A DNA stretch of 64,000 nt from assembly GCA_021166845.1 (NCBI GenBank), contig JAJPEP010000067.1, positions 1-64,000 of the forward strand, in the 5' to 3' direction. Position 1 is the first letter of the stretch. Each line of letters starts with the position of its first letter. This DNA comes from Thiobacillus sp. GTDB lineage: Bacteria > Pseudomonadota > Gammaproteobacteria > Burkholderiales > Thiobacillaceae. Made by a program: the position numbers and the translations under genes. A model generated the notes under the pieces. The model searched no databases, was not told the origin of the DNA, and saw nothing but the letters and a program-made list of their open reading frames with translations. Shown here piece by piece: positions 1 to 64,000 of the stretch.

Positions 1-2
1 GC

Positions 3-854
3 AAGGAAATACTGGCCAGATCCATCCATGGCATGTCTTCGCGCCTGAACCAGTCCTTCGTCGCGGTGAATTGCGGTAGCCTCCCGGCAGATCTGGTCGA
101 GAGCGAACTGTTCGGCCATGAGCGCGGCGCCTTCACCGATGCCAAACAACAGCGGCAGGGCCGGTTCGAACTCGCTGACCAAGGCACCTTGTTTCTGGAC
201 GAAGTCGACAGCTTGTCGCCGAAGGCCCAGGTGTCATTGCTACGGGTGTTGCAGGAGGGACGCTTCGAGCGGGTCGGCGGGCACCAGCCAATAGCCTGCG
301 ATGTGCGGGTCATCGCTGCCAGCAATCGCAATCTCGCCGAACTGGTTGAGCGCGGCGAGTTCCGCAAGGACCTGTTCTTCCGCCTGAATGTCGTGCCATT
401 GCACATACCACCGCTTCGTGAGCGGCGCGAGGACATAGCGCCTCTCGTCAAAATGCTACTGCGGCGGTTCGCGGACCGCTACCAGACTGCGGTCAAAGAG
501 CTGTCTCCGGCCGCGATGCGCTGTCTGGAGGAACACGCGTGGCCTGGCAATGTCCGCGAACTGGAAAATGTCCTCGAACGCTCTTTCCTGTTTTCCGAGG
601 GGCCAGTGATTCAACGTATCAGCTTCGATTTGGCGCCACGCCTTGGGCATGTGCCATTGAACGAGACGGCCGACCTGCGACAACTGAAAAAGAATGCCGC
701 CGACGAGGTCGAGCGGCGGGTCCTGGAATCTTTGCAGGAACAGACCAGTGGTGATGTCAGGGCAATGGCCGCGGCGTTAAACCTCACGCAGCGTGCGATC
801 TATCAGAAGCTCAGCCATCACGGTCTCGGTACGACGCGCGAGGCAAAGAGCTGA
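3..854 (+). CDS. Sigma-54-dependent activator, AAA+ and Fis-type HTH part (5' truncated)
   Basis: This is a bacterial enhancer-binding protein that would use ATP hydrolysis to remodel sigma-54 RNA polymerase. The frame is open to the window edge and begins inside Walker A (KEILARSIH), so the input domain and the P-loop glycines lie upstream of base 1; the track start at 33 is internal. Visible are the sigma-54 contact loop, here GAFTDA rather than GAFTGA, Walker B (GTLFLDEVD), sensor I (AASNRN), the arginine-finger region (FRKDLFFRLNV), sensor II (WPGNVRELENV) and a C-terminal Fis-like helix-turn-helix (AAALNLTQRAIYQKL). It lies in the cargo part of the ICE. The inducer cannot be told because the sensory domain is missing. 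Confidence 0.88.
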   Translation, partial: KEILARSIHGMSSRLNQSFVAVNCGSLPADLVESELFGHERGAFTDAKQQRQGRFELADQGTLFLDEVDSLSPKAQVSLLRVLQEGRFERVGGHQPIACDVRVIAASNRNLAELVERGEFRKDLFFRLNVVPLHIPPLRERREDIAPLVKMLLRRFADRYQTAVKELSPAAMRCLEEHAWPGNVRELENVLERSFLFSEGPVIQRISFDLAPRLGHVPLNETADLRQLKKNAADEVERRVLESLQEQTSGDVRAMAAALNLTQRAIYQKLSHHGLGTTREAKS

Positions 855-954
855 TCAGGTGGCAGGGTAAATGGGATCATGCCGCAGACTTGGATGCGCC
901 GCTGCGAGCCGTAGCCCAATTGAGCTACGGCTATAACGCATTAGTTCGAGAGGG

Positions 955-1503
955 CTATCGCGCGAGGTATGCGTCCGTTGTCGTAATCGTGGCATAGGCG
1001 AATGCCAAGGCGGCCATCAGAGCAGCATGGACCTGTGCCGCGGGCACCACTTGTCCGCCAAACTCAAGGTCCATCGTCGCGCAAGCGTCGTGAACCAGGA
1101 GAACCTTGTAACCCAAGTCCGAAGCGGCTCGGCTGGTCGCATCGATGCACATGTGGCTCATCGCACCGATCACCACGACTTCTTCGATACCCTTTGCATC
1201 GAGCATCTGCTTCAGATCAGTCTTGAGGAACGAATTCGGATAGTTCTTCAGGACGACCGGCTCGCCTTCAATGGGTGCAACAGCAGGATGAATCTGCGTG
1301 CCTTCCGTTCCCGGAACGAAGAAGGGAGCATCAGAAGTGGGAAATTCATGCCGGACGTGGATGACTGGATCATTGTTCGAGCGGGCGGCCGCGATGACAC
1401 GGGCCGCGTTGGTTACCGCGTCCTCGATGCCGACCAGAGGCAGTTTGCCGGAAGGAAAATACTCGTTTTGCAGATCGACGACGACGACCGCACGTTTGCT
1501 CAT
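955..1503 (-). CDS. Isochorismatase-family cysteine hydrolase
   Basis: This is a 182-residue single-domain alpha/beta hydrolase of the isochorismatase/nicotinamidase superfamily, probably cytosolic. The family triad is visible as Asp10 (VVVVDLQNE), Lys86 (VVLKNYPNS) and Cys119 (GAMSHMCID), with the usual cis-peptide region just before the cysteine. The start is supported by AGGAGAACGTC ahead of the ATG. It is transcribed divergently from a GlxA-type regulator 62 bp or more away. That pairing is common and suggests the regulator controls it. The substrate (amide, isochorismate-like or nicotinamide-like) cannot be deduced from sequence. It is probably ICE cargo. Confidence 0.85.
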   Translation of the reverse strand: MSKRAVVVVDLQNEYFPSGKLPLVGIEDAVTNAARVIAAARSNNDPVIHVRHEFPTSDAPFFVPGTEGTQIHPAVAPIEGEPVVLKNYPNSFLKTDLKQMLDAKGIEEVVVIGAMSHMCIDATSRAASDLGYKVLLVHDACATMDLEFGGQVVPAAQVHAALMAALAFAYATITTTDAYLAR

Positions 1504-1565
1504 GACGTTCTCCTATGCATAGACGAAACAAAATAGAGTCGACATGATCGAGCGCGGATCGCACA

Positions 1566-2582
1566 ATGCGAAGTGGCGTTATCGACATTATTGGTGGCAA
1601 AAACGACATGGCCCACGATGAACCCGTCGAAATCGGGTTGGTGCTGTACCCAGGAGCGCAACTGGCGGCGGTGTTGGGGTTAACCGACCTATTCAGCTTG
1701 GCGGGTAGGATCGCCTCTAGCCGCCGGACGCAGGGTTCCAATCGACTGCGCGTCAGCCATTGGCAATTGGACACATTGGGCAAAGTACCTGTCAGGATCT
1801 TCGATTCAGCCCCGGATGGCGAGGCCACGCTGTCCGTCCTCGTTCTGCCGCCTGGCCTGGGCGAGCCGCTGTCGCCAGAAGCCGCCGCTCCGTTTGCGGA
1901 CTGGCTGCGCAACCACCATGGCGCGGGTGTCACGCTGGGTTCGGTCTGCGCCGGGGCCTTCCTGCTGGGCGAGACCGGCCTGCTCGCGGGCCGCACAGTG
2001 ACTACGCACTGGCTTCATATCGAACAGTTCCAGGCCCGGTTCCCGCAAGCGCGCATGGATGCCGATCAACTCATCATCGACGATGGCGACATCATCACTG
2101 CCGGTGGCGCAATGGCGTGGACCGATCTGGGGTTGAGGCTGGTCGATCGTTTTCTCGGGCCGACAGTCATGATCGAGACTGCGCGGATACTACTAGTCGA
2201 TCCCCCGGGGCGCGAACAGCGCTACTACAGCCCTTTCTCCCCGCGGATGACCCACGGCGACACGGCCGTGCTCAAGGTGCAGCACTGGCTCCAGGCAACG
2301 GATGCCAAGGACATCGTGCTTGCAACGCTCGCCGAGCAGGCAGGACTGGAGGAGCGGACCTTCCTGCGCCGCTTTCAAAAGGCGACCGGCATAACGACGA
2401 GGGAGTATTGCCAGCGGCTGCGTGTGGGCAAGGCACGCGAGATGCTGCAGTTCAGCCGGCTGCCCATTGACAGCATCGCTTGGGAAGTCGGTTACAGCGA
2501 TCCTGCAGCCTTCCGGAAGATCTTTGCCCGGATTGTCGGCCTGACGCCCGGCGAATATCGTCGGCGTTTTAGTGCTGAATGA
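1566..2582 (+). CDS. GlxA-family AraC-type transcriptional regulator
   Basis: This protein has an N-terminal DJ-1/PfpI (glutamine-amidotransferase-like) domain over roughly residues 20-190 and a C-terminal AraC double helix-turn-helix. The nucleophile-elbow cysteine typical of the DJ-1 fold is present ([11 protein letters not shown]). The DNA-binding part reads [15 protein letters not shown] and [17 protein letters not shown], typical of AraC proteins. A second in-frame ATG at 1608 ([10 protein letters not shown]) aligns better with the usual family start, and neither start has a strong ribosome binding site, so the first 14 residues are doubtful. It is divergent from the isochorismatase-family gene and probably regulates it in response to a small ligand. 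No ligand can be named. Confidence 0.87.
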
Positions 2583-2874
2583 CAAAACCCGGGCAAAGGG
2601 GCACCCTTTCTTCGGATCTACCTAACCCGCAACTGAGCGCCGCGAACAGTCCATGCTCCAGGCTCACAGCTAGCTAGCAGCAGCAGCAAAACCATACACG
2701 ACGAAATACGCTGTTACTCGCCCGGATTATAGGGAGTGTGACACCGCATGAAATCTTGTTTTCCTCGTCACAATCCCTCCGATAACAGTCTTTGACTAGC
2801 GCCAACCTGCCCTCCACTCTCACGCCTTAGGCACATCGCCGCAGATGGAGCGATAGGGCCATTTGGAGGTCGAG

Positions 2875-4866
2875 ATGCAGGGAACCAGTGTGCTGTTCGG
2901 TCAGATCCTAGCGGTGTTCGGGATCGTGATCACCGGGATGTGGGGCGCCACCCAGTGGACCGCTGCGCAACTCGGCTACCAGCTACGCTTGGGCGCTCCC
3001 TGGTTCGATCTGATCGGGCTGCCGATCTATCATCCGTGGCGGCTGTTCGAGTGGTGGTACTTCTTCGATGCCTACGCGCCTGACATTTTCCTACGCGGCG
3101 GCGCCATCGCCGCGTGCAGCGGATTAATCTCCGCCTTTGTCGCCATCGCATTATCGGTGTGGCGTGCACGGCAGTCCAAGCTGGTCACGACATACGGCTC
3201 GGCACGTTGGGCCGAACCAGCGGAGATTCACAAGGCCGGGCTGATCGGTCCGTCCGGTGTCTTCCTCGGCCGCAAGGATCAGAACTATCTGCGTCACGAC
3301 GGCCCGGAGCATGTAATGGCCTTCGCGCCAACACGGTCCGGCAAGGGTGTCGGCCTGGTGGTTCCTACCCTATTGTCCTGGCCCGGTTCGGCTGTGATCC
3401 ACGATATCAAGGGCGAGAACTGGAATTTGACCGCCGGATGGCGCTCGCGCTTCTCGCACTGCCTGCTATTCAACCCGACCGATGCAAAATCGGCCGCCTA
3501 CAACCCGCTGCTCGAAGTGCGGCGCGGCATGCACGAAGTACGCGACGTGCAGAACATCGCCGACATCCTCGTGGACCCCGAAGGTGCGCTGGAGCGGCGC
3601 AACCACTGGGAAAAGACTTCGCACGCCCTGCTGGTCGGCGCGATCCTGCACGTGCTCTACGCCAGCGAGGACAAAACGCTGCGCGGCGTCGCCAACTTCC
3701 TGTCCGATCCGGCCTCACCCTTCGAGCTGACGCTGCACCGGATGATGACGACGCACCATCTCGGCGATGCACCGCATCCCGTGGTCGCATCAGCCGCACG
3801 CGAGGTTCTGAACAAAAGCGACAACGAGCGCTCGGGTGTGCTGTCCACCGCAATGAGCTTCCTAGGCCTGTATCGCGACCCCACGGTAGCCGAAGTGACC
3901 TCGCGCTGCGATTGGCGCATCGCCGACCTGATCGATGCCGATTCTCCCGTGTCGCTGTACCTGGTGGTGCCGCCCTCTGACATCAGCCGTACCAAGCCGC
4001 TGATCCGCTTGATCCTCAACCAGATCGGGCGACGCCTGACCGAGTCGCTCGACGGCAGCGACGGCATCGCGCGCCGCCACAAGTTGTTGCTGATGCTTGA
4101 CGAGTTTCCGGCTCTGGGTCGGCTGGACTTCTTCGAGTCGGCTCTGGCCTTCATGGCGGGCTATGGGCTGCGCGCCTTCCTGATCGCGCAATCGCTCAAC
4201 CAGATCGACAAGGCCTACGGTCAGAACCATTCCATCCTCGACAACTGCCACGTGCGCATCACATTCGCCACCAATGACGAACGCACGGCCAAACGCATTT
4301 CAGAGGCGCTGGGCACGGCCACCGAATTGCGCGCACAGCGCAACTACGCGGGCCACCGGCTGGCCCCGTGGCTCGGACACTTGATGGTTTCGCGCCAGGA
4401 AACTGCACGGCCACTGCTCACACCCGGCGAGGTGATGCAGTTGCCGCCCGACGACGAAGTGGTGATGGTGTCCGGCCATCCACCCATCAAGGCCCAGAAG
4501 ATTCGCTACTACCTGGACGCGAATTTCAAGACGCGCATTCAGGCACCACCGCAATTACGGCACGGGCACTATGCCGATGTGCCGGCACCACGGCCCGACG
4601 ACTGGACCGGACTGGCCACCCTTGCCGCATCGATTCCTGGTCTGGTTTTCCCCGCACATGGTGAGGCCATCGACGACGGCGGGCACCAGCAGCAGCCGGA
4701 ACTGGCCGAAGTCGCGTTCATGCCGAAACTCGAACACGCGGTGGACGATCTGGCCCTGCTCGATGACGACGACCTGCCGCCACCCCTGCCCGCTCAACTC
4801 GACCCGCGCCTGCAACGCACCGCGCGGCTGGCGGCGCTCGATCCTGACGATGGGACCGCGCTATGA
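2875..4866 (+). CDS. traG: Conjugal transfer coupling protein TraG (VirD4 type)
   Basis: TraG is the inner-membrane ATPase that links the relaxase-DNA complex to the type IV secretion channel. Two hydrophobic N-terminal segments (about residues 5-30 and 75-95) anchor it. A Walker A motif (APTRSGKGVG) follows near residue 155 and a Walker B (LLLMLDEFPALG) near 410. The track starts at a TTG (2863), but GGAGG at 2865-2869 is correctly spaced before the ATG at 2875, so that start is used; the protein is 663 residues. The C-terminal tail is acidic and low in complexity. The gene overlaps the following CopG gene by 4 bp and heads the trb operon. In the 290 bp upstream I see no further gene and no convincing promoter. 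Confidence 0.93.
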   Translation: MQGTSVLFGQILAVFGIVITGMWGATQWTAAQLGYQLRLGAPWFDLIGLPIYHPWRLFEWWYFFDAYAPDIFLRGGAIAACSGLISAFVAIALSVWRARQSKLVTTYGSARWAEPAEIHKAGLIGPSGVFLGRKDQNYLRHDGPEHVMAFAPTRSGKGVGLVVPTLLSWPGSAVIHDIKGENWNLTAGWRSRFSHCLLFNPTDAKSAAYNPLLEVRRGMHEVRDVQNIADILVDPEGALERRNHWEKTSHALLVGAILHVLYASEDKTLRGVANFLSDPASPFELTLHRMMTTHHLGDAPHPVVASAAREVLNKSDNERSGVLSTAMSFLGLYRDPTVAEVTSRCDWRIADLIDADSPVSLYLVVPPSDISRTKPLIRLILNQIGRRLTESLDGSDGIARRHKLLLMLDEFPALGRLDFFESALAFMAGYGLRAFLIAQSLNQIDKAYGQNHSILDNCHVRITFATNDERTAKRISEALGTATELRAQRNYAGHRLAPWLGHLMVSRQETARPLLTPGEVMQLPPDDEVVMVSGHPPIKAQKIRYYLDANFKTRIQAPPQLRHGHYADVPAPRPDDWTGLATLAASIPGLVFPAHGEAIDDGGHQQQPELAEVAFMPKLEHAVDDLALLDDDDLPPPLPAQLDPRLQRTARLAALDPDDGTAL

Positions 4867-5345
4867 GTCGCGCGCGCCTGAACCTCTTCATCGAGCCCGA
4901 CCACGCCAGGCGGCTCGACGAGTTGGCGGCCATGAAAGGCCTGTCCAAGTCTTCGATCGTCGCGGCGGCCCTCGCCTCCTTCCTATCCCCGGATTCCGGC
5001 GACCAGCGCGAAGCCGCTATCGCCAAGCGGCTGGACCGGCTGTCGCGCCAGTTCGACAAGCTGGAGCGTGACCAGAACATCCTGATCGAGACCATGGCGC
5101 TGTATGTGCGCTACTTCCTGACCGTCAGCACGCCGGTGCCGGAAGCGCATCAGGAAGCAGCACGCGCTCAGGGCCGCGCACGTTTCGAGCAGTTCGTCGA
5201 ACAACTCGGCCGGCACCTGCTGCGCGGACGCAGTCTGGTCAAGGATGTGGTCGAAGAAATTCAGCCCGATCAGAGCCAGTTTTTCGGCTTGCAGGAGAAC
5301 GCCAACACCGTGTCGTCAACAGACGACCCTGGAACACCGTCATGA
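4863..5345 (+). CDS. CopG/ribbon-helix-helix-like protein of the trb operon
   Basis: This 160-residue protein begins with a ribbon-helix-helix-like segment (RARLNLFIEPDHARRLDELA, then KGLSKSSIVAAAL). A probable coiled region follows (AIAKRLDRLSRQFDKLERDQ). Tn4371-type ICEs carry such a CopG-like gene between traG and trbB. It may regulate the operon or act as a DNA-binding accessory to the coupling protein. Which of these applies cannot be told from sequence. It overlaps traG and trbB by 4 bp each (ATGA junctions), so the three genes are translationally coupled. Confidence 0.8.
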   Translation: MSRARLNLFIEPDHARRLDELAAMKGLSKSSIVAAALASFLSPDSGDQREAAIAKRLDRLSRQFDKLERDQNILIETMALYVRYFLTVSTPVPEAHQEAARAQGRARFEQFVEQLGRHLLRGRSLVKDVVEEIQPDQSQFFGLQENANTVSSTDDPGTPS

Positions 5346-6358
5346 GCGGCGCGGCGCACGATCAGGGCTTGTCGGCCTCGCTGGCGCTGGAGCGTCGCGT
5401 GCTCATGCTGCGCACGGCGATGGGGCCGGACATCGCCAAGGCGTTGAACGACCCCGACGTGGTGGAAGTCATGTTGAATCCCGACAGCTCGCTCTGGGTG
5501 GATCGGCTGGGCAGCGGCCGCGAACCGCTGGGTGTCAGTCTCACGCCCGCCGATGGCGAACGCATCATCCGCCTGGTCGCCGCCCACGTGGGCGCCGAGG
5601 TGCATGCCGGCAAACCGCTGCTGTCCGCCGAGCTGCCGGAGACCGGGGAACGTTTCGAGGGCGCCCTGCCACCCGTGACGCCGAGGCCGGTCTTCGCGCT
5701 GCGCAAGCGCGCGGTCGGTCTGATCCGGCTCGACGCCTACGTGGCCGATGGCATCCTGACCGAGGCTCAGGCGGAATTCCTGCGCGACGCGGTGCGCGCG
5801 CGCCAGAACATCCTCATCGCGGGCGGCACCAGCACCGGCAAGACCACACTGACCAATGCCCTGCTCGACGAGATCGCGGCCACCAGCGACCGCGTGATCG
5901 TGTTGGAAGACACGGTGGAACTGCAATGCACTGCGCGCGACCACGTACCCCTGCGCACTCGTGTGGGTGTCGTGACCATGGCCGAGCTGGTGCGCTCGAC
6001 CCTGCGGCTACGGCCAGACCGCATCGTCGTGGGTGAGGTACGCGGCGCCGAAGCGCTGGACTTGCTCAAGGCTTGGGGCACCGGCCATCCGGGCGGCATC
6101 GCCACCGTCCATGCCGGTTCCGCCGCGGGCGCGCTGCTGCGGCTGGAACAACTGATCCTCGAAGTCGCCGTGACCCCTCCACGCGCCCTGATCGCGGAAG
6201 CGGTCAACGTCATCGTCTACATCGCCGGGCGCGGCCATGCGCGCCGCGTGCAGGAAATCGCCCGCGTCATCGGCTTCGACAACCACGGCTATCAGCTCAG
6301 CGCCGAGCTGATGCCTTGCGTCCCTTTACTTTCATCAACTCCAGGAGAACCGTCATGA
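5342..6358 (+). CDS. trbB: P-type conjugative transfer ATPase TrbB
   Basis: TrbB is the VirB11-like hexameric traffic ATPase on the cytoplasmic face of the mating apparatus, 338 residues long. An N-terminal domain is followed by the secretion-ATPase core. Walker A is [10 protein letters not shown] near residue 161, an Asp-box-like segment is [12 protein letters not shown], and Walker B with the His box is [19 protein letters not shown]...[12 protein letters not shown]. The length is usual for TrbB. It overlaps both neighbours with ATGA junctions. The identification is firm from motifs and order. Confidence 0.94.
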
Positions 6359-6687
6359 CGACTTCACGCATTTCCGTAAAACCTGCCTTGCAATTCGTGG
6401 CGCTCGCCGCGCTGCTGCTGGCTATCGCGATTCCCGCGCATGCCGCAGGCTCGAACATGCCATGGGAGGCACCGCTGCAATCGGTGCTGGACTCGATCCA
6501 GGGACCGGTGGCCCGCATCATCGCGGTGATCATCATCATTGCCACCGGATTGACGCTGGCCTTCGGCGACACCAGCGGCGGCTTCCGCAAGCTGGTGCAG
6601 ATCGTGTTCGGTCTGTCGATCGCGTTTGCCGCGTCATCGTTCTTCCTGACCTTTTTCAGTTTCAGCGGCGGCGCGGTGCTGGCATGA
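6355..6687 (+). CDS. trbC: TrbC/VirB2-family pilin subunit
   Basis: This is the predicted conjugative pilin, 110 residues before processing. The track ORF begins far upstream inside trbB. The ATG at 6355 overlaps the trbB stop (ATGA) and gives a proper signal peptide (about residues 10-30, ending PAHAA). Two hydrophobic helices follow, around IIAVIIIIATGLTLAFG and FGLSIAFAASSFFLTFF, with a short polar loop between them. This is the architecture of VirB2/TrbC pilins. RP4-like TrbC is cyclised after processing; whether that applies here is not visible. Confidence 0.9.
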   Translation: MTTSRISVKPALQFVALAALLLAIAIPAHAAGSNMPWEAPLQSVLDSIQGPVARIIAVIIIIATGLTLAFGDTSGGFRKLVQIVFGLSIAFAASSFFLTFFSFSGGAVLA

Positions 6688-6971
6688 GCGTGGCTGGTAT
6701 GAACACGCCAGATGCTGATACAGCCGGCTTCGAGGTGCCGCTACACCGCTCGCTGACTGAACTCATTCTGCTGGGTGGCGCACCGCGCACCGTGGCGATT
6801 GCCAACGGGACGCTGGCCGCCGCCGTAGGGCTCGGGCTGCAACTCTGGCTGCCCGGCATGGTGCTGTGGATTGTCGGGCACTCGCTGGCCGTGTGGGGCG
6901 CGAAACTCGATGCGCAGTTCATGGCGGTCTTCGCGCGGCACATCAAGCACCGTCAACTTCTGGACTTGTGA
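6684..6971 (+). CDS. trbD: Conjugal transfer protein TrbD (VirB3-like)
   Basis: This small inner-membrane subunit has 95 residues. The true start is the ATG at 6684, overlapping the trbC stop; the track start at 6462 is a frame extension. The protein contains a short soluble lead (EVPLHRSLTELILLGG) typical of VirB3/TrbD. Two adjacent hydrophobic segments follow (TLAAAVGLGLQLW and LPGMVLWIVGHSLAVWG) before a basic tail. VirB3-like proteins associate with the VirB4/TrbE ATPase, which is encoded next. Confidence 0.9.
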   Translation: MSVAGMNTPDADTAGFEVPLHRSLTELILLGGAPRTVAIANGTLAAAVGLGLQLWLPGMVLWIVGHSLAVWGAKLDAQFMAVFARHIKHRQLLDL

Positions 6972-6981
6972 GGGCGATCCC

Positions 6982-9411
6982 ATGATGCACCTCGCCGAAT
7001 ACCGCAAGCGCCCCGCGCTGTTGGCCGACTGGCTGCCCTGGGCGGGACTGGTCGCACCGGGCGTCGTACTCAACAAGGATGGCTCGTTCCAGCGCACGGC
7101 AAGCTTTCGCGGGCCGGATTTGGACAGCGCGACGCAGGGTGAACTGGTTGCGACCTCCGCGCGGTTGAATAACGCACTGCGTCGGCTTGGATCGGGTTGG
7201 GCTTTGTTCGTGGAAGCCGAGCGGCGCGTGGCCGCTAACTATCCGGAGTCGGTGTTCCCCGAGCCGCTCTCCTGGCTGGTCGATGAAGAACGCAGGGCCA
7301 CTTTCGAGGAAGCCGATAGCCACTTCGAGAGCGCCTATCACTTGACGTTGCTGTACCTGCCACCCGAGGAATCGACGGCCCGCGCCGCGAAGCTACTGTA
7401 TGAGAACAGCAAGGTCGAAGGCATGGACTGGCGCGAGCGGCTGGATGGCTTCGTGTCGGAGACCGAACGCTTCTTCGGCCTGCTTGAAGGGGTGATGCCG
7501 GAGATCGCGTGGCTCGACGATGGCCAGACGCTAACCTATCTGCACGCCTGCATATCCACCCGTCGGCATCCGGTGGCCGTGCCCGAAATTCCCATGCACC
7601 TCGATGCGCTACTGGCTGATGAGCCATTGACGGGTGGCCTTGCGCCGATGCTCGGGAGCCAGCATCTGCGGGTGGTGTCAGTACGCGGCTTCCCGACTTC
7701 GACCTGGCCGGGTTTGCTTGACGACCTCAACCGCCTGGGCTTTGCCTACCGCTGGAGCACGCGCTTTCTGTGCCTCGACAAGGCCGAGGCCGAGAAGGAA
7801 CTCAGCCGCTTGCGCCGCCAGTGGTTCGCCAAGCGCAAGAATATCGTCGCGCTGCTGCGCGAGACGGTCTTCCAGCAGGAAAGCCCGCTGGTCGACTCCG
7901 ATGCGTCGAACAAGGCAGTGGACGCCGACGCCGCCTTGCAGGAACTTGGCAGCGACCAGGTGTCGTTCGGCTACGTCACGGCCACCGTGACGGTGATCGA
8001 TGCCGATGCAACTGCCACCGACGAGAAGCTACGTGCCGTGGAGCGCACCATCCAGGGCCGGGGTTTCGTGACGATCCCCGAGACCTTGAATGCGGTCGAT
8101 GCCTGGCTGTCGTCGATTCCGGGGCACGCCTACGCCAACGTGCGCCAGCCCATCGTCTCGACGCTGAACCTCGCGCACATGATGCCGGTCTCCGCCGTGT
8201 GGGCCGGACAAGAGCGCAATACACATCTCGATGGCCCGCCACTGATCGTGACGCGCACCGATGGCGCGACACCGTTCCGGCTGGTCACACACATCGGCGA
8301 CGTGGGCAACACGCTGGTGGTCGGTCCCATCGGCATGGGCAAGTCGGTGTTGCTGGCCACCTTGGCATTGCAGTTCCGTCGCTATGCCGGCTCGCGCATT
8401 TTCGCGTTCGACATGGGGCGCTCGATTCGCGCCACCGTGCTTGGGCTGGGTGGCGAGCATTACGACCTGGGCGCGGACGGCGCCATCGCCTTCCAGCCGT
8501 TAGCCCGTATCGACCAGGAGGGTTATCGCGCCTGGGCGGCGGATTGGGTCCAAGGTCTTTTGATTCACGAAGGTGTGGTTGTCGGGCCGGCCGAGAAGGA
8601 ATCTGTGTGGTCGGCGCTGAACAGTCTCGCCAGCGCGCCGCTCGGTCAGCGCACCCTGACCGGCTTGTCGGTACTGCTGCAATCGAACGCACTGCGCCAG
8701 GCGCTGCAACCCTATGTGCTGGACGGCGCTCACGGCAAGCTGCTCGATGCCGACCATGACCGGCTCGGTTGCGCCGACGTGCAGGCGTTCGAGATGGAAG
8801 AACTGATGCACAGCAAAGCGGCAGCGCTGGCGGTACTGCGCTACCTGTTCGCACGCTTCGAGGAACGACTCGACGGTGCCCCGACACTGCTGATCCTTGA
8901 TGAAGCCTGGCTGTTCCTCGACGACCCGGTGTTCGCCGCGCGCATCCGGCAGTGGTTGAAGACGCTGCGCAAGAAGAACGTGTCGGTGATCTTCGCCACA
9001 CAATCTCTGGCGGACATCAAGGATTCCAGCATTGCGCCGGCCATCGTCGAGAGCTGCGTGAGCCGTATCTTCCTGCCCAACCCGCAGGCGACCGAGCCGC
9101 AGATTCGCGTCATCTACGAGAGCTTCGGCCTCAATGCGCGACAGATCGAGATCGTGGCGACCGCCCAGCCCAAGCGCGACTACTACTACCAGTCACGGCT
9201 CGGCAACCGCGTCTTCGACCTCGGACTCGGGCCGGTGACGCTGGCGTTCGCTGGCGCGGCCAAGCCCGAAGACCAGCGCGCCATCGACGCCATTTCCGCG
9301 TCGGTGCCGCCCGCGGATTTCGCAGCCGTCTGGCTGCGCCATCGTGGCCTCGACTGGGCCGCCGATCTGATCCCGTCGTTCCCCTTCACTCCCCAGGAGA
9401 AGCAGCCATGA
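6982..9411 (+). CDS. trbE: Conjugal transfer ATPase TrbE (VirB4 family)
   Basis: TrbE is the large VirB4-type ATPase that energises pilus assembly and substrate transfer. The start is taken at the ATG pair at 6982/6985 (MMHLAEYRKRP), preceded by an AGGGCGAT-type ribosome binding site; the track start at 6871 lies inside trbD. The 809-residue product carries a CagE/TrbE-type N-terminal domain, Walker A (VVGPIGMGKSVLL) near residue 450 and Walker B (TLLILDEAWLFLDD) near 640, then the sensor-like FATQSLADIKDS. The length is usual for the family. It overlaps trbJ by 4 bp. Confidence 0.94.
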   Translation: MMHLAEYRKRPALLADWLPWAGLVAPGVVLNKDGSFQRTASFRGPDLDSATQGELVATSARLNNALRRLGSGWALFVEAERRVAANYPESVFPEPLSWLVDEERRATFEEADSHFESAYHLTLLYLPPEESTARAAKLLYENSKVEGMDWRERLDGFVSETERFFGLLEGVMPEIAWLDDGQTLTYLHACISTRRHPVAVPEIPMHLDALLADEPLTGGLAPMLGSQHLRVVSVRGFPTSTWPGLLDDLNRLGFAYRWSTRFLCLDKAEAEKELSRLRRQWFAKRKNIVALLRETVFQQESPLVDSDASNKAVDADAALQELGSDQVSFGYVTATVTVIDADATATDEKLRAVERTIQGRGFVTIPETLNAVDAWLSSIPGHAYANVRQPIVSTLNLAHMMPVSAVWAGQERNTHLDGPPLIVTRTDGATPFRLVTHIGDVGNTLVVGPIGMGKSVLLATLALQFRRYAGSRIFAFDMGRSIRATVLGLGGEHYDLGADGAIAFQPLARIDQEGYRAWAADWVQGLLIHEGVVVGPAEKESVWSALNSLASAPLGQRTLTGLSVLLQSNALRQALQPYVLDGAHGKLLDADHDRLGCADVQAFEMEELMHSKAAALAVLRYLFARFEERLDGAPTLLILDEAWLFLDDPVFAARIRQWLKTLRKKNVSVIFATQSLADIKDSSIAPAIVESCVSRIFLPNPQATEPQIRVIYESFGLNARQIEIVATAQPKRDYYYQSRLGNRVFDLGLGPVTLAFAGAAKPEDQRAIDAISASVPPADFAAVWLRHRGLDWAADLIPSFPFTPQEKQP

Positions 9412-10136
9412 AGAAAACCCTTCTTGCCATCGCCGCCGCCGTACTCATGACCGTGATGCCCTCGGTACAGGCGACGGTGGTGGTCATCGATCCGGCCAAC
9501 TTGATTCAGAACATCCTGACAGCTGCCCGCGCCCTGCAGCAGATCAACAACCAGATCCAGCAACTGCAGAACGAAGCGCAGATGCTGACCAACCAGGCTA
9601 AGAACCTGACCAGTCTCCCCTTCAGCGCGCTCAATCAACTGCAATCTGCGCTGTCCGCGACTAACCAGTTGATCCAGCAGGGCCAGGGGCTGGCGTTCAA
9701 TGTCACGCAATTGCAGACCCAGTTCGCCCAGCTCTACCCGGTTTCCTACACCGCATCCACGACCGGCAGCCAGATGGCACTGGATGCGCAGCAGCGCTGG
9801 ATGAAATCACTCGACGCATTGCGCACGGCAACCCAGGTGCAGGCGCAGGCGGTGCAGAATTTTGCGGTGGACGAGCAGACCCTGACTGACCTGGTGAACC
9901 GCAGCCAGTCGGCGGTCGGCGCCTTGCAGGCTACCCAGGCGACGAACCAGTTGCTGGCTTTGCAGGCCCGGCAGGCGATCCAGGCGCAGCAACTCCAGAT
10001 CACCCAGAGCCGGGCCGCCGCGCTGGAACAGGCTCGGCAGGTGTTGGTCCAGGAGCGCGCCAATGAGGTGCGCAAGCGCTTCCAGGGCGGCGGCACGCCC
10101 TATACGCCGTACAGCGTCAACTACTACGGCAATTGA
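9408..10136 (+). CDS. trbJ: P-type conjugative transfer protein TrbJ (VirB5-like)
   Basis: This 242-residue exported protein starts at the ATG at 9408, which overlaps the trbE stop; the track start at 8952 is a frame extension. It has a Sec signal peptide (MKKTLLAIAAAVL, cleavage likely after VQA at about residue 22). The rest is strongly helical and Gln/Asn-rich (for example INNQIQQLQNEAQMLTNQ), as expected for VirB5/TrbJ proteins. Such proteins are minor pilus components or periplasmic assembly factors. The C-terminus ends in FQGGGTPYTPYSVNYYGN. Confidence 0.92.
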   Translation: MKKTLLAIAAAVLMTVMPSVQATVVVIDPANLIQNILTAARALQQINNQIQQLQNEAQMLTNQAKNLTSLPFSALNQLQSALSATNQLIQQGQGLAFNVTQLQTQFAQLYPVSYTASTTGSQMALDAQQRWMKSLDALRTATQVQAQAVQNFAVDEQTLTDLVNRSQSAVGALQATQATNQLLALQARQAIQAQQLQITQSRAAALEQARQVLVQERANEVRKRFQGGGTPYTPYSVNYYGN

Positions 10137-10142
10137 GAAAAC

Positions 10143-10412
10143 GTGACCCTGAAAACCCTTCTCATCGCCGCCGCCTGCACCGTCCTGCTGGCCGCGTGCG
10201 GCAACCCGGAACCCGCCGAGTCCGTCGAATCGCTGATGGCGAATCCTGATCGCCTGAAGGAAGTCCGCGCGCACTGCAAGGCCGACCACACCAAGGTGGG
10301 TGATGCCCTGTGCAACAGGGCGAGTGAGGCCACGCGGCGGCGCTTCATGGGCAGCGGCACGCCGTACATGGCGGCGCCACCGGCTGCACCCGCTTCTGCA
10401 CCGAAAGACTGA
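10143..10412 (+). CDS. TrbK/EexN-like entry-exclusion lipoprotein
   Basis: This 89-residue lipoprotein starts with GTG at 10143, 6 bp after trbJ. A short signal peptide ends in a lipobox with Cys19 (LLAACG). The mature part has two further cysteines in the pattern KEVRAHCKADHTKVGDALC and a Pro/Ala-rich tail. The position between trbJ and trbL matches TrbK-type entry-exclusion lipoproteins, which stop a recipient from accepting a second copy of the same element. It probably sits in the inner membrane facing the periplasm. Position, size and lipobox support the call, but sequence conservation in this family is low. Confidence 0.75.
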   Translation: MTLKTLLIAAACTVLLAACGNPEPAESVESLMANPDRLKEVRAHCKADHTKVGDALCNRASEATRRRFMGSGTPYMAAPPAAPASAPKD

Positions 10413-10415
10413 GCC

Positions 10416-11777
10416 ATGAATGATCTGTCGGTCATCGACCACTTCCTCGATGTCTTCTCGCACTACATCGACTCGGGTTTCGGCCTGCTGCATGGCGAGG
10501 TGGCGTTTCTCACCGCGACGCTGGTGGTGATCGACATGACGCTAGCCGGGCTGTTCTGGGCCATGGGCGGCGAGGACGTGATCGGGAGGCTGATCAAGAA
10601 GACGCTCTACGTCGGCGCGTTCGCGTTCATCATCGGCAACTTCAACACCCTGGCCGGCATCCTGTTCAATTCGTTTGCCGGACTCGGGCTGGTGGCGTCG
10701 GGTTCCACGCTGACGCAGGCGCAGTTCCTGCAGCCGGGCCATCTGGCCAAGGTCGGCGTCGATGCGGCACAGCCGATCATGGCGCAGATCAGCGACCTGA
10801 CCGGCTTCCCCGAGGTCTTCGCGAACCTCGATGTCATCGCCGTGCTGTTTCTCGCCTGGCTGGTGGTGATCGTCAGCTTCTTCGTGCTCGCCGTGCAGCT
10901 CTTCGTCACGCTGATTGAATTCAAGCTGACCACGCTCGCGGGCTTCGTGCTGGTGCCGTTTGCGTTGTGGAACAAGACCGCGTTCCTGGCCGAGCGGGTG
11001 CTGGGCAACGTGGTGTCATCGGGCATCAAGGTGCTGGTGCTGGCGGTGATCGTCGGCATCGGCACGGGACTGTTTGCACAGTTCCAGACCCCTCCCAACA
11101 CTGAGCCCTCCATCGACCTGGCGTTGACCATCATGCTCGCCTCGCTGGCGATGCTGGGACTGGGGATCTTCGGGCCGGGGATTGCCACCGGGCTGGTGTC
11201 CGGCGCACCGCAACTCGGTGCGGGTGCGGCGGCCGGCACGGCGCTGGGTGCGGCCGGTTTGGCGGTGGCTGGAGGCGCAGCTGTCGCCACCGGCGGTGCA
11301 GCAGTAGCGGCGGGTGCGCGCATGGCGCCGGGTTCCGCACGCGCGGCCATAGGCGGAGCAGCGTCGGCCGGGCGTGCAAGCAGCGCTATGGCAAGCAGCG
11401 CGAAAACCGCCTACCGGGCTAGTGCCGCGGCATCGGGTGGCGCTGGGGTTCGTGCCGCCGGCGCAGGCCTTGCCAATGTGGCCAAAAGCGGCGCCGGTGC
11501 TGTCGGCCAGCGCGTCGCAGCCGGTGCCAAGGCGGTCAAGGATCGCGTCGCGAACTTCGTCGCTGACGCTGCTGCGCCTGCGGCGGCAGCCAGTTCCACC
11601 GAATCAGCCGATGCAGCCGAAGCCAGGCCCCCTGCGGCGGAACCCGCCTGGGCCAAACAAATGCGCCGCAAACAGCAGGTGAGCCATGCCGCCACGACGG
11701 CGGCTCACACCCTGCGTTCGGGCGATCACGGCGGTGGCGGTGCCAGCCCGAGCCTGCGCGACGATTCGAACCACTAA
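10416..11777 (+). CDS. trbL: P-type conjugative transfer protein TrbL (VirB6-like)
   Basis: TrbL is the polytopic inner-membrane channel component of the mating apparatus, 453 residues. The first 270 or so residues hold about six hydrophobic helices (for example ILFNSFAGLGLVASG and FLAWLVVIVSFFVLAVQLFVTL). The last 180 residues are an Ala/Gly-rich, low-complexity cytoplasmic or periplasmic tail typical of TrbL. It lies 3 bp after the TrbK-like gene and 24 bp before trbF. Confidence 0.93.
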   Translation: MNDLSVIDHFLDVFSHYIDSGFGLLHGEVAFLTATLVVIDMTLAGLFWAMGGEDVIGRLIKKTLYVGAFAFIIGNFNTLAGILFNSFAGLGLVASGSTLTQAQFLQPGHLAKVGVDAAQPIMAQISDLTGFPEVFANLDVIAVLFLAWLVVIVSFFVLAVQLFVTLIEFKLTTLAGFVLVPFALWNKTAFLAERVLGNVVSSGIKVLVLAVIVGIGTGLFAQFQTPPNTEPSIDLALTIMLASLAMLGLGIFGPGIATGLVSGAPQLGAGAAAGTALGAAGLAVAGGAAVATGGAAVAAGARMAPGSARAAIGGAASAGRASSAMASSAKTAYRASAAASGGAGVRAAGAGLANVAKSGAGAVGQRVAAGAKAVKDRVANFVADAAAPAAAASSTESADAAEARPPAAEPAWAKQMRRKQQVSHAATTAAHTLRSGDHGGGGASPSLRDDSNH

Positions 11778-11801
11778 AGATTGAATACCGGAGATCAGTT
11801 C

Positions 11802-12509
11802 ATGCGATTCAAACGACCCCAGGTGCGCTACGCGGACACACCGGAACCCGTCACCCCGTACCAGGCGGCCGCGCAGGTCTGGGACCAGCGCATCGGCAGT
11901 GCGCGCGTGCAGGCGAAGAACTGGCGGCTGATGGCCTTCGGCTGCCTGTCGCTCGCCTTGTTGATGGCGGGTGGCCTGGTGTGGCGTTCGGCGCAGTCCA
12001 TCGTCACGCCTTATGTGGTCGAGGTGGCCACCGGTGGTCAGGTGCGCGCAGTCGGTGAAGCGGCCACGCCATACAAGCCCAACGATGCGCAGATCGCCTA
12101 CCACCTGGCGCGTTTTCTTACCGACGTGCGCTCGCTGTCGATCGACCCCATCGTCGTGCGGCAGAACTGGCTCGAAGCCTACGACTACGCCACCGACATG
12201 GGCGCGGCAATGTTGAACGACTACGCGCGCACCAACGATCCATTCGCGCGCATCGGCCAGACCTCGACGTCCGTGGAGATCACCAGCGTGGTACGCGCCA
12301 GCGACTCATCGTTCCAGGTGCGCTGGATCGAGCGCAGCTATGTGAACGGTTCGCCCTCGGGCACCGAACGCTGGACCGCCGTGCTGTCCATCGTGCTGCA
12401 ACCGCCGCGCACCGAAGAGAGGCTGCGCAAGAACCCCCTAGGAATTTACGTGAACGGCATTTCCTGGAGCCGTGAACTCGACGCGACCGAAGGAGCAAAG
12501 AAACCATGA
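11802..12509 (+). CDS. trbF: Conjugal transfer protein TrbF (VirB8-like)
   Basis: TrbF is a bitopic inner-membrane scaffold protein of the VirB8/TrbF class, 235 residues. The track uses a TTG at 11781. The ATG at 11802 (MRFKRPQVRYADTPEP) has CCGGAGATC ahead of it and matches the usual TrbF opening, so it is preferred. A single transmembrane helix (FGCLSLALLMAGGLVW) is followed by a periplasmic NTF2-like domain that includes RFLTDVRSLSIDPIVVRQNW. The stop overlaps trbG (ATGA). Confidence 0.93.
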   Translation: MRFKRPQVRYADTPEPVTPYQAAAQVWDQRIGSARVQAKNWRLMAFGCLSLALLMAGGLVWRSAQSIVTPYVVEVATGGQVRAVGEAATPYKPNDAQIAYHLARFLTDVRSLSIDPIVVRQNWLEAYDYATDMGAAMLNDYARTNDPFARIGQTSTSVEITSVVRASDSSFQVRWIERSYVNGSPSGTERWTAVLSIVLQPPRTEERLRKNPLGIYVNGISWSRELDATEGAKKP

Positions 12510-13519
12510 AACCCAAAATCCGCATTTACGCTTTGCCGTTGATCCTGAGCGCCACCCTGGCAACCGTCAGTGGTTGCGCCACACACGGCAAGCCGCCACC
12601 AGACATCACGCTGGACGAACCCATCGCGGCGCACGCGCTGCCGGAGTTGCCCAAGCCCATCGAGGTAGTCGAAGTGCCAAAGCCACTGCCGCTGCCGGAA
12701 CAGTTGAAGCCGCTGGCGAGTACGCCAGAGGACAAGCCAGTCGCCGAATTGCCCGACGAGAAGGCTCGCGTGGCACGCGCCAATGCGGAGGCGCGCGTGC
12801 CGCCCAGCCGCGAGGGCTATATCAACGCGATCCAGGTCTGGCCCTACGCGGACGGCGCGCTATATCAGGTCTACACCAGCCCTGGCCGCGTCACCGTGAT
12901 TACCTTGCAGGAAGGTGAAGAACTGGTGACGGTCTCAGCCGGCGACACGGTGCGCTGGATCGTGGGCGATACCGCGAGCGGCACGGGCGCCAGCCTGCGC
13001 GTGAACATCCTCGTGAAGCCCACGCGCGTCGGGCTGAAGACGAATCTCGTCATCACCACCAACCGCCGCACCTACCTGCTCGAACTATCTTCGACACCAC
13101 AGGCGTGGATGGCGTCGGCATCGTGGGACTACCCGAAGGACCGCATGCTGGCCTTGCAGAAGCAGGCGCAGCAGGCTCAGGCGGCAGCGCCGGTGGATTC
13201 GGGCTTGTCATTGGAGAAGATCAAGTTCCGCTATGCAATCTCCGGTGACAGCCCACCGTGGAAGCCACTGCGCGCGTTCGACGACGGCGAGCGGGTCTAT
13301 ATCCAGTTCCCTGCTGGCATCGCGAAGGGCGAGCTGCCGCCGCTATTCGTGATCGGGCAGCAGGGCGATGGCCAGCTCGTGAACTACCGCTTCCGCTCCC
13401 CCTATTACGTGGTGGATCGGCTGTTCGGTGCCGCCGAGTTGCGGCTAGGTGTGGACAAGGCCGCCGTCGTGCGCATCGAACGCACCGATGGCATGGCCAG
13501 CACGGCGCGGAGGCATTGA
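12506..13519 (+). CDS. trbG: P-type conjugative transfer protein TrbG (VirB9-like)
   Basis: TrbG is the VirB9-like part of the outer-membrane core complex, 337 residues. It begins with a signal peptide ending in a lipobox (VSGC, Cys24), so it is a predicted lipoprotein. A proline-rich linker (residues 30-80) leads into the VirB9/CagX domain, with N-terminal strands around GYINAIQVWPYADGALYQVY and the C-terminal lobe around SGDSPPWKPLRAFDDGERVYIQFP. It overlaps trbF and sits 2 bp before trbI. Confidence 0.93.
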   Translation: MKPKIRIYALPLILSATLATVSGCATHGKPPPDITLDEPIAAHALPELPKPIEVVEVPKPLPLPEQLKPLASTPEDKPVAELPDEKARVARANAEARVPPSREGYINAIQVWPYADGALYQVYTSPGRVTVITLQEGEELVTVSAGDTVRWIVGDTASGTGASLRVNILVKPTRVGLKTNLVITTNRRTYLLELSSTPQAWMASASWDYPKDRMLALQKQAQQAQAAAPVDSGLSLEKIKFRYAISGDSPPWKPLRAFDDGERVYIQFPAGIAKGELPPLFVIGQQGDGQLVNYRFRSPYYVVDRLFGAAELRLGVDKAAVVRIERTDGMASTARRH

Positions 13520-13521
13520 GC

Positions 13522-14796
13522 ATGAGCACGCCCGCCACGCCGCAGACGCCGTCGACTGGGACAAATAAGGCCGACCCGGACGCCTTGGCTCTGCGCGCTT
13601 CGCCGCGTCCGGTCACGCGGCTTAATCGGCGCATGCTGGCCGTGCTTGCAGGGGCGCTCGGCATCGTCATACTGGGCGCCACACTCTGGTCCTTGCAGCC
13701 GCACAAGCGTGAGCGCAACCCGGCCACCGAGCTGTACAACGTGGATCGCGTCTCACGGGCCGATAGCCTCGACCAGTTGCCCAAGGACTATACGAAAGTG
13801 GTGCCAATGGCTAAGCCTGGAGTGCCGATGTTGGGTGAGCCATTGCCGGGCGACTTGGGGCCGGCCATCGTGCATGCGCAGAACCAAGGGAACACGGGCG
13901 CGTACACCCCCGCGCAACCCGGCCGCATCGCACAGCCGGGCGATGCCGAGGATGCGGCGCGTTCGTCGGTGTTCTTCCGCAGCAGTAGTGCAACAAAGGC
14001 GGCACCGGCAACCACCGTGGCCGCAATCCAACCCGAGCCGGCATCGGGCAATCAAGCCTTCAATCCGATGGCTTCGATATCGGCACAACCAACCGATCCG
14101 ACGGCTGCGCAGAATCGGCAGGAGCAGAAGCAGGCCTTCGTCGCCAATGGCGGCGATACGACCACCCGCAATCCGGCCAGCCTGCAACCGCCAGCCTCGC
14201 CCTACCAAGTGATGGCGGGCACCATCATTCCGGCGGCGCTGGTGACGGGCATCAACTCCGACCTGCCAGGGCAGGTCATCGCCAATGTCACCGAGGCGGT
14301 CTACGACACGGCCACGGGTCGCTTTCTGCTGATTCCGCAGGGGTCGCGGCTGATCGGCCGCTACGACAGCCAGGTTTCATTCGGTCAGCGACGGGTACTG
14401 CTGGTGTGGACGCGCTTGATCCTGCCTGATACTTCGTCGATTTCGCTCGACCGATTGCCTGGCATCGACCCAGCGGGCTATGCCGGGCTGGAGGATGGCG
14501 TCGATTGGCATTGGGATCGCATTCTTGCCGGTGCGGCGTTGTCCACGCTGCTCGGCGTCGGTGCGGAGCTGGCAGCACCCAACAACAACGGCAGTACCGG
14601 TAGCGTCACCGTCGCCGTTCGCCAGAGCGCTCAGGACACCGTGAACCAGGTCGGTCAGGAGATTACAAAGCGCAATCTGAGCATCCAGCCAACACTAACC
14701 ATCCGGCCTGGTTTTCCGATGCGCGTGATGGTGAACAAGGATCTGATTCTGCGGCCGTATCAGCCGCTGTTCTTCCAGAGAGGTTCGTCACAATGA
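13522..14796 (+). CDS. trbI: Conjugal transfer protein TrbI (VirB10-like)
   Basis: TrbI spans both membranes as the VirB10-type energy-sensing core protein, 424 residues. The start is the ATG at 13522, 2 bp after trbG; the track start at 13258 is inside trbG. A cytoplasmic N-terminus is followed by one transmembrane helix (MLAVLAGALGIVILGATLW) and a long Pro/Gln/Ala-rich periplasmic linker. The conserved C-terminal TrbI domain comes last (AGTIIPAALVTGINSDLPGQ, then LIPQGSRLIGRYDSQV). The end overlaps the DUF2274 gene by 4 bp. Confidence 0.94.
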   Translation: MSTPATPQTPSTGTNKADPDALALRASPRPVTRLNRRMLAVLAGALGIVILGATLWSLQPHKRERNPATELYNVDRVSRADSLDQLPKDYTKVVPMAKPGVPMLGEPLPGDLGPAIVHAQNQGNTGAYTPAQPGRIAQPGDAEDAARSSVFFRSSSATKAAPATTVAAIQPEPASGNQAFNPMASISAQPTDPTAAQNRQEQKQAFVANGGDTTTRNPASLQPPASPYQVMAGTIIPAALVTGINSDLPGQVIANVTEAVYDTATGRFLLIPQGSRLIGRYDSQVSFGQRRVLLVWTRLILPDTSSISLDRLPGIDPAGYAGLEDGVDWHWDRILAGAALSTLLGVGAELAAPNNNGSTGSVTVAVRQSAQDTVNQVGQEITKRNLSIQPTLTIRPGFPMRVMVNKDLILRPYQPLFFQRGSSQ

Positions 14797-15056
14797 ACAC
14801 ACCAAATGGGAAGCTGCGGCTGGGGCCGCTGCCGAAAACCGAGACTGTAAAAGTCACTGTCGCCCTGACGGTCACGCTCAAGGCCGATTTAGAGCGCTAC
14901 GCCGCCCTACATGCGCAGACCTACGGCGAACCGGTCGATGCCGCCACATTGATCCCGCACATGCTGGAATCATTCATGGCACGGGATCGGGGATTCAGAA
15001 AATCGGCCGCGGAAGGAGAGCCAGCATCGCGGCCGAAACCTGCATCGAATCAATAG
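14793..15056 (+). CDS. DUF2274-family protein closing the trb operon
   Basis: This 87-residue protein opens with KLRLGPLPKTETVKVTVAL, the hallmark of DUF2274 proteins, which are found directly after trbI in Tn4371-type ICEs. The next part resembles a ribbon-helix-helix or small helical domain (LKADLERYAALHAQTYGEPVD). No function is established for the family. The ATGA overlap with trbI indicates co-translation. It is the last gene of the conjugation operon. Confidence 0.85.
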   Translation: MNTPNGKLRLGPLPKTETVKVTVALTVTLKADLERYAALHAQTYGEPVDAATLIPHMLESFMARDRGFRKSAAEGEPASRPKPASNQ

Positions 15057-15255
15057 CGCTCAGACATTCGACTCTGCCTAAAACACCAGCCTAGCCTGAA
15101 TGTGAATGCGCAATTACCACCCACGCCCGGCGTACGCCCATGCACGCCCGAGCGGGTTTTCGGAAACGGGGATCGGCGAGACCATATCTGCTGACAGTGA
15201 AATTGCCGACAACGGTCTCAAACCGAGCCGAACCGGCGCACCCATGGAGCGAAAC

Positions 15256-15459
15256 ATGAGCAACCCAAGTCGATGGGTGCTGATCAACCGATTCGCAGAG
15301 ATCACTGGATACAGCGAAGACGCGGTACGCCACAAGGTCAAGAACGGCACTTGGTCGCAAGGCCGTATCTGGCGCAAAGCACCGGATGGCCGCATTCTTG
15401 TGAACTTGGAAGAGTTTGAGCGCTGGGTGGAGAGCGGCAGGCAACTGGCTGCGCATTGA
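15256..15459 (+). CDS. Excisionase-like (Xis) winged-helix protein
   Basis: This is a 67-residue basic protein resembling phage and ICE excisionases: RWVLINRFAEITGYSEDAVR as a DNA-binding helix pair, then the basic turn KNGTWSQGRIWRKAPDGRIL and an acidic C-terminal helix. The track begins at 15106, but GGAGCG just upstream of the ATG at 15256 (MSNPSRWVL) points to that start. Xis proteins bend att DNA and bias the integrase toward excision. The nearby HTH and integrase genes fit this role. The 199 bp between DUF2274 and this gene hold only a weak inverted repeat (GAGACC 15178-15183 / GGTCTC 15214-15219). Confidence 0.78.
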   Translation: MSNPSRWVLINRFAEITGYSEDAVRHKVKNGTWSQGRIWRKAPDGRILVNLEEFERWVESGRQLAAH

Positions 15460-15529
15460 TACCGGTCAGTCGTTCACGTTAGCCACACTTTTGCTCTTCT
15501 CTGCTTGGAGCAGTCCTGCGGCGCCATCG

Positions 15530-15558
15530 TTGATTTATACGCTCAATGAGCGTATCAT
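15530..15558 (+). promoter_or_regulatory. Sigma-70 promoter overlapping a perfect 19-bp palindromic operator
   Basis: A -35 element TTGATT (15530-15535) and a -10 element TATCAT (15553-15558) are separated by 17 bp. The spacer and part of the -10 are filled by ATACGCTCA-A-TGAGCGTAT (15537-15555), two perfectly complementary 9-bp arms around one base. A dimeric repressor bound there would block RNA polymerase. The first gene downstream is the HTH regulator at 15630, followed by the integrase, so autoregulation is the natural inference. Confidence 0.7.
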
Positions 15559-15629
15559 TTCGCCGACTGCCAACAGTCGGCGCGGGTATCTTGTCCTGCG
15601 AGGCGTGATGGCGCACATGGACTCACGCG

Positions 15630-15896
15630 ATGCCACACTCGCTCAACCGACGCAACAACATTTCGGCTTCGACAACTGCCACGCCCCCCGAGCCTGATGA
15701 CATTCGTGCGGCCAGAACCGCAGCAGGTTTGACGCAAACGGAAGCCGGTGCCGTGGTGCATGCATCGTTGCGCACTTGGCAGCAGTGGGAGGCAGGGGAT
15801 CGCAAGATGCACCCTGGACTGTTTGAGCTATTCACGCTCAAGACCGCACGAGAAAATCGCAAGCAACAAGCCAGCGACAGAAACAACCAGGAGTAA
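15630..15896 (+). CDS. XRE-like HTH regulator upstream of the integrase
   Basis: This 88-residue protein has one helix-turn-helix of the Cro/C1 type in its centre (DIRAARTAAGLTQTEAGAVV, then SLRTWQQWEAGDRKMHPGLF) and a charged C-terminal tail. It has the size of phage repressors and antitoxin-type regulators, but no toxin gene is adjacent. It lies 13 bp before the integrase and about 70 bp after a promoter carrying a palindromic operator. It probably represses its own transcript and hence integrase expression. The N-terminal 20 residues look disordered, and the ATG at 15630 has no strong ribosome binding site. Confidence 0.78.
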   Translation: MPHSLNRRNNISASTTATPPEPDDIRAARTAAGLTQTEAGAVVHASLRTWQQWEAGDRKMHPGLFELFTLKTARENRKQQASDRNNQE

Positions 15897-15909
15897 TTTC
15901 GGGAGAGTA

Positions 15910-17160
15910 ATGATGGCGGCGCAAATGGATACCGTGATAAGCAGCAACCTTCCAGGCATCGAAGTGCATGGAAAGTCGATTCGCGTGGTGTTCATGCACA
16001 AGGGAGTGCGCCATCGCCACACGCTGGGTATCGAGCCAACCAAGGCAAACCTGAAACATGCGTCTCGCCTTCGCAGCGCCGCCATGTATGCGCTCAAGAC
16101 GGGGACCTACAACGAGGCTGAGTTTTTCCCCCATTCGAGGCAAGGCGACCAAGCCGGCACGGCAGGCAAACGTCTCGGCGATCTGTACGAACGGTACATG
16201 CCGCTCAAGGCCGTGGACATCACTTCCGAAACACAGAATCGCTACGAGGTAGCACTGAACTCCTGCTTGAACACCATCGGCAGGGACCGGCTTGCCGATG
16301 CGCTTATTCCTGCCGACATCCAACAGTTGCGAGTCGATCTGATCGAGACGCGCGCAGTTTCGACAGTGAATCACTACCTCGCAACATTCGCGGGCTTTCT
16401 CTACTGGTGCGAGCAGAACCACTTCTGCGCTGAAGGCTTGGCCAAGAACTGCACGCGCTTCACCAAGAGCAACAAGGACCCGGACCCGTTCACTTATCAG
16501 GAGTACAACGCGCTAATCACGAAGGGTTGCCTGCACCCAATGGACGCGGCCTCGGTGACACTCGCGTTCTACACAGGCCTGCGGCCGGGCGAGTTGTGTG
16601 GGCTCGCTGTGGAGGACATTGCCACCGATCTGAGCAAGCTGACGGTGAGGCGCTCAGTCACACAGTCGCTGACCTTCAAGATTCCGAAGACGAACAAGGA
16701 ACGTACCATCCTGCTGTTCCCGCCGGCACAAGCTGCACTCAAAGTCCTAATCGAAGATGCACTGACGCGCGATGCGATGGACTTGGAAGTCTGGCTGAAT
16801 CGTCATGAGTCTCGCGTTGATCGCGCCCGGCTGTTGTTGTCGCCGAAGACGCAGGCACGCAAGACCGACGTAAACGCGTGGTACGTGCCAAGCGCATGGA
16901 ACACCAAATGGGCCAACTTGACCAGGCGCGCCGAGGTACGGCATCGCCCGCCTTATCAGACCCGCCACACCTACGCCTGCTGGAACCTCACCGCACGGGG
17001 TAATCTTGCCTTCATCGCCAACCAGATGGGGCACAGTGACTATTCGATGCTCGTGAAGGTCTATGGTCGCTGGATAGATTCGGAGTCCCCCAGAGAGCTG
17101 GGGCGCATCTGGCAGGGCATGAAAAAACTCGTTCAAATTGCCCCAAATTTGCCCCAATAA
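15910..17160 (+). CDS. int: Tyrosine recombinase / ICE integrase
   Basis: This site-specific recombinase is 416 residues long. The ATG pair at 15910/15913 follows GGGAGAG; the track start at 15748 lies within the HTH gene. It has an N-terminal arm-binding domain (GIEVHGKSIRVVFMHKGVRH), a SAM-like core-binding domain (about residues 85-180) and the catalytic domain. Active-site residues seen are Arg225 (YTGLRPGEL), the box II YQTRH with Arg352, the MGHSDYSM box and nucleophile Tyr385 (KVYGRW). All are intact, so the enzyme is probably active. Its 3' end carries a repeated TTGCCCCAA. It ends 32 bp before mutS, which marks the att region. Confidence 0.93.
   Translation: MMAAQMDTVISSNLPGIEVHGKSIRVVFMHKGVRHRHTLGIEPTKANLKHASRLRSAAMYALKTGTYNEAEFFPHSRQGDQAGTAGKRLGDLYERYMPLKAVDITSETQNRYEVALNSCLNTIGRDRLADALIPADIQQLRVDLIETRAVSTVNHYLATFAGFLYWCEQNHFCAEGLAKNCTRFTKSNKDPDPFTYQEYNALITKGCLHPMDAASVTLAFYTGLRPGELCGLAVEDIATDLSKLTVRRSVTQSLTFKIPKTNKERTILLFPPAQAALKVLIEDALTRDAMDLEVWLNRHESRVDRARLLLSPKTQARKTDVNAWYVPSAWNTKWANLTRRAEVRHRPPYQTRHTYACWNLTARGNLAFIANQMGHSDYSMLVKVYGRWIDSESPRELGRIWQGMKKLVQIAPNLPQ
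17138..17158 (+). repeat. Direct repeat TTGCCCCAA x2 at the integrase 3' end
   Basis: TTGCCCCAA occurs at 17138-17146 and again at 17150-17158, a 12-bp period, in the last codons of the integrase and right before the putative att junction. Short direct repeats near an element end are typical integrase arm-type sites. No binding evidence is available. Confidence 0.5.
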
Positions 17161-17192
17161 AAATACTAAAACAAGACAAATGATTGTTTTTA

Positions 17193-19739
17193 ATGAGTAA
17201 AGAAGTCTCATCTACGCACACGCCGATGATGCAGCAGTACCTGGGCATCAAGGCGCGGCATCCCGACATGCTGCTGTTCTACCGCATGGGCGACTTTTAC
17301 GAGCTGTTCTTCGACGACGCCGAAAAGGCCGCGCGGCTGCTCAACATCACGCTCACCACGCGTGGCGCCTCGGCCGGCAGCCCGATCAGGATGGCCGGGG
17401 TGCCGTACCACAGCGCCGAGCAGTATCTGGCGCGGCTGCTGAAGCTGGGCGAATCGGTGGTCATCGCCGAGCAGGTGGGCGACCCCGCCACCTCCAAGGG
17501 CCCGGTCGACCGGCAGGTGGCGCGCATCGTCACGCCCGGCACGCTGACCGATTCCGGCCTGCTCGACGAGACGCGCGACACGCTGATTCTCGCCATCGCC
17601 CCGGGGACTGAATCAGTCGGCGTGGCCTGGCTCAACCTCGCCGCAGGACGCTTTCAGGTCACCGAGGTCCATTCCACTGCCCTGCCCGCCCTCCTGGCGC
17701 GGGTGCGGCCGGCGGAAATCCTCGCACCCGATGACTTTGCCTTCAACGGCGCCAATTGCGCGGTTCGCCGGCTGGCGCCGTGGCAGTTCGATCCGGGCGG
17801 GGCGCAGACCCGGCTGGCGCAGCAATTCGGCAGCCGCGATCTCGCCGGCTTCGGCGTCGCCGATCTGCGTTTGGCGATTGCTGCCGCAGGCGCCCTGCTC
17901 GACTACATCCAGACTACCCAGCGCACCGCACTGCCGCACATCCAGGCCATCCGCGCCGAGTGCGACAGCGACTACGTGCAGCTCGACGCCGCCACCCGGC
18001 GCAATCTTGAACTCACCGAAACCCTGCGCGGCGAAGCGGCACCGACGCTGCTGTCGGTGCTCGACACCACCGCCACCGGCATGGGCACGCGTTTGCTGCG
18101 CCACTGGCTGCACCATCCGTTGCGCGACCGAACTGTGCTGACGCAGCGGCGCGATGCCATCGGCGTGCTGGCCGAAGCCTCCGACGCGGCGGCGGCTATC
18201 GCCCGGCTGCTGAAAAGCTGCGCCGATGTGGAACGGATCGGCGGCCGCATCGCGCTGAAGAACGCGCGTCCGCGCGACCTGTCAGGCCTGCGCGACACCC
18301 TTGCGCTGTTGCCCGACCTCGCCGCCGCCTTGCCCGACGACCGCGCACGCCTGTCGGCGCTGCAAGACGCACTCGCTGCGCGTCCGGACCTGCACGAACT
18401 GCTCGTCCGCGCCATCCAGCCCGAGCCTGCCAGCGTGCTGCGCGAAGGCGGGGTGATTGCCGACGGCTACGACGCCGATCTCGACGAGTTGCGCGCACTG
18501 ACACGCGATGCCGGCGCGTTTTTGCTGGAACTGGAAGCGCGCGAGCGCACGCGCTCGGGCATCGGCGCCCTCAAGGTCGAATACAACAAAGTGCACGGCT
18601 TTTACATCGAGGTCAGCCGCGCGCAGTCGGAAAACGTCCCCGACGATTACCGCCGCCGCCAGACACTGAAAAACGCCGAGCGCTACATCACGCCGGAACT
18701 CAAGGCTTTCGAAGACAAGGCCTTGTCCGCGCAGGACCGCGCGCTGGCGCGCGAGAAGGCGCTGTTCGAGTCGCTGCTGGCGACGCTGACGCCGCATGTG
18801 CCGGACCTGCTGGCGATTGCCGCCGCGCTGGCCGAGGTCGACGTGCTGGCGAGCCAGGCCGAGCGCGCGGGCACGCTCCGGCTCAATGCGCCCGAATACG
18901 CCAGCGAACCCGGCATCGCCATCCGCGGCGGCCGCCATCCGGTGGTCGAAGCGCAGGTGGCGCATTTCATCGCCAACGACGTGACGCTGACCCGCAGCCG
19001 TCAGATGCTGCTGATCACCGGCCCCAACATGGGCGGCAAATCGACCTACATGCGGCAGGTGGCGCTGATCGCGCTGCTGGCCTGCTGCGGGCTGTGGGTG
19101 CCCGCCAGTTCGGCGAAAATCGGCGACGTCGACCAGATCTTCACCCGCATCGGCGCATCGGATGACCTCGCCGGCGGCCGCTCCACCTTCATGGTCGAGA
19201 TGACCGAAACCGCGCACATCCTGCACAACGCCAGCGCCAGCAGCCTGGTGCTGCTGGACGAAATCGGGCGCGGCACCTCGACCTTCGACGGCCTTGCGCT
19301 GGCGTGGGCGGTGGCGCGGCACCTGGTTAGCGCCACCCGCGCGTTCACCCTGTTCGCCACCCACTATTTCGAACTGACGCAGCTGGCGCAGGAATTCCGC
19401 CAGCTCGTCAATGTGCATCTCGACGCCAAGGAACATGGCGCCGACCTGGTGTTCCTGCACGCAGTGGAAGAAGGCCCGGCCTCGCAAAGCTATGGCATCC
19501 AGGTCGCCCGCCTGGCCGGCGTGCCCAGTCCGGTGATTCTCGCGGCGCGCCGCCACCTGCGCGAGCTTGAGGACGCGCAGCTGCGGCCCGGCCCGCAGGG
19601 CGACCTGTTCGCCGCCCACCTGCCCAACGACGATCCGCCACCGCACCCCGCGCTCGACCAGCTGCGCGAGCTCGACCCCGACACCCTCACCCCGAAGGCG
19701 GCGCTGGACATGCTGTATGCGCTGAAAGCGCATTTATGA
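17193..19739 (+). CDS. mutS: DNA mismatch repair protein MutS
   Basis: MutS recognises base mismatches and small loops and starts methyl-directed repair with MutL. The 848-residue product is full length. The mismatch-reading Phe-X-Glu is present in the N-terminal domain (RMGDFYELF), connector, lever and clamp domains follow, and the ATPase has Walker A ([11 protein letters not shown]) near residue 610, Walker B ([16 protein letters not shown]) and [11 protein letters not shown]. The track begins at TTG 17184, but the ATG at 17193 ([15 protein letters not shown]) gives the usual N-terminus. Neither has a Shine-Dalgarno sequence, and a 6-codon ORF (17180-17200) overlaps the start. The upstream neighbour is the ICE integrase, so the native leader may have been replaced. 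Confidence 0.96.
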
Positions 19740-19773
19740 AGCCAGGCGCATTAAAAGCGCTTACGGATACCGC

Positions 19774-20046
19774 ATGATGAAAACGCTACGCCTCGACACA
19801 GCCGAACTGGGCATCGACTTCAATGCCGCGTTGAAACTGGCGACGGCCATCGCCCGGCAGCAGCTGGGCGACGACGCCATGTTGCTGAGCTGGCACGACC
19901 GCGAGCGCGATCTCGAATCGCCGGCGGGGGTGAGCGAATGTCACGAAGGCTGCGCCACCAAGGGATCGTGGGACTATGCGAAGAACCGCGGGGCGCGGCT
20001 GGCGGTGGCGTTCGATGACGGGCGGTTTACGTTCTGCTTCCTGTAA
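19774..20046 (+). CDS. Small conserved protein, AF1514/DUF5619-like
   Basis: This 90-residue soluble protein contains a conserved central block LSWHDRERDLESPAG then SECHEGCATKGSWDYAKNRGARL, with two cysteines in a CxxxC arrangement. It resembles the AF1514 (DUF5619) family of small, uncharacterised proteins. The CxxxC plus nearby histidines could bind a metal, but this is conjecture. It follows mutS by 34 bp in the same direction. Two start methionines are adjacent (19774, 19777). No specific function can be given. Confidence 0.65.
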   Translation: MMKTLRLDTAELGIDFNAALKLATAIARQQLGDDAMLLSWHDRERDLESPAGVSECHEGCATKGSWDYAKNRGARLAVAFDDGRFTFCFL

Positions 20047-20225
20047 GGGCGGCCCCCGATCGGACTCCCGCACCCGATGGGATTGCGGTAAGGTTCTTAT
20101 TGCCGATCTTGACGAAAAAACACTGGCCATGTGCGGGTGGTGCGCAGCATCCCCGCATCGCTACGCTTGATCCCCCCAACTGTTCCCGGTAGTTTACCGG
20201 CACCCCGTATCGATAAGATCGCCTG

Positions 20226-22166
20226 ATGGTCACCCTCACTCAAAAGCTTGGCGCCAAGATCGTCAACATCCTGATCTTTTTCTTTTTCGTTGCGCTCGCC
20301 GCGATCGGCATGACCCTCTATATTTCCTGGCAACTGGAAGGCGCCGGCGCGGCGATCAACGATGCCGGCAGCGCGCGCATGCGCTCCTACCGCATCGCCT
20401 ACCTGCTGTCGCAAAGCACCCATGAAAACACCGACACCGCCGTGATCGAGGCCCAAATCCTCAAGGAAATCGGTTTGTTCGAATCCACCCTGCGCACACT
20501 GGAAGAAGGCAATCAGGCGCGGCCGCTGTTCCTGCCTAAGGAGCAGGAAGTGCGACGGCAAATGAAGCTTCTGCACCAGGAATGGGAGGAACGGATGAAG
20601 CCGCTGATCCTTGAAATCATGAACAGCGAAAGGGCGGCAGGCCAATTGACGCTCATTACCGCCTACCAGCCGGCGCTGGTGAATTTCGTCAGCATGGTGA
20701 ACCATCTTGTGCTGATGGTGGAGGAAAGCAATACCCGCAACACCGCCCTGCTGCGCTCATTCCAGATCAGCCTGGTGGTGCTGTCGATGGTCGGCACCCT
20801 CGTTCTGATCTATCTGTTCTTCGTGATGGTGATCCGGCCGGTGACCAAGCTGCAGGACGGCATTCAGCGCATGGCGGCAGCCGATTTCAGCGTGCGCCTG
20901 CCGGTGCAAAGCCAGGATGAATTCGGCGCGCTCGCCGACGGCTTCAACCAGATGGCGGACCGGCTGCAAAATCTTTATGGCACGCTGGAAGAACGGGTGC
21001 AGGAAAAAACCAGGAGCCTTGAAGACAAAAACCAGGAACTGGCAATATTGTATGAATTCGCTGCCTTCCTCAACAAACCGGCCTCGGTGGAAGACCTGTG
21101 CCGCGGCGTGCTGAAGAAGCTGATTGGCGTCCTTGCAGCGCAGGGCGGGCTGGTGCGTCTGGTGGCGCCGAATTCGAATGCCCTGCATATCATCATTCAT
21201 GAAGGGGTGTCGGAGGCATTCGCCAAGGAGGAGGCATGCCTGACCCTGGGCGAATGCCTCTGCGGCGAATCGGCTCGGGATGGCACACCGATATCTTGGG
21301 ACCTGAATATCGAAACGCCGCGTCCAACATTGCAACGTTGCAGGCGCGACGGATTCCAGTCGGTTTCCGCCATCCCGATCCGTTCCAAGAAGCAGGTGCT
21401 GGGCATCTTCAACCTTTTCTTCCACAAGCCACAAGTATTCGACAGCCATGAAATCCTGCTGCTCGAAACCATCGGACAGCACCTCGGCATCGCAATCGAG
21501 AACCAGCGCCTGGTTTCGCGAGAGAAGGAAATGGCGGTGTCGGAGGAACGCAATCTGATCGCGCAGGAACTGCACGACAGCATCGCCCAGTCTCTCGCCT
21601 TCCTGAACATTCAGGTGCAGATGCTGGCGGACTCGCTCCATCGCGGCAACGACACCGAGGCCATGGAAGGCCTGGCGCAGATTCGCGAGGGGGTGCAGGA
21701 AAGCTATGACGTCGTGCGCGAGTTGCTGGTGCACTTCCGCACCCGGGTGGAACATGCCGACCTGGCTGGCGCAGTCGCCAGCGCGCTGGAAAAATTCGAG
21801 GGCCAGACCGGGATCAAGACCAGCTTCCGGCAGCGTGGCGGCGGCGCGCCCCTGGAACCGGAATATGTGATCCAGTTGCTGCACATCATCCAGGAAGCCC
21901 TGTCCAATGTACGCAAACACGCCCAGGCTACGCAGGTTGACGTTGACATCGAGCAAAATGAGGAATATCGCATTGTCGTCACCGACAACGGCCGGGGATT
22001 CGACTCCAGCCCGAAACCCGGCGTCGATGAAGAACAGCATGTCGGACTCAAGATCATGAAGGAAAGAGCCCACCGCATCGGCGCGCAGCTGACGATTGCC
22101 TCCCGGCAGGGGGAAGGCACGCGCGTATCCCTGACGCTCACCAAACAACCCAAAGGAACGGCATGA
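20226..22166 (+). CDS. narX: Nitrate/nitrite sensor histidine kinase NarX
   Basis: This membrane-bound sensor kinase has 646 residues. An N-terminal transmembrane helix (about 12-34) is followed by a periplasmic helical bundle with the nitrate-binding P-box-like segment NDAGSARMRSYRIAYLL. A second membrane helix (about 178-200), HAMP (MVIRPVTKLQDGIQRM), coiled linker and GAF-type domain (about 270-420) come next. The HisKA_3 dimerisation domain with His450 (AQELHDSIAQSL) and an HATPase domain (EALSNVRKHA, DNGRGF) complete it. It overlaps narL by 4 bp and lies upstream of the nar transport and reductase genes it should regulate. The 179 bp before it show no clear promoter. Confidence 0.93.
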   Translation: MVTLTQKLGAKIVNILIFFFFVALAAIGMTLYISWQLEGAGAAINDAGSARMRSYRIAYLLSQSTHENTDTAVIEAQILKEIGLFESTLRTLEEGNQARPLFLPKEQEVRRQMKLLHQEWEERMKPLILEIMNSERAAGQLTLITAYQPALVNFVSMVNHLVLMVEESNTRNTALLRSFQISLVVLSMVGTLVLIYLFFVMVIRPVTKLQDGIQRMAAADFSVRLPVQSQDEFGALADGFNQMADRLQNLYGTLEERVQEKTRSLEDKNQELAILYEFAAFLNKPASVEDLCRGVLKKLIGVLAAQGGLVRLVAPNSNALHIIIHEGVSEAFAKEEACLTLGECLCGESARDGTPISWDLNIETPRPTLQRCRRDGFQSVSAIPIRSKKQVLGIFNLFFHKPQVFDSHEILLLETIGQHLGIAIENQRLVSREKEMAVSEERNLIAQELHDSIAQSLAFLNIQVQMLADSLHRGNDTEAMEGLAQIREGVQESYDVVRELLVHFRTRVEHADLAGAVASALEKFEGQTGIKTSFRQRGGGAPLEPEYVIQLLHIIQEALSNVRKHAQATQVDVDIEQNEEYRIVVTDNGRGFDSSPKPGVDEEQHVGLKIMKERAHRIGAQLTIASRQGEGTRVSLTLTKQPKGTA

Positions 22167-22822
22167 GCCACCCGATTCGCATATTGATCGTCGACGACCA
22201 CACCCTGTTCAGGAGCGGCATCAAGGCGCTGCTGCAACGGCAGGACGATTTCGAGGTGGTGGGCGAGGCCGGCGACGGCCTGGAGGGACTGAAACGCGCC
22301 AAATCCCTCCAGCCCGACGTGGTGCTGCTCGACCTGCACATGCCGGGCATCGGCGGGCGCGAAGCGGTCAAGCTGCTGTCCGAGGAAGTGCCGGCATGCA
22401 ACGTGCTGCTGCTGACCGTATCGGAAGACGCCGAAGACCTGATCGAAACGATCCGCGCCGGCGCCCGCGGCTATTTGCTGAAGAACATCGAGACCGATTT
22501 TCTGCTGAACGCCATTCGCTCCGCCGCGCGCGGTGAGTCGGTGGTGTCGCCGCAGATGACCGGCAAGCTGATGATGGGCGTCCGCATGGGCAAGGAAGGC
22601 GTCGCCCAGGAGGACGACAGGGAAAAACTCAGCCCGCGCGAAAAGGACATCATCGCCCTGCTCGCCAAGGGCGTAAGCAACAAGGAAATGGCGCACACCC
22701 TCAACGTGGCGGAGAGCACCATCAAGATCCACGTTCAGAACATTCTCAAGAAGCTACACCTCACCAGCCGGGTGCAGGCGGCGGTCTATGCCGTGGAACA
22801 CGGCCTCGTGCAGAAGGACTGA
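22163..22822 (+). CDS. narL: Nitrate-responsive response regulator NarL
   Basis: This 219-residue NarL/FixJ-type response regulator has a receiver domain with acidic pocket Asp11/Asp12 (LIVDDHTLF), phosphoacceptor Asp57 (VVLLDLHMPG) and the conserved Lys in GYLLKNIE. The C-terminal LuxR-type HTH is LSPREKDIIALLAKGVSNKE...ESTIKIHVQNILKKL. It is translationally coupled to narX (ATGA), its expected kinase. By analogy with E. coli NarL it would bind TACYYMT heptamers near the nar promoters. One such heptamer lies in the narL-narK1 gap. Confidence 0.93.
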   Translation: MSHPIRILIVDDHTLFRSGIKALLQRQDDFEVVGEAGDGLEGLKRAKSLQPDVVLLDLHMPGIGGREAVKLLSEEVPACNVLLLTVSEDAEDLIETIRAGARGYLLKNIETDFLLNAIRSAARGESVVSPQMTGKLMMGVRMGKEGVAQEDDREKLSPREKDIIALLAKGVSNKEMAHTLNVAESTIKIHVQNILKKLHLTSRVQAAVYAVEHGLVQKD

Positions 22823-22924
22823 AACCGGACACCGGCTTTCTGGCACATTGCATCATGGCGCGCATCCCCTGCCCACCCGCCGGACGACCCTCCAGTCCCG
22901 GCCCAACCGGACCCATCCCCCAAA

Positions 22925-22931
22925 AGGAGTA
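22925..22931 (-). promoter_or_regulatory. Possible NarL heptamer upstream of narK1
   Basis: AGGAGTA on the + strand is the reverse complement of TACTCCT and fits the NarL heptamer TACYYMT. It lies about 160 bp before narK1 in the 266-bp gap after narL. It is a single site and a 7-base degenerate motif, so it could be chance. I did not find a convincing FNR box (TTGAT-N4-ATCAA) in the same gap. Confidence 0.25.
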
Positions 22932-23088
22932 TCCCGCCCGGCCTAAATAACTAGACGCGCCAGCCAGATGGCGGAGCGGGCAATTGTTCTTTTTATCCCG
23001 CAAAATCGGCAGTCCTGCCTATATGTCACAGCGCGGTAAGAAATTATCCTTCCCACCAATGATTTAACCAAACCAGTGGGAGGACAGC

Positions 23089-24351
23089 ATGGCTACGCAG
23101 CAATACAAGGCATGGTCCGTGGTGACGGCAAGCACGATTGCGTTCACCGTCTGTTTCATGATCTGGATGATGTTTGCCGTGATCGGCATTCCCATCAAGA
23201 AAATGCTCGACCTCAACGAGACCCAGTTCGGTCTCCTGGTGGCGATGCCGGTGCTCACCGGCTCCCTGATCCGGCTGCCGCTGGGGATGTGGACCGACAA
23301 ATTCGGCGGACGCATCGTGTTTTTCATCCTGATGCTGTCCACCGTCATCCCGATCTGGATGATTTCCCACGCCACCGAGTACTGGCATTTCCTCTTTACC
23401 AGCCTGTTCGTCGGCGTTGCAGGCGGCTCGTTCACCGTGGGCATCGCCTACTGCGCGCGCTGGTTCCCCAAGGAACGCCAGGGCCTGGCCATGGGCATTT
23501 TCGGCGCCGGCAACACCGGCGCGGCGGTGACCAAGCTGGTGGCTCCGCTCATTGTGGTGGGCTACGGCTGGACGATGGTGCCGAAGGTTTATGCGGTCTT
23601 GATGCTGGTTACCGCCATCCTGTTCTGGTTCTTTACCTTCTCCGACCCCGGCCACAAGGTGGGCAAGAGCGTCACCATTCGCGAGCAGCTCGCCGCCTTC
23701 AAGGACCCCAAGGTATGGAAATTGAGCCAGTACTATTCCATCGTGTTCGGCGGTTACGTTGCCCTGGCGCTGTGGATGACCAAGTACTACGTTTCCGAAT
23801 ACGGCTTCGATCTCAAGACCGCCGCCTTGCTGGCCGCGGCCTTCAGCATTCCGGGCGGCGTGCTGCGCGCGATCGGCGGCCACTTCTCCGACAAGTTCGG
23901 CGCCCACACCATTACCTGGTGGGTGCTGTGGGTGTCGCTGGCTTGCCTGTTCTTCCTGTCCTACCCGCAGACCGAATTCACCATCCATACCGTGACCGGC
24001 CCTGCCACATTCCACGTGGGGCTCGGCCCCACCGCCTTCACCATCATCATGTTCACCCTGGGTATCGCCTTTGCAATCGGCAAGGCGTCGGTCTTCAAGT
24101 ACATTTCCGACGATTACCCCAAAAACATCGGCGTGATCTCCGGCGTGGTGGGACTGGCGGGCGGTCTGGGCGGCTTCTTCATGCCGATCATGTTCGGCGC
24201 GCTGGTCGACCTGACGGGCATCCGCTCCTCCGCCTTCATGCTGATGTTCGGCATCGTATGGGTGTCCCTGATGTGGATGTACTGGACCGAGGTCAGGCCG
24301 CTTGACCGGGTGCGCTATAAGAAGCCCCAAGCACTGGATACGCCGGAATAA
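23089..24351 (+). CDS. narK1: MFS nitrate/nitrite transporter NarK1
   Basis: This is a twelve-helix major facilitator superfamily nitrate transporter of 420 residues in the inner membrane. The nitrate-porter signatures are visible: GVAGGSFTVGIAYCARWFPK in helix 4-5 and the second half motif GVVGLAGGLGGFFMPIMFG. A conserved cytoplasmic-loop motif follows helix 2 (RLPLGMWTDKFGGR). GTGGGAGGACAGC precedes the ATG. It is the first of two tandem NarK homologues; in denitrifiers the shorter NarK1 type is usually assigned nitrate/proton symport, which starts nitrate uptake. That division of labour is inferred, not shown. Confidence 0.9.
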   Translation: MATQQYKAWSVVTASTIAFTVCFMIWMMFAVIGIPIKKMLDLNETQFGLLVAMPVLTGSLIRLPLGMWTDKFGGRIVFFILMLSTVIPIWMISHATEYWHFLFTSLFVGVAGGSFTVGIAYCARWFPKERQGLAMGIFGAGNTGAAVTKLVAPLIVVGYGWTMVPKVYAVLMLVTAILFWFFTFSDPGHKVGKSVTIREQLAAFKDPKVWKLSQYYSIVFGGYVALALWMTKYYVSEYGFDLKTAALLAAAFSIPGGVLRAIGGHFSDKFGAHTITWWVLWVSLACLFFLSYPQTEFTIHTVTGPATFHVGLGPTAFTIIMFTLGIAFAIGKASVFKYISDDYPKNIGVISGVVGLAGGLGGFFMPIMFGALVDLTGIRSSAFMLMFGIVWVSLMWMYWTEVRPLDRVRYKKPQALDTPE

Positions 24352-24386
24352 GCAGCACTTTTAAATAATCTAAGGAGGTTTGAGAA

Positions 24387-25994
24387 ATGTCGATCAACAT
24401 CAAGGAATGGGATGTGGAGAACCAGAAGTTCTGGGAAGCCACCGGCAAGAAAATTGCCAACCGCAACCTGTGGATTTCCATCCCCAGCCTTCTGCTTGGC
24501 TTCGCCATCTGGCTGATGTGGGGCATCATCACGGTGCAGATGCTGAACCTGGGCTTCCCGTTCGAGCCTGACCAGCTGTTCACCCTGACCGCCATCGCCG
24601 GCCTGGCGGGCGCCACCCTGAGGATCCCCGCTTCATTCTTCATCCGTATCGCCGGCGGCCGCAACACCATTTTCCTGACCACTGCGCTGCTGATGATTCC
24701 AGCCATCGGCACCGGCCTCGCCCTTCAGGACAAAACCACGCCGCTGTGGGTGTTCCAGCTGATGGCGCTGCTGTCCGGCATTGGCGGCGGCAACTTCGCC
24801 TGCTCGATGTCCAACATCAGCACCTTCTTCCCGAAACGCCTGCAGGGCACGGCGCTCGGCCTCAACGCCGGCCTCGGCAACTTCGGCGTCACCACCATGC
24901 AGGTCCTGATCCCGCTGGTGATGACCGCCGGCATATTCGGTGCGCTGGGGGGCGAACCGATGACCCTGATCAAGGACAGCGGCTGGATTCTCGGCAAGAT
25001 CCTGGCCGGCACGCCCACCTATATCCAGAACGCCGGCTTTGTCTGGCTGCTGGCGCTGGTGCCGCTGGCCTTCCTCGGCTTCTTCGGCATGAACAACCTG
25101 ATGCCGATTTCTCCCAACATCGGCTCGACGATCTCCGCCTTCATCAAGATCCTGTGGCTCTACGGCCTGGCTTTCGTGACCGCCGGCGTGGGCCTGTACC
25201 TGTACCTCCCGGCGCCGACCGGCCTGGGCCTGTTGAACATGTGGGTGGCCTTGCCCCTGATCATGGTCGGCACGCTGTTCGTGATGAAGCTCGCTGCGTT
25301 CGGCGAAATGAAGGCGAACATCGCCAAGCAATTCGCCATCTTCAGCAACAAGCACACCTGGTCCATGACCGTGCTGTATGTGCTGACCTTCGGTTCGTTC
25401 ATCGGCTTCTCGATGGCCCTGCCCCTTGCCATCACGGTGATCTTCGGCTTCCAGCATGAGCTTGTGGACGGCGTGATGACCCACACCACCAAAAACCCCA
25501 ACGCCGTGTCGGCACTCACCTACGCCTGGATCGGCCCCTTCGTCGGCGCGCTGATCCGCCCGGTGGGCGGCTGGATTTCCGACAAGGTGGGCGGTTCCAT
25601 CGTGACCCAGCTGATTTCCGTCGTCATGGTGGTGGCCTCCGCGGCAACCGGCTACGTGATGTTCCTGGCCTACAACTCCGCCACGCCTGAACAGTATTTC
25701 GTGATCTTCATGGTGCTGTTCGTGGTGCTGTTCGCCGCTTCCGGCATCGGCAACGGATCGACCTTCCGCACCGTGGGCGTGATCTTCGACCGCGTGCAGG
25801 CAGGCCCGGTGCTGGGCTGGACTTCCGCCGTGGCGGCTTACGGTTCCTTCATCGCCCCGGTCGTGATCGGCGCGCAGATCAAGGCCGGCACCCCGCAAAA
25901 CGCGATGTACGGCTTCGCCATATTTTATGCCCTGTGTCTGATCCTGAACTGGTGGTTCTACCTGCGGCCAGGTTCTGAAATCAAGAATCCGTGA
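24387..25994 (+). CDS. narK2: MFS nitrate/nitrite antiporter NarK2
   Basis: This second NarK homologue has 535 residues, with signatures ALLSGIGGGNFACSMSNIS and LQGTALGLNAGLGNFGV. It is about 115 residues longer than NarK1 next to it; the extra length lies mainly in longer loops around GGEPMTLIKDSGWILGK and between later helices. NarK2-type proteins exchange nitrate in for nitrite out during steady respiration. The start has a near-consensus TAAGGAGG ribosome binding site. It is 35 bp after narK1 and 59 bp before narG, so probably part of one transcript. Confidence 0.9.
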   Translation: MSINIKEWDVENQKFWEATGKKIANRNLWISIPSLLLGFAIWLMWGIITVQMLNLGFPFEPDQLFTLTAIAGLAGATLRIPASFFIRIAGGRNTIFLTTALLMIPAIGTGLALQDKTTPLWVFQLMALLSGIGGGNFACSMSNISTFFPKRLQGTALGLNAGLGNFGVTTMQVLIPLVMTAGIFGALGGEPMTLIKDSGWILGKILAGTPTYIQNAGFVWLLALVPLAFLGFFGMNNLMPISPNIGSTISAFIKILWLYGLAFVTAGVGLYLYLPAPTGLGLLNMWVALPLIMVGTLFVMKLAAFGEMKANIAKQFAIFSNKHTWSMTVLYVLTFGSFIGFSMALPLAITVIFGFQHELVDGVMTHTTKNPNAVSALTYAWIGPFVGALIRPVGGWISDKVGGSIVTQLISVVMVVASAATGYVMFLAYNSATPEQYFVIFMVLFVVLFAASGIGNGSTFRTVGVIFDRVQAGPVLGWTSAVAAYGSFIAPVVIGAQIKAGTPQNAMYGFAIFYALCLILNWWFYLRPGSEIKNP

Positions 25995-26053
25995 CACCCG
26001 AAACATCCGTGAATGAAACAGCGCAATCGAATTAACACGATAGGAATTATGAA

Positions 26054-29000
26054 ATGAGCCACTTTCTCGACCGTTTGAAGTTTTTCGAAAAAACCAAGGA
26101 GACCTTCTCCGACAACCATGGCATCGTCACCAACGAAGACCGTCAGTGGGAAGATGCCTACCGTCATCGCTGGGCGCATGACAAGGTGGTTCGCTCCACG
26201 CACGGCGTGAACTGCACCGGTGGCTGTTCGTGGAAAATTTTCGTCAAGAACGGCCTGGTTGCGTTCGAAATGCAGCAAACCGACTACCCGCGCACCCGCG
26301 AAGACCTGCCGGACCACGAACCGCGCGGCTGCCAGCGCGGCGCGTCCTTCTCCTGGTATCTGTACAGCCCGCAGCGCATCAAGTACCCGCTGATCCGCGG
26401 CCGCCTGCTTGATCTGTACCGCACCGAGCGCAAGTCCGGCAAGGATCCGGTCGAGGCATGGGCCGCGATTCAGGCGGACGAAAACAAGCGCAAGAAATAC
26501 ACCGCCGTGCGCGGCCTGGGCGGCTTCGTGCGCGCCGACTGGGAAGAAGTGAAGGAAATCGTTGCCGCCGCCAACGTCCATACCGTCAAGAAATACGGTC
26601 CTGACCGCATTTTTGGTTTCTCGCCCATTCCGGCGATGTCGCAGATTTCCTACGCCTCGGGCGCGCGCTATCTGTCGCTGATCGGCGGCGCCTGCGGTTC
26701 CTTCTACGACTGGTATTGCGACCTTCCGGCCGCGTCCCCCCAGACCTGGGGCGAGCAGACCGACGTACCGGAATCGGCCGACTGGTACAACTCCACCTAC
26801 ATCATCGTCTGCGGCTCCAGCCTGCCGACCACGCGCACGCCGGATGCCCACTTCGTATCCGAGGTGCGCTACAAGGGCGCCAAGGTCATCTCGATGGCGC
26901 CCGACTACGCCGAGTACTGCAAGGCATCCGACCTGTGGATGCCGGTCAATCCGGGTACCGATACCGCCGCCTTCCTGGCGATGGGGCACGTCGCGCTGAA
27001 AGAGTTCTACATCGACAAGCAGGACCCCTATTTCTCGGAATACGCCCGCAAGTACACCGACCTGCCGATCCAGGTGATGCTGCGCAAGCATGGCGAAGGC
27101 TATGTGTCCGACCGCTGCCTGCGCGCATCCGACCTGGACGGCGCCCTGGGCGAGACCAACAATCCCGACTGGAAAACCATCATTTACGATGAGAAATCCA
27201 GGTCCTTTGTCGTGCCGAACGGCTCGATCGGCTTCCGTTGGGGCGAAGAAGGCAAGTGGAACCTGCTACCCAAGAACGCCGCCAGCCAGCAGGAAATATC
27301 GGCCGAACTGTCGTGTATCGACAGCAAGGATGCCGTGGTCTCGGTCGGCTTCCCGCACTTCGAGCCGGGTGAAGGCGATCTGCTGTACCGCAACGTGCCC
27401 GCGCGCAAGCTGAAACTGGCCAACGGCGAGGAAATCCTGGTCACCTCCGTGTTCGACATGCAGATCGCGCAGTACGGCATCGACCGTGGTCTGGGCGGCG
27501 CCAATGTCGCCAGGGACTACCAGGATGCCAGCGTGGCCTATACGCCTGCCTGGGCCGAGAAAGTCACCGGCGTCAAAGCTGCCGACATCGAGCGCACCGG
27601 CCGCGAGTTCGCCTACAACGCATCCAGGACCAACGGCAAATCGATGGTGATCATGGGCGCCGCGATCAACCACTGGTACCACAACGACATGATGTACCGC
27701 GGCGTGATGAACCTGCTGCACATCTGCGGTTGCGTGGGTCAATCCGGCGGCGGCTGGGCCCACTACGTGGGTCAGGAAAAACTGCGTCCGCAGGCCGGCT
27801 GGGCGCCGATCGCCTTCGCGCTCGACTGGCAGCGTCCGCCGCGCCACATGAACTCCACCTCCTACTGGTATTTCCACACCGATCAGTGGCGTTACGAAAC
27901 CCTGCGCGGCGACGACCTCACCTCGCCTGCCGGCAAGGGCAAGTACAAGGGCTATTCGCTGGCCGACTACAACGTCGCCGCGGTCCGCATGGGCTGGCTG
28001 CCGTCCGCGCCGCACTGGAACACTAACCCGCTCGACCTGGTTTCCGAGGCCGAGAAGGCCGGCGCCACCGACGAGGCAGGCATCGCCAAGCACGTGATCG
28101 GCAAGCTCAAGGACGGCTCGCTGGATGTGGCATTCGCCGATCCGGACGCTCCGGAAAACTGGCCGCGCAATCTGTTCGTCTGGCGCGCCAACCTGATCGG
28201 CACCTCCGCCAAGGGCCATGAGTATTTCCTCAAGCACCTGCTCGGCGCACAGAACGGCGTGCTGCAGGAATCCGGCGCCGGAAGCGAAAACAAGCTGGTC
28301 AAATGGCACGACGAAGCGCCGATCGGCAAGCTGGACCTGATGGTCGACATCAACTTCCGCCTGAATTCCACCGGCGCCTACTCCGACATCATCCTGCCGA
28401 CCGCGACCTGGTACGAGAAGAACGACCTCAATACCACCGACATGCATCCCTTCATGCATCCGCTGTCCGAGGCGGTATCGCCGGGCTGGCAGTCCATGTC
28501 CGACTGGCAGATCTTCAAGAATATCGCCAAGACCTTCTCGACGCTGGCCGAAAAACACCTCGGCACCCGCAAGGACATCATCGCCCTGCCGATGCAGCAT
28601 GATTCCCCGTTCGAAATGGCCCAGCCCTTCGGCGAGGTCAAGGACTGGAAAAAAGGCGAGTGCGATCCGATCCCCGGCAAGACCATGCCGCTGCTCAAGG
28701 TGGTCGAGCGCAACTTTGCCGATACCTACAAGAAGTACATCGCCATCGGCCCGCTGATGGTCAAGATCGGCAACAACGTCAAGGGCATCGACTGGAACAC
28801 CGAGGAAGAGTACGAGCAGCTCAAGGTGATGAACGGTGCGGTGAAGGTGCCGGGCGTATCCTTTGGCATGCCGTCGCTGGAAGAGGACATCTTCGTCTGC
28901 GATTCGGTGATGCGCATGGCGCCGGAGACCTGCGGCGAAGTCGCGCACAAGTCCTGGACCGCGCTGTCGAAGAAGACCGGCATCGACCACCACCACCTGT

Positions 29001-29809
29001 ACTCGGCCCGTCACGAGGACAAGATTACCTTCCGCGATATCCAGGTGCAGCCGCGCAAGATCATCACCGCGCCGACCTGGTCCGGGATCGAGTCGGAAAC
29101 GGTGTCCTACACCTCGTGCTACACCAATATCCACGAGCACATTCCGTTCCGCACCCTGACCGGCCGCGCCCATTTCTACCAGGATCACGAGTGGATGCTG
29201 GACTTCGGCGAAGGCTTCTGCGTGCACAAACCGCCGCAGGACATGAAGTCGTTCGGCAAACTCTCGCCGAGCATCCTGGCGGAGAAGCACATCAAGCTGA
29301 AATGGATCACGCCGCACTCCAAGTGGGGCATCCATTCGAGCTACCAGGACAACCTGCGCATGCGGACCTTGTTCCGCGGCGGCCCCTATGTGTGGATCTC
29401 CGAAGTCGACGCCAAGGCGGCCGGCATCGAGGACAACGACTGGGTCGAAGCGATCAACGCCAACGGCGCGACGGTTGCGCGTGCGGTCGTCTCGCAGCGC
29501 GTATCGCGCGGCGTGGCCATGATGTACCACGCCCAGGAGAAGATCGTGAACGTGCCCGGTTCGAATACCACCGGCAAGCGCGGCGGCATCCTGAATTCGG
29601 TGACGCGCGTCGTCATCAAGCCGACCAACATGATCGGCGGTTATGTGCAGCTGGCCTACAGCTTCAACTATTACGGCACGGTGGGCAGCAACCGCGATAC
29701 CGAGATCATCATGCGCAAGGTGGCGGACAAGGACATCGACTGGCTGGAGCGCCCGCTTACCCCGGAACGCGAAGCGCAGCTCAACCCGCCCGGAATCGGC
29801 AAGCGTTGA
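26054..29809 (+). CDS. narG: Respiratory nitrate reductase alpha subunit NarG
   Basis: NarG is the membrane-associated cytoplasmic catalytic subunit that reduces nitrate to nitrite at a Mo-bis-MGD centre, 1251 residues. The FS0 [4Fe-4S] ligands fall at His50, Cys54, Cys58 and Cys93 (RSTHGVNCTGGCSWK, RGCQRG), the same numbers as in E. coli NarG. The molybdenum-ligand region is SFYDWYCDLP near residue 220. The N-terminal tail (MSHFLDRLKFF) matches the NarG tail that contacts NarI. It is the first gene of narGHJI, 35 bp before narH, with AGGAATT ahead of the ATG. A 754-aa antisense ORF here is a codon-bias shadow. Confidence 0.97.
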   Translation: MSHFLDRLKFFEKTKETFSDNHGIVTNEDRQWEDAYRHRWAHDKVVRSTHGVNCTGGCSWKIFVKNGLVAFEMQQTDYPRTREDLPDHEPRGCQRGASFSWYLYSPQRIKYPLIRGRLLDLYRTERKSGKDPVEAWAAIQADENKRKKYTAVRGLGGFVRADWEEVKEIVAAANVHTVKKYGPDRIFGFSPIPAMSQISYASGARYLSLIGGACGSFYDWYCDLPAASPQTWGEQTDVPESADWYNSTYIIVCGSSLPTTRTPDAHFVSEVRYKGAKVISMAPDYAEYCKASDLWMPVNPGTDTAAFLAMGHVALKEFYIDKQDPYFSEYARKYTDLPIQVMLRKHGEGYVSDRCLRASDLDGALGETNNPDWKTIIYDEKSRSFVVPNGSIGFRWGEEGKWNLLPKNAASQQEISAELSCIDSKDAVVSVGFPHFEPGEGDLLYRNVPARKLKLANGEEILVTSVFDMQIAQYGIDRGLGGANVARDYQDASVAYTPAWAEKVTGVKAADIERTGREFAYNASRTNGKSMVIMGAAINHWYHNDMMYRGVMNLLHICGCVGQSGGGWAHYVGQEKLRPQAGWAPIAFALDWQRPPRHMNSTSYWYFHTDQWRYETLRGDDLTSPAGKGKYKGYSLADYNVAAVRMGWLPSAPHWNTNPLDLVSEAEKAGATDEAGIAKHVIGKLKDGSLDVAFADPDAPENWPRNLFVWRANLIGTSAKGHEYFLKHLLGAQNGVLQESGAGSENKLVKWHDEAPIGKLDLMVDINFRLNSTGAYSDIILPTATWYEKNDLNTTDMHPFMHPLSEAVSPGWQSMSDWQIFKNIAKTFSTLAEKHLGTRKDIIALPMQHDSPFEMAQPFGEVKDWKKGECDPIPGKTMPLLKVVERNFADTYKKYIAIGPLMVKIGNNVKGIDWNTEEEYEQLKVMNGAVKVPGVSFGMPSLEEDIFVCDSVMRMAPETCGEVAHKSWTALSKKTGIDHHHLYSARHEDKITFRDIQVQPRKIITAPTWSGIESETVSYTSCYTNIHEHIPFRTLTGRAHFYQDHEWMLDFGEGFCVHKPPQDMKSFGKLSPSILAEKHIKLKWITPHSKWGIHSSYQDNLRMRTLFRGGPYVWISEVDAKAAGIEDNDWVEAINANGATVARAVVSQRVSRGVAMMYHAQEKIVNVPGSNTTGKRGGILNSVTRVVIKPTNMIGGYVQLAYSFNYYGTVGSNRDTEIIMRKVADKDIDWLERPLTPEREAQLNPPGIGKR

Positions 29810-29844
29810 TCGTCGCGTGAACAGGATAAATTAGGAGAAACCCA

Positions 29845-31392
29845 ATGAAAGTACGTGCACAATTCGCATTCGTCTTCAACCTGGACAAATGCATCGGTTG
29901 CCACACCTGCTCGGTGACGTGCAAGAACACCTGGACCAACCGCAAGGGCGTGGAATACGTCTGGTTCAACAACGTCGAATCCAAGCCCGGTATCGGCTAT
30001 CCCAAGCAGTGGGAGAACCAGGAGAAATGGAAAGGCGGCTGGATGCTCAATGGCGGCAAGCTGGAGCTGAAATCCGGCGGGCGCATGTCGAAGCTGCTGA
30101 ACATCTTCGCCAACCCGGACCTGCCGCAGATCGACGACTACTACGAGCCGTTCACCTACAACTACGCGCGCCTGCAGAACGCGCCGCTGTCCGAGGCGGC
30201 GCCGACCGCACGGCCGCTGTCGATGATCACCGGCGACCCCATGGAGAAAATCACCTGGGGCCCGAACTGGGAAGACGACCTCGCCGGCGAATTCTCCAAG
30301 CGCAGCGTGGACAAGAACCTGGACAACATCCAGAAGGACATGCTCGGCCAGTTCGAAAACACCTTCAACCTCTACCTGCCGCGCATCTGCAACCACTGCC
30401 TGAACCCGGCCTGCGTCGCGGCCTGCCCCTCCGGCTCGCTCTACAAGCGCGAGGAAGACGGCAGCGTACTGGTCGACCAGGACAAGTGCCGCGGCTGGCG
30501 CTTCTGCATGAGCGCCTGCCCGTACAAGAAGGTGTTCTACAACTGGGAATCCGGCAAAGCCGAGAAGTGCATCGCCTGCTACCCGCGCGTCGAATCCGGC
30601 ATGCCGACGGTGTGCTCGGAATCCTGCGTCGGCCGCATCCGCTACAACGGCATCATGCTGTATGACGCGGACAGGATCGAAGCCCTGGCCAGCACGCAGA
30701 ACGAGCAGGACCTGTACGAAGCGCAGTGCAGCATCTTCCTCGACCCCAACGACCCGGCCGTGATCGCCGCGGCACGGGCCGAGGGCATCAACGAAGACTG
30801 GATCATCGCAGCGCAGAAATCACCGATCTACAAAATGGCGATCGACTGGAAAATCGCCTTCCCGCTGCACCCGGAATTCCGCACCCTGCCGATGGTGTGG
30901 TACGTGCCGCCGCTTTCCCCGGTGCAGTCCCAGATCGACCAGGGCAACCTGCCGGTCGGCCCGGATGGCGCCATTCCCCTGGCCAGCGCGATGCGCACGC
31001 CGACCAAGTACCTGGCCAACCTGTTCACCGCAGGCAAGGAAGAGCCGATTCGCAGCTCCCTGAACCGCCTGATCGCCATGCGCAGCTACCAGCGCTCGGT
31101 GCACGTCGAAGGCGTCGCGGACACGCGCGCCCTGGAGGCGGCCGGGATCACGGAAGATCAAGCCAAGGAAATGTACCGTTACCTGGCGATCGCCAACTAC
31201 GAAGACCGCTACGTCATCCCCACCGGCCATGAGGAAGAGCGGATGGACGATGCCTACGGCTTCCAGGGCCAGAACGGCTTCACCTTCGGCAACAACTCTT
31301 CGGCAGGCATCAGCAAGGTCACCCTGTTCCCGCGTCGCCGCAAGGAAACGCTGGAACCCGCCGAACTGGCGCCGTCCGCAGACAAAAGCTGA
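29845..31392 (+). CDS. narH: Respiratory nitrate reductase beta subunit NarH
   Basis: NarH carries the iron-sulfur wire from NarI to NarG, 515 residues. Four cysteine clusters are visible: CIGCHTCSVTCK, CNHCLNPACVAACP, CRGWRFCMSACP and CIACYPR...CSESC. The third has Trp where a cysteine would be, the mark of the [3Fe-4S] cluster in NarH. The C-terminal part (LPMVWYVPPLSPVQSQ, EMYRYLAIANYEDR) matches the family throughout. TTAGGAGAAACCC precedes the start. Confidence 0.97.
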   Translation: MKVRAQFAFVFNLDKCIGCHTCSVTCKNTWTNRKGVEYVWFNNVESKPGIGYPKQWENQEKWKGGWMLNGGKLELKSGGRMSKLLNIFANPDLPQIDDYYEPFTYNYARLQNAPLSEAAPTARPLSMITGDPMEKITWGPNWEDDLAGEFSKRSVDKNLDNIQKDMLGQFENTFNLYLPRICNHCLNPACVAACPSGSLYKREEDGSVLVDQDKCRGWRFCMSACPYKKVFYNWESGKAEKCIACYPRVESGMPTVCSESCVGRIRYNGIMLYDADRIEALASTQNEQDLYEAQCSIFLDPNDPAVIAAARAEGINEDWIIAAQKSPIYKMAIDWKIAFPLHPEFRTLPMVWYVPPLSPVQSQIDQGNLPVGPDGAIPLASAMRTPTKYLANLFTAGKEEPIRSSLNRLIAMRSYQRSVHVEGVADTRALEAAGITEDQAKEMYRYLAIANYEDRYVIPTGHEEERMDDAYGFQGQNGFTFGNNSSAGISKVTLFPRRRKETLEPAELAPSADKS

Positions 31393-31403
31393 GAAGGAAC
31401 ATC

Positions 31404-31928
31404 ATGTCCATCTACAAAATACTGTCGGCATTGCTGGATTACCCGGACCAGGCGTTGATCGACCATCTGCCGGAAATCCGCGATGAAATCGGGAAAAGCC
31501 AGGATATCGACACGGCGGAAAAGGAATCCATGCGGAAGCTGCTTGATCACCTGGCCAATACGCCGCTGATCGATCTGCAGGAAGATTACGTGAAGACGTT
31601 CGATCTGACGCCGGAGCACAGTCTGCATCTGACCCACCATCTGTTCGGCGACGACAACGACAGGAATCGCGGCCCGGCGCTGATCGACCTCGGCGAGCTG
31701 TACAAGGATTACGGCATCACGGTGGCGAGCAACGAGCTGCCCGACTTTCTGCCGCTGGTCCTGGAATTCGCCGCCATGCTGGAAGACAACGAGGCAACAA
31801 CTTTCCTGTCCGACGCCAACAAGGTGCTGACGGTGCTGACCGACAATCTGACCAAGGCAGGCACCCCCTATGCGCCCCTGCTTTCCATCGTTAAAAGCCG
31901 CGCCACGCTCACCCGTCTGGCCGCTTAA
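31404..31928 (+). CDS. narJ: Nitrate reductase assembly chaperone NarJ (short form)
   Basis: NarJ is a TorD-like chaperone that binds the NarG N-terminus and oversees cofactor insertion and membrane docking. It is not part of the final enzyme. The all-helical start (YKILSALLDYPDQALIDHLP) and the middle motif (SNELPDFLPLVLEFAAMLED) are typical. At 174 residues it ends about 60 residues earlier than E. coli NarJ (236) and lacks that C-terminal region. There is no frameshift remnant: narI follows 11 bp later with its own TAAGGAGG. Confidence 0.9.
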   Translation: MSIYKILSALLDYPDQALIDHLPEIRDEIGKSQDIDTAEKESMRKLLDHLANTPLIDLQEDYVKTFDLTPEHSLHLTHHLFGDDNDRNRGPALIDLGELYKDYGITVASNELPDFLPLVLEFAAMLEDNEATTFLSDANKVLTVLTDNLTKAGTPYAPLLSIVKSRATLTRLAA

Positions 31929-31939
31929 GGAGGTATGAA

Positions 31940-32650
31940 ATGAACGAATCTATGTATAGCTGGAACAACCTGATTTTTGGTTTTTACCCTTATATCGCCC
32001 TGAGCGTGTTCGTGATCGGCAGCTGGATCCGCTTCGACCGCGAGCAATACGGCTGGACCAGCGCGTCCAGCCAGTTGCTCTCCACGGCGGGTATGCGCCT
32101 GTCCAGCAACCTGTTCCACATCGGCGTCATCGGCATCTTCTTCGGCCACCTGGTCGGCCTGCTGGCGCCCTACGCCATCTGGGGCACCATCGGCCTGTCC
32201 TCGCTCGGCAAGCAGAACATCGCCATGTACGGCGGCGGCTTCCTCGGTATCCTGTGCATGATCGGCGGCGCGATGCTGATGTGGCGCCGCATGACCAACC
32301 CGCGTGTGCGGGCGACCAGCCGTACGTCGGATATTTTCATCCTGGCCTGGGTGCTGATTACCCTGGGTTTCGGCCTGGCCACCACCTTCACCACCGCGCA
32401 CCACGCCGCGCAGGGCAGTGCCGACACCATGATGGCGCTCGCGCAGTGGGCCAAAAGCATCGTGCTGTTCAGTCCGAAGCCGGAACTGGTGGGCAGCGTC
32501 GAAATGGTGTTCCGCATCCACCTGTTCTTCGGCCTGTCGCTGTTCCTGCTGTTCCCGTTCACCCGTCTGGTGCACATCTGGAGCTTCCCGATCGGTTATC
32601 TGACGCGTTCCTACCAGATCGTGCGCACCAAGCGCCGCATCGCGCAGTAA
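31940..32650 (+). CDS. narI: Respiratory nitrate reductase gamma subunit NarI
   Basis: NarI is the dihaem cytochrome b membrane anchor and quinol oxidase of the nitrate reductase complex, 236 residues. Five transmembrane helices are visible. Histidines placed to ligate the two b haems include NLFHIGVIGIFFGHLVG in helix 2 and EMVFRIHLFFGLSLF with TRLVHIWSFP in the last helix. A strong ribosome binding site (TAAGGAGGTATGAA) precedes the ATG. It ends the structural nar operon; a GC-rich hairpin follows 16 bp after the stop. Confidence 0.96.
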   Translation: MNESMYSWNNLIFGFYPYIALSVFVIGSWIRFDREQYGWTSASSQLLSTAGMRLSSNLFHIGVIGIFFGHLVGLLAPYAIWGTIGLSSLGKQNIAMYGGGFLGILCMIGGAMLMWRRMTNPRVRATSRTSDIFILAWVLITLGFGLATTFTTAHHAAQGSADTMMALAQWAKSIVLFSPKPELVGSVEMVFRIHLFFGLSLFLLFPFTRLVHIWSFPIGYLTRSYQIVRTKRRIAQ

Positions 32651-32665
32651 CCCATCCGCTGAACC

Positions 32666-32697
32666 GGGCGCCGCCACTCCTTCGGGTGGCAGCGCCC
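32666..32697 (+). terminator. GC-rich hairpin after narI (possible terminator)
   Basis: GGGCGC-C-GCCAC pairs with GTGGC-A-GCGCCC around a TCCTTCGG loop, giving 11 base pairs with one internal C/A mismatch. It is followed by TCCCACTTTT, a weak T-run only. It lies between narI and the cytochrome c gene, so it may end or attenuate the nar transcript or protect its 3' end. Confidence 0.55.
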
Positions 32698-32773
32698 TCC
32701 CACTTTTGTCGTATCGTCATGACCGATCCCAGCACCCGTAAAGACCTCACCCGGGTCCAAAAAGGGAGCCCGC

Positions 32774-33178
32774 ATGTTACATAAGCTTGGCTGGCTCATC
32801 CTGGTGGTCGCGGTCGGTATCGGCGTGCACTTCGCGTTGCAAAACATCATCCAGAGCGGCGATCCGGAAAAGCGGCGAGGCCCGGACCTGGCCAAAGTGG
32901 AACGACTGGAAACCGCCGACCCCGTTCGCGGCGCCAAGGTACGTGCCGGCATGGTCAAGTACGAATCCATCTGCCGCCTGTGCCACCACCGCACCGGCCA
33001 GGGAGGCAAGTTCACGCCGCCCATTGCCGGCCTGACCGCAGAACGGGTCGAATTGATGCTGAAGCTGTACCGCAGCGGCGCCCACGTGGGGCCGATGACC
33101 AATCTGATGGCGCCGTGGGCAGCCGAGCTGTCCGACGAAGACATCGGCAACCTGGCAGCGTACGTAGAAACCTTATAA
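32774..33178 (+). CDS. Membrane-anchored monohaem cytochrome c
   Basis: This 134-residue protein has an uncleaved N-terminal anchor or signal (LGWLILVVAVGIGVHFAL) and one c-type haem motif, CRLCH, near residue 73. Candidate distal Met ligands lie in HVGPMTNLMAPW. The C-terminal helix (LSDEDIGNLAAYVETL) is typical of small class I cytochromes. AAAGGGAGCCC precedes the ATG. It follows narI and precedes an exported PilJ-domain gene by 10 bp, so the two are probably cotranscribed. A role in electron transfer linked to nitrate or nitrite respiration is inferred from position only. Confidence 0.87.
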   Translation: MLHKLGWLILVVAVGIGVHFALQNIIQSGDPEKRRGPDLAKVERLETADPVRGAKVRAGMVKYESICRLCHHRTGQGGKFTPPIAGLTAERVELMLKLYRSGAHVGPMTNLMAPWAAELSDEDIGNLAAYVETL

Positions 33179-33188
33179 GGAAAATATT

Positions 33189-34040
33189 GTGCCGAATCTC
33201 TTGCGTAGAGGTTTCCTGGTCCGCAGCGTGGTCCTGTTCGCAGCGTCTGTCGTTCCGACACAGCCTGCCCGGGCCGCCGCCATCACCAATCTCAACGAGG
33301 CCATCAACAAGGCTGGTCGCATACGCATGTTGTCGCAACGTATGGCCAAGGCCTATTGCCAGATTGGCCTGAACATCCTAACCGACAAGTCACGCCACAT
33401 CCTGGAGGTGTCCGTCAATCTCTACCAGGAACACCTGAAAGAACTCAAGGCCTTTGCCCCGTCGGCGGATATAAAAGCCATCTACGCGGATCTGGATGCC
33501 AACTGGCAACTCTACCGCCAGCTCCTGAGCGGAACGCCCAGCCTGAACAACGCGCGACTCATTGCAAAAATCAACGAGGATGCTTTGCGTGTAGCCCACT
33601 TGGGCACGACACAATTCGAGCTCTCATCCCCTACCAGCGTGGGCCGTCTGATCAATATCTCCGGCCGACAGCGCATGCTGTCGCAACGCCTGGCCAAGTT
33701 TTACATGTTCCGACAGTGGGGGATCAGCACCCCGGGCATGGACGCCGAGATGCAGATCGCCAAACGCGAATTCGTTAGCGCCCTGAATGCATTGGATCAT
33801 GCTCCCGAAAACACCGGCAAGATCAATGGCGAATTGAGCATGGCCCGTACCCAGTGGATTTTCTTCGAGAATGCCCTGCAAGAACAGAATGTCGGCAAAA
33901 AGAATCCACATTACGCCACCAATGTGGCCACCACTAGCGAACGCATTCTCGAAATGATGGATCGTGTTACCGAGCTTTATGGACAGCTGCCCGCTTCATC
34001 CCCCGTCGCAGCTCCTGCCACCCGGCCGGCACGACGCTGA
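33189..34040 (+). CDS. Exported protein with two PilJ/NarX-like sensory motifs
   Basis: This 283-residue protein has no kinase, HAMP or methyl-accepting domain. The N-terminal signal contains RRGFLV followed by a hydrophobic stretch and ARAAA, resembling a twin-arginine signal. The mature part has two copies of the PilJ N-terminal-domain signature: INKAGRIRMLSQRMAKAY near residue 40 and INISGRQRMLSQRLAKFY near residue 155. The same motif corresponds to the nitrate-binding P-box of NarX. It starts with GTG after AAGGA, 10 bp behind the cytochrome gene. It could be a periplasmic nitrate/nitrite-binding or signal-buffering protein for NarX; this is inference. Confidence 0.8.
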   Translation: MPNLLRRGFLVRSVVLFAASVVPTQPARAAAITNLNEAINKAGRIRMLSQRMAKAYCQIGLNILTDKSRHILEVSVNLYQEHLKELKAFAPSADIKAIYADLDANWQLYRQLLSGTPSLNNARLIAKINEDALRVAHLGTTQFELSSPTSVGRLINISGRQRMLSQRLAKFYMFRQWGISTPGMDAEMQIAKREFVSALNALDHAPENTGKINGELSMARTQWIFFENALQEQNVGKKNPHYATNVATTSERILEMMDRVTELYGQLPASSPVAAPATRPARR

Positions 34041-34189
34041 TCCTGGGACAGGAAGAACATAGGCGCGGGTGTACCAATGCGCGACCGTAAACGAATCCCA
34101 GGACGATAGCGGCGGCGCGGCGTGAACGGCTGATCGAAGGACGCCTTGTAAACCGAAGACGCTACCCCACTGTCTCGCGCCTGCGGATC

Positions 34190-34408
34190 TCAAGCCGCCA
34201 CGACCCGAACAGTCCGCCCGAGACACTGCACCGTCCGATTCGCCCGTATTTTCGCCGTCTTGCGACTTTCGGGCTGGCCGTCAACGGTGACTTCGCCGTT
34301 GGCGATCATCAACTTGCCCTGCCCGCCGCTGTCGGCGATTCCGGTGAGTTTGAGCAGGTCGCACAGCGCGACATATTCTCCATGCAGCGTGAATTCCAGG
34401 GTGTCCAT
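34190..34408 (-). CDS. S4-domain RNA-binding protein (YbcJ-like)
   Basis: This 72-residue protein is essentially one S4 RNA-binding domain: EYVALCDLLKLTGIADSGGQGKL followed by NGEVTVDGQPESRKTAKIR. It resembles the YbcJ/YaaA-type stand-alone S4 proteins. The track start at 34486 overlaps DUF2818; the ATG at 34408, 4 bp after the DUF2818 stop, gives the normal N-terminus (MDTLEFTLHGEY). It is the last gene of the nuo-DUF2818 group and converges on the PilJ-domain gene. The 149-bp convergent gap holds an inverted repeat TCCTGGGA/TCCCAGGA with a loop of about 55 bp but no clear terminator. The RNA target is unknown. Confidence 0.82.
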   Translation of the reverse strand: MDTLEFTLHGEYVALCDLLKLTGIADSGGQGKLMIANGEVTVDGQPESRKTAKIRANRTVQCLGRTVRVVAA

Positions 34409-34412
34409 GGCC

Positions 34413-34715
34413 TTATGCGCCGCGCCGCCGCCACAGATAGCGATACACAAAGCCCGGATACGCGAACACCACGAACAGCGCAGCATTGACTGCGTAGAAC
34501 TCCCAATTCTGCTTGTGGACGTCGCCCCCCCTGCTTTCCAGCAGCAGCGCGATGCCGCCCACCACGAAAAACATCACGATCAATTCCAGCAACCGCCAGG
34601 CGAAATTCTTGCTGCCGCCCCTAGGCCGGATGACGAAGAAAATCCGCTCGACGAGGAACGGCAGGTTGGCGGCGATGAACGCCAGGATCAGCAGCAGGGT
34701 GGTGGAGAAATTCAC
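34413..34715 (-). CDS. DUF2818-family membrane protein
   Basis: This 100-residue inner-membrane protein has three hydrophobic helices (LLLILAFIAANLPFLVERI, LLELIVMFFVVGGIALLL and FYAVNAALFVVFAYPGFVY) and a basic end (YRYLWRRRGA). It matches DUF2818, a family found right after nuoN in Betaproteobacteria, which suggests a link to complex I assembly or stability, though none is established. The start is GTG at 34715, lying in a perfect 14-bp tandem duplication with no obvious Shine-Dalgarno sequence. Confidence 0.85.
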   Translation of the reverse strand: MNFSTTLLLILAFIAANLPFLVERIFFVIRPRGGSKNFAWRLLELIVMFFVVGGIALLLESRGGDVHKQNWEFYAVNAALFVVFAYPGFVYRYLWRRRGA

Positions 34716-34740
34716 GTTAAATTCAACACGTTAAATTCAA
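34713..34740 (-). repeat. Perfect 14-bp tandem duplication at the DUF2818 start
   Basis: CACGTTAAATTCAA (+ strand) occurs twice head to tail, at 34713-34726 and 34727-34740. Read on the coding strand this is TTGAATTTAACGTG twice, and the second copy ends with the GTG start codon. It looks like a recent slippage duplication of the translation-initiation region. Confidence 0.8.
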
Positions 34741-34752
34741 ATAGTCAGGTAA

Positions 34753-34776
34753 CGCCGGAGCAGGCCTGCTCCGGCG
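34753..34776 (-). terminator. Perfect palindromic hairpin after nuoN
   Basis: CGCCGGAGCAGG is followed directly by its exact complement CCTGCTCCGGCG, 24 bp without mismatch, 8 bp after the nuoN stop. The transcript would form a stem of about 10 bp. On the nuo strand no T-run follows, so it may be an mRNA-stabilising or partial termination element rather than a strong intrinsic terminator. Confidence 0.5.
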
Positions 34777-34784
34777 GAAATAAT

Positions 34785-36230
34785 TCAGAAGGAAGCGCCG
34801 ATGGCGTGCATGCATACCGCCATCAGCGGCTGCGGCAGGATGCCAAGCGCCAGTACGGCAAGGCCGTTGGCCGACATGATGATTCGGGTATCGGGACTGG
34901 CAGTGATTGGGCTGGTGTCGTGCGGAGTATCGAAATACATCAGCTTGACGATGCGCAGGTAGTAGAACGCGCCGATCAGCGAGAACAGAACCGCCGCCAC
35001 CGCCAGCCACACGTAGCCGATCTCGACCACCGCCTGCAGCACCGACAGCTTGGCGTAGAAGCCGACCGTCGGCGGCACGCCGGCCATCGAGAACATCAGG
35101 AGCAGCATCAGGAAGGCCAGCCACGGGCTGCGGCGGTTGAGCCCCTTGAAGTCCTCAAGCTTGTCGGCCTCGAAGCCGGCGCGCGACAGCAGCAGGATCA
35201 TGCCGAAGCCGCCCAGGCTCATCAGCGCGTACACCAGCACGTAGAACATCGCGCTGCCGTAGCCGTTCTGCGAGCCGGCCAGGATGCCCAGCAGCATGAA
35301 GCCCATGTGCGAGATGGTCGAATATGCGAGCATGCGCTTGAGGTTGGTTTGCGCGATGGCCGCGATGTTGCCGACCGCCATCGACAGCACCGCCAGGATT
35401 ACCAGCATGTCGCGCCATTCTGCCACCTGCGATTCCAGCCCCTGTCCCAGGATGCGCACGACGAAGGCGAAGGCGGCGATCTTGGGCGCGGAGCCGATGA
35501 ACAGCGTCATCGCGGTCGGGGCGCCGTGGTAGACGTCCGGCACCCACATGTGGAACGGCACGGCGCCCAGTTTGAAAGCCAGCCCGGCGACGATGAAGAC
35601 GATGCCGAACACCAGGGGAATGCGCAGGTCGGTGCCATCGGACAGATTCTGCGCGATGTCGGCCAGCGCCAGCGTGCCGGTCACGCCGTAAATCATCGAC
35701 ATGCCATAGAGCAGCATGCCCGACGCCAGCGCACCCAGGACGAAGTATTTCATCGCCGCCTCGGACGCCACGCCGGAATCGCGCTGCAATGCAACCATGG
35801 CATACAGGGACAGCGACAGCAGTTCGAGGCCGAGATACAGCGTGAGGAAATGGCTGGCCGACACCATCACCATCATGCCCAGCAGCGCAAACAGCGCCAG
35901 CACGAAGAATTCGCCCTTATAGAGCCCGCGTGTCCGCAGGTAGTCGCGCGAATACACCAGCACCGTGGCGACGGTCAGATAGAGGAACAGCTTCAACACG
36001 TCGGACAGCGGATCGTCGATGAAGAGGCCGCCGAGCGCCAGCACCGGCATGGTGGAGAAATCGTTCACGGTGAGGAAAGCCGCGCCGGCCAGCGTGGCCA
36101 GCGACAACACATATGCGATATAGCGCTTGCTGTCGTCGACGGCGGCGTCGATCACCAGGATCAGCGAGACCATCGCCAGCACGAAGATCTCGGGCAGTGC
36201 TGAGGCGAATTGAGTGAGGAAATCGCTCAT
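34785..36230 (-). CDS. nuoN: NADH-quinone oxidoreductase subunit N
   Basis: NuoN is one of the three antiporter-like proton-pumping membrane subunits of complex I, 481 residues with about 14 helices. The conserved glutamate of helix 5 is in [15 protein letters not shown], and lysine-containing discontinuous-helix regions follow ([30 protein letters not shown]). It is the last subunit gene of the nuoA-N operon, 9 bp after nuoM. A 647-aa ORF on the opposite strand is a shadow. Confidence 0.97.
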
Positions 36231-36239
36231 CTTGGAACC

Positions 36240-37724
36240 TTAAGGCAGTTTGCTTTGGGCGACGTGCGCCAGCAGGTCGACCACCGACGCGTGCATGACA
36301 TCGGTGAACGGCCTGGGATACAGGCCCATGGCAAGCACGCTGACGGCGAGCACGCCGAGCAGCAGGATCTCGCGCGCGTTGATGTCGCGCATCTCCTCGA
36401 CGTGCGGGTTGGTGACCGCGCCGAATACCACGCGCTTGTACATCCACAGGGTATACGCCGCACCGAGGATCAGCGTGGTGGCGGCAACGAATGCGAACCA
36501 GAAGTTGACCTGGGTGGCCGACAAAATGACCATGAATTCGCCGACAAAACCGCTGGTGGCGGGCAGGCCCGCATTGGCCATGGCGAACAGCATGAAGAAG
36601 GCGGCGAACACCGGCATCCTGTTGACCAGTCCGCCATAATCCTTGATCTGGCGCGAATGCAGGCGGTCGTACATGACGCCGATGCACAGGAACAGCGCCG
36701 CCGAGACGAAACCGTGCGAGATCATCTGCACCAGCCCGCCCTCGGCGCCGAGCGGATTGAACATGAAGAAACCGAGGGTGACGAAGCCCATGTGCGCGAT
36801 CGACGAATAGGCGATGAGCTTCTTCATGTCGGCCTGCACCAGCGCGACCAGACCGATGTAGGCGACGGCGATCAGCGACAGCATGATGATGAACCAGGCG
36901 AGTTCGTGGCTGGCATCCGGCAGGATCGGCAGGATGAAGCGCAGGAAGCCGTAGGCGCCGACCTTCAGCGTGATCGCCGCCAGCACCACCGAGCCGCCGG
37001 TAGGCGCCTCGACGTGGGCGTCCGGCAGCCAGGTGTGCACCGGCCACATCGGCACCTTGACCCCGAATGCCAGCAGGAAGGAGAAGAACATGAGCGTCTG
37101 CGCAGTCATGCCGAGCGGAGTGGCGTGCCAGGTCTGGATGTCGAAGCTGCCGCCCGACTGGAAGTAGAGGTAGATCAGCGACACCAGCATCAGCAGCGAA
37201 CCGAGCAGGGTGTAGAGAAAGAACTTCAACGCGGCATACACGCGGTTCGGGCCGCCCCACACGCCGATGATCAGGTAGAGCGGAATCAGCATGCCTTCGA
37301 AGAAGACATAGAACAGGATGCCGTCGAGCGCTGCGAACACGCCGTTGATGAGGCCGGACATGATGAGGAACGCGGCCATGTACTGCGCGACCTTGTCCTG
37401 GATCACCCGCCAGCCGGCGATCACCACCAGCACGGTGACGAAGCTGTTCAGCAGCACCAGCGGCATCGAGATGCCGTCGACGCCGAGATGATAGTGGACG
37501 TTGAACGCCGGGATCCATGCCGCCTTCTCGACGAACTGCATCGCCGAGGTGCCGGTGTCGAATCCGGTGACCAGCGGAATCGCGACGGCGAGGCCCAGCA
37601 GCGCACCGGCCAGCGCAGCCCAGCGCGCCAGCGCGGCGTTGCGGTCGGAGCCGGTGGCGAGCACCGCCACCCCGGCCAGAATCGGGACCCAGATAACGAG
37701 GGAGAGAATCGACTGTCCGAACAT
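36240..37724 (-). CDS. nuoM: NADH-quinone oxidoreductase subunit M
   Basis: NuoM is an antiporter-like proton-pumping subunit of complex I, 494 residues. The helix-5 glutamate is seen in FYVFFEGMLIPLYLIIG, and the functional lysine region in AFGVKVPMWPVHTWLPDAHVEAP. The second half includes MKKLIAYSSIAHMGFVTLG. It lies 10 bp after nuoL and 9 bp before nuoN, all on the same strand. Confidence 0.97.
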   Translation of the reverse strand: MFGQSILSLVIWVPILAGVAVLATGSDRNAALARWAALAGALLGLAVAIPLVTGFDTGTSAMQFVEKAAWIPAFNVHYHLGVDGISMPLVLLNSFVTVLVVIAGWRVIQDKVAQYMAAFLIMSGLINGVFAALDGILFYVFFEGMLIPLYLIIGVWGGPNRVYAALKFFLYTLLGSLLMLVSLIYLYFQSGGSFDIQTWHATPLGMTAQTLMFFSFLLAFGVKVPMWPVHTWLPDAHVEAPTGGSVVLAAITLKVGAYGFLRFILPILPDASHELAWFIIMLSLIAVAYIGLVALVQADMKKLIAYSSIAHMGFVTLGFFMFNPLGAEGGLVQMISHGFVSAALFLCIGVMYDRLHSRQIKDYGGLVNRMPVFAAFFMLFAMANAGLPATSGFVGEFMVILSATQVNFWFAFVAATTLILGAAYTLWMYKRVVFGAVTNPHVEEMRDINAREILLLGVLAVSVLAMGLYPRPFTDVMHASVVDLLAHVAQSKLP

Positions 37725-37734
37725 GGGGTTTGTT

Positions 37735-39732
37735 TTAGTTGAGCCGCGCGAACCACGTCACCAGGGCAAACACCCCGATCAGCATGGCAAAGGCGTAGTG
37801 GTAGATGTAGCCGGACTGGAAGGCCTTCAGCAAACGGGACGCGCGTTCGACCAGATGGACCGTGCCGTTGATGAAGAAGCCGTCGATCACGTTCTGGTCG
37901 CCGCGCCGCCACAAAGCGCCGCCGAGCACGCGCGCGCCCTTGGCGAACAGCCAGCCATAGAGTTCGTCGAACCAGTACTTGTTGAGCAGCAGCCGATGCA
38001 GGAACTTGAAGCGTTGCGCGATGGCCGCCGGGATATCCGGGCGCTTGAGGTAGAAAAATGCCGACAGCCCCACGCCTGCCACCGCCAGCCAGAATGGCAG
38101 CGTCATCACCGCGTGCAGGCCCATCGCCGCAGCACCGTGGAAATGCAGGTTGAGTTCGTGCATCACCGGATGGCGGTCGGCGACGTAGATCGCGCTGCCG
38201 AAATAATCGCCGAACAGCATCGGCTCGATGATCATGTAGCCGATCGCCAGCGAGGGCAACGCCAGCGCCAGCAAGGGCCCGGTCACCACCCACGGCGTTT
38301 CGTGCGGCGTGCCGCCATGGCCGTGATGCGCGTCCGGCTCGTTGCCGTGGGCGTGCCCCTGGTGAAAACGCTCCTTGCCGTGGAACACCAGGAAATACAT
38401 GCGGAAGGAATAGTAGGCGGTGATGAACACCCCGAGCAGTACCGCAACATAGGCGAATCCCGAGCCGGGCAGGTGCGACAGCTTGACCGCCTCGATGATG
38501 GTTTCCTTGGAATAGAAGCCCGACAGGAACGGGGTGCCGATCAGCGCAAGCGAGCCGATCAGCGAGGTGATCCAGGTGATCGGCATGTATTTCTTCAGGC
38601 CGCCCATGTAGCGGATGTCCTGATTGTGGTGCATGGCGATGATGACCGAACCCGCGGCGAGGAACAGCAGCGCCTTGAAGAAGGCGTGCGTCATCAGGTG
38701 GAACACCGCGACCGAATAGGCCGAGGCGCCCAGCGCCACCGTCATGTAGCCGAGCTGCGACAGCGTCGAATAGGCCACCACGCGCTTGATGTCGTTTTGC
38801 ACGATGCCGAGAAAGCCCATGAACAGCGCGGTGATCGCGCCGATCACCATGATGAAGCTCAAGGCCACGTCGGACAATTCAAACAGCGGCGACATGCGCG
38901 CGACCATGAAGATGCCGGCGGTCACCATCGTCGCCGCATGGATCAGCGCGGAGATCGGCGTCGGGCCTTCCATCGAGTCGGGCAGCCAGACATGCAGCGG
39001 AAACTGCGCCGACTTGCCCATCGCGCCGATGAACAGGAGGATCCCGATCACCGTCATCAGCATCCACGGCGCGCCGGGCCACAGGGTGATGGTCTCCTTG
39101 GCGAGCGACGGCGCCTTGGCGAACACGGTGGCATAATCGAGCGAGCCGAAGTTGGCCAGCACCAGGCCGATACCGAGGATGAAGCCGAAATCGCCGACGC
39201 GGTTGACCAGGAAGGCCTTGAGGTTGGCGTAGATCGCCGTCTCTTTCGTGTACCAGAAGCCGATCAGCAGGTAGGAGACGAGGCCCACCGCTTCCCAGCC
39301 GAAGAACAGCTGCAGGAAGTTATTGCTCATCACCAGCATCAGCATCGAAAAGGTGAACAGCGAAATGTAGCTGAAAAAGCGCTGGTAGCCGGGGTCGTCG
39401 TGCATGTAGCCGATGGTGTAGATGTGCACCATCAGCGATACGAAGGTGACGACCAGCATCATCATCGCGGTCAGCGCATCGATCAGGAAGCCGACCTCGA
39501 AGCGCAGATCGCCCAGCACCATCCAGGTATAGACGGTGCCGTTGTAGGTATGGCCAGCGAGCACGTCCTGGAACACCAGCACCGATGCGATGAGCGAAGC
39601 CGCCACCCCGGCGATGGCGACGACATGGGCGCCGGTACGTCCAATCAGCTTGCCGAACATACCCGCGGCGATCGCGCCGAGAAGCGGCGCCAGCGGCACG
39701 ATCAGATAGAGCGTCTGCATGTCCATCGTCAT
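37735..39732 (-). CDS. nuoL: NADH-quinone oxidoreductase subunit L
   Basis: NuoL is the largest antiporter-like subunit of complex I, 665 residues, with the C-terminal extension containing the long lateral helix. The helix-5 glutamate lies in LQLFFGWEAVGLVSYLLIG, the lysine segment in MGKSAQFPLHVWLPDSMEGP. A histidine-rich loop (NEPDAHHGHGGTPHE) precedes the final helices. Three in-frame ATGs cluster at the start (39732, 39726, 39720); the first overlaps the nuoK stop by one base and the second is better spaced from AAAGG. Confidence 0.96.
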   Translation of the reverse strand: MTMDMQTLYLIVPLAPLLGAIAAGMFGKLIGRTGAHVVAIAGVAASLIASVLVFQDVLAGHTYNGTVYTWMVLGDLRFEVGFLIDALTAMMMLVVTFVSLMVHIYTIGYMHDDPGYQRFFSYISLFTFSMLMLVMSNNFLQLFFGWEAVGLVSYLLIGFWYTKETAIYANLKAFLVNRVGDFGFILGIGLVLANFGSLDYATVFAKAPSLAKETITLWPGAPWMLMTVIGILLFIGAMGKSAQFPLHVWLPDSMEGPTPISALIHAATMVTAGIFMVARMSPLFELSDVALSFIMVIGAITALFMGFLGIVQNDIKRVVAYSTLSQLGYMTVALGASAYSVAVFHLMTHAFFKALLFLAAGSVIIAMHHNQDIRYMGGLKKYMPITWITSLIGSLALIGTPFLSGFYSKETIIEAVKLSHLPGSGFAYVAVLLGVFITAYYSFRMYFLVFHGKERFHQGHAHGNEPDAHHGHGGTPHETPWVVTGPLLALALPSLAIGYMIIEPMLFGDYFGSAIYVADRHPVMHELNLHFHGAAAMGLHAVMTLPFWLAVAGVGLSAFFYLKRPDIPAAIAQRFKFLHRLLLNKYWFDELYGWLFAKGARVLGGALWRRGDQNVIDGFFINGTVHLVERASRLLKAFQSGYIYHYAFAMLIGVFALVTWFARLN

Positions 39733-40037
39733 CAGCCTTTCAGATGGTCGAGGTCATCGACGTTGATCGTACGCAGGTTGCGGAATAGCACCACCAGGAT
39801 CGCCAGGCCGATGGCCGATTCGGCCGCAGCGACAGTGAGGATGAAAAAGACGAAGATCTGGCCGTGGATGTCGCCCAGATAATGCGAAAACGCGATGAAG
39901 TTCATGTTCACCGCCAGCAGCATCAGTTCGATCGCCATCAGAAGGATGATCACGTTCTTGCGGTTGAGGAAGATGCCCAGCACGCTGATGGCGAACAGGA
40001 TGCCACCCAGCACCAGGTAATGCGACAAGGAAATCAT
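39732..40037 (-). CDS. nuoK: NADH-quinone oxidoreductase subunit K
   Basis: NuoK is a small three-helix subunit at the proximal end of the complex I membrane arm, 101 residues. The functionally important helix-2 glutamate is in [16 protein letters not shown], and a second acidic residue is in the third helix region ([16 protein letters not shown]). It overlaps nuoJ by 4 bp and nuoL by 1 bp, indicating translational coupling. Confidence 0.96.
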
Positions 40038-40678
40038 GCGCCCTCCCCCCCTGAATCCTGGCCCCTGACCCCTGACCCCTTCTTCTCGGCCTGCATCTTG
40101 ACGATGCGCAGGCGGTCATTGCGTTTGACCTTCACCTGCTCGGCGGGATCGATGTACTTGCTGTCCTTGCGGCGGCGCAGCGTCAGGGCAATCGCGGCGA
40201 CGATCGCCACCAGCAGGATCACCGCGGCGAGCTCGAACGCGTAGACATAATCGGTGTACAGCAGTCGCCCGAGCTCCTTGGTGTTGCTGTAGTCGGCGGG
40301 ATGCGGCACGGGGGCGGCCATCACGTCGAGCCCGAAGTGGCGGCTGCCGAGAATCAGCGCCATTTCGATCACCAGCAGCACCGAGATGAAGCCTGCCAGA
40401 GGCGCGTAATTCCAGAAGCCTTCGCGCAATTTATCGAGGTTGATGTCGAGCATCATCACCACGAACAGGAACAGCACCATCACCGCACCGACGTAAACCA
40501 GCACCAGGGTGATGGCGAGAAATTCGGCCTCCAGCATCATCCACAGACCCGCCGCGGTGAAAAAGGCCAGCACCAGGAACAGTGCGGCATGCACCGGGTT
40601 GCGCGCGGTAATCACGCGCAACCCGGCAAGCACCAGGATGGCGGAGAAGAGGTAGAAAATCGCGGTCATATAAGTCAT
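40034..40678 (-). CDS. nuoJ: NADH-quinone oxidoreductase subunit J
   Basis: NuoJ is a five-helix membrane subunit of complex I, 214 residues. The conserved third-helix region reads [21 protein letters not shown]. After the last helix ([19 protein letters not shown]) comes a soluble tail whose last residues ([16 protein letters not shown]) are encoded by a copy of the CCTGACCCC repeat found between nuoI and nuoJ. The tail is therefore probably not ancestral. A repeat-containing gap of about 160 bp separates it from nuoI, unusual in this otherwise tight operon. Confidence 0.95.
40048..40081. repeat. CCTGACCCCTGAATCC-type repeat inside the nuoJ 3' end
   Basis: CCCCTGAATCCTGG then CCCCTGACCCCTGACCCC shares its units with the inverted repeat 600 bp away in the nuoI-nuoJ gap. 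It is translated as the C-terminal tail of NuoJ. It appears to be a member of a dispersed simple-unit repeat family. Confidence 0.7.
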
Positions 40679-40682
40679 TTTT

Positions 40683-40837
40683 CAGGGGTCAGAGGTCAGG
40701 ATTCAGGGGTCAGGGAAAAACCCGGCCACATGCACCCGTGCCTGTACAAATCATTTTCTTGCCCCACCCTCCCATTTTTTGTTGAATCAACCGCTGTCGA
40801 AACTGCCGTTTCCCTGACCCCTGAATCCTGACCCCTG
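40683..40837. repeat. Inverted repeat of GGTCAGGATTCAGGGGTCAGGGAAA in the nuoI-nuoJ gap
   Basis: The left arm (about 40694-40718) and right arm (40809-40833) are exact reverse complements over 25 bases (GGTCAGGATTCAGGGG plus TCAGGGAAA), separated by about 90 bp of unrelated AT-richer sequence. Extra partial units extend outward on the left. The arrangement resembles a small non-autonomous or REP-like element inserted in the operon. In RNA it could form a long-looped hairpin. Confidence 0.75.
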
Positions 40838-40839
40838 CC

Positions 40840-41328
40840 TCACCGATACTTCGCATCCGCGGCCCTGTCCCTGGCGATTTCTTCCTCGTAGCGGTCGCCG
40901 ATCGCCAGCAGCATCGGCTTGGTGTAGACGAGGTCGCCGCGTTTTTCGCCGTGGTATTCGAGGATGCGGGTTTCGACAATGGAGTCGACCGGGCAGGATT
41001 CCTCGCAGAAGCCGCAGAAGATGCACTTGGTGAGGTCGATGTCGTAGCGCGTGGTGCGCCGGGTGCCGTCATTGCGCTGTTCCGATTCGATGGTGATGGC
41101 CAGCGCCGGGCACACCGCTTCGCACAGCTTGCAGGCGATGCAGCGTTCCTCGCCGTTGGGGTAGCGGCGCAAGGCGTGCAGGCCTCGAAAACGGGGCGAT
41201 TGCGGGGTTTTCTCTTCCGGGTACTGCACCGTGATCTTGCGCGCGAACAGGTGACGCCCGGTGAGCATCATGCCGCGCAGCAGTTCGATCAGGAGCAGGC
41301 TGCCGAAGAAATTCGTGATCCGTTTCAT
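40840..41328 (-). CDS. nuoI: NADH-quinone oxidoreductase subunit I
   Basis: NuoI carries clusters N6a and N6b in the peripheral arm of complex I, 162 residues. Two classic 4Fe-4S ferredoxin motifs are present: [12 protein letters not shown] and [12 protein letters not shown]. The track start at 41355 lies inside nuoH; the ATG at 41328 ([17 protein letters not shown]), 7 bp after the nuoH stop, matches the family. Its stop is only 3 bp from the inverted-repeat element. Confidence 0.96.
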
Positions 41329-41335
41329 GGCGCGC

Positions 41336-42352
41336 TCAATGGAAGAGATAACCATACGGCGTCTGCATCATGCCGCCGACGACGACGATCCAGACGATGG
41401 TGATGGGAATGAACACCTTCCAGCCCAGGCGCATGATCTGGTCGTAGCGGTAGCGCGGGAAAGTGGCGCGGAACCAGAGGAACAGGAACAGCACGAAGCC
41501 GGTCTTCGCCAGCCACCAGACGATGCCATCGGGCAGAAAGCCAACCGGCGACAGCCAGCCGCCGAGGAACATCAGCGTGGTCAGTGCGGCGATCAGGATC
41601 ATGTTGGCGTATTCGGCGAGGAAGAACACGGCGAACGCCATGCCGGAATATTCCACATGGAAACCGGCGACGATCTCGGACTCGCCCTCGGCGACGTCAA
41701 ACGGCGCACGGTTGGTTTCGGCCACGCCGGCAATCAGGTACACCACGAACAGCGGGAACAGCGGCCAAATATACCACTGGTGCAGCCCGCCCGCCTGGCC
41801 CTGCACGATGTCGATGAGGTTGAGCGACTGCGCCGCCATCAGCACGCCGACAAGCGCGAAGCCCATGGCGATTTCATACGACACGATCTGCGCCGCCGAA
41901 CGCATCGCGCCGAGAAAGGCGTATTTGGAGTTGGACGCCCAGCCCGCGATGATGACGCCATACACCCCCATCGAGGTGATCGCCATCACATACAACAGAC
42001 CGGCGTTGATATTGGCCAGCACCAGCGTGTCGGTGAACGGAATCACCGCCCAGGCCGCCAGCGCGGGCGCGATGGCGAGAATGGGGCCGAGAATGAATAG
42101 TCCGCGGTTGGCGCCGGCTGGAATGATGATTTCCTTCATCAGCAGCTTCACCGCATCGGCGATCGGCTGCAGCAGGCCCTGGAAACCGACGCGATTGGGG
42201 CCGATGCGCACCTGCATCCAGCCGATGACTTTCCGTTCGGCGAAGGTCAGATAGGCCACGCCCAGCATCAGCGGCACCACCAGCGCCATGATTTTGATCA
42301 GCGTCCAGACGACGGTTTGTATGGCGGCCCAGTCCATGCCCACGCTCTCCAT
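41336..42352 (-). CDS. nuoH: NADH-quinone oxidoreductase subunit H
   Basis: NuoH forms the membrane part of the quinone-binding cavity, 338 residues with eight helices. Family signatures are [19 protein letters not shown] and the acidic loop [19 protein letters not shown] followed by [10 protein letters not shown]. It overlaps nuoG by one base and precedes nuoI by 7 bp. Confidence 0.97.
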
Positions 42353-44727
42353 TAGACCGGCTTTGCCGTGATTGTGCCGAACATCGGCCCCAGCCCCGCC
42401 GTCAGCGGATGGCCGCAGGGAATGCGCACGCAGGTGTCGGGCAGCAGGTCGTCGCGCTGCACTTTCAGCGTCAGAGCACTGGCGGTTTGGCGCACCGAGA
42501 CGCGGCCGTTTTCTTCCAGCCCCAATTTCGCAATCAGCCGGCCGTGCATGCGCGCCACCGGAAGCGCCGCGTCCTGTGTCTTCTGCAGCGAAGGCGCGCG
42601 GCGCACCACGGCATCGGTCTGGTAGATCGGCACTTCGGCGACGCGCTCCAGTCCTTCGTTCAACTGCGGCGGCATCGCGGTCACGCCGCTGACTTCATTA
42701 TTGAGGAAAGCCTGGACGCTGCCGATCGGCGTAGCGCCGAGCGCATCGCGCAGCACGTCTTGCGAATCGTTGTGCTCGAACCCGGCCAGCCCCAAGAGAT
42801 TGCCCAGCACGCGCAGCACCTTCCACGCCGGGCGGGCTTCGCCGGCCGGCTTCACCACCGCGCTGAAGCTCTGCACGCGGCCTTCGGTATTGATGAAGGT
42901 ACCGGAGGTCTCGGTCCACGGCGCAATCGGCAGCAATACGTCGGCGTAGTCGAGCGACCGCCCCTTGTAGGGCGACATCACCACGACGAATTCCGCCGCC
43001 TGGATGCTGGCCATCGCGCTCACCGGGTCGTGGGTGTCGAGTTCGGCTTCAACCCCCAGCAGCATGTAGGCGCGCAAAGGCTGGGCCAGCATCTGTTGCG
43101 CATTCAGTCCCTTGACCGCAGGCTGGCCCAGCGGCCCACGCCCCGGAACCGCCCCGACTGCCACCGCGCCGACGCTGTTGGCCGCTTCGCCCAGTACGCC
43201 AAAACTGGCGCCTGCGAGCTTCGCCACTTCCTGCGCCAGCGCGTGGATCTGAGAATAGGCGGGATGGTGCTGCGCCATGTTGCCGAGGAAAACCGCGCGC
43301 GCTTCTCCACCTGAGGCGTCCTGGCCGCTGCCCGAAATGCTCTCGGCCATCTTGCGCGCGGTGTCGTCGGCGACGCCGTGAACGGCGATATCGGGCACCG
43401 GCTGGTTCTTCAACTCGGCCAGCGCGCGGCACACCCCCGCCAGTGCGCCGGCGAGCTGCGAGGGCGCAACGATGCGCTTGGCGTGCACCTTGCCGAGGAA
43501 TTCGTCTTCCGCCGCATTGATCAGATTGAGCTGGCCGGACCAGCGCACCGACTCGCGGATGCGGTGCGCCATCAGCGGGTGGTCTTTGCGCAGGTTGGAA
43601 CCCACTACCAGCATGTGCTTGAGGCGCGACATGTAGGTCACCGGCATGCCCAGCCAGAAGCCGCCATGCGCCTTGTCGTCGAGCGAGAAGTCCGACTGCC
43701 GCAGGCGATGGTCGACGTTGCCGCCGCCCATGCCGCGCATCAGCTTCTGCAGCAGGAAGAGCTCTTCCGCCGGGCGATACGGCGTCGACAACGCGCCGAT
43801 CTGTTGAACCGGGATCGACTTCAGCTTGTCCGCGACAAATTCGAGCGCCGCCTGCCAGGTGGCCTCAACCCACTGCCCGTCCCGTTTGATCATCGGCTGG
43901 GTCAGGCGCTCGGCCGTGTTGAGGCCTTCGTAGGAAAAACGGTCGCGGTCGGCTAGCCAGCATTCGTTGACGTCCTCGTTCTCGCGCGGCACCACGCGCA
44001 TCACCCTGTTGTCCTTGACGTGAACTTCGAGGTTGGAGCCGAGGCTGTCGTGCGGGCTGATCGAGGGGCGACGCGACAGTTCCCAGCTGCGGGCGGTGTA
44101 GCGGAACGGTTTGCTGGTCAATGCGCCGACCGGGCACAGGTCGATGACGTTGCCCGACAGCTCGGACGCCACCTGGCTTTCCAGGAACGACATCACCTCG
44201 GTGTGTTCGCCGCGCCCGGGCATGCCGAGCTCCATCACGCCTGCGATCTCCTGGCCGAAGCGCACGCAGCGGCTGCAATGGATGCAACGCGTCATGTCGG
44301 TGGCGATCAGCGGGCCGAGGTTCTTGTCGCGCACCACGCGCTTGACTTCCTGGTAGCGCGACGACGAGCCGCCGTAGCCCACCGCCAGATCCTGCAGCGT
44401 GCATTCGCCGCCCTGGTCGCAGATCGGGCAGTCGAGCGGGTGGTTGATGAGCAGGAACTCCATCACGCTTTTCTGCGCACCGATCGCGTATTCGGAACGC
44501 GTGTGCACCTTCATGCCGTCGGTCACCGGTGTGGCGCAGGCGGGCAGCGGCTTCGGCGCCTTCTCCACCTGCACCAGGCACATGCGGCAGTTGCCGGCGA
44601 TCGACAGCTTCTTGTGATAGCAGAAATGCGGGATCGTAATGCCGGCCTGATTAGCCGCATCCATGATGGTGTCGCCGCTCTCGACCTGGAGCGCCTTGCC
44701 GTCAATTTCGATATTGAGCGTAGCCAT
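42352..44727 (-). CDS. nuoG: NADH-quinone oxidoreductase subunit G
   Basis: NuoG is the largest peripheral subunit of complex I, 791 residues. The N-terminal 2Fe-2S domain holds [15 protein letters not shown], followed by [14 protein letters not shown] and [13 protein letters not shown] for the 4Fe-4S clusters. A molybdopterin-oxidoreductase-like domain without cofactor role follows. It ends with a one-base overlap with nuoH and starts 3 bp after nuoF. Confidence 0.97.
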
Positions 44728-44730
44728 CGT

Positions 44731-46020
44731 CTATTCCGTTCCGACCATGCAGCGCTTGTGTTCGATGTGGTGCTCGAACTCGTGGCCAAAATGTTTGAGA
44801 AAGCTTTGCACCGGCAGTGCCGCTGCATCGCCCAGTGCACAGATGGTATGGCCGCCGATGCGTCCCGCCACGCTGTTGAGCAGATCGATGTCTTCCGGCC
44901 GGCCCTGTCCGTGTTCGATGCGGTGAATCACGCGGTACATCCAGCCGGTGCCTTCGCGGCACGGCGTGCACTGGCCGCACGATTCCTCGAAATAAAAATA
45001 CGACAGCCGCTCCAGCGCCCGCACCATGCACACGGTTTCATCCATCACGATGACCGCGCCGGAACCCAGCATGGAACCTGCCTTGGCGATGCAATCGAAG
45101 TCCATCGTGCAGTCCATCATGGTGTCGGCCGGCAGCACCGGCGCGCTTGATCCGCCCGGAATGACGGCCTTCAATTTGTGCCCGCTGCGCACCCCGCCCG
45201 CCATCTCCAGCAGTTCGGAAAACGGCGTGCCGAGCGGCACTTCGTAGTTGCCCGGCTTGTTGACGTGCCCGGAAACCGAAAACAGCTTGGAGCCGCCGTT
45301 GTTGGGCTTGCCGAGTTCGAGGAAGGCCTGGCCGCCGTGCTGCATGATCCACGGCACCGAGGCCAGCGTCTCGGTGTTGTTGATGGTGGTCGGCTTGCCG
45401 TAGAGGCCGAAGCTCGCCGGGAACGGCGGCTTGAAACGCGGCTGACCCTTCTTGCCTTCGATCGATTCCAGCAGCGCGGTTTCCTCGCCGCAGATATAGG
45501 CGCCGTAGCCGTGGTGCGCATGCAGCTGGAAACAGAAGTCGGTGCCGAACAGCCTGTCGCCCAGATAGCCGGCGTCACGCGCTTCCTGCAGCGCGGCCTC
45601 GAAGATCCGGTAGCAATCGAAAATCTCGCCGTGGATATAGTTGTAGCCCATGCGCGCGCCCAGCACGTAGCCGGCGATCGCCATGCCCTCGATCAGCTGG
45701 TGCGGGTTGTAGCGCAGGATGTCGCGGTCCTTGAAGGTGCCCGGCTCGCCCTCGTCGCTGTTGCAGACGATGTACTTGTCGCCGGCAAACGCGCGCGGCA
45801 TGAAGCTCCACTTGAGGCCGGTGGGAAAGCCCGCACCGCCGCGTCCGCGCAGGGCGCTGGTCTTTAGCTCGGCGATGATGGCGTCGCCGGAAATATTTTC
45901 CGTGATCACGCGACGCAGCGCCTGGTAACCGCCGTGGGCGACATAGGTCGCGAGCGAGCCCGGATTGTCGAGCGCCTGCGTCCAGCTGCAGACCTGGGGA
46001 GTGGGCTTCAGCAGGCTCAT
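44731..46020 (-). CDS. nuoF: NADH-quinone oxidoreductase subunit F
   Basis: NuoF binds NADH and FMN and carries cluster N3, 429 residues. The nucleotide/FMN region is [15 protein letters not shown] with [17 protein letters not shown], and the cluster ligands are in [15 protein letters not shown] with a fourth cysteine in [10 protein letters not shown]. It overlaps nuoE by 4 bp (ATGA). Confidence 0.97.
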
Positions 46021-46517
46021 TTCAGCTTGTCCAGCATTTCATCCACCATTTCGGACGTCAGACGCGTATGCATGGCATGGTTGTTGTGCAGGCACACCGG
46101 CGCATCGCCGCAGGCCCCCATGCATTCGCCTTCCTTCAGGGTGTAGCGCCCGTCCTCGGTGGTCTCGCCGAAGCCGATGCCGAGTTTCTGCTTCAAGTGT
46201 TCGGCGATCTTGTTCGCCCCCATCAGCGCGCACGGCAGATTGGTGCACAGCGTGATCTTGTGACGTCCCACCGGCTGGGTGTCGTACATGTTGTAGAAGG
46301 TCGCCACCTCGTAGGCCGCGATCGGCGGCATCTCCAGATAGTGCGCGACGTACTCGACCAGTTCGGGCTTGAGCCAGCCCTTTTCAGTCTGCGCGATGCG
46401 CAGCGCAGCCATGACCGCCGACTGCTTCCGGTCGGCGGGGTATTTGGCGACCTCGGCGTCGATCAGCGCGAGCGATTCTTGACTCAGCCGAAGGCTGTTT
46501 GAATCAGGATTGGCCAT
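46017..46517 (-). CDS. nuoE: NADH-quinone oxidoreductase subunit E
   Basis: NuoE is the thioredoxin-fold subunit with 2Fe-2S cluster N1a, 166 residues. Ligands are CTNLPC and, further on, CMGACGDAP. The track ORF extends to 47018 through nuoD; the ATG at 46517 ([14 protein letters not shown]) overlaps the nuoD stop by one base and gives the normal length. It precedes and overlaps nuoF. Confidence 0.96.
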
Positions 46518-47770
46518 CAGCGGTCGATCTCCCCGAAAACAATATCCTGCGTGCCGATGATGGCGACGACGTCGGCGATCATGTGGCCGCGGCTCATCTC
46601 GTCGAGCGCCGACAGATGCGCATAGCCCGGCGCGCGGATTTTCAGACGATAGGGTTTGTTGGCGCCGTCCGACACCAGGTAGATGCCGAACTCGCCCTTG
46701 GGATGTTCCACCGCGGCATAGGCTTCGCCCGCGGGCACGTGCATGCCTTCGGTGAAGAGCTTGAAGTGATGGATCAGTTCTTCCATGTTCTGCTTCATCG
46801 ACAGGCGGTCGGGCGGCGCCACCTTGTGGTTGTCGACGATCACCGGGCCCGGGTTCTTGCGCAGCCAGTCGACGCACTGCCTGACGATGCGGTTGGACTG
46901 CCGCATTTCCTCGACCCGCACCAGGTAGCGGTCGTAGCAGTCGCCGTTGGTGCCCACAGGGATGTCGAAATCCATGCGGTCGTAGACTTCGTAGGGCTGC
47001 TTCTTGCGCAGGTCCCACTCGACGCCGGAGCCGCGCAGCATGGGGCCGGTGAAGCCCAGCGCCAGCGCGCGCTCGGGCGACACCACGCCGATGCCGACGG
47101 TGCGCTGCTTCCAGATGCGGTTGTCGGTCAGCAGCGTTTCGTATTCATCGACATAAGTCGGGAAGCGGAGGGTGAAATCCTCAATGAAGTCAAGCAGCGA
47201 GCCCTGGCGGTTGGCATTCATCGACTTCGTCGTCGCCTCGTTGCGGGTGTGCTGCGCCGCGTACTGCGGCATCGTGTCCGGCAGGTCGCGGTAGACGCCG
47301 CCGGGACGGTAGTAGGCCGCATGCAGGCGCGCACCCGATACCGCCTCGTAGCAGTCCATCAGGTCCTCGCGCTCGCGGAAGGCATACAGGAAAACCGTCA
47401 TCGCGCCGACGTCGAGCGCGTGCGCGCCCAGCCACAGCAGGTGATTCAGCACGCGGGTGATCTCGTCGAACATCACGCGGATATATTGCGCGCGCTCTGG
47501 AACCTCGATGCCGAGCAGCCTTTCAATCGCCATCACATAGGCGTGCTCGTTGACCATCATCGACACGTAGTCGAGGCGGTCCATGTAGGGCACCGACTGG
47601 AGGAAGGTTTTGTGCTCGGCCAGCTTCTCGGTGGCGCGGTGCAACAGGCCGATGTGCGGGTCGGCGCGCTGGATCACTTCGCCGTCGATCTCCAGCACCA
47701 GGCGCAGCACGCCGTGCGCGGCCGGATGCTGCGGTCCGAAGTTCATCGTGTAGTTCTGGATCTCGGCCAT
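46517..47770 (-). CDS. nuoD: NADH-quinone oxidoreductase subunit D
   Basis: NuoD is the 49-kDa-type subunit lining the quinone site, related to hydrogenase large subunits, 417 residues. Characteristic parts are [15 protein letters not shown], the quinone-site histidine region near its start, and [18 protein letters not shown] near the end (here [12 protein letters not shown]). It is a separate gene from nuoC, with a one-base overlap, and not a nuoCD fusion as in E. coli. Confidence 0.97.
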
Positions 47771-48390
47771 TAGCGCCCCGCCCCGTAGCTTTCGTCACGC
47801 ACGATGCGTGGCGTGATTTCGCGCGGCTCGATCGATACCGGTTGGTAGATCACTCGCCGCTGGGTCGGGTCGTAACGCATTTCGACGTTGCCGGACAGCG
47901 GGAAGTCCTTGCGGAACGGATGGCCGATAAAGCCATAATCGGTGAGGATACGACGCAGATCGGGATGGCCTTCAAACACGATGCCATACAGGTCGAAGGC
48001 TTCGCGCTCATACCAGTTGGCCGCCGGCCAGATGTCGACCATCGACGCCACCAGCGGCAAGTCGTCGTCGGGGCAAAATACACGCACGCGCACACGCTGG
48101 TTGTTCGACACCGACAGTAGATGCGCCACCACGGCAAAGCGGGCGCCGTCCCACGATCCGTCACTGTCACCATCACTCCCGTAGCCCGAATAATCCATGC
48201 CACACAGGTCGATCAGCTGTTCGAAACGGCAATCGGGATGGTCGCGCAGGGTGCGCATCGCCGCCGCGTAATGCCGTACCTTGACGATCAGCGTCAGTTC
48301 GTCAAGGCGGACGAACGACTGCTCCAGCGCGTCGCCGAGCGCGGCCTCAAGGGACAAAGAAAGGGCTTCCACAGTCTGGGGCATGGGCAA
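47770..48390 (-). CDS. nuoC: NADH-quinone oxidoreductase subunit C
   Basis: NuoC is the 30-kDa-type peripheral subunit, 206 residues. The family signature [22 protein letters not shown] followed by [20 protein letters not shown] is complete. Its start directly abuts the nuoB stop and its end overlaps nuoD by one base. Confidence 0.97.
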
Positions 48391-48867
48391 TCAGCGGGCG
48401 ATGGTGTTGGTGCGGCGGATCTTGTTCTGCAGCTGGATGATGCCGAACAGCAGCGCTTCGGCCGTGGGCGGGCAGCCGGGAACATAGATGTCGACCGGTA
48501 CGATGCGGTCGCACCCGCGCACCACCGAATACGAATAATGGTAATAGCCGCCGCCGTTGGCGCACGAGCCCATGGAAATCACCCAGCGCGGTTCGGCCAT
48601 CTGGTCGTAGACCTTGCGCAGGGCGGGGGCCATCTTGTTGCACAGCGTGCCCGCCACGATCATGACGTCGGACTGCCTGGGGCTGCCGCGGAACACAATG
48701 CCGAAGCGGTCAAGGTCGTAGCGTGCGGCGCCGGCGTGCATCATCTCCACCGCGCAGCATGCCAGACCAAAGGTCATCGGCCACATCGAGCCGGTGCGCA
48801 TGTAGTTGATCAGCTGGTCGGCCTTGGCGGTGACAAAACCCTGTTCGAGTACGCCTTCGATGCTCAT
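48391..48867 (-). CDS. nuoB: NADH-quinone oxidoreductase subunit B
   Basis: NuoB carries the terminal cluster N2 that reduces quinone, 158 residues. Ligands are the tandem cysteines in [13 protein letters not shown], then [10 protein letters not shown] and [11 protein letters not shown]. The start ATG overlaps the stop of a 21-codon ORF (ATGA), which fills part of the 91-bp gap after nuoA. Confidence 0.97.
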
Positions 48868-48929
48868 GACCTGGCGCCCTCAATGTCGCGGGCAAGCCTT
48901 TTCGCCGGGTCGATCCCCATGCTGCGCAT
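48864..48929 (-). CDS. Possible 21-residue ORF coupled to nuoB
   Basis: This short ORF encodes [27 protein letters not shown] lies 4 bp before its ATG and its stop overlaps the nuoB start as ATGA. It occupies the only sizeable gap in the first part of the nuo operon. It could be a leader that couples translation to nuoB, or merely a chance ORF. Its product is basic and has no recognised homology. Confidence 0.3.
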
Positions 48930-48958
48930 GAAGCCCCTCGCCCAAGAGCTCAAAAGCC

Positions 48959-49315
48959 TTACTCCCATTCCAGCGCCCCCTTCATCCATTCATAGATGAA
49001 GCCGATCACCAGGATGCCGAGGAACACCATCATGGCGACAAAACCGGCCGAGCCGATTTCTTCCAGCACAATCGCCCAAGGGAAAAGAAAGGCGATTTCC
49101 AGATCGAACAGAATGAAAAGAATGGCAACCAGGTAGTAGCGCACGTCGAACTTCATGCGCGCATCCTCGAACGCCTCGAAACCACATTCGTAGGGCGAGA
49201 GTTTTTCGCTATCGGGACGATTCGGGGCCAGCAGGCCACCTGCAATGATTGGGCCAATACCAAAGGCCAGCCCGACCAGAATGAACAACAGAATGGGGAG
49301 GTAGTTCTCCAGCAC
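48959..49315 (-). CDS. nuoA: NADH-quinone oxidoreductase subunit A
   Basis: NuoA is a three-helix membrane subunit of complex I, 118 residues. The conserved loop after helix 1 is [21 protein letters not shown], followed by [21 protein letters not shown] with the family acidic residues. It is the first gene of the 14-gene operon, about 50 bp downstream of a sigma-70 promoter. Confidence 0.96.
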
Positions 49316-49365
49316 CGGGTTCCTCCGTCTACGCCCACGTCAGGCTGTTGAGTAATTATGGCCCG

Positions 49366-49395
49366 AGTGTATTAGCGCTGGGCGTCGACTGTCAA
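49366..49395 (-). promoter_or_regulatory. Sigma-70 promoter of the nuo operon
   Basis: On the minus strand TTGACA (49395-49390) and TACACT (49371-49366) are separated by 18 bp, a perfect -35 and a good -10. The predicted transcript starts about 45 bp before nuoA. The gap between this promoter and the upstream tRNA-Leu gene is AT-rich. Confidence 0.7.
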
Positions 49396-49475
49396 GCCGA
49401 AAAATACGTACTTTTCCCTTAACAATCAAAAGCTTATTCGATAGCGAATGCTAATGAACAAATCAGGAAATTCGA

Positions 49476-49560
49476 TGGTGCCCACGGGGAGACTCGAACT
49501 CCCACGACCTAAGTCACTACCCCCTCAAGATAGCGTGTCTACCAATTCCACCACATGGGC
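49476..49560 (-). tRNA. tRNA-Leu (anticodon GAG)
   Basis: The 85-nt gene reads GCCCATGTGGTGGAATTGG... on the minus strand. Acceptor GCCCATG pairs with CGTGGGC (one G-U). The anticodon stem CTATC/GGTAG encloses loop TTGAGGG, giving anticodon GAG. A long variable arm typical of leucine tRNA follows, then the T-arm GGGAGTTCGAGTCTCCC. CCA is encoded. It lies between secG and nuoA on the same strand. The ICE is not integrated here. Confidence 0.95.
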
Positions 49561-49618
49561 CAAAGGGCATACGCCCTTCAAATTTCGGTTGAACGGGAAC
49601 GTTCAACCAAGGTAAATT

Positions 49619-49969
49619 TTACTGCGGAATGTCCCTCGCTTTCGAACCGCCATTCTCGCCCGGAACCTGCGCAGGCGCAGCAGGCTGCGTCGTGGTCGCC
49701 GGTACCTTTGTGCGATCCAGCACACTGGTCGGCTTGTGTTGCTGCAGTCCGAAATAGGCCAGGCCCAGACTGGTCAGGAAAAACAGTGTCGCCACGATGG
49801 CAGTGCTGCGGCTGAGAAAATTGGCCGAACCCGTGGCGCCGAACAGGCTGCCGGACGACCCGCTGCCAAATGCCGCGCCCATGTCCGCCCCCTTGCCGTG
49901 CTGCAGCAACACCAGCGCGATGACCGTGATGGCAACAATAACGTGAAGGATCCAGAACAATGTTTCCAT
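49619..49969 (-). CDS. secG: Preprotein translocase subunit SecG
   Basis: SecG is the small accessory subunit of the SecYEG channel in the inner membrane, 116 residues. Two hydrophobic helices ([20 protein letters not shown] and [20 protein letters not shown]) flank the conserved loop [21 protein letters not shown] Pro/Ala-rich, poorly conserved tail follows. It is 9 bp after tpiA and upstream of tRNA-Leu, a common betaproteobacterial order. Confidence 0.95.
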
Positions 49970-49978
49970 ATTTGACTC

Positions 49979-50725
49979 TTACTTGGCTGCTGCCCGGCAA
50001 ATCGCGACGAACTCGTCGGCGACCAGTGAAGCGCCGCCAATCAGGCCGCCATCAATATCGGGCTGAGCCATCAATTCTGCCGCATTCGCGGCTTTTACGC
50101 TACCCCCATACTGGATGACAAGCTGGCCTGCCACGCTCGCATCGAGTGCAGCGACCCTGCCGCGAATGAAGGCGTGCACAGCTTGCGCCTGTTCCGGCGA
50201 GGCGGTTTTGCCGGTGCCGATCGCCCATACCGGCTCATACGCGATCACGGCCTTGGCCAGCGAAGCCACCCCTGCCGCGTCAATCACGGCATCGAGCTGA
50301 CGCGAGACGACCGCTTCGGTCACGCCCGACTCGCGCTCGGCCAGCGATTCGCCGACGCACAGGATGGGCGTCAAACCCGCCGCCTGTGCCGCCACGTATT
50401 TGCGCGCTACCAGTGTGTCGGATTCGCCGTACAGGCTGCGCCGCTCGGAATGACCGACGATCACATACGTGCAGCCAAAATCGAGCAGCATGGACGCCGA
50501 CACTTCGCCGGTGAACGCGCCCTTGGCCTCCTCGCACACGTTTTGCGCGCCCCAGGCGATCGACGATCCGGTGAGTTCGGCCTGCGCCTGCGCCAGGTAC
50601 GGAAAAGGCACGCAAACCACGGCCTCGATACCGGCCAGGGCAGGCTTGAGTGCGGACAGCAACGCGGCGTTTTCGGCCAGGCTGCCATGCATTTTCCAGT
50701 TACCGGCTACAAGCTTCTTGCGCAT
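49979..50725 (-). CDS. tpiA: Triosephosphate isomerase
   Basis: This cytosolic enzyme interconverts dihydroxyacetone phosphate and glyceraldehyde 3-phosphate, 248 residues. The phosphate and substrate lysine is in VAGNWKMHG, the catalytic histidine in VIVGHSERR and the catalytic glutamate in [13 protein letters not shown]. The phosphate-binding end [12 protein letters not shown] is complete. The track start at 50764 is an extension; the ATG at 50725 ([11 protein letters not shown]) is normal. A sigma-70-like promoter lies immediately upstream. Confidence 0.96.
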
Positions 50726-50751
50726 GGGATTCCGCCAAACAAAAGTGCGCG

Positions 50752-50780
50752 ATGGTAAGCGCAACGGGCCCGGCGGTCAA
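50752..50780 (-). promoter_or_regulatory. Putative sigma-70 promoter of tpiA-secG
   Basis: On the minus strand TTGACC (50780-50775) and TACCAT (50757-50752) are 17 bp apart, about 27 bp before the tpiA start. The -35 box lies in a short palindrome GGCGGTTGACCGCC, which could also fold in the 3' end of the pst transcript. Confidence 0.5.
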
Positions 50781-50808
50781 CCGCCCAAGCGTCGCGCACA
50801 CCGGGGAA

Positions 50809-51606
50809 TCAGCCGAATCGGCCGGTAATGTAGTCTTCGGTCTGCTTCTTGACCGGCTGCATGAAGATCGTGCCGGTTTCGTTGAATTCGATAAGCTCAC
50901 CCAGGTACATGAAGGCCGTGAAGTCGGAAACCCGCGCGGCCTGCTGCATGTTGTGAGTGACGATGGCGATGGTGTATTCACTCTTCAGCTCATTGATGAG
51001 TTCTTCGATCTTGGCGGTGGAAATCGGGTCCAGTGCCGAAGTCGGCTCGTCCAGCAGCACGATGTCGGGTTTGACCGCGACCGCGCGCGCGATGCACAAG
51101 CGCTGTTGCTGGCCGCCAGAAAGCGACAGACCGTTCTGCTGCAACTTGTCCTTCACTTCACCCCACAGCGCGGCCTTGTTGAGGGCCCATTCGACGCGAT
51201 CGTCCATTGCGCTTTTCGACATTCGCTCATACAGGCGAACGCCAAAAGCAATGTTTTCATAGATCGTCATGGGAAACGGCGTTGGCTTCTGGAACACCAT
51301 GCCGATCTTGGCGCGTACAAGGTTCACGTCCTGGCTCTTGTCGAGCAGATTCTTGCCATGAAAAATAATCTGCCCTTCGGCGCGCTGTCCCGGATACAGG
51401 TCATACATGCGATTGAAGGTGCGCAGCAAGGTGGATTTGCCGCAACCGGAAGGTCCGATGAAGGCGGTCACCTTCTTGTTGGCGACATCCAGATTGACAT
51501 TGTTGAGGCCTTTGAAATCGCCATAAAAGAAATCCAGATTGCGGACCTGCAGCGCAATATTTTCGTCGGGCGGCATGGCTTGATCGGGCATGGATTGATT
51601 GAACAC
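50809..51606 (-). CDS. pstB: Phosphate ABC transporter ATP-binding protein PstB
   Basis: PstB is the cytoplasmic ATPase of the high-affinity phosphate importer, 265 residues. Walker A is [18 protein letters not shown], the Q-loop [11 protein letters not shown], the signature [14 protein letters not shown] and Walker [15 protein letters not shown] with the switch histidine in [10 protein letters not shown]. Several start ATGs exist; the first is used. It closes the pstSCAB operon, 18 bp after pstA; no phoU follows. Confidence 0.96.
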
Positions 51607-51624
51607 AGCGTAGCTCCGGGGAAA

Positions 51625-52470
51625 TTAACGTTTGACCTTGTTGCGGAAAACGATGCGCACACCGATGTTGACCGCCAACACCAGAAGGGCAATCAACAGC
51701 GCCCCGCCCCAGGCCAGGTTGACCCAGTTGTCATACGGGCTCAACGCGAACTGGAAAATCACCACCGGCAGGTTGCCCATCGGTTCTGACATATTGGTGC
51801 TGAAGAACTGGTTATTCAGCGCGGTAAACAACAGCGGCGCGGTTTCTCCGGTAATGCGCGCCATCGCCAGCAGCACGCCGGTCACCACGCCGGATTTGAC
51901 TGCACGCAAGGTGACCTTGAGCGAAACCTGCCAGCGTGGCGCACCCACCGCAAAGGCCGCTTCGCGCAGGCTGGTCGGCACCAGCTTCAGCATGTTTTCG
52001 GTGGTGCGCACCACCACCGGGATGGCGATCAGCGCCAGCGCCAGCGCCCCCGCCCAACCCGAAAACCCGCCGGTGGTCACCACGAACAGCGCGTACACGA
52101 ACAGGCCGATGACGATGGAGGGGGCCGACAGCATGATGTCGGTCATGAAGCGGGTGAACGATGCAAATTTCGAGACGCGCCCGTACTCGGCCAGATAAAT
52201 CCCGGCCAGAATGCCGATCGGCGTCGAGATCAGCATGGAAAAAAACAGGATCAGACCGCTGCCGACGATGGCATTGCGCAGGCCGCCGCCCTCGGTGCCT
52301 GGCGAAGGGGTGTCCTGGGTGAACAAATCCCAGCTCAGGGCGGCAACTCCCCTGGAAAACAGCGTCCACAAAATCCACAGCAACGCAATCAACCCAAGGC
52401 TCATCGCCAGCATGGACAGGGTGATGCCGATGCGGTTGATCCAGATGCGGCGGGTGTACAGGCTCATCAT
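51625..52470 (-). CDS. pstA: Phosphate ABC transporter permease PstA
   Basis: PstA is one of the two permease subunits of the phosphate importer, 281 residues with six helices. The binding-protein-dependent permease (EAA-like) loop is TSLREAAFAVGAPRWQVSLK. The N-terminal part is RIGITLSMLAMSLGLIALLW. It follows pstC by 3 bp. A second methionine follows directly at the start, so the exact first residue is uncertain. Confidence 0.95.
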   Translation of the reverse strand: MMSLYTRRIWINRIGITLSMLAMSLGLIALLWILWTLFSRGVAALSWDLFTQDTPSPGTEGGGLRNAIVGSGLILFFSMLISTPIGILAGIYLAEYGRVSKFASFTRFMTDIMLSAPSIVIGLFVYALFVVTTGGFSGWAGALALALIAIPVVVRTTENMLKLVPTSLREAAFAVGAPRWQVSLKVTLRAVKSGVVTGVLLAMARITGETAPLLFTALNNQFFSTNMSEPMGNLPVVIFQFALSPYDNWVNLAWGGALLIALLVLAVNIGVRIVFRNKVKR

Positions 52471-52473
52471 GAT

Positions 52474-53451
52474 CTACAGCCCCTCCGAGCCCATGCTGCG
52501 GCTGATCAGCCAGCGCGAAATCGCCAGCACGACGAAGGTGATGACGAACAGCACCAGGCCCAGTTCAAACAGGGAAGCGATATGCAGACCGGGATCGGCC
52601 TCGCCGAACTCGTTCGCCAGGGTGGACGCGATCGAGGTGCCCGGCGCAAACAGGCTGCCGTTAATGCGGTTGGCGTTGCCGATCACGAAAGTGACTGCCA
52701 TGGTCTCGCCCAGCGCCCGCCCCAGTCCCAGCATGATGCCGCCGATGACGCCGACGCGGGTGTAAGGCAGCACGACACTGCGCGCCACTTCCCAGGTGGT
52801 GCAGCCCAGGCCATAGGCGGACTCCTTCAGCACGTGCGGCACGGTTTCGAACACGTCGCGCATGACCGAAGCGATGAAGGGAATCACCATCAGCGACAGC
52901 ACAATGCTCGCCGTCAGGATGCCGACGCCGATGGGCGGGCCGGAAAACCAGCCGCCGATCACCGGCACATCGCCCAGCAGCGCCTGCAGGAGGGGCTGGA
53001 TATGGTCGGCAAACAGCGGCGCAAACACGAACAGGCCCCAGATGCCGTACACAATCGAGGGGATGCCTGCCAGCAATTCGATCGCGGTCCCCAGGGGGCG
53101 ACGCAACCACACCGGGCAGGTTTCGGTCAGGAACAGAGCGATGCCGAAACTGATCGGCACCGCAATCAACAAAGCCAGAACGGACGTCACGACCGTACCG
53201 TAAATGGCGGCCAGCGCGCCGTACTCGTCATCCGGCACGCTCCAGATATTGGTCCACAGGAAGGACGGACCGAATGCCTTGATGCTGGGCCAGGCTTCGT
53301 AGGTAAGCGACACCAGAATCCCCACCAATGCCGCCAGGACGACAAAGGCAAATAGCTGGGTGGAGTGATGAAAAAATTTGTCCTGCAAGCGGAACATCCT
53401 GACCTGCCTTGCATGCAGATCGATTCCGGCGGTTACACTGGGCTTACTCAC
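52474..53451 (-). CDS. pstC: Phosphate ABC transporter permease PstC
   Basis: PstC is the second permease subunit of the phosphate importer, 325 residues. The conserved loop is [20 protein letters not shown], and the family signature [17 protein letters not shown] is complete. The track start is a GTG at 53451 with no Shine-Dalgarno sequence; an internal ATG at 53397 ([12 protein letters not shown]) is preceded by AGGTCAGG and may be the real start. The 124-bp gap from pstS holds a small hairpin (GCGGGAGCACCCGC). Confidence 0.94.
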
Positions 53452-53575
53452 GGCGGGGTGCCTATCGGTTTAATTGTTATCTGCGGGAGCACCCGCCGGA
53501 ACAGGCAGGCGCTTTCGCAGAAAGCCGAAGGCGGCGGCCGCCCCCGGCATTCGATCAAGTCGGCTCGACAAAGCC

Positions 53576-54595
53576 TTATTTGATATTTTTCATCTCGGTT
53601 TCGACCATCTTCACGACGTTGGGCGGCAACGCCACAAAGCCGAGGTCGGCAGCCATGCCCTGCCCCCTGTTCAAGGACCAGGTAAAGAAGTCCACGATCC
53701 CTTTCTGTTTGGCAGCATCGGCGCCTTTTTCATACGCCAGGATGTAGGTGGCGCTGGTGATGGGCCAGGCGTTCTTGTGCGACTGGTCCAGCAGGTCGGG
53801 CGCCATGCCCTTGACCTTGAAATTGGCGCCGGCAGCCGCGTCGGCAACCGCCTGCTGGCTCGGCACAATATAGTTGCCGGCGCGATTCTTCAGCGCAACG
53901 TAATTCATTTTGTTCTTCATCGCATCGGCGATATCCACATAACCGATCGTGCCCTTGATCTTCCGCACGTTGGCGGCGACCCCCGCGTTCCCCTTGCCGC
54001 CCACTGCGTTGGACGGCCAGTTGACCGTGTTGCCTGCGCCGACCTCGCGCAGGAAAGCCGCCGACTGCTTGGCCAGATAGTGGGTGAACGCGTAGGTGGT
54101 GCCCGAACCGTCCGAACGATGCGTCACGGTAATGGCCATATTCGGCAGGGTGACGCCGGGGTTCAGCCTGGCGATGGCGGGGGCGTTCCATCGGGTGGTG
54201 GCGCCGCGGAAGATGTCGGCGGCGGTGACGCCGTCCAGCTTCAACTTTCCCGAGGCAATGCCGGGAACGTTCATGACGATGGTCACGCCACCCATTACGG
54301 ATGGAAACTGCACCAGCTTCGCCGCATCCAGGTCTGATTGCTTGAGCGGTGCGTCGGTGCCGCCAAAATTGACGGTCCGGGCCTTGATCTGCTTGACGCC
54401 GCCCGACGAGCCGATGGCCTGGTAGTTGACCTTGTTACCGGTTGCAGCCTGATAGGCTTCGGCCCATTTGGCGTAAACGGCGTAAGGGAAGGTTGCGCCC
54501 GCGCCCGTGATGTCGGCGGCCAGCGCGCTGACAGAGACGGCCAGGCCAAGGATCGTGGCTATGGCACCTTGAGCCAGTTTGTTGAGTGTGTGCAT
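53576..54595 (-). CDS. pstS: Periplasmic phosphate-binding protein PstS
   Basis: PstS captures inorganic phosphate in the periplasm and delivers it to PstCAB, 339 residues. The signal peptide is MHTLNKLAQGAIATILGLAV with cleavage likely after ALA (residue 26). The mature start DITGAGATFPYAVYAKW is diagnostic, and phosphate-contact segments IGSSGGVKQI and THRSDGSGTT are present. The track start at 54643 is replaced by the ATG at 54595, behind CCGGAGATTT. A Pho box and -10 element lie upstream, so expression should rise under phosphate limitation through PhoB. Confidence 0.96.
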   Translation of the reverse strand: MHTLNKLAQGAIATILGLAVSVSALAADITGAGATFPYAVYAKWAEAYQAATGNKVNYQAIGSSGGVKQIKARTVNFGGTDAPLKQSDLDAAKLVQFPSVMGGVTIVMNVPGIASGKLKLDGVTAADIFRGATTRWNAPAIARLNPGVTLPNMAITVTHRSDGSGTTYAFTHYLAKQSAAFLREVGAGNTVNWPSNAVGGKGNAGVAANVRKIKGTIGYVDIADAMKNKMNYVALKNRAGNYIVPSQQAVADAAAGANFKVKGMAPDLLDQSHKNAWPITSATYILAYEKGADAAKQKGIVDFFTWSLNRGQGMAADLGFVALPPNVVKMVETEMKNIK

Positions 54596-54641
54596 GCAAA
54601 TCTCCGGTAGTAGTTGACGTTGCCGCATGGGCGACGTCGCC

Positions 54642-54675
54642 ATACTAACGGGCGAATATTACATTTATATTTCAG
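54642..54675 (-). promoter_or_regulatory. Pho box and -10 element upstream of pstS
   Basis: On the minus strand CTGAAATATAAATGTAAT (54675-54658) agrees with the 18-base Pho box CTGTCATAWAWCTGTCAY at about 14 positions. TAGTAT (54647-54642) follows 10 bp later as a -10 box, the geometry of PhoB-activated class promoters where the Pho box replaces the -35. The predicted start lies about 40 bp before the pstS ATG. Confidence 0.75.
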
Positions 54676-54684
54676 GACGGGAAA

Positions 54685-56049
54685 TCACCCGGCCGCGGCC
54701 GCAGTCCTTACAACGGCGGCTATTGTTTCAGCCGTGTGTCGGACCTGATCCGCATCGCGTCCCTCCACCATCACGCGGATCAGCGGCTCGGTGCCGGACG
54801 CGCGAAGGACGACTCGCCCGTTGCCGTTCAAGGCCGCCTCGACTTCGGCGACCGAAGCGCTGACCGCCGGCACTGCCCCCAGCCTGAAGCCTTTTGCCAC
54901 CCGGACATTGATCATGACCTGGGGATAAATGGCCAGATCGGCGGTCATCGTTTCCAGGGCCTCTCCGGACTCACGCAAGGCGCGCAGCACCTGCAGGGCT
55001 GACACGATCCCGTCACCGGTCGTGTGCTTGTCGAGGCACAGGATATGCCCGGAGGACTCGCCCCCGAGCATCCAGCCGTTGGCATGGAGCCGCTCGAGAA
55101 CATAACGGTCGCCCACCCTGGCGCGCTCGAACGGGATATTGATCCGTCCCAATGCGTGCTCCATGCCGAGATTGGTCATCAGGGTGCCGACCACGCCGCC
55201 CTTCATGTAGCCGCTCTGGATGCGATGGCGTGCAATGACGTAGATCAGCTGGTCGCCGTCGTAAATCCGCCCCGCCGCGTCGGCCATCATCAGGCGGTCG
55301 CCGTCGCCGTCGAGTGCGATGCCCAGATCCGCATGATGGGCGCGCACAGCGTCCGACAACGCTTTGGTATATGTCGCGCCGCATTCATCGTTGATATTGA
55401 AGCCATTCGGCTCGTTGCCGATGGCAATCACCTCGGCCCCCAGCTCGTGCAGGACGTGCGGGGCGATGTGGTAGGTCGCGCCGTGCGCGCAGTCGACCAC
55501 GATCCGCATGCCGCGCAGGTCGAGGTGATTGGGGAAAGTGCTCTTGCAAAACTCGATGTAGCGCGCCGCGGCATCCTCGATGCGGCGGGCACGCCCCAGC
55601 TGGCGCGCCTCGACCGTCACGATCGGATGATCCAGCCGTGCCTCGATGGCTTCCTCCACGCTGTCGGGCAATTTTTGTCCGTCGGCCGAGAAAAACTTGA
55701 TGCCGTTGTCCTCGAATGGATTGTGCGAAGCCGAGATCACCACCCCGGCCTGCAGGCGCAGGGCGCGCGTCAGATACGCCACTGCCGGCGTCGGCATCGG
55801 ACCGGTCATCAGAACATTCACCCCGGCGGCAGTGAAGCCCGCTTCCAGCGCGGCCTCCAGCATGTAGCCGGAGATGCGGGTATCCTTGCCGATCAACACG
55901 GTCGGATGCTGGTTCGGGGGCAGGCTGCCGCGATCGGCCACCAGCACCTGGCCGGCGGCGTAGCCCAGATGCATGACAAATTCAGGGGTAATGGGGGACT
56001 CGCCCACCCTGCCGCGCACGCCGTCGGTACCGAAATACTTACGTCCCAT
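54685..56049 (-). CDS. glmM: Phosphoglucosamine mutase
   Basis: GlmM converts glucosamine-6-phosphate to glucosamine-1-phosphate for UDP-GlcNAc and peptidoglycan synthesis, 454 residues. The N-terminal signature [14 protein letters not shown], the catalytic phosphoserine loop [17 protein letters not shown], the metal loop [13 protein letters not shown] and the sugar loop GGESSGHI are all present, as is the phosphate-binding [15 protein letters not shown]. The ATG at 56049 is preferred over the track start. It overlaps folP by 11 bp. Confidence 0.96.
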
Positions 56050-56878
56050 CCTGTTGCTCCTCCACTGCATTCCAGATGACCAGCGCGTCGCGCATGGCCG
56101 CTACATTGTGTACCCGGACCAGCCGCGCGCCGCGCGCCACGGCAGCCAGATGCGCCGCCACCCCGGCGAATTCGCGCGCCCCGACATCGCGTCCGGTCAG
56201 CGTGCCCAGCATGGACTTGCGCGACAGGCCGGCAAGCACCGGCACGCCCAGTTCAGCCAGGCGATTCAAATGCCTGAGCAAAGCCAGATTGTGTTCCAGC
56301 GTCTTGCCGAAGCCGAAGCCCGGGTCGATCACCAGCCGCTCGCGGCCGATTCCTGCCGCCTCGCAGGCAGCAACGCGCTCCTGCAGGAAGCCTTTCACCT
56401 CTTCCACCACATCGGTATAGCAGGGCGCCTGCTGCATCCGCTGCGGCTCGCCCTGCATATGCATCAGGCACACCGCCGCAGCGGACGCCGTCACAGCCTC
56501 CAGCGCACCGGGTGCGCGCAGGGCCATCACATCGTTCACCATGGCCGCGCCGGCGCCGAGCGCCGCCCGCATCACCTCGGGCTTCATCGTGTCGATCGAC
56601 ACCGCGCAGCCGCGGCCGGCAAGCGCCTCGATTACCGGCAGCACGCGGCGGATTTCCTCGTCGACGGCCACGGCCGCCGCGCCGGGGCGTGTGGATTCTC
56701 CTCCGACGTCGAGGATGTCGGCGCCCTCTTCCAGCAACTTCAGCGCATGCCGGATCGCCGCACGGGAATCGTCCAGACGGCCCCCATCCGAAAACGAATC
56801 GGGCGTGACGTTGACGATGCCCATGACGAGGGGCCTTGCCAGGGAGAAGCGGTGCGAACCGACGTGGAGACAGGACAT
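56039..56878 (-). CDS. folP: Dihydropteroate synthase
   Basis: FolP condenses p-aminobenzoate with dihydropterin pyrophosphate in folate synthesis, 279 residues from the chosen start. Signatures are [16 protein letters not shown] and [11 protein letters not shown]; the pterin site includes [16 protein letters not shown]. The track ATG at 56905 lies within the ftsH terminator stem, while the ATG at 56878 ([11 protein letters not shown]) sits just after its T-run. The later start is preferred, though it lacks a good Shine-Dalgarno sequence. It overlaps glmM, as is usual for folP-glmM. Confidence 0.93.
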
Positions 56879-56902
56879 AAAAAAGAGGAGCCTAAGCCCC
56901 TC
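56879..56902 (-). terminator. Intrinsic terminator between ftsH and folP
   Basis: On the minus strand GAGGGGC-TTAG-GCTCCTC forms a 7-bp stem (one G-T pair) with a 4-base loop, followed at once by TTTTTT. It is 29 bp after the ftsH stop and directly in front of the preferred folP ATG, so it may act as a partial terminator that sets the folP-glmM level. Confidence 0.75.
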
Positions 56903-56931
56903 CATTGTAGTGCGTTAACCCGAATCCCCGT

Positions 56932-58821
56932 TCAGGCTTCCTGCACGGGCTGCGTGGTCGGTGCCGGCGCGCTCGGCTTGTCGCCGCCCGCAGGCGGCGG
57001 GGTGGTGGCGAGGGGCTTGGGCGGACGCACCGGACGCCCTGCCATGATGTCGCCGATCTGATCGGCATCAATGGTTTCGTATTCCAGCAGGGCCGCTGTC
57101 ATCGCCTCGACCTTGTCGCGGTTGTCGGTGAGGATTTTCTTCGCCACGGCGTATTGCTCGTCCAGGATGCGGCGAATTTCGGCGTCGATCTTCTGCATGG
57201 TGGCTTCGCTCATGTTCTTGTGCGTGGTCACCGAACGCCCCAGGAACACCTCGCCCTCGTTTTCGCCGTAGACCCTGGGGCCCAGGGCTTCGGACATGCC
57301 GTAGCGCGTCACCATGTCGCGCGCGATGCTGGTGGCGCGCTCGAAATCGTTCGATGCGCCCGTCGAGATACTGCCGACAAAAATCTCCTCGGCCACCCGG
57401 CCGCCGAACAGCATGCTGATCTGTTCCAGCATTTGATCCTTGTACAGGCTGAAACGGTCCATTTCCGGCAGCGACATGGTCACGCCCAAGGCGCGGCCGC
57501 GCGGAATGACGGTCACCTTGTGCACCGGGTCGCAGCCCGGCAGGGACATGCCGACCACCGCATGGCCCGACTCGTGGTAAGCGGTTTTCTTCTTGTCCTC
57601 GGGCGTGATCACCATGGACTTGCGCTCGGCGCCCATCAGGATCTTGTCCTTGGCCTTCTCGAAATCGTCCATGTCGACCAGGCGCTTGTTGCCGCGGGCG
57701 GCGAACAGGGCGGCTTCGTTGATCAGGTTCGCAAGATCGGCGCCGGACATGCCGGGCGTGCCGCGCGCCAGAATATCGGCGCGCACGTCGGGGGCGACCG
57801 GAACCTTGCGCATGTGCACCAGCAGGATCTGCTCGCGGCCGCGGATATCGGGCAGGCCCACCACCACCTGGCGGTCGAAACGGCCCGGACGCAGCAACGC
57901 CGGGTCGAGCACGTCGGGACGGTTGGTCGCGGCGATGACGATGACGCCGGCAGTCGCCTCGAAGCCGTCCATTTCCACCAGCAGCTGGTTCAGGGTCTGC
58001 TCGCGCTCGTCGTTGCCGCCGCCCAGGCCCGCGCCACGCTGGCGGCCGACGGCGTCAAGCTCGTCGATGAAGATGATGCAGGGCGAACTCTTCTTCGCCT
58101 GCTCGAACATGTCGCGCACACGTGCGGCGCCGACGCCGACGAACATTTCGACGAAATCCGAGCCCGAAATGCTGAAGAACGGAACCTTGGCTTCGCCCGC
58201 GATCGAGCGCGCCAGCAGGGTTTTACCCGTGCCCGGCGGGCCCACCATCAGCACGCCGCGCGGGATATGGCCGCCCAGTTTCTGGAATCGGGTCGGGTCT
58301 TTCAGGAAATCCACCAGTTCGGCCACGTCTTCCTTGGCCTCGTCGCAACCCGCCACGTCGGCAAAGGTCACCGGGTTGGTATTCTCGTCAAGCAAGCGAG
58401 CCCGGCTCTTGCCGAACGAGAACGCGCCCCCCTTCCCGCCCCCCTGCATCTGGCGCCTGAAGAAGATCCAGACGCCGAGCAGCAGCAGCATGGGGAACCA
58501 CGAAATCAGCATGCTCACCAGGAACGACGGCTGCTCTTCCGGCTTGGCCTCGACCGACACGTTGTTCTTCAACAGGTCGGACACCATCCACGGATCGCTC
58601 GGCGCGTAGCTGGTGAAGCGCTGGCCGTCGCTGCGCTCGCCCTTCAGCACGTTGCCCTCGATCACCACCTTGGTGATCTGCTGCTGGCGCACCTCCTCGA
58701 TGAACTGCGAGTACGGCATCTGCGTCTGCGTGGTGCGCTGCGCGCCGAACTGGTTGAAGACCGTCATCAGGACGACGGCGATGATCAGCCAGACAGCGAT
58801 GTTTTTGGACAAATTATTCAC
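56932..58821 (-). CDS. ftsH: ATP-dependent zinc metalloprotease FtsH
   Basis: FtsH degrades membrane and regulatory proteins at the inner membrane, 629 residues. Two N-terminal helices ([15 protein letters not shown] and [22 protein letters not shown]) flank a periplasmic domain. AAA+ motifs are Walker [12 protein letters not shown] near residue 194, Walker [13 protein letters not shown] and the SRH region [19 protein letters not shown]. The zinc site is HESGHAVVG near 414. The track starts at an upstream GTG; AAGGAG spaced 5 bp before the GTG at 58821 gives the usual N-terminus ([11 protein letters not shown]). It lies downstream of rlmE, as in many proteobacteria. Confidence 0.96.
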
Positions 58822-58836
58822 ACTTACTCCTTGGTG

Positions 58837-58882
58837 CAGCACATTTAACTCAAGCGCAGCACGTTTAAACCCAGCACAGCAC
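58837..58882 (-). repeat. 20-bp-period repeat in the rlmE-ftsH gap
   Basis: CAGCAC recurs at 58837, 58857 and 58877, exactly 20 bp apart, with related flanks (CAGCACATTTAACTCAAG and CAGCACGTTTAAACCCAG). The repeats fill most of the gap and lie just upstream of the ftsH ribosome binding site, so they may affect ftsH initiation. Confidence 0.55.
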
Positions 58883-58895
58883 GCCTGGATTCATT

Positions 58896-59579
58896 CTAGT
58901 CCGACTCTTGCCGGCTTGTCACGGCAGTTTCATCTGCCGCAACCCTTGCCGCAACGGGTCGGCGCCCCAGCAGATAAACCTCTGCACTGCGATCGCGCGA
59001 GGCCTCGGGCTTGCGGATCAGCACCTGTTCGAATGCCTGCCGCATCCGCGCCCGAAAATCCTCGAAGCCGACGCCTTGAAACACTTTGACGAGAAAAACG
59101 CCGTCAGGTTTCAACCAGTTCACGGAAAAATCGAGCGCCAACTCGCACAACTCATACTGTCGTGCCTGATCGGACAGCATCACCCCACTAATATTGGGCG
59201 CCATATCGCTTAAAACAAGGTCAACCCGCCCGGACCGCAACTTTTCTTCCAGCCAGGCCAGGGCCGCCGGCTCGGTGAAGTCGCCTTCCAGGCTGTCGAC
59301 GCCGGGGATGGGCGCCATCGGCAGCAGGTCGATCGCCAGCACCCTGCCCTGCTGTTTCATCTTCTGCACCGCCACCTGGCACCAGCTGCCGGGCGCCGCC
59401 CCCAGATCCACCACCGTCATGCCGGGACGCAACAGATGGTCGCGCTTATCGATTTCCAGCAATTTATACGCGGCGCGCGAACGGTAGCCGTCCTGCTGCG
59501 CCTTTTTGACGTAGGGATCGGTCACATGCTCGTGCATCCAGGCACTGCCCGATTTGGTTCGCTTCGGTTTCTGCGCCAT
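58896..59579 (-). CDS. rlmE: 23S rRNA 2'-O-ribose methyltransferase RlmE (FtsJ/RrmJ)
   Basis: RlmE methylates the ribose of U2552 in 23S rRNA during late 50S assembly, 227 residues. The N-terminal basic part (SAWMHEHVTDPYVKKAQQDGYRSRAAYKL) contains the first catalytic lysine. The SAM-binding motif is VVDLGAAPGSWCQV, followed by VDLVLSDMAPNISG and FLVKVFQGVGFEDF, which provide the K-D-K-E tetrad. The C-terminal tail after VYLLGRRP is longer than in E. coli. It precedes ftsH and is divergent from yhbY over 44 bp. Confidence 0.95.
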   Translation of the reverse strand: MAQKPKRTKSGSAWMHEHVTDPYVKKAQQDGYRSRAAYKLLEIDKRDHLLRPGMTVVDLGAAPGSWCQVAVQKMKQQGRVLAIDLLPMAPIPGVDSLEGDFTEPAALAWLEEKLRSGRVDLVLSDMAPNISGVMLSDQARQYELCELALDFSVNWLKPDGVFLVKVFQGVGFEDFRARMRQAFEQVLIRKPEASRDRSAEVYLLGRRPVAARVAADETAVTSRQESD

Positions 59580-59623
59580 GTCGTCTATCGGCTACAATCC
59601 GCGCTCGAATTTAAGGAACAAGC

Positions 59624-59920
59624 ATGAAACCACTCACGCCCGCACAACGGCAATTCCTGAAGGGGCTGGCACACACGCGCCAGCCGGTGGTCATGATCGG
59701 AAACCAGGGTTTGACGGCTGCCGTTTTGAAGGAGATCGACCAGGCGCTGAGCGCACACGAGCTGATCAAGATCAAGGCCGCCAGCAACGAACCCGATACG
59801 CGCCGCGCCTGGCTGGAGGAAATCTGCACCGCCACCGGCGCGGCGCCGGTGCAGCAAATCGGCAAGGTACTGGTGATTTATCGCGCCGCCGCCAAACCGG
59901 TCATCGCACTGCCGGGCTGA
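59624..59920 (+). CDS. yhbY: Ribosome assembly RNA-binding protein YhbY
   Basis: This 98-residue single CRS1/YhbY (CRM) domain protein is associated with 50S subunit precursors. Signatures are KPLTPAQRQFLKGLAHTRQPV, the GxxG-type loop MIGNQGLT and the family segment ALSAHELIKIKA. TTAAGGAACAAGC precedes the ATG. It is divergent from rlmE, another 50S maturation gene, a common arrangement. It is the only + strand gene in this part of the window. Confidence 0.94.
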   Translation: MKPLTPAQRQFLKGLAHTRQPVVMIGNQGLTAAVLKEIDQALSAHELIKIKAASNEPDTRRAWLEEICTATGAAPVQQIGKVLVIYRAAAKPVIALPG

Positions 59921-59937
59921 TTGCCGCCTGGCGGGGC

Positions 59938-60396
59938 TTATCGCGCCAGCCCCGAACGCCACACCAGCAGCAAGCCCAGCGCGCTCTGGAGCAGGTAGAG
60001 AATGCTGGATATGCCGTGCCAGCGCGCAAAGCGGTCGGCAAACACGCTTTGCATCACGGCATGCGGCATGGCCTGGTCCTTCAGGCCCTGCATGATGGGC
60101 TGGATGCCGAACAGGCCGATCAGGACCAGCGCCAGCATCACCGCCACCGTCCAGAAAAACAGCGTTTTCAGCGCACCGCCGCCGTCGCGCGCGATGCGAT
60201 AAACCAGCAGATAGGCCGCGGCAGCGATGCCGATCCACGCCATCACCTCGAACAGCTTGCCGGCCAGCATCCCGGCCAGTTGCTTGTCGCCCATACTGGC
60301 AAACAGCACCGGCGCGGCGACATATCCGATCGCCCATACACCGCCGATCCACAACACCAGCATCATCCCGGCGAGGCCGTCCCAGAAACGCCGCAT
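59938..60396 (-). CDS. DUF4149-family membrane protein
   Basis: This 152-residue inner-membrane protein has four hydrophobic helices (GMMLVLWIGGVWAIGYVAAPVLF, VMAWIGIAAAAYLLVY, FFWTVAVMLALVLIGLFG and ILYLLQSALGLLLVW). The motif RFARWHGISSILYL between the last two is typical of DUF4149. The family has no established function but often follows greA in Betaproteobacteria, as here with a one-base overlap. Confidence 0.85.
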   Translation of the reverse strand: MRRFWDGLAGMMLVLWIGGVWAIGYVAAPVLFASMGDKQLAGMLAGKLFEVMAWIGIAAAAYLLVYRIARDGGGALKTLFFWTVAVMLALVLIGLFGIQPIMQGLKDQAMPHAVMQSVFADRFARWHGISSILYLLQSALGLLLVWRSGLAR

Positions 60397-60872
60397 TATT
60401 TGTATTGGACGTCCAGCACTTCGTAGTGGCGCACGCCGCCCGGTGCCTGCACCGCGGCGCTATCGCCGGCATATTTGCCGATCAGCGCGCGTGCGATCGG
60501 CGACGACACGGAAATCATGCCCTGCTTGATGTCGGCCTCGTCGTCGCCGACGATCTGATAGGTGACGGTATCGCCCGACCCGGCGTCTTCCAGTTCAACC
60601 GTTGCGCCAAAAACAATGCGGCCATCCGCGTCCAGCGTCTTGGGATCAATGATCTGGGCGTTGGAAAGCTTGCCCTCAAGGTCGGCGATGCGGCCTTCGA
60701 TGAAACCCTGTTTTTCCTTGGCGGCATCGTATTCGGCGTTTTCCGACAGGTCGCCCTGCGCGCGCGCCTCGGCAATCGCCTGGATCACGGCAGGACGCTC
60801 CACGCTTTTCAGATGCTGCAACTCGGCACGCATCTTTTCTGCGCCCACGACAGTGATGGGGAATTTGTTCAC
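60396..60872 (-). CDS. greA: Transcription elongation factor GreA
   Basis: GreA rescues backtracked RNA polymerase by stimulating transcript cleavage, 158 residues. The N-terminal coiled-coil with the acidic tip is visible ([20 protein letters not shown]), followed by the FKBP-like C-terminal domain ([20 protein letters not shown]). The track start at 60944 overlaps the carB end; the GTG at 60872 ([14 protein letters not shown]) with AAAGG upstream gives the standard N-terminus. It lies 16 bp after carB in the usual carB-greA order. Confidence 0.95.
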
Positions 60873-60888
60873 AAGCTTGCCTTTCTGG

Positions 60889-64000
<3,112 letters not shown>

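Follow-up and report, generated by a model that had tools for sequence, protein, structure and literature searches.

A predicted exported tandem-PilJ protein beside a nar cassette in Thiobacillus, and its recurrence in nar, nir and nas operons

The question raised by this locus is what a NarX-type sensory motif may do when it is exported in duplicate on a free-standing protein with no output of its own. The stretch of Thiobacillus sp. DNA analysed here (the window; 64,000 nucleotides) carries such a gene, labelled PilJ2 in this text, behind narGHJI. PilJ2 is an open reading frame of 283 amino acids with a GTG start and an AAGGAA ribosome-binding site 5´ of it, containing the motif copies INKAGRIRMLSQRMAK (residues 39-54) and INISGRQRMLSQRLAK (residues 155-170). 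Its features are the following:

33189..34040, + strand: PilJ2, predicted tandem-PilJ exported protein (open reading frame, homologues, alignment, AlphaFold2)
33189..33281, + strand: predicted signal peptide, residues about 1-31, containing RRGFLV, Tat-like (sequence; pLDDT < 50 at residues 12-29)
33288..33623, + strand: predicted PilJ four-helix bundle 1, residues 34-145 (Pfam stretch 34-113; helices H35-60, H65-89, H93-113 and H119-145)
33303..33338, + strand: N-box 1, INKAGRIRMLSQ, residues 39-50, with G43 and R46 (alignment; equivalent of McpN G58/R61)
33636..33983, + strand: predicted PilJ four-helix bundle 2, residues 150-265 (second PF13675 stretch; helices H150-176, H182-203, H210-235 and H240-265)
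33651..33686, + strand: N-box 2, INISGRQRMLSQ, residues 155-166, with G159 and R162 (alignment)

In Pfam, PilJ2 matches PF13675 (PilJ) in two stretches (E = 4.2e-20; 72.4 bits against a gathering score of 26.6), and apart from PilJ the search found no transmembrane signalling, kinase, HAMP, MCP, HisKA_3 or HATPase domain. There is no match to the Pfam NIT domain (PF08376) at E <= 1, and among the NCBIfam models only NarQ was hit, weakly (30 bits against a cut-off of 553). The earlier note had described a stand-alone exported protein with a duplicated NarX/PilJ motif and no output domain, and this description holds for the two motif copies, the two PilJ stretches, the signal peptide and the missing output alike. 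The presence of a 12-residue motif twice in PilJ2, kept in the homologues, is far beyond chance. When the two halves were compared by BLAST, the N-box region alone aligned (14/24 identical), so the duplication is probably ancient.

The leader of PilJ2, MPNLLRRGFLVRSVVLFAASVVPTQPARA, includes RRGFLV, and RRxFL-type leaders recur among its Thiobacillaceae homologues, which makes the Tat route proposed in the earlier note plausible as a prediction for the Thiobacillaceae clade only. Most of the nir-linked homologues carry Sec-type leaders instead, as do those of Ralstonia and Campylobacterota, and Tat export was rejected as a defining trait. Judging from these leaders, the conserved trait of the homologues is export, not its route.

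The AlphaFold2 model of PilJ2, built from a 25-homologue alignment, has eight long helices arranged in the two four-helix bundles that the earlier note had suggested looking for (pLDDT 88, pTM 0.83), with low confidence at residues 12-29 and the C-terminal tail. A homologue from Sulfurovum, 33% identical, gave a model of similar quality (pLDDT 89, pTM 0.85). In a fold search of the PDB, each PilJ2 bundle matched McpN (prob 1.00, rmsd 2.1 Å), and by sequence profile the nearest PDB chains are the McpN ligand-binding domain (LBD; E = 2.4e-8), PilJ (4e-4) and NarQ (0.006). With the whole chain, Foldseek returned no significant E-value; the highest TM-score among the matches listed belonged to the NIT domain of NasR (TMq 0.58), and the Sulfurovum model matched NasR (4AKK) with prob 1.00, TMq 0.66 and rmsd 4.4 Å. 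A two-bundle, single-chain arrangement of the NIT type is thus present in both predicted models. The tandem PilJ receptor reached a TMq of just 0.24-0.28 as a whole-chain match.

The comparison with these known systems is informative in both directions. The McpN LBD (PDB 6GCV) shares the four-helix PilJ bundle and the N-box, its G58/R61 corresponding to G43/R46 and G159/R162 of PilJ2, but it is a single domain, obligately dimeric and anchored in a chemoreceptor, whereas PilJ2 carries both of its PilJ domains on a single soluble chain that is predicted to be exported. The sensor domains of NarX and NarQ share PF13675 and a P-box G-x-x-R site on the dimer axis; PilJ2 lacks their transmembrane helices, HAMP and kinase, and its motif is of the McpN-like RMLSQR rather than the NarX RMQSYR type. 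NasR NIT (PDB 4AKK) likewise has eight helices and two bundles in one chain, with arginines on helices 1 and 5; however, NasR is cytoplasmic with an ANTAR output, while PilJ2 is predicted to be exported, with neither ANTAR nor a PF08376 match. Both G-x-x-R motifs are kept in PilJ2, whereas one glycine is replaced in NasR (PMC8199190). Finally, the periplasmic region of the PilJ chemoreceptor (PDB 8WDF, 7ZJR) also has tandem PilJ domains, but these are stacked differently, do not conserve the N-box or bind nitrate, and belong to a membrane receptor with an output (PMC6381276).

In McpN, one nitrate lies on the dimer axis, held by R61 of both chains, and binding is lost in R61A; the two-domain PilJ receptor has no N-box and does not bind nitrate (PMC6381276). 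The counterparts in NarQ are G47 and R50, and the site of NasR is asymmetric and contains both arginines (PMC8199190), R176 being carried by helix 5 of the eight NIT helices (PMC7496416). Nitrate binding is similar across NasR, McpN, NarX and NarQ (PMC7496416, PMC8199190). Compared with the strict McpN-type N-box, [IVL]-[ND]-x-A-G-x-Q-R-M-L-[ST]-Q (PMC6381276), each PilJ2 repeat has one mismatch (I45 for Q; S158 for A), and both G-x-x-R elements are present. R46 and R162 are invariant in 25/25 aligned homologues, including those of Campylobacterota, and in a wider set they are kept in 80/84 and 76/84 sequences, respectively. In the predicted model, helix 1 carries G43/R46 and helix 5 carries G159/R162, matching the helices of the NasR arginines, and PilJ2 is likely to form one nitrate/nitrite site within a single chain. 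For PilJ2, we infer ligand binding, site geometry and signalling via a partner.

The gene neighbourhood shows how the protein came to lie next to nar in this genome:

17184..19739, + strand: mutS, left flank of the common site (synteny)
20046..33157, + strand: nar cassette narXL-narK1K2-narGHJI-cytC, 13.1 kb (synteny break points; absent at the G093 site)
20355..20393, + strand: P-box of narX, INDAGSARMRSYR (sequence; context)
32774..33178, + strand: cytC, monohaem cytochrome c with a membrane anchor, closing the nar cassette (Pfam Cytochrome_CBB3; present in G103)
34413..34715, - strand: gene of a 100-aa protein, with the nuo operon beyond it, right flank (synteny)

PilJ2 starts 10 bp after cytC and about 540 bp after narI, and narX (20226-22166), with a PilJ domain and P-box of its own, ends 11.0 kb from it; the order narGHJI, cytochrome c, PilJ2 given in the earlier note agrees with these coordinates. 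No sigma-70-like promoter emerged from a promoter scan, and terminator-like matches numbered 4, against 2.1 in shuffled sequences, too small a difference to be informative.

The site between mutS and position 34413 was found in three states (loci L009 and L177 compared). Both the cassette and PilJ2 are present in the window and in a separate metagenome-assembled genome (MAG), G081. In the sister genome G093 (L009), the order is mutS, the PilJ2 gene, the 100-aa protein gene and nuo, with no nar, and the nar cassette of the window sits exactly between mutS and PilJ2. Conversely, Thiobacillus G103 has the nar cassette and cytochrome, 91-100% identical at the protein level, with the same nuo flank, and PilJ2 is missing from its start codon on. 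Since G093 has the gene without the cassette and G103 the reverse, the two are gained or lost independently of each other here, and G103 indicates that PilJ2 is dispensable for nar. The nar link of PilJ2 in the window genome is therefore not ancestral, but due to cassette insertion or loss, and its membership of the nar operon in this lineage, which the earlier note had implied by placing it in the nar locus, was rejected on synteny.

A site-specific integrase gene (window 15748-17160) ends 24 bp 5´ of mutS, with a TrbI-like conjugation gene farther upstream (13258-14796); together they probably mark the edge of an integrated mobile element beside the mutS-nuo site. The window genome also has a second narG, of a subtype unlike that in the window (G000 contig C23:19028-22702).

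Is the association with nitrate metabolism then an accident of one locus? A MAG-based survey of 399 genomes of the order (Burkholderiales), the window genome itself being a MAG (86% complete, 6% contaminated), yielded PilJ2 matches in 56 genomes at E <= 1e-10. Twenty-two of the 58 genes examined, from ten families, are located within or next to a nar, nir (cd1) or nas operon. The nar-linked genes belong to families f1, f13, f49 and f21 (window, G081, G128, G355 and G223), and follow narI immediately in G128 and G223. Nine genes (f14 and f32) are linked to nir cd1, with the order nirS-nirF-nirDL-nirG-gene-nirH-nirJ-nirN in G147, and eight (f34, f21, f46, f48 and f20) to nas, with the order nrtABC-gene-narK-kinase/phosphatase-nirB-nasA in G182; the nas linkage of G223 is based on nrtA alone. 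The neighbours identified by NCBIfam/Pfam include NirDL, NirJ, NirN, NirB, a NasT-like ANTAR protein and a NasA-like protein. Furthermore, a homologue on an annotated GenBank plasmid adjoins nirBD and a molybdopterin oxidoreductase.

With narG, nirJ and nirB as markers, 20 genes were found no more than 10 kb from one of them, where 0.65 would be expected. At the level of whole genomes, nirJ is found in 62% of carriers and 17% of other genomes (p = 5e-10), and narG in 49% and 32% (p = 0.018), although related genomes among the samples mean that these statistics are not independent. Co-occurrence with nar genes, which the earlier note had proposed surveying, is thus significant, and so is linkage. 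Mapped on the tree, each of the labels nar, nir and nas requires about three changes (five for the three together), which argues for repeated recruitment. All 22/22 linked genes retain both G-x-x-R motifs, compared with 23/36 of those outside such operons (p = 9e-4), so that no copy with degenerate motifs is among the genes linked to nar, nir or nas.

These data bear on the possibility that the ligand of PilJ2 is a protein or some other small molecule, the N-box being a structural signature of PilJ bundles and the proximity to nar an accident of cassette insertion. Some PilJ domains indeed do not bind nitrate (PMC6381276), orthologues within the same family adjoin aspS, metC or nuo, and gene and cassette vary independently at the mutS-nuo site. 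We nevertheless regard this explanation as very improbable, given the linkages to nar, nir and nas seen independently across ten families and the G-x-x-R motifs kept in every linked copy. The same recurrent placement and intact motifs make a nitrate/nitrite-binding role for PilJ2 a well-supported prediction, in agreement with the periplasmic binder suggested by the earlier note, to which the G-x-x-R pair, McpN as the closest PDB relative and the NasR-like fold also point.

A recurrent cytochrome c neighbour was considered as a functional clue and found to be weak (7/96 near genes vs 9/363 farther). In addition, the window genome encodes a second exported tandem-PilJ protein (L058:6923-7747, G000 contig C34), 33% identical and with both N-boxes intact, whose gene adjoins msrA and thrC, not nar.

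The presence of narX in the same locus suggested that PilJ2 could be a dedicated co-receptor, a soluble tandem sensor pairing with the periplasmic domain of NarX to shift its nitrate response. A NarX-like kinase (E <= 1e-60) is encoded in 25/45 carrier genomes. At that threshold it is missing from at least five genomes with linked genes, G161, G182, G232, G397 and G446 (probably also G308 and G472), so NarX is not the general partner of PilJ2, and the specific tie to NarX drawn in the earlier note is not supported. Moreover, no link to NarX is seen for the relatives in Ralstonia and Campylobacterota, and G093 keeps PilJ2 without the nar cassette; the co-receptor role is accordingly quite unlikely.

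No dedicated partner gene recurs among the operons examined, as would also be expected if PilJ2 were a passive periplasmic buffer or scavenger, lowering free nitrite or holding substrate near NirS or NarK with no partner at all. A free-standing, exported protein without an output domain would suit this role, and so would host operons that differ in their regulators (NarXL, NasT or none), with the ligand as the sole common item. NarX-type sites report their ligand through helix movement rather than storing it, which counts against such a buffer. Furthermore, millimolar anions would demand very high protein levels, and recruitment into three distinct operons suits sensing at least equally well. 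Passive buffering is thus judged rather unlikely.

The nar, nir and nas operons have little in common beyond periplasmic nitrate/nitrite, so the most natural reading of an exported NarX-type site with no output is a soluble receptor. We consider PilJ2, with somewhat better than even confidence, to recognise nitrate and/or nitrite as a free-standing exported receptor, built as an internal pseudo-dimer and acting on a protein partner. Counting against this are the 36/58 genes outside nar, nir and nas operons (23 of these 36 with intact motifs), the PilJ domains that do not bind nitrate, the mismatch in each N-box, the nar cassette of G103 that does without the gene, and the failure of any dedicated partner gene to recur. 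In this mechanism, the fused PilJ domains would form the pseudo-dimer, with the P-box helices presenting R46 and R162 to one oxyanion, much as two NarX, NarQ or McpN protomers, or helices 1 and 5 of NasR NIT, would do. The ligand would lock both bundles together and alter their surface. The liganded protein would then most likely act on a partner on the periplasmic side. That partner may be an enzyme or transporter of N-oxides, or else a sensor of N-oxides in the membrane, namely NarX in genomes that have it and other receptors in the rest; the activity of the operon would thereby track periplasmic nitrate/nitrite. Of the possible uses of PilJ2, signalling via a partner is the likeliest.

The PilJ domain is already known; what is new, within the literature searched, is its free-standing, tandem and exported form together with the operon pattern, no stand-alone or tandem PilJ protein in N-oxide operons being described there (subscription papers and preprints fell outside the search). 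To our knowledge, the nitrate receptors with a fold of this type are all part of kinases, chemoreceptors or antiterminators. It is conceivable, at a little short of even confidence, that PilJ2 represents a widespread class of secreted single-chain nitrate/nitrite receptors, made of fused NarX/McpN half-sites, recruited separately into nar, nir and nas operons and serving varied partners. If so, the periplasm would gain a soluble signal for N-oxyanions that different partners could exploit, and the PilJ and NIT sensor families would be linked as dimer and fused dimer, with PilJ2 as a candidate missing link between the two domains. In practical terms, PilJ2 should be a soluble protein that is easy to express, and one in which each half-site of a NarX-type sensor could be mutated on its own, which is impossible in a homodimer.

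Related proteins were also met in other arrangements. In Ralstonia, the gene directly 5´ of the tandem-PilJ gene (L018:7175-7906) encodes a small protein that combines a single PilJ domain with a partial MCP signalling domain and has no obvious signal peptide. In the nas operons of family f34, the tandem-PilJ gene is followed by that of a 315-aa protein with weak dCache similarity (L117:1248-2192 and L118:7134-8084). Finally, in Sulfurovum a run of three genes for exported PilJ-type proteins precedes a gene for a NIT-domain membrane protein (L026:7929-11581; PF08376, E = 1.1e-5), and these PilJ-type proteins and the NIT membrane protein are possible partners.
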